Translations under genes and position numbers: made by a program
The notes under the pieces: model-generated
What the model was told of the DNA's origin: nothing
Databases searched by the model: none
The model's input: the letters and a program-made list of their open reading frames with translations, nothing else
NCBI RefSeq assembly: GCF_000003815.2
Contig: NC_049986.1
Span: 4,522,715 to 4,586,714 of the forward strand
Direction: 5' to 3'
Source: Branchiostoma floridae
Taxonomy: Eukaryota > Chordata > Leptocardii > Amphioxiformes > Branchiostomatidae
DNA: 64,000 nt
Shown: positions 1 through 64,000 of the stretch, piece by piece
Position numbering within the stretch: position 1 is the stretch's first letter
How the letters are laid out: each line of letters starts with the position of its first letter

Positions 1-1172
1 ACAAAATGCAACAAACGATACTGAATTTAAACAGAACAAAGCTAAGCCTCCACCACTTAACCCTGCCTGTACCATAGATTAAGCAGGCCCAAAAACCAAG
101 CGAATATGACTAGCCCAAAACATTACCAAAGAAACAAAAAGAAACACAGGACAAATCATACACATACCTTTCTCTTATGCCCACACTCTATACAGTTCTC
201 CTCCACATTAGAAAATTGCATCTTCTTCTGTTTAAGTTCAAGTTCAACCATGATTGCCAACAGGGTAAAGGAACTTGTACCGGAACTTAAAACTCAGTAC
301 TATACAGCTCTAGAAACACCACAAAGAGTAATAAGCAAACTCCAATTATACCTGACCAACAGATATATAATCTGGCACATTCCCGTCATCTGGCAAACTG
401 TCAGTGCCACTAAGTAACCTGATACATTGAAGGTGGCCCAGGCCAGATGATGGTTCTACACCCAACCATAATCTGTTTTTAAAAACAAGCAGATATTGGG
501 AGGATGCCCCAACCACACTAAAACAGGGTCAACCTATACAATATCAAGTTCAAGCACTAGGAGGCCCAAAATCAAACCTGACCACCAGGACACCACAAAC
601 AACTCACGTACCAAATGGCAACACAATGGCACCTTGCGTTCCGGAGATACAGCGCACGCCCCGTGCCCGCACAAAAGGTAACCTAAAATGTCAAGTTCAA
701 GCACCAAGGGCGCCAAAATCAAAATTGAGCATTATTCAGCCACCGCCGACACATGTGCCAAATATCATCGCGCCAGCACCAGCCGTTCAGAAGATATAAC
801 TCCGGAAACACCCCTCCCGGACACAAAATTCGACCTGCCGGGTCAAGTTCAAACGCGACAAGGCCCAAAGTCAATCCTAGGCAACAGGCAACAACCCCCC
901 ACCCATGCACCAAAAATCGTTGCAATCGCGCGTATCGTTCCGGACACACAGCGCCAAAAGTGCCCCAAAAACACCAAAAATGCCACCTTCAATGTCAAGG
1001 TCAAGCGCCAGGAGGCCCAAAATCACAACTGAGTGTCAGGCTACCACCCCCAACCCACGTACCAAAAATCGTTGTGCTCGCACCATCCGTTCACGAGATA
1101 CAGCGCCCTACATCCCCGGCTACCGAAAAGTTTCCACCAGCATCAAAACCATACCTGCATACATGCAGGTAA
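1..1172 (+). repeat. Dispersed 1.2 kb repeat, copy 1
   Basis: This stretch is nearly identical, in the same orientation, to 43888-45099. The main difference is about 30 bp present only in the second copy, near 44010-44045. Copy 1 runs off the left edge of the window and ends at 1172 with a palindromic GCATACATGCAGGTA stretch shared by both copies. The right part, 547-1172, is made of diverged tandem subunits of about 150 bp starting near 547, 690, 843 and 995. Each opens with a variant of TCAAGTTCAAGC followed by GGCCCAAAATC. Open frames of up to 139 codons exist on both strands, but they shift between subunits and match no family I know, so I treat it as non-coding. It may be a satellite-derived or transposon fragment; the class is not determined. 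Confidence 0.85.
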
Positions 1173-2382
1173 ATAGCATCGTGAGAAACGACTTACATGA
1201 TATACATGTATGCCTGGTCCCTCAAATCTTTGTATAAACAATGCTAACTGACTCTGTTGACTTAGACTATGTTCGACTGTAAAAACTTGGTAAAAATGAC
1301 TATCAACTTTCTGAGTTCTCTATTTCGCTCATTTTCTTGGACCGATGAGCCTCAAAACATGTGAATGCCTCTCGCCGTAGTGCCAGTCTGATCTGTTCAT
1401 TTTCTAATCGGTCCAAAATCCAGTCCACTGATTTTTTTCAAGTCCGTTTTTTTCTAGATCAGTCTAACAAGAAAAAACGGTTTTGTACACAGTAGCGATT
1501 CACACTCCTACTTGTGATCATTTGTATTTGGACAAATTTTGGTATGTAGGAAGACAAAGATCAAGGTTGATTTTGCGCCTTGTGACAGTTTTTCTTGGGT
1601 TGGGGTTTTGTGCGCGTTAAAATTTGCGCATTAAAACTTGCGCGTTAAAAACCTGCGCGTTAAAATATGCAAATTAGCTGATTCCCTGGGGATTTGAAAA
1701 CTTTTTTGCAGTTTTAAACTTAAAAGCTTGAAGAAGATAACACAAAATGAAATTAAGTATCATATTGTTGCATTCTAGAGTACAAATATCCCTTTCCAGG
1801 AGTTTTAAAGTGATTTTTAAAGATTAAGTTTTAACGCGCAACAAAGGTTGATATTTGCATGTGAAACAATCTGCTTGAGAAAAGATGAAATGAAGCTTGT
1901 AGAATGGAAAGAAGCCTCAAGCAGTTATATCTTATGATATAAAGCCTGACATTAGTAATTTTTCCATGTATTTGTGTCTAATTCAAGTGATTTTGAAATC
2001 TTCTGGATATACAAATTAGCCTATTCCCAAGGGACCTAAAAATTAGGGGCTTTTCAAACCAAAACTTCAGGTAACGGAAGTAAAATCATATAATGGGGTC
2101 ACATTTTTCTGCCTAAGAATTTCTCAATGCACAACTTAATTTTTTAACGCGCGGGTTTTTAACGCGTGCGCAGATTTTTAACGCGCAGAAAACCCGTTCC
2201 CGTTTTTCTTGTCCTAATCATGCAACATTCTTCACTACATTTTTTGGTGGCAGAGTGTGTATATGTTTCTACACTTACTGTGAAAAGATCTTATTTACAG
2301 CAAGAACAAAAAGAAGACTTTGAACATGAATATTGTATCTACCCTATTGTATTGTACATGTTGGTGTGTGATGCTGTATTAC
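1173..2382. repeat. UAP1 intron sequence with a foldback element (about 1586-2206)
   Basis: No coding exon is recognised here. It should be part of UAP1 intron 1, because the donor at 2382 opens leftwards. About 1586-2206 is bounded by inverted clusters of the motif GCGCGTTAAAA (forward near 1610-1670, reverse complement near 2145-2190), so it looks like a foldback or MITE-type element. A fragment with similar flanking text (CTATTCCCAAGGGAC, GTGCACAAAACCCC) lies at 3900-4060. About 1340-1500 resembles part of the GGTCC-rich repeat at 59735-60215. Confidence 0.5.
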
Positions 2383-2531
2383 CTGTTGATTCGAGCCCAG
2401 TCAGTGTTGGACAGGTCGTGGTACAAACTCTGCTGCTGTTCTGTGTCCAGTTGGTCCCAGTACCTCAGCAGGTGTTCCTGTCCATGTGTCCTCAGGTCTG
2501 CACGGAGGAGATCTACATCCATGGTGCTCAT
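2383..2531 (-). CDS. UAP1: UAP1, first coding exon (partial gene)
   Basis: This is the N-terminal exon of UDP-N-acetylglucosamine pyrophosphorylase, the cytosolic enzyme that makes UDP-GlcNAc from UTP and GlcNAc-1-phosphate. The minus-strand translation contains GQEHLLRYWDQLDTEQQ, which closely matches the start of animal UAP1. It ends after an Asn codon and two bases of an Arg codon at a GTAATA donor (2377-2382). Two in-frame start codons are possible, at 2531 (Met-Ser-Thr-Met) and 2522. The second aligns best with the human start. A TTTCTGTAG acceptor at 2572-2573 suggests the exon begins at 2571, with about 40 bp of 5' UTR. The nucleotidyltransferase core, including the LAGGxGTRLG motif, is not in the window, so only the helical N-terminus is seen. 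The close paralogue UAP1L1 cannot be excluded. Confidence 0.85.
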
Positions 2532-2859
2532 GATCGCTGGACAACACATACGGAAATCATACTCATCACACCTACAGAAATCAACTACATGTATAATAAT
2601 TACATAAGATGATGATTGCCTGTATAATTTCATTACTCTGTTTGTACACAGTCCTGGTTGCCCAGGTAGCAACCTGAATCAAAGCCAACAGGATTTCAGA
2701 TTGCATCACTGTACTTCATATGGTTTCATCATATCAATTACTTATCTAATATCTTTGTTCTCATTACAAATGTACCTACATTGTACTAGTTTTTTTATCT
2801 TCACATCCTACACTGTAACAGGATTTTACGACAAAGCTGAGAAATCAGCAACAGCTCCC

Positions 2860-2990
2860 ACACAGCCAGGCACGGACTCTCAAACATGTCTTGCAAACAA
2901 TTCTCAAGGATATCGTTGCTAACTGCAACAGAGACTGCCACTCAAGGATTGGCCTCTACAGTCACATCAGGCGCTGTAATCCAACTATAA
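2860..2990 (+). mobile_element. Fragment of a LINE-type ORF C-terminus
   Basis: One plus-strand frame gives a short cysteine/histidine-rich stretch, CNRDCHSRIGLYSHIRRC (about 2930-2985). This is a typical ending of animal non-LTR retrotransposon polyproteins. No reverse transcriptase core is nearby, so it is a small relic. It lies upstream of the UAP1 first exon. Confidence 0.5.
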
Positions 2991-3134
2991 CCTGAACTGA
3001 CCACATCGTGAATTCCATTGTCTTGTGAGACAGAAGGATGCCAACTGACTGAACAGTTACCTCTAGCAAGAGATGAAACTGGATGGCTCGGAGCCCATGG
3101 CAACATTCATGTATTTCAATATACAATGTACTAG

Positions 3135-3256
3135 TATACACCAAAAAGTAGTTACTCAAGCAACTGGATATGGTTTTGGAAACGGTCAGACGTTTTGGAT
3201 AGAATCCACTATCCTTTGTCAGTGACAGTGCTTGAGTAACTACTTTTTGGTGTATC
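3135..3256. mobile_element. Short palindromic MITE (CAAAAAGTAGTTACTCAAGC family)
   Basis: The ends are inverted copies of ACACCAAAAAGTAGTTACTC, with GAGTAACTACTTTTTGGTGT at the right. The interior includes GGATATGGTTTTGGAAACGGTCAGA. Related elements lie at about 21628-22060 (interrupted by another MITE) and about 48049-48199. All are followed or preceded by TTATTACCTGGATGTCTAACC, which is likely part of the element or its preferred flank. Confidence 0.7.
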
Positions 3257-4100
3257 TTATTACCTGGATGTCTAACCTACATGGACGAATGTACTAGTAT
3301 GCTTAAAGGTTGGCAACTAGTGTGGCGTTTATACTAGTAAATATAACATCTACTTGAGTCTGTACTCAGAGAACTCTCAAACATCTGTTGCAAACATTTC
3401 TCACAGATAACCTTGTACCAGTGACGGAAGTATCCTTGATGAGTACAATTGCTGTGTACGTGATTGTAGTACGTGATAACATGTGGTTGATAAACAGTCT
3501 GTGTTAGTAGACTAAAGGTCACTACATCTAGTACTCCATACTTTTTTCATAAATGATGCGACTGTGAGTATGTCTGAAAGATTTCGCAAAACTACGTATA
3601 CATTTCTTGTATACGCTAAGCAACAAAAAATCGGAACATGCCCAACCCTATATATCAAATTGTGCATTGCCAAGTCATGGATTCCAATGATGGAGTATCC
3701 AGCTATATAAACATGTGTAGGTATCTTACACATTGGAACTGTTTGACTCCTTTGGGTGTAAAACCTTAAGACATTTTAAAATCACTAAGAAATCAACTAA
3801 AAATCCCTTGAAGTGGAGAGAACACAGTTTTGTAGTGTAGAATGCAATCATTACTACTTTCCATTTCGTGACTCTTACTTACACCTTGAAGCCTGTTTAT
3901 CTATTCCCAAGGGACTTACATGTAAGATTTAAACAAAAATTTCAGGAAACAAATCATGTCATGGGGTCACATTTTTCAAGAACTTTGTAGTACACATTTT
4001 CCAACAATTCGTTAATCTTTTTTAATGCAAATTTTTCCCGTGCACAAAACCCCAACCCCTATCCCCAAAAAACTTTTCCCTCTGATGACCAGCTCTCTTC

Positions 4101-4398
4101 TAACCTGGAATCCAGTCTCTTTGTGGCTCTGCCTACTAGTGCCGTAGTTAGTGTAGGCTTTGTACGGGCCAGTGCAGCTCTCTCCTGCCGAGGTAATCGT
4201 CCACACCCAGTAGGATTTTCACGCAGTTGGATGATTACCTGGCCTCTGGCAATTAACTCCTACTGGATCAAGTCTAACCGCGTGAAAATCCTACCGAGTG
4301 TGAACGATTACCTCAGCGGCTGAGAGCTGCTCTGGCCCCGTAGAGAGCCTACACTCACTACGGTAGGCCATGCCACAAGGAGGCTGGATTCCAGGTTA
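4101..4398. mobile_element. Foldback MITE with TAACCTGGAATCCAG termini
   Basis: The left end TAACCTGGAATCCAG and right end CTGGATTCCAGGTTA are perfect 15-bp inverted repeats. Further inside the arms still pair imperfectly (GAGGTAATCGT with ACGATTACCTC; GGATTTTCACGC with GCGTGAAAATCC). No coding capacity is seen. It is a non-autonomous element. Confidence 0.75.
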
Positions 4399-4779
4399 GC
4401 CCTCCTCTTGCTAAAGTTGTACAGTCCCTTAGTGATAGGACATGAGTGATCAAGAATACTGTGATAAAATTTTAATGCTTGATAAGCGACTTCAAAAGTC
4501 AATGAGAATTAAGTTACCATAATGATTAACATATCACGAGCTTGGAGACTACTTTTTTTTCCTTTGTTAAATATTTAGTGCATTTTACGATCTACATCTA
4601 TTGTTTTATCCAAATGATAAACCAACTATTTATTCATGGGCGTGTCTGTTCGCACAATTAGCAGGTGGTAAAGTTTATTACTGGTAAAGTTTGTTGTCTG
4701 GGATATTATAAACTGGTGTCTGACAAAGCGTCCACGGTTTAAAACACCTTGTACAGTACGTAGAAAAACGCATAACTTC

Positions 4780-5780
4780 CTTGAAACGAGGAAGCCCCGC
4801 CCGCAGCCACGTCAGCAGGTTCATTGATCACTAGGATATCAGATCACGTTATTCATTGTGTTGTGAAGGAAGGGTACAAAGTCCATGGTCAAACATCCGC
4901 CTCTGCTGGCAAGGTTTGGCACGTATCCAGCACCTTCTTGGTAGCCTTTCCCCCCTTTCTTCAACGAAGAGTTCTTTTATTTGAATATATAGCGACGTAA
5001 ATACACTCTAACTTCCGAAATCGACCAAGTTTAAAATACTGAAAGAAGAATTCTGAATACAATCCGGGCGATGATCGCGTCTAGCGCCCCACCCCTTCCA
5101 GCGTCGTTCGCTTCGGTTCTCGCCTAGCTTCAGTTGTTTTTGCCCAAAGTTCGTCCTTACCTGTGATATAACCTGACATATGGTGGGTTGTTGAAGTACG
5201 ATTACAGATAAAATCGTGTGTAGTCGTAGAAAGAGTTGAGAAACTTACCAGGAAGTGTTCAGGAGTGTGTTCCGATCCGCCTCACCTCACAACTCACACG
5301 GACTGTCTCACACCAGCGTTTGTTTAGAAAGGCGACTTCAAGCAGATGTTAGGTGATTCGTCATCTAATCTACGTTAAAGCATTCCCGGCTGTTACAATA
5401 TCTACAGGACTATGGCTTGCCTTCGCTAAATTCGCTTTCGGTGTTATTCTGTTGTGCCAGTTGTCCTGTATAGCTCTGAGACTGGTCAATAAGTAACTCA
5501 CCCGACTCCCGCGGCTTTGCTAAATGTAAAAGGCTTCTACACACAAACATACGTACGAGACCACTAAATACGCCTGCGCACTTCACTGAAAGCAAAAAAT
5601 TCAGTCTTTTTGCGACCAGACCAGGACAACTGGCGAGGTTTTCTCTCAAGAAAAGCGTCTTCGCGGCAGGTATTTCCCATATTGTACGCACTTGTGGTCG
5701 AAGAGACTATTCTTCCCCACATATAAGGTGATTTCTCAGGCTCGAACCGCGTATTTTGAGCGTAATACATGTTTCAGTCA
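4780..5780. promoter_or_regulatory. Candidate shared promoter region between UAP1 and CSNK2B
   Basis: This interval lies between the head-to-head genes UAP1 (minus) and CSNK2B (plus). It is richer in CpG than its surroundings, with groups such as ATGATCGCGTCTAGCGCC and GCGTCGTTCGC at about 5070-5110. It contains little recognisable repeat. Neither gene's first non-coding exon could be identified, so this is a positional inference. Confidence 0.3.
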
Positions 5781-6189
5781 AGCAACATGACGAGGTGTTT
5801 TTCTGGCCATGGCGTGGTGACTGCATGCTGAACCGCTTCTTACTTACTGTCTCCCTAAATAACACATCCTGCGCCAAGCAAGAGAAGCCCTGCAACAGTC
5901 ACCTACGGCTAGAAGTTTTCAAATGCTCAAATTATGTAGCTTTGATTTTAAAGTTTGCTGCATTGACACTTCACGGCATGAAAATAGAACCACAAATTTC
6001 ATACTAAATGCATAGAAGGACCTGTCCTTCATGATAGTTATCATCATCATCATCTTCAATACTCCAGTTATAGTCATACCAATGTGTGTATACAACTATG
6101 TACTGTATACGCATAAGTCTAAGAGGACCACCTAGGGAACCAGTAAAATGTGGTATATGTGGGCAGATGGTGTTTGACTGTAAACATGG

Positions 6190-6428
6190 CAATAAGCCTT
6201 CTCACATAAGTCAGAACGCATGTGCGGCGACAGGAATTCTAGGTAATATGTCAAAGGGTAAGCAGTGAGGGTAAGGCACACAAAAAGTAAACAAAACCCG
6301 TCTGGATATTGTTATACAAATTGAAACAATGGTCAAGACAAGGACTGTTTACGTTTTGTGGGCCTTACCCTTTGACATATTACCTAGAATTCCTGCCGCT
6401 GCACATGTGATAAGGCTTATTGTTTCCA
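6190..6428. repeat. Large hairpin (inverted repeat)
   Basis: The left arm, about 6190-6265 (CAATAAGCCTT ... GGAATTCTAGGTAATATGTC), is the reverse complement of the right arm, about 6360-6425 (GACATATTACCTAGAATTCC ... AAGGCTTATTG). The spacer is about 90 bp. It looks like a foldback element; terminal motifs and class are not clear. Confidence 0.7.
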
Positions 6429-6908
6429 AGTTGAAGTGTTAAAATTAGAAATACAAGGAGAAGTAAGAAATTGATGCTATTGGTTTTATAACAACCTCAT
6501 ATTTTCAATTTAAAGAATAGGTAACTTACAGGTTTTGCTCTGTAATTGTTTGACTCATATTTATGCACAATTAATTTGCTGATGCAGTTCTAAGCTCTGA
6601 TTGGTTCATGACTATGGAGGTAGAGAGTCATGGCCATCTGTGCAACTAGCACACCTGGTCCGGATGATGATGATGTTGATTGACCCACTGTTCGCTATTG
6701 TAGGACACTGGAACTGAAGGTTCCGGGTCGGAGTTCAAATCTGACCGGAGTTGGCGGAAGGGTGGTGTAATAGGCCGGAAGAGCGCTGTTGCATGTCAAA
6801 AATGCATGTCTCTGTTATCATCAAACTAAAGAGTAACCCCCATACATGCACATTTGCACTCACTAGTATTTTAATCTATGAATTATCTTTGGTGTCATAT
6901 GATTATAG

Positions 6909-7203
6909 GCTTTAACCCATTCTCCTACGCAGAGGGACCATAGTCGTGTCGAAACTCCTTGTGGCCACCTCTGCTATCTGACGCACTCAGTTCAGTTCCT
7001 CACTGCCCCGCTTATAAAAATATTAATGAGGTTACCCTTATACATGCGAGACAGCTTTTGAAAACGGACAGCCTATTCTCTGATTGGCTGACAGCTGGTT
7101 TGGGGGGGACGTCCACTAGAACTAAGAGTGACGGGTGAGAGAGCAGGGTACATCCCGACAGGCAGTTTGGCTGTTGGATGTGCATGCGTAGGAGGATGGC
7201 TTT
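6909..7203. mobile_element. Foldback element (CTCCTACGCAGGGACATCC family)
   Basis: The left side has TTCTCCTACGCAG and the right side GCGTAGGAGGATGG. Interior words such as CAGCTGGTTTGGGGGGGACGTCC, CCAATCAGAGAATAGGC in reverse, and AGCAGGGTACATCC recur at 52990-53290 and at 29612-29748 (cut by an assembly gap). It ends about 75 bp upstream of the first coding exon of CSNK2B. Confidence 0.65.
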
Positions 7204-7278
7204 AACCAAGTGTACCGTCATCATCGTCATCATCTGTGTAAGTGTACCATATCTTATCATTACCATGTTCTGTTGCAG

Positions 7279-10200
7279 GATAGAAGATGAGTAGTTCAGA
7301 AGAAGTGTCCTGGATCTCCTGGTTCTGTGGACTGAGGGGAAATGAGTTCTTCTGCGAGGTGAGATTCTTCCATGTTCACAACCATGTGTTATACAGAATG
7401 TACGGTACCTAGCCTCCTTGGCTGTTTGGATCAGAAAAGTTACTGCAGTCATGAACCCAGATGAAGGGGGAACAGTCACGTATATGGGATTGCAGTCTTG
7501 AATGTCTTCACACTGCAGCAGCGCCACCTATCTGCAGTATGAAGCAGAACATCTCAGTAATAGTACTACCCTGAAGAAGGTGACGGAAAAAAATGTCAGC
7601 TAGGCATTAACTTGTGTTGTGTACAACATTGTTACCTGACAATTTATCACGACTATTTACATTAAATAGTTAATCATGTGTCACTATAAGTATTCATCTC
7701 AGATAATAGTACTTCACTTGAGGTGTACAATTTTTGCAAAACTGTTCATTTTCATTTTAGGATTCATAAACTGTTTATCATCATATATTTTGATATGATT
7801 TTGATGTACAACTTTGATGTTAGTATTTAACAATGTATTGAAAATTAGATGAAGCATATCTTTATCGTCACAAGTATAAACTTTGGTTGTCCAGGTGGAT
7901 GAAGACTACATCCAGGACAAGTTCAACTTGACAGGACTAAACGAGCAGGTGCCACACTACAGACAGGCTCTGGATATGATTCTAGATCTGGAACCAGGTA
8001 TGTTTTTATGTTTCTGTGTTTCAATCATGCATAAATGTGCATCAATCATTGCAGATACAGCATTGTGTATTTGAGATAAGACCTAGCCTGGTACTGTAAA
8101 TGCAGAAACTTTCGCGGTGGTTTAATGTTCGCAGTTTTCGCTGTCACCCACTTCACTGCAAACTAAAAACCACCGCGAACATTTTTCCATGTCAGTTAGA
8201 GACTACAGTGCATGGTGCTACCGCGAACTTAAAACCATCGCAAAAGTCCTTTTTCCAGCTACCGCAAAATTAAATGCATTCACAGTAATACATTTGGCAT
8301 TCGTTTTCTGCTAATGAGGCACTCAGCTGGTTTTCCAATGTGATTTTAATGAGTAGGATTTAGCCTTGCTACAGATTGGACACAGCTCAGTTTAAATGAA
8401 AAGCAAGCCTATGGCTACATGTGTAATCAATGTGTATTTCCCTATTCATGTTGCCAGATTAATAACAAATTTTCGACATTATCTACATTGTATGATGTTA
8501 TTTTGATTAATAGAAATATCTGAAAATGTATTTTGTAAGTATGTTACTGTTGATGTGTTGACTGGTGATGTGTTTTATAACTATGTTCATGTTTTATAGA
8601 ACAATATTAATGCTAACACTTCCAACACTGAATTAAACTATGGAGACTTACCCCTCTAAATCTCTGTCAACCATGTTCAAAGAATGACCCTTCTATCTCC
8701 AGCAGTGATGTCAGGAACACGCCACTTTTGCAGGAGGGTGTCATAAGTATCAGAAAGTCTATGTCGCCCCCCGTTTCTGTTGAGGGTGGGTTGGTGAGCT
8801 CTAATGTGCACTGCCTCCTTCACTCCTCACGCGAAAAAATCCTGTTCTGAAAAGTAGAGTCCTAGTAAAGTGTTAGCATTGTTCTATAATGTATTGTACC
8901 AACACGGATGAACTTTCATGCTAAGATGTTGATGTTTTGATTGGTGTATTTTGTAGATGATGAGCTGGAGGATAACCCTAACCAGAGTGATCTGATCGAG
9001 CAGGCAGCAGAGATGCTGTATGGTCTCATCCACGCACGCTACATCCTCACCAATCGTGGCATCGCTCAAATGGTACATAGCTTTCTATTAGTCTTACGCT
9101 ACATCCTCACCAATCGTGGCATCGCTCAAATGGTACATAGCTTTCTATTAGTCTTACGCTACATCCTCACCAATCGTGGCATCGCTCAAATGGAACATAG
9201 CTTTCTATTAGTCTTACGCTACATCCTCACCAATCGTGGCATCGCGCAAATGGTACATAGCTTTCTACTTGTCTTACGCAGTGTGGGTGTGGTTTAGGGT
9301 GTATGCATAAACTGTAGAATGAACTCTACAGTCTGAAGCAAATATATAGTATAGGCTTCCACATGCAAGGGTTCTTCCAGCAGGGATCACTGTGGGGTTG
9401 GAAGTGGATGCCATGAAAGGGAAAGGAAGACAGCTTTGTATGGAGATCTCTTCTATTGTGCAAAAAGTGACTGAATTTTTCTTCTTCAAATACAAAACTT
9501 TTGAAAAGATACAATTTGTCCAGCCATCATGTCTCACTTTGTGTGTCTCTTGATTGATTTTGCTTAACGGAAACGCTGTATCTGGAAGTATTTTGACATC
9601 TGTTTAAAAACAATGGGGTTGTGTGAGGTGGAGTCGCATGGCATAATGGCAGAGCCCTAAACCCAGAGGTCCTTGGTCTGAACCTACTGATATTATATAC
9701 ATGTATATAGATCACCAATGTTGTGCCCTTAGAAAGCCATTTAGTATGACTCTACTCACTTTGCTGACAGGTGAAAATAAGTAGATATCTTTGGTTCAAG
9801 ACGTCCCTTGGATGGAACATTGAATGGGGGTCTTGTGTTTGTGGAGAAACACACCTGAAACAATTAAGAATCCCGCCATGTATACGATTAATGGTGGCTT
9901 TACTGACAAGAGCACTTGTGCGGTTGCATTTCAACATGTAAGTTAGTGTCCTCTATAACTATACTTTTACCCCATGTAGTTGGAGAAATACCAGCAGGGA
10001 GACTTTGGCCACTGCAGTCGTGTGTACTGTGAGAACCAGCCTATGCTGCCTATTGGTGAGAAATTGTTGATGTCTTTTTACAATATACAAGCTAAAGTAA
10101 GATATAATGTGTTGTGTACTACCCGTACCGTTAGTAAATTTATCATCTAATTGTTTGTCCTTATGGGCCTTGGTGCCTGACAATAAACTATTGATTGATT

Positions 10201-11228
10201 GGTAGACTAAGTTTGTACAATGTAGGTACTGGAGCTTTTCTACATGTTGTCCTCTATGGGACATATGCCTCAGAATGGAATCCTCCAGCCTTTTAAGTCT
10301 AATGACTCTGACATATTATGGCTGTTACAAAGTCTGTGGTGGGAGATTACTTGGTCGTTTTTTCTGTACAGGCCTGTCAGATGTACCGGGGGAGGCCATG
10401 GTGAAACTGTACTGTCCAAAGTGCCAGGATGTCTACACACCTAAGTCCTCCAGACATCATCATATCCTTTCATATGATACCACGATATACCACAACTTCA
10501 ATGGTGGGCCAGCAAAGTCTAGACTTAAACCTAATTGAGAATCTCTGTTGCGGCACGAATACCTCAGAACATAGGTGGGCTGGAGACCTTTGTCCAGAAA
10601 GAATGGCCCAAAAGTCCCATTGTTCTGTTGGCAGCAGGTTATTGCAGCTAAGAGGTGCTGCATGAAGTACTGAAGGCGGAACATCCTTTATGTTTGAAAT
10701 TTACAATTTTGGATGGACTATGAAATGATTGACATTTGCTCTGGAATTTTATAGTAATAAACAACCTTTATATGTATCTGCACACCACTTACATGATTTA
10801 GCAGCAGTCTGTAGTTGCAATATTCCTCATTTTGCCAAAATAGCCCAAATGTGAGGGAGACGAGGTGTGAATAATTCTGCATGCAACTGTATATATCTTA
10901 CTATGATACCTTAACCACATAATCACATATAGATGGAGCTTACTTTGGCACCAGCTTCCCCCACATGTTGTTCATGGTGCATCCTGAGTAAACATGTGTG
11001 TATGGGGTGAAAAGGTGACCTTTGACACCTGTTTTGCCATACCGTCCATTGTATCGTATATGGAGAATCCTAATAAATAAATAAATAAACAATGAAAAAT
11101 CTGCCTATGTTTAACTCTATTGTCTATTCTCTTTCAGATTGTATGGCTTCAAGATCCATCCATTGGCCTATCAGATACAAGCTCAAGCTTCCAACAACTT
11201 CAAGAGTCCTGTGAAAACACTTCGATGA
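7279..11228 (+). CDS. CSNK2B: Casein kinase 2 regulatory subunit beta
   Basis: The beta subunit dimerises through a zinc finger and holds two catalytic alpha subunits in the CK2 tetramer. Coding exons: 7287-7358 (exon begins 7279 after TGTTGCAG), 7895-7997, 8957-9072, 9980-10055, 10372-10461, 10927-10987 and 11138-11228 (TGA). Phases close and give 202 residues. The protein starts [14 protein letters not shown]. It carries the acidic loop DLEPDDELEDN and the zinc-binding cysteines in RVYCENQ and KLYCPKCQD. It ends with LYGFKIHP and SPVKTLR. Apart from one segment the match to vertebrate CK2-beta is near residue for residue. Oddities are a 60-bp tandem duplication across the donor of the third coding exon, an AT-AC intron, and the absence of 13 residues (YRPKRPANQFVPR in human) before LYGF. 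A possible poly(A) signal AATAAA is at 11710-11715. Confidence 0.97.
8092..8287. mobile_element. Palindromic MITE (TACTGTAAATGCA family) in a CSNK2B intron
   Basis: The element starts TACTGTAAATGCAGAAA and ends TTAAATGCATTCACAGTA. Its interior alternates TTCGCGGTGG and CCACCGCGAAC, so it can fold on itself. Relatives are at 21696-21907, 46020-46171 and 54544-54755. No coding capacity. Confidence 0.75.
8594..8889. mobile_element. MITE with TTATAGAACAAT termini
   Basis: The left end TTATAGAACAATATTAATGCTAACACTT is mirrored at the right by GTGTTAGCATTGTTCTATAA. It sits in a CSNK2B intron and ends about 65 bp before the acceptor of the exon at 8957. The interior shows no protein signal. Only one copy was recognised in the window. 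Confidence 0.65.
9037..9279 (+). repeat. Four-copy 60-bp tandem duplication spanning the exon-intron border of CSNK2B
   Basis: Unit starts are 9037, 9097, 9157 and 9217, each exactly 60 bp. A unit holds the last 36 coding bases of the exon (ending [12 protein letters not shown]) and the first 24 bases of the intron, including the splice donor. Copies 1, 2 and 4 keep ATG|GTACAT. Copy 3 reads ATGGAACAT, so its GT is lost. Because 60 is divisible by three the frame stays open through all copies to a stop at 9295-9297. The first donor gives the normal protein. The copies are almost identical, so the event is recent or an assembly artefact. Confidence 0.95.
9628..9950 (+). mobile_element. tRNA-derived SINE-like element
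   Basis: The left part resembles RNA polymerase III control boxes (GAGTCGCATGGCATAATGG; GGTCTGAACCTACT). The body, TTGTGCCCTTAGAAAGCCATTTA ... CAGGTGAAAATAAGTA ... GATCCCGCC-like, is shared with elements at about 27180-27450 and 32687-33010. It lies in a CSNK2B intron. Confidence 0.55.
10462..10926 (+). other. Apparent U12-type AT-AC intron of CSNK2B
   Basis: The only splice choice that keeps CK2-beta in frame here starts with ATATCCTTT (10462-10470), the exact minor-spliceosome 5' site. It ends in AC (10925-10926). A matching branch site, CCTTAAC (10909-10915), has its branch A about 12 nt before the 3' end, as expected for U12 introns. Joining C|AT restores Arg-His-His-His-Ile-Asp-Gly-Ala-Tyr-Phe, where human has Thr in place of Ile. 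No GT-AG pair gives an open frame. A Tc1-like transposase relic lies inside the intron. Confidence 0.85.
10495..10675 (+). pseudogene. Tc1-like transposase C-terminal relic
   Basis: Translated pieces [11 protein letters not shown] and, in another frame, [12 protein letters not shown] with a stop match the end of Tc1-family transposases: the SPDLNPIENLW motif and the final basic helix before the stop. Frames shift between the pieces and the catalytic DDE core is absent, so it is a dead fragment. It is inserted in the AT-AC intron of CSNK2B, on the same strand as the gene. Confidence 0.7.
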
Positions 11229-14200
11229 ATGTTGCACATAGGAGACGGTCCTATAGTACGAATGGCTCTTGCACTAGCTGGGATCTCAGCCTGACACAGC
11301 TAGCCTGTAGCCATTCTTCCTGCTCAGTATCTTCTTTCACATAACTTAGACAGTCACATTACTGTATCTCTATTTTCCTTGTACAGCTTTATCATTCTTT
11401 AAAAGTTTGTACAGAAGCATGGTAAATATACACGTGTCACCTCGTGCATGCCTGTTTTTCATGGTACCCATTCAGACCTATGATATAAAGCTGGAATGTA
11501 AAGTTATGTACTCCTAGTAGTCTTATTTAATGTTTACTAATGAGTGTGGTGTTGAATAGATTTTGTACTTTGGTGGCTACATCCCACTCATCTCATATTC
11601 TTATCATAGCCACTTTGCTTTTGGATGTTAGACAGAGATGTCAATTTATAGGCCACACCATTTCAATTGCTTGGATTTGCCACATTTGTTTTTCTGATAT
11701 AAAGAAGTGAATAAAAAAAGGCTACTACTTTGATACCAACTGTTAAAGTTCTTAACTTAGCCCCTGCAGTGTTTAGTTATACATTTGTCAAAAGGTAAAA
11801 TTGCCACCTCTGTTTTATTTATTTCCTGTAAAAGTAAAATATTTAGGAAATGACATCATTGTGACCCTACTAGGATAGGGAGCTTCATTGTTTTTCATAA
11901 TTTGTTTCCTGTCTATAGTATAATTTCCGTGCAACTTCAAAGGGAGGCTGTATGGGTTAACCAATTCTGATTCAGGACAACTGAAAAAGACAAGAAGTAT
12001 ATAGAGGTGCATTAACTGCATTGGAAATTTGGCCCCATGAAATCTCTGGACGTTTATGATATGATCTTTGTAGAAAAATGATAAACAAGGATTCCCCAAA
12101 AGGGGAATGATGACCTTGTGTTTGTATAACAGTCACTTCAATTTAGAATTTTACATTGTTGTTTTTGAAAGAAAGAAAAAACTACCGGTAGTTCTAGAGG
12201 TGCATGTTGACTGTATATGTACAATGTAGTATAGAATGAGTCAAATATACATTATGTTGTTGGGGAATCCTTCAATAATGCTATTTGCCGGCTTTAATTT
12301 TCACACATAATAAAATTGTAACTGGCATCCAAGATTTAATGATATTGTCTTAGATTTGTTCTTGTTAAGGAGCCACATGTCTGATGACACTTTCTGGAAA
12401 ATTACGGTCTTGTTTTCTCAACATACAGATGGCACTAGAGCTGGGTGCAAAAACCAATGGAAAGATTCACAGTACTACTTCAGGCACATGTACTTGTAAA
12501 TACATGCTTTCATTGCGGAGGGAGCAGTGAATAATGCAGAGACTTTTTGCAACACACGACATGTGCATGTTAGTGCTATTTGACAGGTCATGCAAGATAA
12601 AATGTTGTGACCCTAGTAAAACTTTATTACATTTTTTAAGTACAAAACTATAATGACTACACTGCAAAAGGTAGGTGAAATATGGATGCCTAAAAGTTGT
12701 ATGGTTACGGTTGAAATAGTACCATGTGATGAATATAAATGGCAGTAGTGAGACAAAACATTGTGTTTTATTGACTTGACTTTCTTAGATTTTCAATGTT
12801 TTTTGCCTGAAGCCCACCGAAGCATAAATGGTACGTGTTACTGATTAGAGGAATCAGTTTAGAAAGAAATAGAATGATGTAATGCTAACTAATAACTACA
12901 TGTAAAGTACTACAAGTTCAATTATATTAACATTTACAACAAATGTGCAACGTTAATTGATTGTGTAGACTAGAGTTCCATGACCTCATACCTTTGAAAT
13001 AATGTTAAGCTTTTTGAGTAATGTATCATGTTTCTCATTGATTACCTCGATCAAGGTACCAATTTGCATTTATCAGTTCATCTTCTCTACTGAAATGGAA
13101 TTATAGCATATATTCTGTCTCATTAATTATGCAAATTAGATCTTTATTTCTGTAATTGATATTCTGCTTTCTCAGTTTCATAAGTTGTGTTTGTGAGCCA
13201 CATCATGGACCGTAGCAGAGTTGTAAACTTTCCTTATCTATTATGCAAATTAACTCCTAGTTTGCATAATTAATTTCAATTAAAAATGTCAATAATCACT
13301 CAAGCTATCTACATACCCAAAAATAACAATCCATCAACCCCCGGGATATGAAATGGTGGGAAAACGACAGCGGCACTTAGCAGCGTTTCTGGCGGACCAT
13401 TACCATCACATTTACGGGCTTCGTCCTTGGTGACAACAGTACTTTTGCTGACAGTATACTGTAAATTTGCATCTACAATCCCTTGTAAAAGAAATTTATC
13501 CATCGCTATTTGGTTTAATTATAAAGGGATTTCGTCTAGAGCGAATAATTGACCAGAAATGAAAAAAAATCTCCATTTTGCCTATTTTTGACCCAAAAAA
13601 GTTATGATGAAGTATCATACAAAATGGCGATGGACAAACAATCTACTCGAGGTAATGTGTCGTTGTTTGAAATATGAGAGTCCAGAACGTTGTCTCCACC
13701 GAGGACAGGACACATTAAAAAGACCTAATGTTTAAAAACCAAAATGTGTGTTTTTAACCAAAAAAATCCACCATATCAACACAACATGCCCGGTGCTCTA
13801 TTTCATTCAATGACTACTAGTACCTTGTGAAATTTCATTGCAATACGACCCTGCTATCAAATTTAACAAGCATATACCCATTTTACTATGTCTACTGCAG
13901 TGTCACATGCCGTAATTGACCATAGCCGAATTTGTGCTGATTTTGGCTGGTTTGTGGCGCTAATGTGTCCAGTGGGATACCTGCTTTACCCTTTAAGCAA
14001 TACCACCGCACAAAAACGACTATCAAGTTCCTGGCAGACTTCTTTATTCAAATCTCAATACATTGTATCTAAAAGTGGAGATCATTATTGCATAATACTC
14101 AGTCTGCTATACATTTTGTATATCCAGTTACAGGCCAGGATGTTATTTTTAGAGAAAACAAAACACACATAAGTGTGCATGCACATACACACAATACACA

Positions 14201-15508
14201 CAAACTAGCTACATACATGTTGACACTTTACACCATAGACATTCTGTATATACAGTCATGCATCTGCTTCATTTCATATAAACTAGGCACGATAAACTTG
14301 ATCATACGATCAGTTGATCATATCTCAGATTTCCTATATGTATTTGAAAGTTTATTTATTGCCTTTTACAATGATATCCCGTTTGATACCTTTAAGTTAG
14401 TTCATGGCTGGAACATCAACTTAAGGCTAGTTACTGTAGGTGTAAAAAAAAAGTGCCAAAAAATTTCTCTTTATTATGTGTCCTTTGTTTTGTAGTAATT
14501 AGCATTTATTATGTGTTCTATCACTAGAAACCATGACAGGGCTCGAAATACCACCTGCATATGCAGGTTAGTGCAGGTAAAATTGGATCTGCGAGGTATT
14601 TCTGATGTCTACCTGCACTTAACCTGCACTGGTCCATGTAAGTTGGTTTTATGCATAAATGTCATTTGGTGTAGGTATATGTGGATTGTTATCAGTTGCA
14701 TTGAATGTTACCACCTGTAAAGTATAGAAGAAAAAATAGCAATGATTCCTGAACAATTTTAGTATGATCCATACTTCCTAAATTCAGAGTGGTGCAGGTG
14801 AAATTTGTCTGGTGCAGGCAATTTTTAGTGTTACCTGAATCAGTGCAGGTATGCAGAAAAAAAGTATTTCGGGCTCTGCATGTGCATGTGAAATACTGTT
14901 CCTTTAAAATAGTACCTCAATGTTATGAGAACGCTTTTGTGAGAGGGTAATACTAAAAAGTGCTGAAATTACCCTTTAGCTACCAATGTCAGACTGTTGG
15001 TAGGGAAATTTTGGAAATTTGTTTTGTGACTCACTTGCACAGTCAGCTATGGTGTTTGACTTTGGGATCAAGACAAGTATGGTATAATTGTAAAGGGTAA
15101 TAAATATGCTTTCCAGTGATCTATACTGGATACTATTCAATTGATAAGTAATAATTAAATGAAGATATGATTGATCTAATTTGGGGTTCCAAACTTTTGA
15201 GTTATATATCAACAATCAACAACTGTCAGACTGGAGAAGTACAATAAACTGCTCAACCAGTTTCTGACAGGTCCTTTATACAGGTGTTTGTAAGCTATAC
15301 ATTCCTAATGTAATACATACATTATGTATACCATATATATATATACCAGATGGCATCACTTTATATGCACTGTGAATAGAAAATCTAAGTCTCAGGACTA
15401 TCAATAATGGCCAATTAGTAAACTTGAAAGATGTTGGCCTTAAATCTAAAAGTAGAAAAGGCTGTGCATTAATTACAAATCAGACAAAGTTGAGATTGAA
15501 ATGTCATC
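11229..15508. other. Intergenic region between the convergent genes CSNK2B and LRSAM1
   Basis: No convincing exon was found. The first 500 bp should be the CSNK2B 3' UTR (AATAAA at 11710-11715). About 12955-13290 is AT-rich interspersed repeat with words like ATTATGCAAATTA, related to 26440-26950 and 31600-31920. A minus-strand frame at 13309-13503 (64 codons) is open but unrecognised. A MITE occupies 14537-14878. The remainder shows only low-complexity AT sequence. Confidence 0.5.
14537..14878. mobile_element. hAT-like MITE with CAGGGCTCGAAATAC termini
   Basis: Left end CAGGGCTCGAAATACCACCTGCATATGCAGG; right end GTATTTCGGGCTCTG. CAGGG...CCCTG termini are usual for hAT elements. Relatives sharing the interior text (ACCTGCAC, TGTCTACCTGCA) are at about 20232-20345 (partial), 37218-37532 and 55829-56117. 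No coding capacity. Confidence 0.75.
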
Positions 15509-16557
15509 TACCCTGTTATTCTACAGAGACCAGGATAACCCTCTGTACGATGTCACCCCTGCACAGCGGACACTGCTCCATGTTACCCTCATTCTACAGA
15601 GACCAGGATAACCCTCTGTACGATGTCACCTCTGCACAGCGGACACTGCTCCATGTTACCCCGTTATTCTACAGAGACCAGGATAACCCTCTGTACGATG
15701 TCACCTCTGCACAGCGGACACTGCTCCATGTTACCCCGTTATTTTACAGAGACCAGGATAACCCTCTGTACGATGTCACCCCTGCACAGCGGACACTGCT
15801 CCATGTTACCCTGTTATTCTACAGAGACCAGGATAACCCTCTGTACGATGTCACCCCTGCACAGCGGACACTGCTCCATGTTACCCTGTTATTCTACAGA
15901 GACAAGGATAACCCTCTGTACGATGTCACCCCTGCATAGCGGACACTGCAGAGAGTTACCCTGTTATTCTACAGAGACAAGGATAACCCTCTGTACGATG
16001 TCACCTCTGCACAGCGGACACTGCAGAGAGTTACCCTGTTATTCTACAGAGACCAGGAAAACCCTCTGTACGATGTCACCCCTGCATAGCGGACACTGCA
16101 GAGAGTTACCCTGTTATTCTACAGAGACCAGGATAACCCTCTGTATGATGTCACCCCTGCACAGCGGACACTGCTCCATGTTACCCTGTTATTCTACAGA
16201 GACAAGGATAACCCTCTGTACGATGTCACCTCTGCACAGCGGACACTGCAGAGAGTTACCCTGTTATTCTACAGAGACCAGGAAAACCCTCTGTACGATG
16301 TCACCCCTGCATAGCGGACACTGCAGAGAGTTACCCTGTTATTCTACAGAGACCAGGATAACCCTCTGTATGATGTCACCCCTGCACAGCGGACACTGCT
16401 CCATGTTACCCTCATTCTACAGAGACAAGGATAACCCTCTGGGCGATGTCACCCCTGCACAGCTGACACTGCTCCATGTTACCCTGTTATTCTACAGAGA
16501 CCAGGATAACCCTCTGTACGATGTCACCCCTGCACAGCGGACACTGCTCCATGTTAC
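15509..16557 (-). repeat. 14-copy, 75-bp array derived from the LRSAM1 RING exon
   Basis: Fourteen head-to-tail units of about 75 bp (two are 2-3 bp shorter) cover this interval. On the minus strand each unit reads as the last part of the LRSAM1 RING domain: CPLCRGDIVQRV, then LVSVE and a TAA stop. The copy at the high-coordinate end is the real 3' coding end of LRSAM1; the other 13 fall in the presumed 3' UTR or flank. Two unit types exist, reading GNMEQCPLC (nine copies) and GNSLQCPLC (five). A 225-bp higher-order block of three units is repeated at about 15961-16185 and 16186-16410. Most differences between copies are silent or conservative in the minus-strand frame. Confidence 0.95.
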
Positions 16558-16612
16558 CTGCACACCCAGCACAGCAGCACACATGGCCACAGTTCAGGAA
16601 CAACACAGATGA
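16487..16612 (-). CDS. LRSAM1: LRSAM1 terminal coding exon (RING, second half)
   Basis: After a TTTTCCAG acceptor the exon reads SSVLFLNCGHVCCCAGCAG and then NMEQCPLCRGDIVQ, ending LVSVE and TAA. It provides the last six zinc ligands of the C3HC4 RING. Spacing from LNCGH to CPLC is identical to human LRSAM1. The final 70 bp are the first unit of the 75-bp tandem array. Confidence 0.95.
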   Translation of the reverse strand, partial: SSVLFLNCGHVCCCAGCAGNMEQCPLCRGDIVQRVILVSVE

Positions 16613-19600
16613 CTGGAAAACACAACAGTGATTTTAACAGTAATGTTATACATATGAGCAAAAAGAATGACAGTATAGGAAATGGCTACATATTTCAAAG
16701 ACATGTGATTCCAAATCAGACATTTATTAGAATGTAAATAAAACAGAAGGACCTTCTGATGTGCATTATTCCAGGATGGTCAGTCATAGTCATTCAGTCA
16801 TTTTTAAATAGATACTACATATTTCTGTACAACAGAGGAATTAAAGGGATGCCAACATACGTTTTGCTCCATACACACAACACACTCTGTGATGACCCTG
16901 GCTAAGGTGTCTCTGGCAGGTGCAGTGGGAACAGCTGCAGGTGCTGTAGGAGGGACCTCTGCTGTTGGTTCAGGTACAGGTGCAGATGCTTCAGGCCTAT
17001 CCTGTTTGTCAGGGACCTTTTTCTTCCCTTCGAATTCCTCTTGCCATTTCTTTGCTGCCGACACTATCTCCTGTCGTAGTCCAAACTCATGCATGCCGAT
17101 CTGGTGGGACAAGTCAATGGTTGGTCAATGTATGGATACTTGGGTCTGTGGTTCAGTACTGGTACTACATGCATTTTCATTTGCAAGGGAAGTCTTGCTT
17201 CCAAAAATTGACCCCTTAACTACATACATGTACATAACACCAAACAAGTCTTTTAGCCAGCCTGAATCTTTTTTCCATCTTCTCAATCTTGTTTCACGGA
17301 AAGATGTGTCAAGCGGGAGTATGTTGTACAAAATGGGCACAGATAGAAAACCTCAAGATTGGCAAAACAAAGGACACAAAACAAACATGGCTCCAATATC
17401 AAAATTGTTTTACTGTCCATGCCCCGTCACTTTTATACATATTTGTATTAACCATGGTCCGCAACCTGCCTCATATAGAATCCATTCAAACTGCCAAAAG
17501 GCTTACTTAGAGCGGTGTTATTTTGGGACACTGCAGGGGATACTGACACTACAGGGGGTAAGGAGACTACAGGTATGCCCACTATAAGGGGTTACCGGGA
17601 CTACAGGGGGTACAGACACAACTAGGGGTACGGAAACTAATGGGGGCACAGATAGAGACGGGTATGAACACTAGGGGGTATGGACAGTACAGGGGGTATG
17701 GACAATATAGGGGGTACAGACACGACAGAGGGTACATATACAGCTCAAACAAGATCAAGTATGTACCTGTTGAAGGTCCTGGTTACTCATCTGACTCAGT
17801 TGTTCCATGGTGAAGATGTGATGACGGGCAAACACAGGGATGTAGTCCTCTGCCCCAACACCGTTCATCAGCTTTAGAACATCAATGTCAACTTGAGCCT
17901 CCTGATACATGCAACACAGAGAGACAGGAAATTTGCCATCAGTGCTATGCTACTTAAGGACCCAGTACACTTCTTAAATTGACAAATAGTATTATGCAGC
18001 ACCCGATTAATCTCCAAGCAGATCTTATGGTGGCATAAAGCTAAGGGCACAACCCGCCTTACGTGTAACTGCGTGCTGTCTACATGCAAAAAAGTACCAC
18101 TTCCGTATGGAATCCTACGGAATCCAACGGATTTGGGAGCACACAGACAAGCTGCAGCACTTTACGTGCATGCACAACTTTCTCTGCATTCGGGCTGCAG
18201 ATTCACCCCCGTACGAGCCAGTATGGGTAANNNNNNNNNNNNNNNNNNNNNNNNNNNNNNNNNNNNNNNNNNNNNNNNNNNNNNNNNNNNNNNNNNNNNN
18301 NNNNNNNNNNNNNNNNNNNNNNNNNNNNNNGCAATCACACAGAGATCATTACGTAGAACTCACATACCACCTGTGCAACTAACGATACATGTAACCACTC
18401 GCAGCCAGGCGTGGCGTGCAGACCACATACTCACACCTTGTGCAACTGTGCGAGTGACGTGCATTAAGACATACTTCCTCCCTGCTCTTGGAATTGAAGA
18501 AAAAGATAACAGTACCTTGTAGGAGTTGAACCTCCTTCACGGAGGTATAACAACAGCTAACAATTTAAAGATGTTTACCTTGTTGACAAGCTGCTGAGGT
18601 TTTCTGTCCAGCAGCCTCTGATATAAGATGAGCCAGTAGTCCTCCTGTTCCTCCTGTCTGTGCCTCTCCATCTCAACCTGACAACAGCATGGAGGTAAAT
18701 ATGTTGCATCAAAAACACAAAAACACAAATGCTACATTAGCACACAGATAACTGATGTAATATAAGTAAAAAAAGGTTCCTGAAACCAAAAAAGTCTAGG
18801 GTCGGCAGGTTTTTGCAAGGGTGTATTGAATGAATACAAAAGTCACTGTGACAGCAGTTGAAGCTAAATAACGTAACAGACTTTGTTCCAAAGTTTGATT
18901 TAAAAGACGGTTTGACTCAAGCTTTGACAAATTGCCCCAAAAATTCTTGTTTAACTTAAAGCAGTCACATGATAAGTAAACTAGCAGATACAATACATAT
19001 TGCATGATACCTCTAAAATACTATAAGGCAATGAGCAACACAATGTATTATCTAGTACTGGTATGAGACTCAGTCCAACAAGTAGTCACTGCGCAATCAT
19101 ATGATATTCAAAGTACATTTGATTTTACAAAGTACATTTTGATTTTACAAAGTACAATTTTACCAAGTTTTCTCTTCTTTGAAACAAATTCATGGTCAGA
19201 CTTCATTGCTGGTATCTAGTATGAGTATGAATTCATGAAATCACCAACAACCCTATGTAAACATTTTGCTTTCAAATGACAAATATCATTATTGATCTGC
19301 AAGTGGTATGTGTAGAACATAATACGGTATTGTAAAATGAATGAAATTTTCATCGTGCAAGTATCTCAGAGTCACTGCAAAAATGACTTTACTGCCTTCT
19401 GCCTGCCTAGTACACTTTAATTTGTTTTAACTACAAACCTAAATCATTGTAAATATTGTGATATCAAATCCCATTCAAATACATTAACTGTCAATCAATT
19501 AAGTGTTGCAGTAGTTTTTTTAGCAGAGTGCAGTATGGAAAAAATGTTGAAGATATCTAAATGCCTATGGCAATTTGATGGCCACAGCAAACAAATCTGA

Positions 19601-22600
19601 CAGTTGTGGTTGCCATGACGAATGGATGGATGCTTACCAGCCTTTTCTTCAGCTCCTGTTCTCTGGTTTGTTTCTCCTCCAGCAGCTGTACCAGTAAGGC
19701 TGTCAGAGCTGTCCGCTTCTGGCACAGCACCTCCTGCGGAAAAACTCAATTCTTCACCTATCTTGTATACATGACATAAGCATCACATGGCCACCTTAAG
19801 TCAATAATATGATTTAATTTATTTGCAAATCCATGCCCGTAGGCTAATTGCAATGATACAGACAGTGAAAAGTAACAAGTGTCTATTCTAAATACACACA
19901 CGTCAGCTATCTATGTACATGCTTCTACTTTCTTTACTGGGAGGTTTGACTTCTTCTTTGGAGGCAGTGGCTGATGAAAAGTCCCACTTCTTTAATGATT
20001 AGTGGGTTCTGTGATTTTAACAGAAATATAGTTTTTTTGAGGTCTACTAACTGGTGAAAAGTTGGAAATATTGTTTTGATTGTGTCAAAAAGGTTGTTTC
20101 TTTCGTCCTCATAATGGGGGCAGTTACATATAAAATGTATTTCATCTTCCACTGCATCCGTCGCACAGTATTTACACAATCTATCTTGAACTGGCACTTT
20201 TAATGATGACTATATGGTACAATACTAATTGCAGGGCTCAAAATACCACCTGTATATGCAGGTTAGTGCAGTTAATATTAGAGTTGTGCCGGTATTTCTG
20301 ATGTCTACCTGCACCTAACCAGCACTGGTCCATATACTGGGTTTTATACATAAATGCCATATGATGTAGTATATGGGAGTACATTTTCCAATAAATCATG
20401 ACCCAGAAAGCATGCATATGGCTGGCTTGGCTTCCTGAATAGGCAAAACTATTCTGCAAATACTATGCAGTTCACATAGAGTTACATGTAGGGTTTGCCC
20501 AAAAGAATGTAAAAATGACCCTCAAGCCACCATCTTAGCACTTCATGTACCAATGTACTGAAGCCACTGGCATGTTATATTTCCAATTATGTAATACAAG
20601 AAAATAAAGATTAGTTGGAAGGCACAAGAGATGACTAAAAGGAAACAACCTTTTTCTCAACTGAAAGAAAGTTTTGTACTAACCTGTTCCATGTCCATTC
20701 TCAGTGCCTTCTTCTCCATCTCTACCAGAGTCAGTTGGACTAACTGCTGCTCAATAAGTGCAATCTACAACAAAGTCATGCAGTCAGAGATGTACAAAAT
20801 GTATTGTAACAGCATGAGCTCAAGAAAAACTAACAATGTACCATCATAATATACAGCATTCGTTCACCTTTATCCGCAGGGTAACCTATATGCGGTGTTG
20901 CTAAACAGGGTATCCAAGGATATCAAGTCGATGGATGGTAGTTTCAAATTGTACTATAATTTTATGATAAATTTTCAAAATATTGAGTTTGACACCATTA
21001 TCTGTCGACTTCTTAAAAAGAACAGATAAAGTTTACCCTATGGATAAAGGTGAACTAGCGTTAGTAGCTGCAAATTTCATGTGTTGGTTTTAGATTATTA
21101 ACGGATGTGAGTTACAAAATTTAATGTATGCAGATGAGCACCTTATTTGCATACTTAGAGCATAGATCACCCAGGAGCACCTTTTTTGCATACCTGAGAT
21201 TGATATTACAAACCCTAAGACCGTGTTTGCGTTCACACTAAAAAAAAAACTTCCCCTAGGTCTATCCACCTCCCAGAGGTAGATCGTGAAGGATTCGTTT
21301 CAACAAAATCCAAGTGAGTTGGGAGCGTTCACACTGATAAGGATAACATGTTTTATCCGGATCAATTTTTTGAGTGTGAACGGGATCTAAGATTGATTGT
21401 ATTGAAGCAAATGTTAGAGTATCCAGACACAAAGTTGGGAACCATGATGATGTGCTGACTGACCTGACCAGTGATCCTGCTGTGTTTCATGTCTTTCTCC
21501 AGCTGCAAAGCTTCAAAAGCCTTCTTCTGAAACTCTTCCTGTGGGATAGGCAACAGGCATTGTCATCGATAAAGTAACATTGTACTCCTGAGTATATTAC
21601 ATATTGTTTAATCAGAAACTGCATTATGCCAAAAAGCAGTTACTCAAGCAAATAGATATGATTTTGGAAATGGTCAGACATTTCAGACAACAAGGTACTG
21701 TAAATACATTTACGTTCGCGGGGATTTAATTTTGCAGTAGCGGGAAAAAGGACTTTTCGCGGTGGTTTTAATTTCGCGGTAACACAATAGGCTGCAGTCT
21801 AATACCATAATAGAAAAATGTTTGCAGTGGTTTTAAGTTGGCAGTGAAGTGGTCACCGTGAAAACTGCAAACATTAATCCACCGCGAACATTTCTGCATT
21901 TACAGTATCTTTTGTCAGTGATAAAGGGTGTATAAGAAATAAATTATAGTGCGGTATGCCTTAAAAATACTGACGAAAGGCATCAGATGTTTGTCTAAAA
22001 TGTCTGGCTGTTTCCAAAATCATATCCAGTTGCTTGTCGGTGAGTAACTGCTTTTTGGCATATCTTATTACCTGGATGTCTAACCTTCATCGACAGAAAA
22101 AGCATTAATCAAGCTTTCATGTAAAGTACTCAAATACAACACAAATATTGCTCCTATATATACTTTGTGTCTACAGTCAAACCTGTATTAGCGGCCACCT
22201 TTGTATAGCAGCCACCTGGCCATAGTGGCCACTTTTTGTCGGTCCCTTGGATTTGTAATGATTAAGAAATAGGCTTAGCGGCCACCTGTCCAACACGGCC
22301 ACGGACACACAATTTCCGGTCCCGTTGATACAGAAACACTGCCTATTGCAACCATACTGCAGCCTTATGTCACCCTGCACCGAGTTTGAAATTGTAGTTT
22401 GCGAGGATTTGGAGTTCCTGACAGGGTCATTTTGGCGGTAGCAGAAGGTATGCATGCCTTGAGCATTAAAGTGCAAGTCTTTGTCGGTGAATTTACCGAT
22501 CGAGGCTATGTTACTTGGTGAGAAAGATTAGTGGGAACTGAAATCATGTGTAGCTTGCTCATGGTCAATTGATCAACATTTTCTCTATAGTGGCCCCCTG

Positions 22601-25600
22601 TCTATAGTGGCCATATTTCTCCAGTCCCTTGAGTGGCCGCTATAGACAGGTTTGACTGTATTTGTGTGTCAATGAGCACCAAAGTGTGAGGTTACCTCTT
22701 GTGCCATCCTGTGCACCAGTGCTGCCTGGTTCTGTTGTTTCCCATCCAATAGGACGTCTATCCTGTCAGACTCATCACTCACACTGGGAGGAGACAGGAA
22801 AGTGTCAGTCAATCATATACAATATCATACATGTTTACATTCATTATCATAATTATATACTGTGTAATCAAATATGTAACAGTAGCACTTAAGCAGTCAT
22901 ACAATACCCACCTGCAACATGCCAAAAAGATTTGAAATATGAAAACAAAATTGCAGTGAAACATGTAGAAAATATAATAAAAAAAAAATTTCCATTAAAG
23001 ATGCAATCAAAAGTTCATGGGTTGTTTCCTTTTTGCTATACACTGTACATACTGGGTTTAGGGTCCAAGATATAAGGTATCTTGCACTATAAGTAAGAAA
23101 CAGCCCTTTTCTGTCCAGTCATGCACTTCCAGGGCTCTAGCCAGCGTCCGTTTTTACGTCAATTGACGGAAATTTGCTGCGTGTGACGGAAAAATTTCAA
23201 AACCAATCCGTCAACCTTGATGGACAAAAATCCTTGGTGGAAGCTACAGGCAACTTGGGGACGCCGTCCACGGCCGTAAAAGCCACACACTGTTTGTTTT
23301 GCTATTGTTATTATTGTTGACGATGTGTGTTGGCGGCCTTTCGCATACGATAATCTCATTAAAACCAGTTTTTCAAGGTCTCAGTTCAGTCTCTCTAACT
23401 CCTGGAATAGTGTTTTCGCGGTTTTCGCGACAATGAGAATTGGTTGACGGAAAAAAAATTCGAGCTGGCTAGAGCTCTGTGCACTTCTGAATAACACATA
23501 AACCCACCTGTGTTGTGCGTGCCTGGCTACAGCGTCACGTGTAGCCTCATACTGCTGCCGCAGATGTTCAAAGTTGTAGTTCTCTGCCAGCATCTGGCTC
23601 ATGGCAGCTATACAACACAGGAATTAAAAATATGAGATCAACCTGAACACAGTATATTTTGTATGCGATATAGGTCTTTAAAGACCCTTAATATCACAGT
23701 AGTTATAGTCCACCATATGGATTATTCCCATTCCAAACTGCCACAATTTGCCGTCTGAAAACAACCTTAACGTTTAGCTTTAAAGTTGCATATTTTTTTA
23801 AAGAGAGAATTGTGGTTCTGACTGATGTTGTGGTTTAGGCAAACTACTGGCCATCAGCTGTTTCCGTCAACCTCAGTCAGGGATGTCTTGACAGGATCGG
23901 CTTCAAGAGGTATGCTTAAAAGCCAAGGAATGTCCGCAAATTTCTTGAGTAATGTCAGGATATGTTTGTACTACAAGAGATGTGACGGTTACGGTTACTC
24001 ACCTAGCACTTCTTTTTTCCGTAGGTTCTCATGCTCCTGCTGCAGGGAACTGACAGTTTCCTCCATCTCTATCCTGGGAATCACACAAATTAATATAGTT
24101 ACGTCACATGTTCTTCAAGGATACAAACACCAACATAATGCATTGACTTTTATTATCACAAATTTACTACAATCACTAGTATCAGTGTAGGTCTAGTTTC
24201 TTTGTTTAGATACATTTCTAAGAGTTGCTGACTTCAGATAACTTATCTCAGACATAATTACAATACAACATTTAGTACAATGTTTCAAGCATACAACCCT
24301 TGCAATCTGGAAAACAATATATTCCATATAAGTCACACTACATTTAGCTTGTAACTACCTCACTCACCTCTCTTTCTCCATGGCTTCCAACAAAGCTTCC
24401 GTCTTCCTTGCTCTAAAAAAAAAAGAACATGTGCATTATAATTGTCATCTAGCCTGTTGTTATTGCAATATATACTTTCATTAAGTTTCTATGATGAATT
24501 TTCTTAGGAGGTACATTTGTACCCTAGTGGAACACTGCAACAGCCAAGTTTATTTTTTCTAACAAAATAACAAAGTACCCCTTGAAGGCATCAGATTCTA
24601 CAACCTGCATTGTAGCCACTCCCCACATAACAAGAGGTATTTTCAAACTGCTAGACATAATAGCACTAGCCTGACTACCATCTTCCATAGTGACCGCTGG
24701 CTCAATCCTTTAGCAAGCAAAAGGATAGAGTCAGCAGTCACTAATTTTAAAAGAGGATAGTACTCGCTACAATGGTACCATACCAAACACTGTTGACCTG
24801 GCACGTGACTGCCGACAACTGTTTATTTCATATCTTGGCCATTCTACACAGTCACACATTCATGCACCTGTTTAATACTCTTTGGATTAGAGCTCTTTTA
24901 GGGTATATCCACCATTAAGTCTTTTGAAGGATTTTCATGTTTTTCTAACTTTCGGCAAAGAGAATGAAGAAATATAATTCAAACTCCTGTGCCACTTGAG
25001 CAAAGAATAACATGCACAATAACTACATGTATCATTGTATCATGGCCAGATCATACCTAGACAGATATCTCATCTTGCTGCTGACAAAGGGGACTGGAAG
25101 AAACTTACAGTTGCCTATGTAGCAGCTGGCCGACCCATTGTATACTGTTGGATTTTGTTTGTCCTAACAAAATGAAAGTTTTAGAGTCAGACTTACTTCT
25201 CATTAGTTTCCATAAGATATCTGACCAGCTCTGCTGCACTCTGCTCAGCTGAAAATACATGTTTGTCAAGACATAATGAGTTACATGCCATTTCAGTAGA
25301 CTTGTGATACAGTTCTATCTAATATTACATGTACTTTCATATGATCTAACTCAGCATTAAACTGCTTGTTAGCAGTTAACTAACATCCAACAACATGCAT
25401 TATACAAAATAGATAACAGATTTCCTAAATCATCATGATCATTTTGTGTATCAACAACAAATAAAGATAACAATTCTCAACCCTAATATAGAGAAATTAT
25501 AATACAATAATTCAATCTTTTCTACCTTACTAACAGTATTTACCAGTAATAAACTGAACTGAGCAAAGCTCAAACCAAACAGGCTGGCATCTTTGGTCAT

Positions 25601-28600
25601 CATTTTCTCAGAAATGTGTCAAAGTTACATAACACAAATAATTCAATTGTCAACAAAAGTCCTCTGACAGGATCGACAAGATGACTATCTGTATTTGCAT
25701 ATTTCCCTGAAAATTTGAGAAATCACATTTTAGGGTTACAAATTCCTCAATTTCCAGGGAAGCATGCAGCTGGATGATTTGGTTTTCCCTCTCCACTGTG
25801 AATGCTCTCTACAGTCCAGTCTGGTATGAATGCTGCTGGTACGATACACTCGTCATGATGGCTGACAATATCACTGTCCTGCTAAGCTTCAAATGATCAG
25901 ATTTGAGCCCAGGGCTGTCTACAGGACTCATCCCGTCCTGGGATGGACATTTGCTTGCTGGGATGGACAAAAATTTAACCCTTTAATCCGTCCCAAAAAT
26001 CTGAACTTCAGTACATCAATTTGATGAAAAATGTATTTTATAAGGCATTTTAATTTTACAATCAACAACATTGGCTCCCAAACAATGAGTGGGACAGAAA
26101 ATAAAGCTGGAGACAACCCTGTTTGAGCCCGAAAATAATTGAATTAAATGTTGAAATGTGTCTTTAGACCATACATTGTATCTGGCAAAACCTAATTCCA
26201 TACCACTCTGCAGTGTGTGAACAAGCCTCTGCTTTTCCTGGTCCTTTCGGTTTTGTAAATCAGTCAATTCTCCATCCATCTTGTCCTGCTCCTGTCAAAC
26301 AGTAAAAACACCACATTTTGCTCTTTCTTTCAGACATAGAAACAGCACAATTCAGAAACAAGCAAGATTTTGAAGATCTCATTATGCAATATCTCCGTAA
26401 AATATTTTGACTTTTCACATGTCTAAGACTTGCTTCATTGTAGTTTATGGGAAAACTAAAGTTCTAAATTGAGTTTTAATTTGCAATAATTTGCATCAAT
26501 TAATGTGCATGGAGTTCCATGACCTTATGATCATACCCTAGTGATTCTCTAGGACCTTTGCAATTCGTGTTTTTTTATTATGCATAAATCATATCAGTTG
26601 ATCATCTTCTTGACCCAAATAACAGATCCAAAGTTGTCCAAAGTATGACCGTCACAGTCTTATCCCAACAAAGAAGCTGTACATGTACTATCAGTAATAC
26701 TCATTCTCACACTTAAAAATTATGAATTCCCATCATTTACCACTCTGAAATTACAATATTTTCTCATTAATCACGCAAATTAGGTATTCATTTACATATT
26801 TTTATCTATCAATGCTTCTCAGTTACATCTGCTACATGACTTTGTTTGAGTAGTCCAATTATGGAATGCATTAAGTTTGCCTTATCTATTATGTAAATTG
26901 AAAGTCAATTTCCATAATTTTTATTGATTGTATTGGGTCTTTGTACCTTTTATTGGATATCTTACATATTCCAAAGTTCACATTGACTATAGCATATATG
27001 AATTCTTGTGCATGCAAATGAGTAAGCAACACAAGACAAAGAAAGATAGATTTTCCTCATCTTTCTCTCTTGACTACTAGTAGTTTGAAACTTGAACAAA
27101 TAATAATAGCACCAAATCTTTTTAAAGGATTCAATATTGTCTAAGAACGCTTGAGCTCTGATCCCTGCAAATACTGACAAGGTGGCGCAAAGTGTGGCGC
27201 AACTGCATGGTAGAGCGTTTGGCTGAGAATCTAGAGTTCCTGAGTTCGATACCCGCCGTGCCCCCGATGTTGTGCCCTTGGGAAAGGCATTTTACATGAC
27301 TTTCCTCACTTCACCCAGGTGTAAAAACGGGTACCTGGCTTCGGTCAGGGAGGTAGAAAGAAAGATTGCCTTTACCTTCTGTCAGTACTGTGTGTGTGGC
27401 ACTGCCAATATAAGTTAAAAACTTGAGTGCAGTGCCACATTGTCATTGTCTGTCGAAAACCAAATAGAAAACTTGTGCAGAAGCAGGGCTCTAGCCAGCG
27501 TCCGTTTTTCCGTCAATGGACGGAAATTTGCTGCTTGTGACGGAAAAATTTTAAAACCAATCCGTCAACCTTGACGGACAAAAATCCTTGGTGGAAGCTA
27601 CATGCGGCTTGGGGGACGCCGTCTACGGCTGTAAAAGCCACACACTGTTTGTTTTGCTTATTGTTATTATTGTTGTTGAAGGGTGTTGAAGCCCTTTCGC
27701 ATACGATTATCTCATTAAAACCTATTTTTCAAGGTCTCAGACTCTCAGTTCAGTCTTTCTTATAGCTCCTGGAATAGTGTTTTCGTGGTTTTCGCAACAA
27801 TGGGAATTGGCTGACGGAAAAAAATTTCGAGCTTGGCTGGAGCCCTGATGCATTGTGATGCGTTGTGCAGAAGCAAACTTTCCCAGTCTAACAGACCTTT
27901 GCCATAACAGTGATGATGTTCTGTCTGGCCTGCGAAGCCTGGGAGAACATGACCATCTGCTCCTGGTGGCCTGCCTGCAGCTGGGCTTCCAACTCTACAT
28001 GCTCACGTCTCTTCTGTTCCTGTGCATGTATATCATAAATATCTGGGTCTGAATTCTCAGCAATACAACAACTAAACAAAATAGGCAAAATCATATTTCC
28101 TTGCCATCTAACGCTAGTTCACCTTTATTCATGGGGTAAACTAATCTATCCGTTGTATTTAATACCAAGGCATTTCGGGATATCAAGTCGACTGACGGTG
28201 CTCTCAAACTGCATTATATTGAAAAAAAGGGCAATTTGAAACCACTGTCCATCTAGTAGTACGTGATATCCCTAAAAGTCCTGTTTTAGGTACAATGGAT
28301 ATAGGTAATACCTCGCGAATAAGGGTGAACTAGCGAACCATATGGAGTCTTAATTGTATCCATGGATAGGTGCACATGAAAAGAAGCAAACATGTATTTC
28401 AATATCCCAACTTGCAAAACTTTACTGATGTGGTTACAGACATTCAAAGGAAGATGAATGTATGAGCTATAGTGTAGGTGAAAATTTACAAGAAAACAGA
28501 CATATAGTAATAACTAGAACCAGGGTTCAAAATGTCTGGTTGCCCAGTAGTGCAGTGCGACCATACAGTCATGTATTTTGTTATTCACAACTTATAGTAA

Positions 28601-31600
28601 GTTTCAAACTCAGGTGTGCAGGACAGGAAACTAGGTAACTCCGTGAACAAGATGGACTGATAGCCATCAAAATTTGGAGGTACGTGTGTTTACCTCTAAA
28701 AAGACAGTCACTGTTTGAAGAAAAATCTTAGACTATTAACTGCTCATACATGACTAATGAATCTCTTCAAATATAATTCACTTGGCACTGATTGAGATTA
28801 GGAGACGTGCAGAGCATTTGGCCACAATTGGTCCCACTGGGCAACCTGGATAAAGTACTAGGAAACCTGATGGCAACCATAATGAAAAGTGGCAAAACAA
28901 TCAATCGATTATGACAAAATGCGACAAACCTTGAGCCTTTCATACACTAGAAATGATTCCTACATGCAAACAAAAATAAAGGAAAGCAATTCAGTAATTC
29001 AAATCAAATGGAAACAGAACATGTACATGTAATACATCAAAATGACATGAAGAAATACAATGTAAAATTTATGACATACCAACACAGGAAAAAAACATAT
29101 AACTGATACTGTCTTTCACATGAAAAAACAACATTTTGGACAACTGATTTGTAACACAATTGTTCTTGTATCATATTGCAGCCTAAGTAGGTACATGGTT
29201 CTACAACATGATATATCCATACTACATGTAACAGTTAAAGATCAAGACGAAGCAGTCATCCCAGTCTAGAACATCAAACACATTCCTTTCTAGCAAAATA
29301 GACCATGGTTTTTACAGAAAATTAGATCCAATTTCAGGTCCAGGTCTGGACCTGATCCTCTGGACCTGGACCATACCTGGACCAGTACCTAACCCTTATG
29401 ATGACACATCAACCATAACTACTGTGATTAAAAGCCATATGAGCTAACAATATGGGCACATGTCTTTAAGCAGTAGGTGCCTTGATAGCTCAGAGAAGCT
29501 GATGTACATGTTAAATGCTTCTTTCACTTCCACACAAACAGTATAATCATCCTGTATACATAAGAATTCATTCTTTCATATTCACGGCTTGATAACCCTA
29601 TCATCGTTTAAGCATCCTCCTACGCAGGGACATCCAACAGCCAGAGTGCCTGTCTGGATGTGCCCTGCTCTTTCAACCGTCACTCTTAGTTCCTGTGGAC
29701 CCCCCTCAAACCAGCTGTCAGCCAATCAGAGAATAGGCTTTCCATTTTNNNNNNNNNNNNNNNNNNNNNNNNNNNNNNNNNNNNNNNNNNNNNNNNNNNN
29801 NNNNNNNNNNNNNNNNNNNNNNNNNNNNNNNNNNNNNNNNNNNNNNNNNNNNNNNNNNNNNNNNNNNNNNNNNNNNNNNNNNNNNNNNNNNNNNNNNNNN
29901 NNNNNNNNNNNNNNNNNNNNNNNNNNNNNNNNNNNNNNNNNNNNNNNNNNNNNNNNNNNNNNNNNNNNNNNNNNNNNNNNNNNNNNNNNNNNNNNNNNNN
30001 NNNNNNNNNNNNNNNNNNNAGTGCTGATAATCAAATTTGCAGTTGGCCTACATGTATATATGTACCATAGGCATAAGTGCAGCTATACAAATACCTGCAG
30101 ACTCCTGTCATACTCCTGTTGGATGAGTAAGTTCTTGTCAGTGTCTGGAGATGTGGCCCCTGACTTGGGCCCAGCATCCAGTACAGGCAACAGATGGTGT
30201 GTGGGAGGAGTGTATTCTTCCCCACTTGCTGAAATGGATGCAATGTAAAATAAAACACATAATGTCAGACCTGTGACGTGAAAACGGTCGATACAGGTGT
30301 TCCGGACCGCGTGATAACTTTCTGTATCACACGGGTTCTAAGTTGTATCACAGAGGCTTCCTTCGAGTAAATTAAACTATTTCGAACGGGCCGAATACGG
30401 CATGGTTGAAAATTTGAATACCGGATTCGGATGTTAGAATTGCTGTTGTTACAATCTTTTGTTCAAGGACACAACATTTTCTCAACTTCTGGTGTATTTC
30501 GCATCGAAATATGTGTTTTCTCAGGTGGGTATGCCATATTAAATAGAATTCAACATGGTGTATTCCGTATCACCCTCAGTCCCAGCCCTCCCGCGGGTCG
30601 GGCTGGTACCTCGGGTGATATGGAATACACCGTGTTGTATTCTATATGTACAGTACAAGGTAATTCTATGTACATGTAACTACTATGGTTTTGCCAGATG
30701 CTTCCTGTCAATACAATCATGGAACAATCCAATGTACTCGTTTCTAATTAGCTTTTCTCCATAGCGGTCTAAATTTACCATGAAATTTACTGTTACACAT
30801 TGCCAGGATGTACATGCACATGTGAACTATCAAGCAAAAATCAATGTTCATCAACTGTCCATTGTGTTCCCTTTATCTCACCAACCTACTGATCTTCAAA
30901 ACTGTGTCTACTGCAAGGAAACATCCACAATGTTTGTACTTAATAGTCCTGCACCAAAATTTGGGTTATGCTTTTAAGTGAGGCATTTCATAAACATACA
31001 TGATGTACATAATTAATAATACATGTACATTGTACCTGTACATGTGTCTTACCTGCGCACAAAGCCTTCATTATTTCAGCAGTGCCTCCTTCGCATAGTT
31101 CTGTTAGAAGATAAGAAAACACAATAAGGTCATTAATATCCACCATAAGAGATGTATTTGTGGGAATTATTTCCATAGGTGCAATTATTACCTCCATGAA
31201 ATGTAATGGAGGTTATATTTTACCCTGTGTTTGTCTGTGTGTGTGTGTGTAAACAAGATAACTCAAGAACGGCTTGGTGGATTGATTTCATACTTGGTGT
31301 GTTGGTAGGGTGTGATGAAAGCTGGAAATGATTAGATTTTGGGCCCCCTAGCGGCTTCCCTTGGTACTGCAGCGCAACTTCCGGGTTTGCTATTTCGGTG
31401 TTCTGAACACGCTATGGTCACGATTTTTGAGTATTAGATAGCTCTTGTGCTCAGGAAGAAATGACATAAGTTTGGGGCCCCTAGCGTCTAGTTTTGGGAT
31501 AGCAGGGGCATTTTTGTCAAAAACTTCTGAAGAGGATAAGAGGAGAAGGGAACAACGAATTTTTGGTATGTAGGTACCTCAGACAATGTTGTACAATATG

Positions 31601-34600
31601 AAATACTTATTATGCAAAATAGGAGCAAATTTGCATAATTAATGACAACATTCAATCATAGCAGTTTTTTCTATGTATCTCTTGTCTTGGACGTGATATG
31701 GTCTTGAAATTTGGGTGGTAGATAGCTTTCAGTGTCATGACAAAATGGGGCCCCCATTTAATTTGGGAACTGCGGGGGCGTTTTTGTCAAGACATTCCAA
31801 AGAGGATAACTGCAGAAAGGATTGACGGATTGGCATCATATTAGGCATGCGGGTACCTGAAACAAAGATGTTCATAATGATATACATGTTATGCAAGTGA
31901 GGACTTAATTTGCATAATTAATGAAGAAATTGTATAATTCCATTGTTTTTAAAAACTGGACTTCAATAAATGTAACACATGTTAATTATGAATGAATGAA
32001 TGAATGAATTTATTGCTCAACAATCGCACAGGGTACAATGTATGGCAATTAATAACAACTAATAGCTATATTATGATAGGTGGAATATAAGCAGATACCA
32101 AATACTTGCAAAACCGCTTTATGATTAATGATGGGAATTTTATAATTGTGACACGTGTACGTTAGTCAATGATGAACAACACCATGCATAAATTATGTTA
32201 ATGTGTTAGTCAATTGTATGAAATTTACGAAAGCTCTAAATTTTCATGGAGGTATGAGATCGCCGAACTCTAGTTGATAATAGAATGCCCTGCCAACGAG
32301 GCACCAAAATATACAATCATTGGATCACAGAAGCTTTCTAACTCAGACTCTAGTCATGAGAGGAGGGTAAAAATCTACTAATACACAATGTATCTACATG
32401 ACTGCATCCCTCCTGCTAACTCACAAAGCAGCAAGGGGTAGCTTAGTTGACTATGCCCTGAAGAAGGTACAACGTAGCTTTGTTACATTTTGTAATCACC
32501 CAGTACATGTAGATACCAAAAACGTTGGCATAAAAAAATTATATAAAAGTTCATAATAGACAATAATTGGGTGGTGTGGCAAACTTGTTATACAGTTACT
32601 TTGATGCATTAATTAGATGTTTGACTCAGGATCATACTTGACATGTACATGTCTTGTATTACATCATTGTACATGTACATGTGGCAGTGTGGCGCAATCG
32701 GTTAAAGGTGTTTGACCCAGACCCCAGATAGAAACCGCTGATGTGTCAGTGATCTTTTGCCCATGGGAAAGGCACTTAACACGACTTTTCTCACTTCACT
32801 CAGGTGAAAATGAGTACTTAGCTTAGGTTAGGGCCGTCCCTTGGATCGAACGTAAAATGGAGGTCCCGTGTTTGAGGAGAGCCACACCCCGAGTACGTTA
32901 AAGATCCCACCGCACTTATCGAAAAGAGTATGGGTCCTTCCCGGTGTGAGTGGTTCAAAGCCTACAGTCCCATTGCCACACCTGGGGCAATTACTGTCGT
33001 ACTGAGGTCACCTGAGTGGTGCTGAATGACAGCTCGCTCCAGACTCTTGCGATTTAGCCCCAACTATTGTAAGCTCCTAGCAATTCAGCCCCTGGCTGCG
33101 AAGAGAGAGTAGTCAGCCCAGGGCTCTAGCCAGCGTCCGTTTTTCCGTCAATTGACGGAAATTTGCTGCGTGCGACGGAAAAGTTTTAAAACCAATCCGT
33201 CAACCTTGACGGACAAAAATCCTTGGTGGAAGCTACAGGCGGCTTGGGGATGCTGTCCACAGCCGTAAAAGCCACACACTGTTTGTTTTGCTATTGTTAT
33301 TATTGTTGACGATGTGTGTCGGCGCCCTTTCGCATACGATAATCTCATTAAAAACCAGTTTTTCAAGGTCTCAGTTCAGTCTTTCTAACTCCTGGAATAG
33401 TGTTTTCGCAGTTTTCGCGACAATGGGAATTGGCTGACAGAAAAAAAAATTGAGCTGGCTAGAGCCCTGAGTCAGCCCACCCAATAACCAATAACAATGA
33501 ATGTACTAAAGGATAGCCTACCTGCTGGAGGGTACACCATCTGTTTGACATCCACCAGGAGGCTCTACAGACAACAACAACAGCACAATCTTATTTACCA
33601 CAAAGGCATAGCAAAAAAGACTTAGTAACTGCCACCCATAACGGACCAGGCATCTATACCCAACAACAAACAGTAAAGGTGCACTCTCACTGCACTTGTG
33701 TCAAGCTTGCATCACTGCTGGGTCTGAAAGATGGTCAATGACTTTCAGAGATAAAGAACACATTTTTTTTTCTTTTTGTGTATTTTGGTTGTAAGTGATT
33801 CTGACTAATTCATACCAAAAGTGCGAGCAAAGGTCGGTATATATTCTTGGTCCAAAAATGACCAAAAAATTCCAGATGTGATATCTGTAAAATCCTATAT
33901 ATGTCATATGCACCTTCCCAGCCAAGAAAACTACAGCCTCAATGGAAGGGCCTCATTCTGTAAACTTGTAGCTAAGATTTTCAATTGAAGAACTCTGTGG
34001 CTAGAGATCTAGGTAAGACTTTTATTCCAGATTTCAGCCTACCTCCAGTGTCTTTATCCTGCACAGCTGTTTGGGCAGGACAGAGACCCTGTTTCTGGAC
34101 AGGTCCAAGGTACGAAGGCTCTTTAGGTTACCAATGGCACTGTGGACATCTGTCAGACGGTTTTCTGAGTAAGGCAAAAACAAACATCAATAAACAGTAT
34201 CATTATATGATTCATACCAGGGTTGTAGCCAGCACCCGTTCTTCTGTCCTTTGACAGAATTTTGTAGCTGGGGACGGAAAAAAAATTTGCCTATTCCATC
34301 CTCTGTGACAGACAACAATCAGTATAAGATGCTCGATAGGATTAAAAATCGAGGGGACGGAAAATTATTCCAAGCTGGCAACAACCCTGATTCATACTTT
34401 CCCAGAACTATCGAATAGTGGAATTTGTTATCACCAAGCACAGTAAGGGCATCTGCTTCTCTGGGTAGTTTTAAAGAACGCATGCAGATAGATGTGCAAA
34501 AGTTAGGTGTGACAGGTCGTTCAGTGTAATATAACCAGCTGCTGCTGCGCCGTGTGCCTGCAAAGCTGGTGTGTTACGCCGAAGGGCGGTTATACCGGCT

Positions 34601-37600
34601 ATATAGATCTGATACAGATATGGTGATATCATCTTTTTATCAAACTAATAACAACTTAATCCCAGACATTAAATTGAAACATAAGCAACCTGATCTTAGC
34701 ATTTGAATGTGTCTAATATACATGTAGAGCCTACCCAACATTAAGTGCCCTCTTATGATACATTAACTAGTATATTTTCGTTATTAAAGTTAATGCTTTT
34801 AAAACTTCTTATCATCCTATCTTGGGGCTATCTGGCTAACTCTAACCCCTTATAACCACTGTGTTGTATTTCTCTGTTTTGTCCAACCCTGTTTGGTCAT
34901 GTCAACTACAGTGCATCCTGTGTACTGCATGGGAGAAGACTTAGGCTGCAAACTTCTTTTGAGTTCATGGAAAAGTTATCAGCCTGACAGACATAGTCTG
35001 TAACCCACCCTAAATGTAGGGCAGTAACCTGACTTGAGAATCCACTATTGCAGGATTTGAAGCAGCTATGTTTCTTTGCAAGTGCCATCTGGCGCCAGAA
35101 AAATAATACTTCAGAATTGCTTTTTTTTATTAAAGGTGGTTAGTACTACAAGTATGTGGGGCTTCCTGCAATATATATATCAAAGACAAGCTTCAGTTTT
35201 TTTTTTACCTTTTCTAAACTTTTTTATTTTTCATATTTACTTAGAGTTCACCGCAAAACAAGGCTCGTAGAGCCACTCTGTTTTGGGTTACAATACTGTA
35301 TTGTGAAATTGTGAAGAAAGATGTCTGTTAACCGTTGACTTAAACAGTTTGTGTGTGTATGTGTACTATAATCTTATACAACATACTAAAACACTACCTA
35401 GCCTGTACACCTTCTTGTGGGATAAAAATGACATTGGTATGAAGAATTAATCATTGGTTCTGAATACAATCATGTAAAACTCAGCTGTACCTCTGCAGTT
35501 GAGGGTTTGCAGAGCTTGTAGCCGACCGACAGATTCAGGGAGGCTTGTCAATTTGTTATTTTCCAGGTTTAACACCTGAAAAAAGGGCACAATTGTTTTA
35601 ATTAAACCACAATTGGTAAAATTGATACTGCAACAGAGTTGAATGATGATGACTGTGTACAGCATGCCAACACATACTAGCTATTGTACAATGTACTTAC
35701 CTGATAAAAATGTTTGGAAACTCAACTTTGATATACCATACACAATGTATCTATAGTATAATACACATACTCATGTTTATCACCCTATATAGGGAAGTAA
35801 GTTGTCCAATAGGTCAGACATCGAAGTTAGGGCTGCCCATTGACAAGCATGTTGAAATACACTGAATGAAGGCTTCAAAAAAGTACTAACCCATAGTTCA
35901 ATCTTTAAAATTCTTCTCCACCAGAAAGTCACTTGGGTCTAGTTTATAAGCATTCAAAGAAAACAGAGGGTTGTTTGGCTCATTCTCGGAGAAAAGCTCG
36001 CTCTATGAAAGAAACCTCACCTTTGACCCATTTTCCCTCCTGATACAACCAGTAGCACCCTATAACTAAAACCTGTCCTTACACCAGCTGAACTGCTGAA
36101 CTGAACAAATTTTGACCCAAACAGGAAAGCTTAGACCCTACCTGTCTCTTCTAACTCAAAAAGTCTCCAGATTGGGCAAAAATTTTCAAGGAAAAGAAGG
36201 ATTTTCAAGGATTTTAAGTCACACCCAAATCGTCTTCCCATTTTTTGCCCTCTACCGCGCAACGCAACTCTGACGTCAGCCCAATATGACATCATCACAC
36301 AGCAACAAAGATAACAATCCACAGCCTCACATGCCTGAATTCTGCAATTTTGATCAATTGTAACAATCTGTATGTTTATTTTGGTAAAGAAATGGATTTT
36401 GGCACTCTTGTTTTTGCAATCCACACATACCATCATTTACTTCAAAAACTGAATGTAAAATCCAAACATTTTGAGAATTCATGTTAATTAATAAGTTAAT
36501 TCTTGTTAATAGATGAGCTATTGAAACCTTAGAAATCATACTTTCAGTCCTTGTTTGCTGCTACATCATAGGTATGTTAATATTATACAAATCTGTGTTT
36601 ATTGAATAATAAATAATGGTTGAATGTAATTGAGAACTGTTGCTGTAGCCATTTTTTTGAAATATAAATAAAAATATTAGGAGATCCCCTAATCAGCACC
36701 AAGGACAGGGAAAGTTCCATATTTCTTTTGTCATGTTTCTTCTTCTCCTTCTACTGTCAAATCTTCAAATGGATTCAACTTTTCATTTTTAGGCCAAATG
36801 AGCTGAAATTTGGCATGAAGGTAAAGATAGCAAATACCCCTAGGCGCATACAAAATTGTACACAGTGACATGACAAACTCACCTGTAGGGTGTCCAGCTC
36901 ACCAATGTCATCTGGTACAGATGACAGTCTATTCTGGTGAAGATCAAGGACCTAACATGACAGAATAATGATTTCAATAACCTAAGTAATGTGACACTCA
37001 GTGTTACTGATTCAAGTAGGAAAACCTACTCATTGTACACCTGAAAATCCTACAGTTTACTACTACTATACTGTCAGTCAGTCTATGCAGACTATTACAC
37101 TACGCAAAGGAACTAAAACGACAATGTTTACTACAGCTGAGAAAATAACAAAGCAGGTCAATATATGTTTGCCATGGGTGTGTCCAGATTTCCTTTAAGT
37201 TCACAACTGATCATGATCAGGGCTCGAAATACTTTTTTCTGCATACCTGCACTGGTGCAGGTAACATTGAAAATTACCTGCACTAGACAAATCTTACCTG
37301 CATCACTTTGAACTTAGGAAGTACAGATCATACTAAAATTGTTCAGGAACCACTTTTTTTTCTTTTATACATTACAGGTAACAGCCAATAAGGCTAAGAA
37401 CAATCCATCTTCATCATAGGACATTTATGTAGTTGGGTGTGCAGGTTAGGTGCAGGTAGACGCCAGAAATACCTGCACAGCTCCAATTTTACCTGCACTA
37501 ACATGCATATGCAGGTGGTATTTCGAGCCCTGATGATGATGGAGTAGAATTAAATAAAGATTAAGTCTTTTTTTTGGATATGTTGTGTTTTCTTTTCTTT

Positions 37601-40167
37601 TTAAAGTTTTGCTATATTGCCCGTTTCAAAGAAAAGGACAAGGTAAGGCACTTGCATGGTCATTTTTAACAAAATGTCCTGCCATGAGTAAATAGTCCAA
37701 GGGCATGTGACCATAAGGACAACTTGAAATGAGACATGAATATGCAGGATACTACTTATTTACTAACTTATTGCTTTAAGACATATGCTATATTTGTAAT
37801 CATTGTGTTTATATTTATGTTGCCACTGACAGATAGACTTACCCTCAAAGCACATAAATCCTTCAATACACCACCTCCTTTGAGAGAACTTAAGAGGTTG
37901 GAATGGAGCAAAAGCACCTGAAAAACATCAATGTAGCTTGTTATTGTTTACATACCATCTGGAGAATGATAGGATAATTTAAAAAAAAATTAAGGCTTTT
38001 TGATTGGAAGATAGTATTGATAGTGGTCAAGGAGGGTGTTGATATAGTTAACAGAAGATGGGAAGTCTGCATAAAGCAATCCACGAACTAATGTCATAAA
38101 ATTCAATGGAGAGGACTTTCACGCTTACATTAAATTGCAACATTTCACAATACAAAATCTTATACTAATTTACGACCATATGGTTCAGACAAATCTAAGC
38201 GTTTTTTTTCAACGTTCAGGTTTCTTACACAAAAGTGTTAGGTTACCAACGGACCAAGGCCTAAGCATGTATGCAATAACAACAATGAGACAAGATAACA
38301 GAAGAAATTCATAAGCTCTAAATAGTTTGAAGATATTAGGTCTCCAAACCCTTGCTATGTAATGTTTTATTACCTCTTTCTGCAGCACTTTACAGAGAGC
38401 ATATACTCCTGATGGTACCTTCAAGATGAAGAAACACAGTTACCACAAAAAATCCATTTACTTCCCTTAACTCCAGCCACCCAGGCTTAATGAATATTTC
38501 ACTTAAGATTGATATATATATATATATTAACATGGTCTACGTCCTATATAAGTATAAGTAAAGAATGTTTTAGGGTAGTTTTGCTAGTTGAGAAACTTAA
38601 GGTATATCAAATACATTTCAACGTTACATTAAGTAAAGTTAAAGTAAATTAATAAAAAGAATAAAAGTACAGAAGTAAAGTTATGCAACTTTGCTACAGG
38701 TAAATTTCATATGCATGTTGAACTCTACTAAGTTTACTGTGGATACAACTGCAACCAAAGAATAATTAATGTTAAGTTAACTTACTTCTTTGAAACACAG
38801 ATTCTTATTCAAATCATCTCAACTCAACTTTTCTTCAAAGTCATGTCTGTTATCAAAATTTGAGTGTCCTGTGCTACTTTTCAGGTGATTTTGCAACTGG
38901 AGGTAAAAGGAAGTTTTCACGGACAGTGTTTGAAATTTGCGGTTGGAACAACTCTGTACTGCAATTAGTTATTTGAATTTATAGTGGAGTCATAACAAAC
39001 TGATTGTCATGACAGTATGAACATGTTCTAGAAGACTTTTCATGACCTACCTCTGTCAACTCACAGTCAGACAGGTCATAGGAAGGCTCTGGACTGGACT
39101 TGGCCTGTACAAAACAAAACATGCATAATTAATGTTAATTTCTTTATTTGTTTTCATAACTTGTATACTTAAGTAATGTCTCAAGGCGTCACACTTCATG
39201 TAAAGTGTCATACTTTTAAAGACCCGACTGTAAGCTTTGAATAAATTTCTGTGATTAATTCAGCCAGAATGATTATTATCCAATGACATGTGAACCAGCT
39301 TACCCAATGTAGATGACAAAATGTAGGGCATGATAATTCCACACATTTCACAACGCACACTACCAAAAATGCTTTTCCTTGTTTATCTTGTTTTGCTTCC
39401 TCACAGAAAATTTTTCTGTCCCCAAGAAATCTTAGAAAAATGTGCTTGTCCTTGGGGCAAGCAAATTTTTGCTTGTCAAGTTTTCGAGAAAATTTCAAAT
39501 TTGTTTTCTTGTATTTCCAAAAATGCTTTGTGTTGTTTATCTTGTTTTGCTTCCTCACAGAAAATTTATCTTCCAGGAAGAAAAAAATTCTTGTATTTCT
39601 TAAGAGTTGAATCTGGTTTGAAAATAACAAGAATTTTTAAAAATTTTTTCTTGCATTAGATCTATAACAAAAATTAAGAAGATTTGGCTTTAATGAATGT
39701 CTAAAAAAGATGTGTGGTTTCTCGTTCTGCTTGCATTTTATTCTACATTTTCTTCCTGGCAAGAATATTTTTCTTCATATAAGAATTGTCCATGCATGTG
39801 CAGTTAAAATGTCAAAGGTCAAGGCCCCTGAATTGTAAACATTTATTCTTTTGCAGACGCCATTATGTTCCGGACGCTGTTACACAATCAAAACAAAAGG
39901 TCGAGATGAAACAGTTTAAATATGTCTCAGGGTCCTATAAAGCACCTTGAACATATTACCTACAATTTTGGTCATCCGCGCTTACATAGGGAAATCTGAG
40001 AAAGAGCTTATACCGTACCTCTACATTTCATTACACATTATTCCATGATACATGCAGTATCTATGTGTTACTATAATACTAGGACGTTAACCTGTTCTTA
40101 CCAGGGTCATCTTATGCTCCATCCTCCGCTTGCCTTCCTTGCTCTGTTTCGGGCCAAACAACGGCAT
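16487..40167 (-). CDS. LRSAM1: E3 ubiquitin ligase LRSAM1
   Basis: LRSAM1 ubiquitinates the ESCRT-I protein TSG101 and marks intracellular bacteria in mammals. Twenty-four coding exons, from the ATG at 40167: 40102-40167, 39051-39104, 38374-38418, 37843-37917, 36883-36951, 35491-35575, 34043-34164, 33522-33564, 31053-31100, 30095-30228, 27897-28019, 26204-26291, 25197-25248, 24368-24412, 24003-24073, 23508-23607, 22696-22783, 21464-21538, 20684-20764, 19638-19733, 18579-18677, 17767-17901, 16861-17100, 16487-16612. All have GT-AG borders and compatible phases, giving 719 residues (human 723). Order: start MPLFGPKQS; leucine-rich repeats about 56-186 (LDLHQNRLSSVP, LNLENNKLTSLP, LDLSRNRVSVLP); coiled coil about 235-545; SAM about 540-615; PTAP at 649-652 and 656-659; RING about 671-705 (C671, C674, C686, H688, C692, C695, C702, C705). 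The domain set looks intact. Confidence 0.97.
16861..17100 (-). CDS. LRSAM1: LRSAM1 exon 23: end of SAM, double PTAP, start of RING
   Basis: This exon encodes the last SAM helix (IGMHEFGLRQEIVSAA), a charged linker, and a Pro/Ala-rich stretch with two PTAP motifs four residues apart (VPPTAPAAVPTAPARD). It closes with the first zinc ligands of the RING (ECVVCMEQ). PTAP is the known docking motif for the UEV domain of TSG101; human LRSAM1 has one PTAP and one PSAP at the same place. The donor is AAC|GTATGT and the acceptor CCCACCAG. Confidence 0.95.
17527..17740. repeat. Degenerate G-rich minisatellite
   Basis: Roughly 18-21 bp units built around CTACAGGGGGTA(C/T)GGA recur about ten times with substitutions. 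It lies in the LRSAM1 intron between the exons at 16861 and 17767. Confidence 0.7.
18231..18330. other. Assembly gap (100 N)
   Basis: A run of 100 N in an LRSAM1 intron, probably a gap of unknown size. The exons on both sides are complete and in phase. Confidence 0.99.
19925..20200 (-). pseudogene. LINE-type ORF C-terminal fragment
   Basis: Minus-strand translation gives RLCKYCATDAVEDEIHFICN followed by CPHYEDERN. This is the C-x2-C ... EDE-x-HF ... C zinc-binding segment found after the reverse transcriptase of several animal non-LTR retrotransposons. About 87 codons are open but no reverse transcriptase core is present. It sits in an LRSAM1 intron, in the sense orientation of the gene. Confidence 0.65.
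20861..21060. mobile_element. MITE with CGCTAGTTCACCTTTAT termini, copy 1
   Basis: The left end CGTTCACCTTTATCCGCAGGG pairs with the right end CCTATGGATAAAGGTGAACTAGCG. The interior shares GGATATCAAGTCGA with a second copy at 28112-28335. About 200 bp, non-coding, in an LRSAM1 intron. Confidence 0.7.
21628..22060. mobile_element. MITE interrupted by a second MITE
   Basis: The outer element starts GCCAAAAAGCAGTTACTCAAGC and ends GAGTAACTGCTTTTTGGC (family also at 3135-3256). It is split at about 21695 by a complete TACTGTAAATACATTTACG element (21696-21907) ending TTCTGCATTTACAGTA, after which the outer sequence resumes with TTTTGTCAGTGATAAAGG. The nesting shows the TACTGTAAAT family was still active after the outer copy had inserted. 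Confidence 0.75.
22174..22658. mobile_element. Pogo/Tigger-like MITE with TA target duplication
   Basis: Left end CAGTCAAACCTGTATTAGCG and right end CGCTATAGACAGGTTTGACTG are inverted repeats, each flanked by TA. CAGTCAAACCTG is a typical pogo-superfamily terminus. The interior repeats the words GGCCACC and TAGTGGCCA and has no transposase. It lies in an LRSAM1 intron. Confidence 0.75.
23130..23479. mobile_element. hAT-like MITE, CAGGGCTCTAGCCAGC family, copy 1
   Basis: Starts CAGGGCTCTAGCCAGCGTCCG and ends GAGCTGGCTAGAGCTCTG. The interior, TCCGTCAACCTTGA and AAAGCCACACACTGTTTG, is shared with 27484-27847, 33119-33469 and, more distantly, 34218-34389. All four lie in LRSAM1 introns. Open frames of about 65-90 codons recur but are not a known protein. 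Confidence 0.75.
27180..27450 (+). mobile_element. tRNA-derived SINE-like element
   Basis: GTGGCGCAACTGCATGGTAG resembles a pol III A box, and GAGTTCGATACCC a B box, about 35 bp apart. The tail, TGTGCCCTTGGGAAAGGCATT ... CACCCAGGTG, matches the elements at 32687 and 9628. It does not fold as a functional tRNA and continues far beyond the tRNA-like part. Confidence 0.7.
27484..27847. mobile_element. hAT-like MITE, CAGGGCTCTAGCCAGC family, copy 2
   Basis: It is bounded by CAGGGCTCTAGCCAGCG and GGCTGGAGCCCTG and shares the interior of 23130-23479. It ends only about 50 bp before the LRSAM1 exon border at 27897. Confidence 0.75.
28112..28335. mobile_element. MITE with CGCTAGTTCACCTTTAT termini, copy 2
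   Basis: Starts CGCTAGTTCACCTTTATTC and ends GAATAAGGGTGAACTAGCG. The interior shares GGGATATCAAGTCGACTGACGG with the copy at 20861-21060. Confidence 0.75.
29612..30019. other. Truncated foldback element (29612-29748) running into an assembly gap (29749-30019)
   Basis: Sequence before the gap (TCCTACGCAGGGACATCC ... CAGCTGTCAGCCAATCAGAG) matches the first half of the elements at 6909 and 52990. The gap of 271 N probably hides the second arm, because such inverted repeats often break assemblies. Confidence 0.7.
30553..30642. repeat. Perfect-ended hairpin
   Basis: CAACATGGTGTATTCCGTATCACCC is mirrored by GGGTGATATGGAATACACCGTGTTG around a GC-rich loop (CCCTCCCGCGGGTCGGGC). Surrounding sequence at 30270-30430 uses related words (GTATCACACGG), so it may be part of a larger repeat. 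Confidence 0.6.
31189..32272. repeat. Interspersed 1.1 kb AT-rich repeat with CCTCCATGAAA-type ends
   Basis: It begins TTACCTCCATGAAATG and ends TTTCATGGAGGTATGAG. Internally it carries a (GT)n tract, AAGATAACTCAAGAACGGCTTGG, and two diverged half-copies (GTTTTTGTCAA ... TTTGCATAATTAATGA). Pieces recur at 41160-41330 and 46170-46380. No coding capacity. It lies in an LRSAM1 intron. Confidence 0.6.
32687..33010 (+). mobile_element. tRNA-derived SINE-like element
   Basis: GCAGTGTGGCGCAATCGGTT resembles an A box. The body (TTTTGCCCATGGGAAAGGCAC, CTTCACTCAGGTGAAAA, CCTTGGATCGAACG, GTTAAAGATCCCACC) is shared with the elements at 9628 and 27180. It lies in an LRSAM1 intron just before the MITE at 33119. 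Confidence 0.65.
33119..33469. mobile_element. hAT-like MITE, CAGGGCTCTAGCCAGC family, copy 3
   Basis: Starts CAGGGCTCTAGCCAGCGTCC, ends GAGCTGGCTAGAGCCCTG. It closely resembles 23130-23479. It ends about 50 bp before the LRSAM1 exon border at 33522. Confidence 0.8.
34218..34389. mobile_element. Short diverged hAT-like MITE
   Basis: CAGGGTTGTAGCCAGCACCCG at the left and AAGCTGGCAACAACCCTG at the right are imperfect inverted repeats. The interior contains GACGGAAAAAAAATTTGCC, as in the CAGGGCTCTAGCCAGC family. Confidence 0.65.
34405..34622 (+). mobile_element. 3' end of a LINE-like retrotransposon, copy 1
   Basis: About 215 bp match 60945-61160, including the coding remnant around SFKERMQIDVQKLGVTG and a stop. 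The shared 3' UTR (AATATAACCAGCTGCTG; CCGAAGGGCGGTTATACCGG) is followed by a (GATACA)-like tail. Both copies are in the plus orientation and 5' truncated. Confidence 0.75.
37218..37532. mobile_element. hAT-like MITE, CAGGGCTCGAAATAC family
   Basis: Starts CAGGGCTCGAAATACTTTTT, ends GGTATTTCGAGCCCTG. Contains TACCTGCACTGGTGCAGGTA and GGTTAGGTGCAGGTAGACG, as in 14537-14878 (opposite orientation) and 55829-56117 (same orientation). Confidence 0.8.
39340..39600. repeat. Imperfect tandem duplication of about 165 bp
   Basis: The block CAAAAATGCTTT ... TTATCTTGTTTTGCTTCCTCACAGAAAATTT occurs twice, near 39365 and 39530, in the same direction. Non-coding, in the first part of the LRSAM1 gene. Confidence 0.65.
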
Positions 40168-40780
40168 GGTCACTCTCTGTCTGCCCGCACAGTATCCGGT
40201 CAGCACAAGGTGAGTGATGGTGACTCACCACGCTATTTCTGTAACAGTCATACGTCAATGAACATCCAGGTGATAAGAATTAACGTAACGTTACGCCCCC
40301 AACATAAGCAACTGGGTTTATTTGGGAAACGGTCAGATATTTTACACAGAATCCACTTGAACTGAAAAGCAGGTTTATAACCAAGAAATTTGAATTGATA
40401 TGTAAAGGTTAGTTGAGACAAATTTCAGATGTCTGTTGGTCCAAATGATATAGAACAAGGTGATGTTTACGTTGATAAACAACCTGCCGGACAGCGACCC
40501 CTCTACTATTATTTTTGTTACACAACACTTCTAGTTCCCAACCACGTTACCCAACGTTTGGGAACGTACAGAAATTCCCACTGACAACTGGAGTCAAACT
40601 TACGGCTTTGGTTGTCCCGACTGAAGGCGTAAACGTGACGTTAACGTCACAATGCGATGATAACTTCGCGACGTCGTTGATGAGAACTTCCTTCTATCTA
40701 CTCTACAGGGTTCAACTAGAGCAGCTCCGCGGAGAGTCAGGTCATAGGATAAAGGTTAAAGGTTAAAGTTCACCACTTAA
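40168..40780. promoter_or_regulatory. Candidate LRSAM1 promoter region with CRE-like palindrome
   Basis: This is the sequence immediately upstream of the LRSAM1 start codon. At 40635-40650 it holds the perfect 16-bp palindrome GTGACGTTAACGTCAC, which contains TGACGT and ACGTCA half-sites of the CREB/ATF type. A non-coding first exon could also lie here. No other gene is seen. Confidence 0.35.
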
Positions 40781-41259
40781 CGTGTGGGTGGGTGGGACAG
40801 TTCGGCCTGGGTTTGCATTTATAATTTGGACTAATGGCTTGAAATTCCACACAGGTAGAAAATAGGAAGCATAAAGTACATGCAGTGGACACTGGCACTC
40901 TGTCCTGAACACTGGCACTGACGGTAAGCCCGGTTGTTTGTGAAAAATCTTGATACTTCCTGTTTTGGCAACCATCTGATCTTCTATTATTTCATCCTTC
41001 ATACAGATACTTCATAAACCGTTACATATGGACTGCCGGGTAGAGGCTGCCTTATCGAATCTTGCCTATAATTCATAAGCTATATGATGAAAAAGGTCCA
41101 GGGCTAGGCTGTCGGGTGTCAACTTTAGAGCAGTGTACTGTAGCTTTGATTTTTACCCAGTCCATGAAATTTCCTGGAGGTTCACTCTAGCTAAGTGTTG
41201 GGTGTGTGTCTGTCTGTCTGTCAAAAAGATAACTCAAACATGGCTGGATGGTATACATG

Positions 41260-42525
41260 GCAAGAAATTGGACATTGTGAAACATGGGGCATTTCCAAAC
41301 CTAACAGAAGACCTAACGTAGAATGATATTGCACCCAAGGGAATTCACCGATTTTTGCAACACAATCCACCTTACATGCCAATCAGGCACTTGAATTTCA
41401 TGTTGTCTGGGCTGGGACATGTACAGTGTACACATTTTCCATCAACCCTTCGTCCAAAACCCTCCACAGCCTAACAAGGGACACACGCCATCCTGACACA
41501 AGAGGGACACTGAGTCTCAAGCAAACCTTACATAACGGCATTAGCACGGGTGGTCCTTCTTAACAAGACACAAGACACACGCAACCAAGTTTTTCCACCT
41601 TACGTTACGAGCTGCGATTTTTTCGTCAACCCTTACGTTACGGAAGCCTGTCCGCTATCTCGAGCTGCGATGTTTTCGTCAACCCTTACGTTACGGAAGC
41701 CTGTCCGCTATATCTAGCTGCGATTTTTTTGTCAACCCTTACGTTACGGAAGCCTGTCCGCTATATCTAGCTGCGATTTTTTAGCCAACCCTTACGTTAC
41801 GGAAGCCTGTCCGCTATATCTAGCTGCGATTTTTTAGTCAACCCTAACGTTACGGAAGCCTGTCCGCTATCTCGAGCTGCGATTTTTTAGTCAACCCTTA
41901 CGTTACGGAAGCCTGTCTGCTATCTCGAGCTGCGATGTTTTAGTCAACCCTTACGTTACGGAAGCCTGTCCGCTATCTCGAGCTGCGATGTTTTAGTCAA
42001 CCCTTACGTTACGGAAGCCTGTCTGCTATCTCGAGCTGCGATGTTTTAGTCAACCCTTACGTTACGGAAGCCTGTCTGCTATCTCGAGCTGCGATGTTTT
42101 AGTCAACCCTTACGTTACGGAAGCCTGTCTGCTATCTCGAGCTGCGATTTTTTAGTCAACCCTTACGTTACGGAAGCCAGTTCAAGCCAGTTGCGTGTCC
42201 GCTATCTCGAGCTGCGATCTTTTCGTCAAATGTTACGGAAGTGGTCCTGTGTGGGCCGTTGACGGAAGTGGTCAATTATTCGCAAAATCCAAACACTCAG
42301 GGCCCCAAGTCCCAACGAATATCGAAACAGTCTATATAAAGACACGAAAATATGAAAAAATGGAGCGTTTAATACCAGTCCTATGATCTTTTAAACCGAA
42401 CGTTTTTAGGTGGAGACACAGCCCAGTGTGATTCTTTTAGTTCATGTTTACCAGAATCGTTGGAGAATGCCCCACTGAATGACCAGCAGCATGCACGCCT
42501 GGCTTGGCACGTGTTGAGCAAATGT
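41260..42525. repeat. Left arm of a large inverted repeat, with an 11-copy 53-bp minisatellite
   Basis: About 41600-42190 is a tandem array of 53-bp units (GTTACGGAAGCCTGTCCGCT ... AGTCAACCCTTAC). The following unique part to 42525 (GTGGTCAATTATTCGCAAAATCC ... GGCACGTGTTGAGCAAATGT) is the reverse complement of 45204-45480. A shorter piece at 41260-41306 (ATTGGACATTGTGAAACATGG) pairs with about 45945-45990. No gene is recognised in it. Confidence 0.85.
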
Positions 42526-43887
42526 GCTTCCAAGTGTAAACTCGAAGGTCATACTACACATTTTACCAGAGAAACATTTTTTCGAAATGTTTTAGATTAT
42601 GCTATATGTAATATTTTTACGAGAACTTCGCTTAACAGAAGCTCGGTGACAGCTTGTGTACTGATGACTGCTAAATTCTTCCAACAGCCGGATTTTTCCA
42701 GCTGTGGGCTCGCCGGCCTCACGTTTCTTCCCCTTCACAGCGTTCTTTAGAGGAAAATTGGACATGTAAGCTCCCAAAGCTCTGCACAACATTTTGAATG
42801 TCGGAATATTAGTTCTCCTTCTGATGGCCAAAAATCACTACCTAACAAATGAAGTCGATTTTGGTGGTCATTTTCAAAATCGTCAACCTCACACACGAAA
42901 CAGCACCAAACTGGGTGCAACGCAGACGTGATAACGCCAGAGGGGACGTCCCTTTATACAGCTTGGAACGCCGTGGTAGCAAAAGTTCCACTCTTGTTGT
43001 AGCAAAAATTCCACTCTTGTTAAACTAATATTTGATACACGGCATTGAACTGGAAAACATAATCATCATCGTCCAGGGCTCCTTGAAAACTAACTTCAAC
43101 AAGAGTTCGTAGACCTCAGGCCTGCATGAAATGTATTGGGTTTCTGTAGACCTATTGTGTATTTTTGCCTTTTTGTCTGTGGTACGTGGTTGGAAAAATG
43201 AGCTTTTTACCGTGTTGGTTGTGCACCATGCAAAAGTCTGACTCTGAAATTCCATTTTCTGAATTTGTAAGTTTGGACATGGATGAACATTACTTATTTT
43301 GGATTTCTTAAGTATGTAACCAACCACAGTACTTTGAAGTTGTTGAGACGCTACCTTTTTTTGTCTCAGATGGCCCATGCACATGTAGTTACTCTGTCAC
43401 ATGATATACTAATATCTTCCTATTTCAATGTACTGACCTAATGCAGCTGCTAAATCTCCTTGGTTTGTGTTCTTCCAATGATATTCATTAAAGATTTATT
43501 TCTGGGGTGTTATTCACTTGACATCGGAAGGTTACTTGCATAATTTGACCAATGATACTTTTATAGTAGTTCCATAGACATTAGACAATATGAATAGTGC
43601 TAGCCCCCATGATGCAGCAGCAACAGTTAGTCCCCAGGGTGGTATGATATTTTCATTCAATCCATCCAACCCAAATCTAAATCTCCTGTAGTATCTAAGC
43701 CAAATTTAACAGCATAATTTACTATGAAAAATGTCCTTGTCAATCCCATTTATAGATGGCAAGCTGCTGGCAATGGAAGCTTTGAAAACTTCAGAAGCTG
43801 TTGTAGTCAGAGCGAACACCCAACAAACATCCCCCCAAACCAATGAGCAGTTGCTTAGAAGGGGAATTTCATCATATATTTGCCGCG
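42526..43887. other. Spacer inside the inverted repeat, no gene recognised
   Basis: Short open frames exist on both strands (a minus-strand frame of 119 codons at 43025-43384 is the longest), but none resembles a known family or shows exon borders. The sequence is AT-rich and unique within the window. Confidence 0.4.
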
Positions 43888-45099
43888 ACAAAATGCAACA
43901 AACGATACTGAATTTAAAACAGAACCAAGCTAAGCCTCCACCACTTAACCCTGCCTGTACTATAGATTAAGCAGGCCCAAAAACCAAGCGAATATGACTA
44001 GCCCAAAACTACAAATTACCTGTATACAGTATGGAATTGGAAATGGCATTACCAAAGAAACAAAAAGAAACACAGGACAAATCATACACATACCTTTCTC
44101 TTATGCCCACACTCTATACAGTTCTCCTCCACATTAGAAAATTGCATCTTCTTCTGTTTAAGTTCAAGTTCAACCATGATTGCCAACAGGGTAAAGGAAC
44201 TTGTACCAGAACTTTAAACTCAGCACTATACAGCTCTAGAAACACCACAAAGAGTAATAAGCAAACTCCAATTATACCTGACCAACAGATATATCATCTG
44301 GTACACTCCCGTCATCTGGCAAACTGTCAGTGCCACTAAGTAACCTGATACATTGAAGGTTGCCCCAGGCCAGATGATGGTTCTACACCCAACCGTAATC
44401 TGTTTTCAGAACCAAGCAGATATTGGGAGGATGCCCCAACCACACCAAAACAGGGTCAACCTATACAGCATCAAGTTCAAGCACTAGGAGGCCCAAAATC
44501 AAACCTCACCACCAGGACACCACCAACAACTCACGTACCAAATAGCAACACAATGGCACCTTGCGTTCCGGAGATACAGCGCACGCCCCGTGCCCGCACA
44601 AAAGGTAACCTAAAATGTCAAGTTCAAGCACCAAGGGCGCCAAAATCAAAATTGAGCATTATTCAGCCACCGCCGACACATGTGCCAAATATCATCGCGC
44701 CAGCACCAGCCGTTCAGAAGATATAACTCCGGAAACACCCCTCCCGGACACAAAATTCGACCTGCCGGGTCAAGTTCAAACGCGACAAGGCCCAAAGTCA
44801 ATCCTAGGCAACAGGCAACAACCCCCCATCCATGCACCAAAAATCGTCGCAATCGCGTTTATCGTTCCGGACACACAGCGCCAAAAGTGCCCCAAAAACA
44901 CCAAAAATGCCACCTTCAATGTCAAGGTCAAGCGCCAGGAGGCCCAAAATCACACCTGAGTGTCAGGCCACCACCCCCAACCCACGTACCAAAAATCGTC
45001 GTGCTCGCACCATCCGTTCACGAGATACAGCGCCCTACATCCCCGGCTACCGAAAAGTTCCCACCAGCATCAAAACCATACCTGCATACATGCAGGTAA
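43888..45099 (+). repeat. Dispersed 1.2 kb repeat, copy 2
   Basis: Near-identical to 1-1172 with an extra stretch of about 30 bp near 44010-44045. Its right end is again ATACATGCAGGTAA. The same 150-bp subunits occur from about 44474. A plus-strand frame of 139 codons (44680-45099) is conserved between the copies, but so is the whole sequence, so this says nothing about coding. Confidence 0.85.
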
Positions 45100-45164
45100 T
45101 GAGCGTGAAAATAAACCTCTAGTACCTCCCTCGCTTGGTTTATTCCGTGGGGGTCAAAAGTCGA

Positions 45165-45195
45165 CCCCAGCTGCTGCTGTTGTTGTTGTTGTTGT
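45165..45195. repeat. CTG/TTG trinucleotide microsatellite
   Basis: A short run of GCTGCTGCTGTTGTTGTTGT at the inner edge of the right inverted arm. Confidence 0.8.
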
Positions 45196-45203
45196 GCAAC
45201 CGA

Positions 45204-45990
45204 CATTTGCTCAACACGTGCCAAGCCAGGCGTGCATGCTGCTGGTCATTCAGTGGAGCATTCTCCAACGATTCTGGTAAACATGAACTAACACCGGGCT
45301 GTGTCTCCACCCAAAAACGTTCGGTTTAAAAGATAATAGGACTGGTATTAAACGCTCAATTTTTTCATATTTTCGTGTCTTTATATAGACTGTTTCGATA
45401 TTCGTTGGGGCCCTGAGTGTTTGGATTTTGCGTATAATTGACCACTTCCGTCAACGGGCCACACAGGACCTGGACATAATTGACCACTTCCGTAACGTTT
45501 GACGAAAAGATCGCAGCTCGAGATAGCGGACACGCAACTGGCTTGAACTGGCTTCCGTAACGTAAGGGTTGACAAAAAAATCGCAGCTCGAGATAGCGGA
45601 CAGGCTTCCGTAACGTAAGGGTTGACAAAAAAATCGCAGCTCGAGATAGCGGACAGGCTTCCGTAACGTAAGGGTTGACTAAAAAGATCGCAGCTCGAGA
45701 TAGCGGACAGGCTTCCGTAACGTAAGGTTTGACGAAAACATCGCAGCTCGATATAGCGGGCAAGCAACGGGCCATGAACGACACCGGGCAACCTGTTAGT
45801 CCTCTTTACTGAAATTCCCAAGGGAGACATGAATGAACCCCTGGTGTACATTTTACTCGTAGCCACTGAAGGCAGACTGTTATGAAAACACAATGATGTA
45901 TTTAAATCGATAACCCGTTGGTTTGTAAGCTTATTTGTAAGTTTTTGAAATGCCCCATGTTTCAGAATGTCCAATATTTTGCCACTACTG
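45204..45990. repeat. Right arm of the large inverted repeat
   Basis: 45204-45480 is the reverse complement of 42240-42525. 45480-45780 is a shorter array (about five copies) of the same 53-bp minisatellite in reverse orientation (GCTTCCGTAACGTAAGGGTT). The two arms flank about 2.7 kb that contains copy 2 of the 1.2 kb repeat. Minus-strand open frames across the array (139 and 246 codons) arise from the repeat period and are not taken as genes. Confidence 0.8.
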
Positions 45991-46681
45991 CTGGATGGAT
46001 TGGTTTCTCTTGTCCCAGATACTGTAAGTTCGCAGTAGCAGGTGGTTTTAAGGTTAATGGATAATATAATGGATAAATGTTCGAAGCACTGGTTCGTTTG
46101 TGGTGAAGTGGCCACCGCCAAAAACCGCGAACATAAAACTATGAACTACGAACAATTCTGCATATATAGTACCAAACATGCAAATGAGGAACTAATTTGC
46201 ATAATTGATGCAAAAATGTCAAAGTACTTAATTATAAATGATGGGATTTTTTTCTTGTGACATGTGTAAGCTATTCAATGATGAACATCACCATGAATAT
46301 TATGTAAATGTGTATGTTATTTGCATAACATCTACAAAATCTCTTAAAAGTATTTCATGGAAGTATGAGGTCTACGGACAGTGATGATGTTGTTAAATGA
46401 TCATATTTCAGTTGGTGGACACTTAAAATGCAGCAAGTTATGTGTTGTGATAAACACAAGAGTGTGAAAAAAGTGAACTGTGTCTATTTTCTATATATGA
46501 TATTCCAGTGCAGTTCTGTTCAGCTCCAACCTGTCTAAAGTCTTCCACGATCAGCCGAAAGTAGAACTCCGGGACTCCCCGACCTTCTAGGAGACAATGG
46601 CTCTTTGGTCAGCCATCACAAGCCTGTTTTCTAAAACAGATGACAGCACCACAAACTGGATAAGGAATAGAAACATCGTCT

Positions 46682-49600
46682 ATGGCGACAGGACAAGGCA
46701 GGTTTTTTTTTTTATTGGGCCATGTTGATTTGATATATGGATGACATTCATGTGTGTATGTATCAATTTTTGTCCATTTCCAAAAATGAAAAAAGGGTTG
46801 AAACAGACTGTAAATCATACAAAGCAGCTGTTAAATGAGCATCTATATGCCATAAATTTAGATTATCGAAATGGATTCTAATGTCATAGACTGCCGATTG
46901 ATTGAAAGTACGTTAATGAATGAATGAATGACCTTTATTGTACATTTGTGCTCTAACAAGCTAAGTACAGGTCGTAGCGCTAGTGATAAGGTACAATTTT
47001 GACAAAAAGGTATCTTATCATCTCTACATATGCTAATACATTCAAGTATGTACAAGTTCAACTTCTTCTCGCTTCTTAAAACAGTTATAAACATAAGGAC
47101 AAATGGAATCAATAATATACTGTTTATCTAATTGCATGAGAAATATGAATTTTAATGTAAATTTCAATATCTAAGAAAATGTGAAAGAATAAACATCTAT
47201 TGCTTACTCAGTGTGTTTAGTCATTTTTTCGACCTTTCTGACTACTTACATTTCCTACTGAGGGCAACATTTTTGGCAAAACTTCTTTTATTCACACGTT
47301 CGCATCAGTTTTGGAGTTTCCAGAGGATGTCATCCACATAATCAAATCATCATGGCTTATAATCAATTATAGGGAGTCTGACTGAATCACAATCTAGTAG
47401 CTCTTCCACTGGTCAGGGGAAGGAAGTGCAATCAGATTGTGTAAAACATTTAGGACAATTATGTATGTTCTGGGGTCTGTTATACTGCAGGAACTTCTGG
47501 TGTTCATATCTTGTGTTCTTATTTTGGCCCCCTTTAGCAGCTTTATTGGTACGTACTGCAGGGGCTGATTTTGTTTGAGACTTTGGAACAGTTACTCAAG
47601 AAGGGGTTGATGCATGGTCATGATTCTTTTATGTATAGATAAGTTTACATGTTAGTGTTGGTAACAGAATAAGTTGCTTAAAATGTAAGACAGGTCGTAA
47701 AATGCATAATTAAGAACTTCAAGGAAATTTTATAAATTCACCGCATTTCTCTTTTTGTATTTCAGGAACCTGTTGACTGTGTTTGAGAAGTATGACAGTG
47801 GAACAGGCAGGCTAGATGCTGGAAATATTGCTGCTGCTTTCAATGAAGTCCACTTGTATCCATCCAAAGCCCAAGGTAGGTGATGAAGTGAAGATAACAG
47901 AAAGTGTCCATGGGAATACAGTGCATACGATTATTTTGCTTACAGGGTAATTTTTTTACAGTATTTTAACCAGCTTTTTTTCCTCCGTCTTACCGGTATC
48001 TTGATTTTACACGTCAATGAGGGTTAGACATCCAGGTAATAAGATACGCCAAAAAGCAGTTACTCAAGCTTCATAATTAGGATATAAAAGACCTGTTCTC
48101 CCAGATCCCTTCAGTGTCACTAACGAAAACTAGTGGATACTAGTTGAAACATCTGACCGTTTCAAAATCATATCCAGTTGATTGAGTATCTAACTGCTTA
48201 TGAGGCGTAATTTTACATGTACCTGATTGTATACAATCTTTGCCAGCCTGGTAGTTCTTCACATGCTTAGATATGTTATACCATTATGTTGTTTTCACTT
48301 TTGTGCCGTTTATGATTATTCAGTCACTCTGGAAGTGATCTGAGCCCAGGTTGGTGATAGCCTGGGTCTATAAACATGGACACCACCAGGGAGCTAACTA
48401 GAAAACTCAAATGTATTTCAATATGCCAACGCTAAAAAATCCTATATAACAGACATCAGGTATAGTGATAAGAAGTACTATGTACTCACTTGTGTAGATT
48501 AGTCATCTAGGATGTAGGTAAAACATAGTTAAATCAATCCTTACTGTTGGATATATGTACGAAATTTATTCATGACAAATGTTTCAGACAGCATCTTTCT
48601 TCAGTGATTGAAAATTAAAGTGTACAAAACTTACAGAACAAAGAATACACATATATTATGTAATATATTACGTGTATGTAGACTAAGTTCTCTTTCAGTG
48701 AGTTGAAATATAAGCGGATAATTTGTATGACTTCAGTGCGTGACATGATCCTGTGTGCGTCTGAGTGCTCTAACCGTGAACCAAGGGACCACATCCTGTT
48801 TGGAGAGTTTTGCATCTTTGTCACTGAGCTGAGGGAAAAATATGAAAGAGAAAGGTATGTTCTCGGGTTTTAATCTTGTCAATAATCTCGTTGAATGATG
48901 TCAACTTCAGTCTAAACCATTTTCCTTTAGTCTGTGTAAAACAAACTCTGCTGTCCAGGGCTGTAACTGGCCCCTCCCCTTCTAGAGGGCCGGTGGATGT
49001 TTGGCGGGCTGCTATAAGCTGCTTCGAATTTTCCTTTTGCAGATTAAGTTTTAGTACGTTTATGGGTACATGTCATGGAGGATTAAAGCTGGCTGGGGTC
49101 AGACTACCAGTAAATAGAGAATGGAGAAAGACACATTTCACATTTGATGAATAAACACCAAAAAGTGTTATAACATAAAGCATAGCATTAACCATATTTT
49201 TCAGGGAACAAATGACGGTTCAAATTAAGAGCTGGCCTCTTGCACATGTGTCCACTGCCATGTTGGACAGCCAGTGTCAAACATGGCAGTGTCCTAAGTT
49301 GCATGGGAACACATCTCAAATTCAAGATCATAACAGATAAGGTATCATGTTAGATTAGCATGAAAGTTCATCTGGTTTTTGCTACATTTATGGACAAGGT
49401 TATATGTAAACTATTCTCCAACTCAAGAAATGGACTTACTGAAATTTCAAATGAATCACTTATAATTAGCAAACGATAGCAGTCTTTGACCTGCTGCTGA
49501 TGTCAGTCATCGGTGTCCAGAGCAATTGGGTTGGAGCACTGAAGAAGACTGAGACAGTGATTCAGTTGAACTTTCTGCTTAGTCAGACTCTTGGGTTTCG

Positions 49601-52600
49601 ATAACAATCTTTGATTTTTCTAGTGATTGTGAAACAATGAAATTTAGATTTAATACATGATTGTATTAATTGTGATATAACACTAATCAACCAATTAAGT
49701 TCTCACACCCTGTTGACAAGTTGAAAGATCATCTTGTACATGACACTGTAAACTCAGCACTACCTACATGTAGTCTTGGACAAAATATTCCAGGACCGTG
49801 ATTCTAAATGTCTCTGCACATTTCAGCCTGTCACCGCCACTCACCACGGACCAAATGAAAAACAAGCACAGATTCTTGAAGAGACAAACATCAAGTAAGC
49901 AGAATCCAGTTGCTACTTTTTTTCTCCTTTCTTCTTAGTGAACTTGTATAATAAAGGGTTAATGCCCCGGCCCGAGGTGTATATGGTGAGATAATCCCTG
50001 GTCACAGTAACTGTTATATTGCATTGCCACTCCTGTAATCTGAAAACATACATGTAAGGCACTTTACAGCAACTGTTACAGTTACATTATTCTGTAAAAT
50101 TGAAGAGAGTAACATATCGTTCATAGGGAGAAGACAATGACAGTTGGGTGGACTAAAAAAAAAGGAAAACATTTAAGTCTTACGTCATTCATGTCAATAT
50201 TTCCAGTCTTCTTTGTGTTGACTCCATCAAATGCCTCTTTAATCAATCTTGTAGAAGAAAGAGAATAAGACAGTCTGTTTAAGACAACCTAATTAAGTTA
50301 TTCTACCCTGGAGGTAGGAAGTGTGACTGTGACACATCATTTGATTGATCTGTACCAAGTTTTAAAAAATCTTTCAACTATCTGCCTGACCAAAATGCAA
50401 GATATTTTGTCTTTGTACACTCAGGTGCATGTACATGTAATGCGTATCAAAATTATCAACATTATTACTTAGCAATACCTTTTCAAAGTTTAAACCGCGT
50501 CCAATACATTATTTACATTGATATAAACAACATTATGGTATTTATGAGACTAGGTTGTGTATTATTACTAATAACATTCCAATCATGTTCTATATATTAA
50601 CTATAATTTACAGGAAACAAAACAACATCATCACGCCATATCTATTAGAAGCCATTGATCATCTTTATGTAAAATTAAGCTATTCATACGAATGTAGAAA
50701 CACATAATTAAAACTCACCATTAAAGAATCCCCCAACAGAAGAATTGTGCCATTTTTCACACACTNNNNNNNNNNNNNNNNNNNNNNNNNNNNNNNNNNN
50801 NNNNNNNNNNNNNNNNNNNNNNNNNNNNNNNNNNNNNNNNNNNNNNNNNNNNNNNNNNNNNNNNNNNNNNNNNNNNNNNNNNNNNNNNNNNNNNNNNNNN
50901 NNNNNNNNNNNNNNNNNNNNNNNNNNNNNNNNNNNNNNNNNNNNNNNNNNNNNNNNNNNNNNNNNNNNNNNNNNNNNNNNNNNNNNNNNNNNNNNNNNNN
51001 NNNNNNNNNNNNNNNNNNNNNNNNNNNNNNNNNNNNNNNNNNNNNNNNNNNNNNNNNNNNNNNNNNNTACTAGTACTTAGGGACGTCATCTGCAAATGTT
51101 CACCTTAGAAACTACTTACTGCAACACAACATTACAGCAGTACAGCATGACTTGTTTGCATTGAGTGCACATGTGCAGCAGGACCATAGTGACCATCATA
51201 GGGCATCTTAGAACAGCAGGGCTCGAAATACTGGGTGCATGTGCACCCAGGTGCACCCAAAATTGTTAAGTGTTAGTAAGATAATAAAAATGTCTGTCAT
51301 GTTACTTGTATAAGAATTTGATAGCTTGTAACTAGGTTTTCTTGACATCCTACTTTAATCTAAGTGGTGCACCCAAAAAATTTTTGTTACACCCAATTTG
51401 TTAAGCTGGGTGCACCAGTGCACCTAATCCCAAAAATGAATTTCGAGCCCTGAACAGCTAGTGTAATGTCAACATTGTCAAACTGCGCTCAGCAGTACCC
51501 TCACACACAAATGTAGCTCCATTAAAAACAGAATTCAGTATGTCTATTTTAAAAGCATACTAATGAGATGATTTGACTTCTTTGTTCCCATACCAGGTGT
51601 CATGTCAAGATTTGAAGGTACGTAGTACTATGATTTACCATGGAAGTTGTAATAACTAAGGAGGGGGCAAGTTGCCCTGTTACCCTGTTTAGCCTACATT
51701 GTACCACAAAATTGCAAGGTACATTTCACAACTAGAAAGACAACATTTGCAAGCAAATAAAGCATATTTCACCCACCTCCCTCCCCATGCAAAAAGGGAC
51801 TGTTCCTGAGCCACAATTATAGGGGAAATTGAAATTATTGAAAAACCCAGGCAACTAATCCCCAAGTGATTTATTGCAATGTCATCCTGGCCTAAAATGA
51901 ATTATCCCTAGGGATGAAATTTGGAAACAGTCACAGACATTTCATCTCCTGCTTTCTCAGGTGGCCAGATTAGAATCTTAATTGATATGCTAATGAGGTG
52001 AAGACAGTTCTATAATAGTTCAATAAAAGACCACTTGTTAATGTATTCTCCATGCTTGATCTCTCTGTTGTTTCTGACTTCTGCAGTGTTCCTGGGAGGC
52101 TCCTGTGTCCCCTCCACATGGAGACAGGATATTGCTATCCCACTGCTCAAACAGTATGGACTCACATACTTTGATCCAGTAGGTCCTTTTTCATCATTCC
52201 ACAGCTAATCTTACATCAAGGTAAAATCAGTAAATCATGACCATAAAAATGTCTATAACAAAATATAACAAAATATACATGAATTCCATCAGGAATGCAT
52301 TTGTTGATTATCCTGGTACCATCCAAATAGCAGTTCCCTCCGATCTTTATTATACATTATATCATACAGTCGCTTCTCTGCTATTCTGCTATTCCGTCTG
52401 GGTACTTGGGCGTGTTTAATACCTAGAATATTCAATTCTCTTCAAAATTTTGAATGAGGGCACTGATTGGTGCCATCTGGGTAGTAGCTCGCTCTTAATG
52501 TTTGCTTCTGCTAACTATGAAACTTAAAATGGTTAACTGATCACTGTATTCGATCAGGTGTTGGAATGCCTATTGAAACGAGTGCTTTAGTACCCATTCC

Positions 52601-55600
52601 TTAATTTGCTTATTAACTGACATCACCACCAAAAGATTTGAATATGCAGTCCATGCAGGTCCAGACGGGTAGCAGAAGTGAACATAGGTCTGGAGCAAAC
52701 CACTACCCGGATGGTGCCCAGGCTATTGGTTGATTCTCGCCGGTGGTATTTTCAGAATATTTTAAAGTCAAGCCCCTCTCTATACAGCAGGCTCCACCCC
52801 TGATGTATTGCCAAAAAATAGCCCACAGTCCTTTGCAGAAATGTCAAGACATAAACAAATTCATGAAAAGTGGTTCAACTTGAAAAAAGTATATTTTGCA
52901 GGAAGGCATGGACTTTGGTACCACATTATGAGCATTTTGAGGCTTATACACCCAGAAAGACATACATCCATTCACATAGGGTGTCACGGTATGCATCCTC
53001 CTCCTACGCAGGGACATCCAACAATGAAACCGCCTGTCTGTTTGTATGTGCACTGCTTTCTCAACCGTCAACCTTAGTTCCTGTGGATGTCCCCCCCCCC
53101 CCGCCAAACCAGCTGTTAGCCAATAGAATAGGCCTTTCCGTTTTCAAAAGGGGTCTTGCATATATAAGGGTAAGCTGATTAATATTTATTAGCAGGGCGG
53201 TCAGGAACTAAGGGTGACGGTTGAGAAAGCAGGGTACATCCAGACAGGAGGTTTCGCTGTTGGATGTCCCTGCGGGTGGATATGCGTGGGTATGCGTGTT
53301 TAATCCACATTTGACTTGACATTTAATATGTATGTTCAAGGTGCATGAAATCTGGGGACCAGAGCTGGTTGAAGTGGAAAACCGAGGCCAAAAAGGTAAG
53401 CCTATTTTTCACAACAAAGAAAGATTCAGTGATTGATGCATGGAGATGAATACACAATAAAGCAAGGGTAGGAAAATAATCATAAATACCCCAGTAAAAA
53501 AATGCTGGTCAGGACAATTTTTGAGGATTACAGACATTTCAAAGGCCACCCAGCATTCTTTATTAGTGAAAATAGAATAACTGTGTACATGCACATAGTG
53601 GCCAGAGAGTGACCGGATAGTGAGTTCTTGGTTCCGTCAAAAAATATGGTCATGTCTAACACAAAACACAGCAGGGACACAATTTAGTTAACTTAGCTAA
53701 AAAAAACCAATAACAAACAGCCTTTAAAGATATCGGGTAGGGAAAGGACTCGACTGTCTTTTATAAAGACTTCACCATGGATTCGTATGTTGGTAGAGTC
53801 AGGTGGAGGATACCCTGGATCTTTGTCTTTCCTGTGTTGGAAGTCACCTTCGTGACATGTGCTATAACTCCGATTTGCATGTCTACTCTTGATATGNNNN
53901 NNNNNNNNNNNNNNNNNNNNNNNNNNNNNNNNNNNNNNNNNNNNNNNNNNNNNNNNNNNNNNNNNNNNNNNNNNNNNNNNNNNNNNNNNNNNNNNNAAAT
54001 ATATGCGCTAAACGTAAAAAAACAGAATTGAAGCGACGAAACATAGTATCACAGCCTACAAGGCATTCATTTCTGTATTCAGACGTGAACTAGTGTAGTA
54101 AAGGTGACACTAGTGTGGTAGACTGGTATCACTTACCAACATGGCAACAACACTCATGGCTTCCATGTTGGGGCCACTTTTACAACTATCTAACTAAAGT
54201 TTTAGTTTCACTTCTATAACTACAGTCATGGCTATCTGGTCACTTCTACAAGTACAACCATTAGCCCACTGCACAACAAATTTGCCCGTTTTGGTACTTT
54301 CTCGTCATCTTGACCATCTCCGAAGCAAAAAAAAAATCTTGTTTTTTCTGAAATCAGGCAAAAATTAATGCGCGCGCTGATGTCATCCATAAAATTTACT
54401 TGCTGTGGCCTTATTAAATCATTATCAAATTATCAGGTTAAATTCCCCCACATCCTCTAGCATAAGCACACATGTACAGTCGTGGTTCATTATATGTGAT
54501 ACACAAATCTCTCGGCTTGGCTTCGTGAATGAATCATCACAAATACTGTAAATGCATTTAAGTTCGCGGGGATTTAATTTCGCGGCAGCGGGAAAAAGGA
54601 CTTTTCGCGGTGGATTTAATTTCGCAGTAGCACCATGCAATGTAGTATCTTAATGCCCCGGAAAAATGTTCACGATGGTTTTAAATTCGCGGTGAAACGG
54701 CCAACGCGAAAACCGCGAACATAAATCCACCGCGAACATTTCTGCATTTACAGTACCATCCAAATATAATGATACATGTTGAAAAGGGCATTTTATAAGG
54801 TTCTCACTGTGTTTATCCAGGGTGCAGACCTGTTATTGTTTGTGTTTGATGATGTGACCAGAGGTATAGCAGCCATGGTGGAAGTGGCATATCTTGTGGG
54901 TAAGTCACTAAGTGTTAAGTGAAGATGTCAACTTTTGACCATCATTCAACTTTCAAGTTAACACCTTCCAGTTTAATTCTGCATTTATTCTGAAGTGACC
55001 TCTCATATCTCGGTCACCTCACATCCAGATGGATGTAAAAATGAAGTACACTCTAAATTTGCGTAATTGTACATAATTATGCATAAAGTGCCAGGGTTTG
55101 GGGTGGGTACCGGTACAGAAAATTCAGGTCCAGGTCCTATACCAAGCCCTAGCCAGGGTTATGCATAATTATGCATAAGCTTTCAATAATTAAAAATATG
55201 ATAAATTGCAATGGATTATGCATATTAACTGTAAACCATTGTAGCTTTATGCATAAATATTGTAACTTTATGCATAAATATCAGGGCTCGAAATACTGGG
55301 TGCATGTGCACCCAGGTGCACCCAAAATTGGAACTGTGCACCCAATTTTTTTCAGTGGGTGCACAGGGTGCACCCATTGTTTTCTTAGGTTTATGTATGG
55401 AAAATATCAAGTATACTAGTATACATCGTATTCTTGACATCTAAGTGTTAGAAAGATAATAAAAATGTCTGTCATGTTACTTGTTTAAGAATTTTATAGT
55501 AGGTTTTTTTACATTCTACTTAAATTTTTGGTGCACCCAATTTTTTAAGCTGGGTGCACCAGTGCACCTAATCCCAAAAATGAATTTCGAGCCCTGAATA

Positions 55601-58600
55601 TACATGTATATAACCCTTTGTCCAGAACCCCAATTTCTTAAGAGCTGCAGTGATTTTCCCTTGCACTTTTCAATTTCACTCAACCATCTGGCAAAAACTG
55701 GTACCGGTACATCTACAAAATGTAAAAGACTGGTCTTGCAAAAATATCAAAGCCGATGTTGTGTACAGACGGAAATGTGGGGAAACCCAACCGCAGTTCA
55801 AGTTCGCTAGGTCCTGGAAAAATAGTTCACAAGGCTCAAAATACTTTTTTCTGCATACCTGCACTGGTGCAGGTAACATTGAAAATTACCTGCACCACTC
55901 TGAGTTTTAATAGGAAGTATGGATCATAGGTGGTAACAGCCAATGCGGCTAAGAACAATCCACAATCATGCAGCTACATGATCATGATAGGACATTTGTG
56001 TCTAAAACCCAGTACTTGAACCAGTGCAGGTTAGGTGCAGGTAGACACCAGAAATACCTGCACAGCTCCAATTTTACCTGCACTAACCTGCATATGCAGG
56101 TGGTATTTCGAGCCCTGTAGACTGTAGTTACGACTGAGTGTGAACAGGACCTTTGTTGTGTGTCTCTTAGGACAAGGTCGGCCTGTGATCCTGGTGGTGA
56201 TGGGACTACCTCTGCCTGGAGTAATCATCAATGGACAGACACTACATGACAGGTTGGTAGATTCAACTTTTAAATTCACTCACTCACTCACGGCCCATAA
56301 CCACAGNNNNNNNNNNNNNNNNNNNNNNNNNNNNNNNNNNNNNNNNNNNNNNNNNNNNNNNNNNNNNNNNNNNNNNNNNNNNNNNNNNNNNNNNNNNNNN
56401 NNNNNNTCTTCGGTGCTTAGGCCAGTCCATGTCTTAATGTTGTCCAGCCACATCTTCCTTGGCCTACCTCGTTTCTTCCCTCCTGCTACTGTGCCTAATG
56501 TAGTAATGAGGGGGTTGTGCCGGCATATGTGGCCAAACCAGTTCAGCTTCCGACGCTTGACCGTGGACAGGAGTGGTTCTTGCTTGCCACATGCTGCCTA
56601 TGCCTTTTAAATTCCTGGATACTTTTTTAGTATACTTCTAGGAATGTTTGCATCACAAGATGGAAAAAGATCACAAATCTGACTTCTACCAAGAACACAG
56701 ATGAACGTGTGTCGTGATTGTTTTTCCCAGTGAAGTTGAGGATTTAGAGCGTGGCCATGCTGTGCTGTTTGACCTGGTGGAGAGGCAGGGGATCCCGGTG
56801 TTCGATGACATACCAACTGCTGTGCACTGTGCAGCCAAGGTGCTGCGTATGGGCATCAGTGTGCAGGACCTTAGTAAAAGAGATGGAGCGCAGTGTGTGA
56901 AAAATGCACACATCTCTGTTGGGGAATCTTTAATGTGAGTATAATTATGTCTTCTACAATCGTATGATAGCTTAATTTACATAAAGATGATCAATGGCTT
57001 CTTATAGATATGGCGTGATGATGTTGTTTTGTTTCCTGTAAATTATAGTTAATATATAGAACATGATTGGAATGTTATTAGTAATAATACACAACCTAGT
57101 CTCATAAATACCATAATGTTGTTTATATCAATGTAAATAATGTATTGGACGCGGTTTAAACTTTGAAAAGGTATTGCTAAGTAATAATGTTGATAATTTT
57201 GATACACATTACATGTACATGCACCTGAGTGTACAAAGACAAAATATCTTGCATTTTGGTCAGGCAGATAGTTGAAAGATTTTTTAAAACTTGGTACAGA
57301 TCAATCAAATGATGTCTCACAGTCACACTTCCTACCTCCAGGGTAGAATAACTTAATTAGGTTGTCTTAAACAGACTGTCTTATTCTCTTTCTTCTACAA
57401 GATTGATTAAAGAGGCATTTGATGGAGTCAACACAAAGAAGACTGGAAATATTGACATGAATGACGTAAGACTTAAATGTTTTCCTTTTTTTTTAGTCCA
57501 CCCAACTGTCATTGTCTTCTCCCTATGAACGATATGTTACTCTCTTCAATTTTACAGAATAATGTAACTGTAACAGTTGCTGTAAAGTGCCTTACATGTA
57601 TGCTTTCAGATTACAGGAGTGGCAATGCAATATAACAGTTACTGTGTCTCATCTTACTCAGGTATGTCTCACATACAAAGCACTAACTGGAAAGGACCTG
57701 ACTGTTGCAGAAGTAAAAGACATCTGCAATGTTAGTTCCTCCAGAAAGGAGGAGCTGACTTTTAATTTTCAAGAACTTTGCTGCATAGTTGATGAGTTCA
57801 AATCTAAGGTAGGTAATTATCATTCTGTAAGTTATTGTTTTGAGTTACAAGCCAACAGTTCTAGGGGTGGGTACTGGTCCAAAACCATAGTTTCTTGTTG
57901 AAAACCAGCCCAATAAAACCGGACCTGAACCAAATCAGTGAACCAGATTTTGGACCAGTTAGAAAATGTTATAGGGCATATTTTAGGGCTACTAGTCCAA
58001 GAAAATAACAAGAGCAAAACAGAGACTGTGGAATTTATAGACATTTCTACCAAGTTTCTACAGTCAAATGCATTTTGCCTTGTTTACATAAACATTTTTA
58101 TACGCCAGATACTCCACCAAGCAGATTTCTTTGTAGAAAAAAGGACATGTCCATTGTTTTGAGTAACATATTCACATTCAAGTTTTCACAGACAATCAGG
58201 TCCAGGTTCAGACCCGGACCTGAACCGGAATTTTCTGTACGTAGTCTGCTCAGAATTTTAAGTAAAACACAGCCATGTCTTCTATAGTCAAACAGTTCTG
58301 TCTTGAAACCATGCCAGATAATTACTCCGTTTGGAGTAGGGTATTTAGTGCAGGCAGCAAAATGAAAAAAACAAACACTTGCAGACAGATAAGCAAACAA
58401 AAATCATTTATATTAATTTCTCCTTCAGTTTGAAATGATTAACACATCTGCAGTCCTGAGCGTACATGTTTATCCATATCAAGTAATGTTGTCTTTTGCC
58501 ATGATGAGTTACATTAAAGTTTTTCTCCTATTTGTTGCAGACACATTACAGCATGGGGGATTTCTTCTCCTTCATTTTCAATGGGCTATATACACTTTTT

Positions 58601-61600
58601 GGTAAGTATGCAAAATTATTCTTAAATCTTGAGAACATACTTGAATGTATAGTTAAAGTTAAAGTTGCCCGTACATCAGTAACAGATGCGTAGGGGTGGC
58701 GCCCATCTCCATTTCTGTAGCCCTTGGGCCACACATGTGCAAGTCACTACAGCAGGGGGCTGGTCCGCTGGTAGTGATGTGTGTTTAACTTCCATACTCT
58801 TCCTCATTAGTGCTGAGTGCTAAGCAGAGAAAGCAGCATGTACCATTTTTAAAGTCTTTGGTATGACTCGGCCGGGGATCGAACTCACGACCTACCGAAT
58901 GCAAGGCGAACACTCTAACCACTAGGCCATTGCACCGGTTTATGTATATTGTAATGTATAGTGTTTATGCAAAATAAGCAAAACGTAAAAATGGGAGAAG
59001 TTTAACAATTACAAACTTGTATGAGTCAGTGTATGTTCACAGCACGTCATTGACCAAACTGATATGTTTTCACATCATTAGGCTGGATGCAGTATAGAAA
59101 AGCAGAGCAGGTTATCATGGAAGACTTGACGATAAGGCGGGACGTCTTCTTGGGCGGCAGTTGTGCAAACACAACATGGAGGGAGCAGATTGCCATTCCA
59201 TTGTTAAGGTACTCGTCTCCCCTTGATTTCATTTCCTTTGCAGCATTGTGAATCATGTTTATCAAAAATAGTATTGTGATATACAAAGAATAATTTTTCT
59301 AGGTTTTCTTAGCTTGTGGATAGATTTTCGCCAATACTAGTTCACTTTTATCCATCAGCCTTTTAATCTGTCATCTGTCATCTTCTAATCTGTCATCAAT
59401 CTTTCGGACAATTTCATTTCAGTTTTCAGATTCATCATATTGCTTCTGTCCAGTCAACTTCTAGAAATGCTTCAAGTTGTGAAATGTTTTACATTGATTT
59501 CTATTTTTTTCAGGAAACATGGCATAACGTATTTCAACCCACATCTTCCGGTGTGGAATTTACGTTATCTGCCTCTTGAGAACGAAGCCAAGGCCAACTG
59601 TACAGTTTTCCTGGCTGTCATCACAGGAGAGACAAGAGGTCTAGCTTCTATGATAGAGGTATGTTAAATCTTGTTTATAATACTGGTGATACTTTATATA
59701 AAACATAGGACTTTAATTTGTAACAGTTACTTGTAGGGATAGGTTACTGTGGGTACTGGTACCGGTAAAGAAAATTCAGGTCCAGGTTCAGGTCCAGAGG
59801 ATCAGGTACAGGTCTGGACCTGAACCTGGACCTGATTGTCTGTAAAGACTTTTGAATTGGCGATACTCAAAAAAAGTGGTCCATTTCGCTTCAAAGGAAT
59901 GTGTTTGGTGGAATATCTTACTCAAACTGGAAGTAAAAATGCTATCTGGATGACTGTGCAGAAGTCTTACTGCCTCTGTACAGTACTTTTCACTATAGAA
60001 ACGTGATTGAAATGACTTTACTCTGATTTTTACTTAATCATTTCTTCAGACGGCAAACTCCAAGATGTGTAAACACCTGCTGATATAATGTGTTCATTTT
60101 CTAATTGGTCCAAAATCCAGTCCACAGATTTTATCGGATCCAGTTTTTTGGACCGGCCCAAAAAGAAAAATTGGTTTTGTACTGGTGCAATGTATCGGTC
60201 CCCACCCCTATCCCTGTAGAATGTACTAGACTATTAGTATAGACCATAGACTAACTTTGTTTATCTATTTATTTCTGTTCATAACAAATGAAATGTTCCC
60301 AGGTTTGAGAAATGATGACACTCAATGACATGACAAAATCTGTTTCAGATTGCATTCTTTATTGGTCAGGATCGAGACCTTGTTCTTTCTCTGGAGGACA
60401 TACAGGATGGAACTGTGATCAATGGCCACAAGGTAAAAGTAACTGGTTAAACTAATCTGCACTTTATTTGCTAGTACAGTACTGTTACAGTTAGAAGCTT
60501 ATCATCGTCCTCCTCATCACAAGCTAACAAACTTTATTCTCCAGAGCTGCATGAAGTACTGCATACCAAAAACTCGAGACCATGAGTAAATTTTTGGTCT
60601 CACTCAATTCCAGTGTGACTTTTAGACACAATCTACACAATGTCATTTAGGTACAGTTACATGTACTTATGATCAGATGTTATGCCAAGCAAATTGCTAA
60701 ACTACAACTACAACAGGGATGCTAGTGTTACCAAAATGAAAATAGATCTGCAGTGGACATCACTTGAAGACAGAAGAAAAATGTCCAGACTTTGCATGAT
60801 GTACAAAATGACTAATAAACTGGTGGACGTACCGACTGATAAGTATCTAATACCAGCTCAAAAAAGAACAAGGAACATCCATGTAAGTGACTTCAAGTAT
60901 AAGAGTTACCAACCTAGGATTGATGTGTTCAAAAATTCCTATTTTCCCAGAACTATCGTAGAGAGGAATTTGCTATCACCAAGCACAGTAGGGGCATCAT
61001 CTCTGGATAGCTTTAAAGAACACTTGCAGATAGATGTGCAAAAGTTAGGTGTGACGGGTCCTTCGGTGTAATATAACCAGCTGCTGTCGCGCCGCGTGCC
61101 TGCAAGCTCTTGTGTTATGCCGAAGGGCGGTTATACCGGCTATATAGATACAGATACAGAAACTGATGCTTGGGGAGCCAGACCGCTTTGGGACTTTAAG
61201 TAGGGTTACATAGATAACAAATTAAATGGGATTGCGTACATATGGCCTCCTTCGGTCAATACTGACCATGGTAAAATCCTAGTTGATATCAGCCCTACAG
61301 CATCGACTGTGGTTTAACAGTCTTATACGAGAATGACAGTCACTGCCAAATAGGGCACATGCGTCAACTGACTCAGGTCTGTTGCAGTGTTCTGTTATGC
61401 ATTTGTTTGTCATAGGCTTTATGGTTTTATTCTCTGTGTAAATGCATTTACGACATCCTGTCCAGGTGACCAATCAGGAGCTACAGGACTACTCTCGTGG
61501 GCGTGTCTACCTGGCAGACGCCGCAAACTGTCATGGGATTCCTGTGTTCACGGAAATCACTGAGGCTGTGGAATGTGCAATCAAGAAAGTTCACAAGCTT

Positions 61601-61615
61601 TCTGTTGACAGCTAG
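46682..61615 (+). CDS. Two-unit EF-hand-like / nucleoside 2-deoxyribosyltransferase-like protein
   Basis: Seventeen coding exons: 46682-46701, 47766-47875, 48737-48854, 49827-49894, 51597-51617, 52087-52178, 53341-53395, 54821-54899, 56171-56252, 56731-56934, 57402-57465, 57662-57808, 58541-58601, 59082-59208, 59514-59658, 60349-60432, 61466-61615. The product is about 541 residues: EF-hand-like segment (about 8-90), deoxyribosyltransferase-like domain 1 (about 113-275), EF-hand-like segment 2 (about 285-370), domain 2 (about 394-541). The domains share VFLGGSC, TWRxxIAIPLL, GxTYFxP, TRGxAxMxE and a C-terminal GIPVF. The TRG..E glutamates (E182, E464) are candidate catalytic residues by family analogy. 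The family cleaves or transfers deoxyribose between bases; activity here is unproven. One extra base appears at the 53395/54821 junction. The start is tentative: an in-frame stop lies at 46661. Poly(A) signal AATAAA 61908-61913. Confidence 0.85.
46912..47105 (-). mobile_element. LINE-like 3' end with GAAT repeat tail
   Basis: AATGAATGAATGAATGACC followed by TTTATTGTACATTTGTGCTC is the reverse complement of a usual LINE 3' terminus with a short tandem tail. A similar (GAAT)n start followed by TTTATTGCTCAACA is at 31985-32030. It lies in the first intron of the deoxyribosyltransferase-like gene. Confidence 0.45.
50003..50765 (-). repeat. Inverted duplicate of part of the deoxyribosyltransferase-like gene
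   Basis: This segment is the reverse complement of about 56888-57648 over its whole length, with small differences. It contains an intact minus-strand copy of the exon at 57402-57465 (GNIDMND before GTAAGA) and the end of the exon at 56731-56934. It stops at the N gap starting at 50766, so the true length is unknown. It lies between exons 4 and 5 of the same gene. Confidence 0.9.
50766..51067. other. Assembly gap (302 N)
   Basis: The gap directly abuts the inverted duplicate at 50003-50765. Confidence 0.99.
51217..51452. mobile_element. hAT-like MITE, CAGGGCTCGAAATAC termini with GTGCACCC interior
   Basis: Starts CAGGGCTCGAAATACTGGG and ends AATTTCGAGCCCTG. The interior is rich in GGTGCACCC. 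It shares termini with the 14537 family but a different body. The second copy of this body is 55282-55596. Confidence 0.8.
52990..53290. mobile_element. Foldback element, CTCCTACGCAGGGACATCC family
   Basis: Left CCTCCTACGCAGGGACATCC, right GGATGTCCCTGCGGGTGG. The interior has GGTCAGGAACTAAGG pairing with CCTTAGTTCCTG, plus a poly(C) run at 53089-53102. It lies just upstream of the exon at 53341. Relatives at 6909-7203 and 29612. Confidence 0.75.
53897..53996. other. Assembly gap (100 N)
   Basis: In the intron between exons 53341-53395 and 54821-54899 of the deoxyribosyltransferase-like gene. A short extra exon could be hidden here. Confidence 0.99.
54544..54755. mobile_element. Palindromic MITE, TACTGTAAATGCA family
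   Basis: TACTGTAAATGCATTTAAG at the left, TTCTGCATTTACAGTA at the right, interior TTCGCGGTGG and CCACCGCGAAC. It is the best preserved of the four copies and ends 65 bp before the exon at 54821. Confidence 0.8.
55282..55596. mobile_element. hAT-like MITE with GTGCACCC interior, copy 2
   Basis: Starts CAGGGCTCGAAATACTGGG, ends ATTTCGAGCCCTG. Matches 51217-51452 with an inserted middle of about 80 bp. Confidence 0.8.
55829..56117. mobile_element. hAT-like MITE, CAGGGCTCGAAATAC family
   Basis: A decayed left end (AAGGCTCAAAATAC) and a good right end (TATTTCGAGCCCTG) enclose the TACCTGCACTGGTGCAGGTA body. Ends about 55 bp before the exon at 56171. Confidence 0.7.
56307..56600 (-). pseudogene. 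LINE reverse-transcriptase ORF C-terminal fragment beside an assembly gap
   Basis: Gap 56307-56406 (100 N). The minus strand of 56407-56600 translates to RRKLNWFGHICRH and GKKRGRPRKMWLDNIKTWTG, the conserved tail of many animal LINE polyproteins. The rest of the element is probably in the gap. It lies in an intron of the deoxyribosyltransferase-like gene, opposite to it. Confidence 0.75.
58640..58940 (-). mobile_element. tRNA-derived SINE on the minus strand
   Basis: Read on the minus strand, CAATGGCCTAGTGGTTAGAG is an A-box-like segment and GTGAGTTCGATCCCCGGCC a B-box-like segment, 30-40 bp apart. It then continues for over 200 bp beyond the tRNA-like head. No acceptor stem is formed, so it is a SINE rather than a tRNA gene. 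Confidence 0.7.
59735..60215. mobile_element. GGTCC-rich element with AGGGATAGG / CCTATCCCT ends
   Basis: Left AGGGATAGGTTACTGTGGGTAC, right GGTCCCCACCCCTATCCCT. The interior repeats CAGGTCCAGGTTCAGG and GGTCCAAAATCCAGTCC. Related partial copies at about 57862-58245, 29330-29395, 55100-55150 and 1340-1500. Non-coding. Confidence 0.6.
60660..61165 (+). mobile_element. 3' end of a LINE-like retrotransposon, copy 2
   Basis: A 129-codon frame (60682-61071) encodes the conserved tail of a non-LTR reverse transcriptase ORF: LQWTSLEDRRKMSRLCMMYK, YLIPAQKRTRN, YFPRTIVERN and SLDSFKEHL. It is followed by a 3' UTR shared with 34405-34622 and an ATAGATACAGATACAG tail. 5' truncated, inserted sense in the last intron of the deoxyribosyltransferase-like gene. 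Confidence 0.8.
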
Positions 61616-62617
61616 CTGCTCAAATATGGGACCGGTCCCAACACTTATGGATTTAAAGTCACCATGTCCTAGACACCCTGATCTGATGTATTTGCAAGAA
61701 GCAACGAAATAGCCATTAATCATGATCATATCTGACCATTGATATGGTGAGGTATTGACCATGAGTATCTGCTTGTGTCTGTATAATGCCATCTAACACA
61801 ATGCCGTATGTTCTTGATTAAAGTACGCTTCCAAATGATATGCACCTCTAATTCGGCAGAGGTCACAGACAACATTGAAGGACTGAAATAAGTAATGGAA
61901 AAACTCAAATAAAGTATGTGCACCTTCTCTACCAATCTTGAACATATTTTGAACAGCATTAATTCAAATTTATGGTGTTTTATTCTCTTTCTACAGCAAA
62001 AATCAAGGACAATGTCATCTTGCTTAAATTTGTAAAAAAAAATTGCTGCATGCTGGCATTGTCTCTACAAACGTGTCTACCACAAATTACAAATGGAATT
62101 ACTCAGTCAGAGTTCATTAAAACAAATTGAATGACAAAATTGTAGCTTTGCATACTTCCTAGAACAGTTACTGTAGCTCCACCTTGCTCTATTTGAGGTC
62201 CTTTTCCCATTTATTTGCATAATAAACTCATGTAAAGTATGCACCCCGGCTTTGGCAACAACTTGCAACACCTTTTGGAGTTTGAAAAGTGTCAAAAGTG
62301 AGTACTTTATTCAAGAATATACCATGACAAATTGTCAGTAAAGCAGCTGTAGTTGTGTTTGCAGGGATGCATTAGAGAAACTTTAGAGGAAAACTTATTG
62401 GAGCTGCAGAGTATTCAACATCATTTCAGCAGCAGAAGACAATGACAGTAAACTTCTAGTAACAGACTGAGTATACATTGACACCCCAGGTCTAGGGATA
62501 ATATCTTAATAACTTGTAGATGTAGGTTATAACTAATCCAGTCTGTCCCAGCTGCTCTAGCTATATAAGGGAAAATAGCCTCATTGTAAGAATGCTAATG
62601 TATGTACCAAACAATGT
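61616..62617. other. 3' UTR and downstream flank of the deoxyribosyltransferase-like gene
   Basis: The UTR probably ends shortly after AATAAA at 61908-61913. Beyond that no coding or repeat structure is recognised up to the mariner element. Confidence 0.5.
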
Positions 62618-62619
62618 TA

Positions 62620-63197
62620 CGAGGGGCGTGCAATAAGTAATGGTCCTGACCCATTTCCCATAGCAGGAGATTAATGAAACTTGGCACAGTTATTAGTCTT
62701 TCTCTTCATAGGAATCACCCAGAGTTATGCATTTCTCCCATCGTTTGATGCAGCTCTGGACACCGATTTTGTAGGACACCCCAGGTTGGTCCACCAACTG
62801 ATGCCTCATCAATGGCACAAGAGGGACGACCAGGTCTGGGAGCTGTTTCCACAGACTTCCAGCCACGTTTGAATTCAGGATGCCAGCGTTTTACAAGGTC
62901 ATATGATGGGGCATCATCACCATAAGTTTCATTTATTTCATCAAAAGTCTTCTTTGGTGTGCGTCCTTTCAAATACAAAAACCGGATCACTGCGCGACAC
63001 TCAACTGGTTCCATTTCACACCTGGTCCATTTCGCACCTGACTAAGTTCAAACACCAGTAAATCAGAAACCACAATTAGTTCAGAGCTGTCTTTTGCAAC
63101 ATAACCCATAGAGATATGAATTATTACAGATACAAAATTTCATTTAGATCAGAGAACTGGAAGTGGGTCAGGACCATTACTTATTGCACGCCCCTCG
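62620..63197 (-). mobile_element. Internally deleted mariner-type transposon
   Basis: A 578-bp element flanked by TA on both sides. Its ends are perfect inverted repeats of 34 bp beginning CGAGGGGCGTGCAATAAGTA. On the minus strand a 99-codon frame starts MEPVECRAVIRFLYLKG and contains KTFDEINETYGDDAPSYDLV and RPGRP, the DNA-binding N-terminus of mariner transposases. After about 75 residues it jumps to unrelated text and the DDD catalytic domain is gone. It cannot move by itself, but its intact ends could be used by a transposase supplied elsewhere. The perfect ends suggest a young insertion. Confidence 0.9.
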
Positions 63198-63199
63198 TA

Positions 63200-64000
63200 C
63201 CTTAAAGTTTATGTTACTGTGATGTTGCATTGAAGTAAGAAAATTAGTTTATGTGGAAATTATTATAATTTTAGTTGTCACAGTTGCATGCTGCTAATGC
63301 ACATGCAATAAACAGCTAAACAATAAATTATTATATCATGATGACACACTTTGAAGACATGTGTTTTGCTAATTCTCAGGCAGAATATGTACCCACACTG
63401 ATGAGCAGAGCTTTTAACTGAAGGATAAAACATTAATACAGCATCGTAACATTCCTCATTATTGAAGAGTTATTACCATGTACAATGTAGTTAGGCTGTG
63501 TGGGGGGTTAAACCGCCCCTTATGCTTTCTTTTAGCTGAATACAAGACGGGTATGCACCATTCGGGTGAAAGATGTAACGTTAAATCACCGTGTGGCTGA
63601 TACGGTTGGAGGTACGCCAAGCCTCCATCCGGGTGATTTGAAGTGTTGCCAGTACTGAAACTACTTACTAAGGGTGCAATACTATGCAAGTGAAAAGCAA
63701 ACACATATTAATTGAAGTGATGATTTATTTCAGCTTTCTCTACATTCTAGTAGATCATCTTTGGTTATGTGGACAAAATCTGCACTTATTGTCTAGTCTG
63801 CACATGATGTTGAGACTTCAAAACTAATAAGATCTTAGCTAGAAAACCTGCTAACTTGTATACAAATGACTGATCCTTCACTGGAGGCTGTGGTTGTTAG
63901 GGGGACTCCCTGTTTGGGGAGTTTGGGAAGCCTGGAGAAAGCTGGAGGTTACTCCGAAGTGGGATGAAGCTTTAGATAGGTGAAAGGAGGTGTAACCTAC
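63200..64000. other. Right flank, no gene recognised
   Basis: AT-rich sequence. The stretch 63490-63650 is locally GC-richer, with partly inverted words (AACCGCCCC; GGTACGCCAAGCC; CATCCGGGTG), and may be another repeat. No exon borders or protein similarity seen. Confidence 0.4.

Follow-up and report, generated by a model that had tools for sequence, protein, structure and literature searches.

The gene analysed here lies in a stretch of 64,000 nucleotides from Branchiostoma floridae (contig NC_049986.1, the window). Its product would probably be an intracellular member of the Raw/OLRN-1 type built of two units, with a predicted active site in its DrHyd-class domains. Splicing from the DNA letters joined 17 exons, all on the + strand between 46597 and 61615, into a protein of 566 residues, which confirmed the two-unit, 17-exon chain proposed in the sequence-only reading of this DNA. 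In each unit, a Rossmannoid domain of the DrHyd class (TIR/deoxyribosyltransferase-like) would follow a degenerate, EF-hand-like pair of helices.

Domain class and its phage and bacterial relatives

The Pfam family PF15891 (Nuc_deoxyri_tr2) matched the whole window protein with 100.8 bits against a gathering cut-off of 30, and the separate units with 49.6 bits (unit 1) and 57.8 bits (unit 2). Domain 1 is preceded by a 21-base microexon with GT-AG ends and an intact frame (exon 5, 51597..51617), and its strand 1 and TWR motif (VFLGGSC..STWR..YFDP) are encoded by exon 6 (52087..52178). Exon 7 (53341..53395) contributes W and the second acidic residue E183, exon 8 (54828..54899) the motif TRGIAAMVE with E207, exon 9 (56171..56252) the GQGRPVILVV strand, and exon 10 (56731..56934), a single open exon, the domain 1 end and the linker toward unit 2. 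In domain 2, strand 1 and the TWR motif (VFLGGSC..TTWR) fall in exon 14 (59082..59208); YFNP, W, the second acid E463 and E489 (TRGLASMIE) in exon 15 (59514..59658); the GQDRDLVLSL strand in exon 16 (60349..60432); and the domain end and stop codon in exon 17 (61466..61615). A recent tandem duplication with conserved introns was rejected; intron positions differ between the two units, so the duplication is probably old.

A fitted alignment of 114 distinct relatives, from which one truncated phage row was left out beforehand, shows five residues (R, P, W, E and E) unchanged in all 114, and each window domain carries the full set. The search patterns that picked out the relatives were built on VFLGG-C and YFNP..W and bias the set toward P and W; R and both Glu columns occurred in no search pattern, and confirmation by tblastn against domain 2 favours similar rows. 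In a 32-row alignment, E207 and E489 occupy one Glu column, which we take to be the nucleophile position of deoxyribosyltransferases. The canonical nucleoside 2-deoxyribosyltransferase motif is D-x-G-T-x-x-E, and both window domains have Gly instead of Asp six residues before the Glu. No hit to PF05014 was obtained with the window protein (E up to 1) or with the separate units (E up to 10). The window domains share a fold class and the Glu column with nucleoside 2-deoxyribosyltransferases, DNPH1/RCL and MilB, but differ from this set in the missing Asp and the absent PF05014 match.

The predicted structure of a bacterial relative (L097) places E76 in a helix (72-87) that follows a strand (57-64), and a fold search with this model matched deoxyribosyltransferases, DNPH1/RCL, MilB and TIR domains, the TIR domains nearly as well as the deoxyribosyltransferases. 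In Rossmannoid domains of the TIR-DrHyd-SLOG class, strand 3 is followed by a loop or helix that contains the active-site residue (PMC9503650); the L097 model has this arrangement, which is carried to the window domains through alignment. Compared as profiles, the two window domains and 48 relatives matched at 99.5% (E 1.1e-22). The domain class is almost certainly TIR/deoxyribosyltransferase-like. The call of two deoxyribosyltransferase-like domains made earlier is thus borne out by Pfam, by the modelled fold of the relative and by the conserved Glu column, and the structural comparison with deoxyribosyltransferases, made on the bacterial relative rather than on the window protein, did not contradict it; the likeness to TIR domains seen in the fold search had not been considered.

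By sequence, the likeness to TIR domains, a class that comprises those of SARM1, plants and SPARTA, was not apparent: Pfam gave no TIR family for the window protein, and profile comparison of the window domains with TIR gave 0.2% (E 0.29). The window protein had no match in NCBIfam, and neither window domain matched PHROGs. Among solved structures, the protein sequence retrieved centrins only (E 0.037 or worse) and the PF15891-family profile chance-level rows only (best E 0.16). A literature text search on Nuc_deoxyri_tr2, PF15891 or FLGGSC returned no paper.

Relatives of the domains were identified in phages and bacteria. A search of phage records with domain 2 (E up to 1) matched 21 of 50,697, of which 15 were Lak phages of Prevotella. 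When only the two window domains were used, an initial viral scan yielded five pattern stretches, none of them confirmed; in the viral contig scan, 233 of 243 pattern stretches were confirmed, and 80 of the 233 were retained. The prokaryote genome scan gave 63 loci, a few with identical proteins. The PF15891 relatives are mostly single-domain proteins of about 126-160 residues. They belong to the same Pfam family and have the same five invariant residues as the window domains, but in their aligned rows the IAIPLL stretch is one residue shorter and the C-terminal part is shorter too. A phage-derived gene was considered and is not favoured: in a midpoint-rooted tree with long branches the window domains fall outside the phage/bacterial GGTC group as well as outside the Chloroflexota group.

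At seven of the 63 genome loci (L106, L109, L126, L138, L147, L151 and L154), the open frame runs from the PF15891 domain into TIR domains. Pfam was run on six of these fusions and found TIR_2 in all six (E 1e-15 to 1e-74), two of them carrying WD40 or FGE-sulfatase domains as well; L151 scores under the cut-off for PF15891, and L147 was assigned as a fusion by reading and by a TIR profile made in this analysis, L147 being among its members. The seven loci form a single clade (support 96/97) and so represent one fusion lineage and not seven events; this lineage sits within the phage/bacterial group and not beside the window domains. Among 30 Bacteroidota loci, the 14 on the + strand were read and the 16 on the minus strand left out; TIR fusion is not common in this sample, because the centre genome's own locus was the only one among the 14. 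An Aureispira plasmid carries a gene with a PF15891 domain followed by two TIR genes. PADLOC matched none of three single-domain relatives, and the matches listed for three fusions lay in the TIR part or beyond. In the bacterial fusions a single chain carries the domain together with TIR, the class that includes SARM1; they differ from the window protein in having one to three TIR domains and in forming a separate clade. Association of the two domains is already known at class level, because DRHyd and TIR both figure among the effector domains of bacterial conflict systems in the accessible text of PMC8195603.

Comparison with OLRN-1 and Raw and a proposed mechanism

Judged by its layout, the window gene is probably a chordate member of the Raw/OLRN-1 family, and Raw is presumably annotated with PF15891 in domain databases. 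In the window protein, conserved 31-residue stretches at 140-170 and 420-450 are 280 residues apart and followed by 116 residues. As given in the available text of PMC2213652, the repeats of C. elegans OLRN-1 were deleted as 32 and 33 residues (77-108 and 396-428, about 320 residues apart), followed by a part deleted as 429-539, and similarity between OLRN-1 and Raw peaks in these two repeats. Two repeats of about 32 residues per protein are therefore shared with the window protein as a likeness of layout, not of sequence alignment. The statement in the sequence-only reading that no function is described for this architecture was thus incomplete: OLRN-1 and Raw, of similar layout, act genetically as brakes on JNK/p38 signalling in the accounts available from PMC2213652 and PMC10719852.

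Several features differ between these proteins. The N-terminal part is 139 residues long in the window protein and 76 in OLRN-1b (PMC2213652, in the part available). A transmembrane protein was considered for the window gene, and no strongly hydrophobic segment was found in its product; Raw is described as transmembrane in the available part of PMC10719852, and OLRN-1 has a hydrophobic region, itself absent from Raw according to the same part of PMC2213652. The EF-hand-like stretches of the window protein go unmentioned for OLRN-1 and Raw in the accessible portions of PMC2213652 and PMC10719852.

The genetics reported in these portions bear on how such a protein might work. Deletion of OLRN-1 repeat 1 nearly eliminated activity and deletion of repeat 2 did not greatly diminish it; the C-terminal part is required, and the missense change G466E within it lowers activity (PMC2213652). 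Counted from the start of the repeat, this change (allele ky626) would correspond to residue 490 of the window protein, adjacent to E489. The tir-1 olrn-1 double mutant is mixed, nearly wild type (PMC2213652). Three results for Raw do not speak for its acting directly on SARM1: colocalisation is absent, the genetics fit a place for Raw downstream of dSarm, and in axon degeneration the relationship is reversed, with Raw as a promoter (PMC10719852). Phenotypes of the two genes extend over dorsal closure, glia, neuronal asymmetry and axon degeneration (PMC2213652, PMC10719852).

The mechanism that we propose starts from the two PF15891 domains with their five invariant residues, among them E207/E489 and E183/E463. 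Each domain would adopt the deoxyribosyltransferase/TIR fold modelled for the bacterial relative, with Glu in the helix after strand 3. It would take up a nucleotide and carry out cleavage or transfer at the N-glycosidic bond, the likeliest substrate being NAD or an ADP-ribose-type product of a TIR enzyme. A signal derived from TIR/SARM1 might thereby be lowered or read, restraining ASK1-JNK/p38 output, on which Raw and OLRN-1 act genetically as brakes. It is, on balance, more likely than not that at least one of the two domains is catalytically active. An NAD- or ADP-ribose-related substrate is put forward tentatively, at somewhat less than an even chance. In its strongest form, the proposal gives Raw/OLRN-1-type proteins, including the window protein, an N-glycosidase activity that uses up or rewrites a messenger derived from NAD or ADP-ribose and produced by SARM1/TIR-1; they would then be the metabolic off-switch of an enzyme-messenger system whose roots lie in bacteria, in which this domain occurs joined to TIR domains. 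We consider this form speculative and rather doubtful.

The main alternative to an enzyme, somewhat unlikely in our judgement, is a non-catalytic sensor or scaffold in which binding of nucleotides or TIR domains regulates kinase signalling by assembly. Non-catalytic copies of domains often lose their active-site residues, whereas both Glu residues are kept in both window domains and are invariant in all 114 relatives. The missing Asp ahead of the Glu would suit a sensor, as would the modelled fold of the bacterial relative, almost as close to TIR domains as to deoxyribosyltransferases. Inactive members of the TIR-DrHyd-SLOG class are indeed nucleotide-binding sensors (PMC9503650), and a largely dispensable second repeat beside a nearly essential first one in OLRN-1 points the same way (PMC2213652, in its accessible part).

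A housekeeping role in nucleotide salvage or sanitation, like that of a deoxyribosyltransferase or DNPH1 and outside signalling, appears improbable. The Pfam name and the structural matches to deoxyribosyltransferases, DNPH1/RCL and MilB would fit such an enzyme. Phages commonly carry nucleotide metabolism genes, and single-domain relatives are frequent in them (the 233 of 243 stretches above). A salvage enzyme would leave the two-unit architecture with its adaptor-like helical pairs unaccounted for, and the lack of a PF05014 match, the TIR fusions in bacteria and the signalling phenotype of OLRN-1, a protein of similar layout (PMC2213652, available part), also argue against it.

Gene model and EF-hand-like stretches

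Introns have GT-AG ends throughout except for the GC donor of exon 1. Exon 1 (46597..46697) contains the start codon and the N-terminal segment; it was placed by frame with no homology anchor, the GC at 46698 being in frame and the GT at 46702 frame-breaking. At exon 8, whose acceptor was likewise picked for frame, using the nearer AG would shift the frame by one base, and an in-frame AG lies seven bases on; the chosen acceptor drops two residues that are present at the matching place of unit 2. This frame shift could possibly reflect a sequence error, an allele or genuine use of a second acceptor. An AATAAA about 290 bases past the stop codon (61908..61913, + strand) is a candidate polyadenylation signal by motif match only. 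Within the window, Rfam gave no match at gathering thresholds. The genome searched comprised 513,431,437 bases in 431 contigs; its search with Pfam models returned no match for the domains of this gene, probably because single exons are too short, and the protein search did find the exons.

A 671-base segment containing exon 11 is present twice in inverted orientation, in the sense arm at 56976..57646 (+ strand) and in an inverted copy at 50003..50673 (- strand) within intron 4 and close to an assembly gap of 302 bases. The arms differ by 4 mismatches in 671 bases, and the genome search with this segment returned these two places only. Past the arm, similarity read by eye extends as far as the N gap and contains numerous single-base insertions; the inverted copy is likely an assembly artefact, because these insertions look like a poor read end.

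The gene model is well supported by sequence, and we infer a single gene. That there are two separate genes, or that the frame is broken in the genome or by assembly error, is highly improbable: second-choice splice sites are needed for frame at exons 1 and 8, exon 11 has its inverted copy near a gap, and this exon contains a start codon, but the frame is intact at the remaining junctions and exon 10 continues from the domain 1 end in a stop-free, in-frame run to its donor. Intron 10 is 467 bases long and contains neither AATAAA nor ATTAAA, and OLRN-1 likewise has two repeats within one protein (PMC2213652, in its available part).

The EF-hand-like stretch of unit 1 is encoded by exon 2 (47766..47875), a helix-loop-helix with the sequence YDSGTGRLDAGNI, and by exon 3 (48737..48854), with a linker in exon 4 (49827..49894). 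The counterpart in unit 2 occupies exon 11 (57402..57465; FDGVNTKKTGNIDMND) and exon 12 (57662..57808), followed by a linker in exon 13 (58541..58601). When the window protein was scanned with Pfam, EF-hand_7 scored 20.3 against a cut-off of 30 bits (E 7e-4) and EF-hand_6 14.4 against 25 bits, and unit 1 on its own had no EF-hand match. Read by eye, with loop placement a matter of judgement, the four loops lack the canonical D-x-D-x-D-G and have Y, N, N and S at position 1. The calcium-responsive segment suggested earlier is accordingly not upheld, and in the proposed mechanism these parts would be structural or partner-binding adaptors and not calcium switches. A calcium-regulated enzyme is scarcely probable: it could draw on the EF-hand_7 E-value, the weak centrin matches (best E 0.037) and the genetic proximity of OLRN-1 to calcium channels and CaMKII (PMC2213652, in the part available), but the EF-hand_7 score is below its cut-off, unit 1 alone is unmatched, and by eye none of the four loops begins with Asp and also has acidic residues at positions 3 and 5.

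Implications for Raw and OLRN-1

An architecture like that of Raw and OLRN-1 is already known, and what is of note here is testable chemistry. The mechanism of Raw is called a "challenging question" in the available part of a 2023 paper (PMC10719852). If the repeats of Raw and OLRN-1 are the domains described here, both proteins would retain a complete predicted active site of TIR/DrHyd type, which would narrow the question of Raw's mechanism to two to four glutamates and to NAD-related nucleotides. An animal brake on SARM1-linked signalling would then be tied to bacterial proteins that carry the same domain and TIR on one chain. Two domains with predicted active-site residues suggest a concrete, testable chemistry for these poorly understood regulators of stress pathways.

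The inverted copy of exon 11 and other features of the window

Exon 11, which encodes the EF-hand-like stretch of the second unit, is duplicated in antisense inside intron 4 by an inverted repeat whose two arms (50003-50673 and 56976-57646) are 671 bases long and differ at four positions. A gap of Ns lies nearby, and a search of the genome returned these two copies only. The inverted copy is likely an assembly artefact.

Elsewhere in the window, a gene for the casein kinase II beta subunit contributes one exon (10206-10535; Pfam CK_II_beta, E 9.5e-9), and the minus strand carries a fragment of a mariner-type transposase (62718-63041; HTH_48, E 1.3e-10). The coding-like tandem array of LCTMSPLHSGHCSMLPCYSTETRI and its variants at 15376-16609 is probably a minisatellite. 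Two stretches at 431-1169 and 44349-45096, several hundred bases each and separated by 44 kb, contain open frames that appeared near-identical by eye.

Viral and bacterial relatives of the PF15891 domain

PF15891-type proteins are common in viral contigs, in which 233 of 243 pattern stretches were confirmed (80 of these retained, as loci L015-L094), and may serve in salvage or in countering TIR-based defence. A Lak megaphage protein (code 15; locus L009, 1489-2379) carries two deoxyribosyltransferase-like domains of differing type in a single chain, the second of which also matches PF05014 at a level that falls short of that family's cut-off (E 5.9e-5).

On an Aureispira plasmid (L013, 1989-4201), a PF15891 gene is followed by two TIR-domain genes. 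Seven bacterial loci encode PF15891-TIR fusion proteins (L106, 4995-6416; L109, 1804-3987; L126, 181-4131; L138, 4995-8951; L147, 4995-7349; L151, 4995-6344; L154, 4995-6341) with one to three TIR domains each; two of the proteins additionally contain WD40 or FGE-sulfatase domains. These bacterial fusions are candidate conflict or defence proteins.
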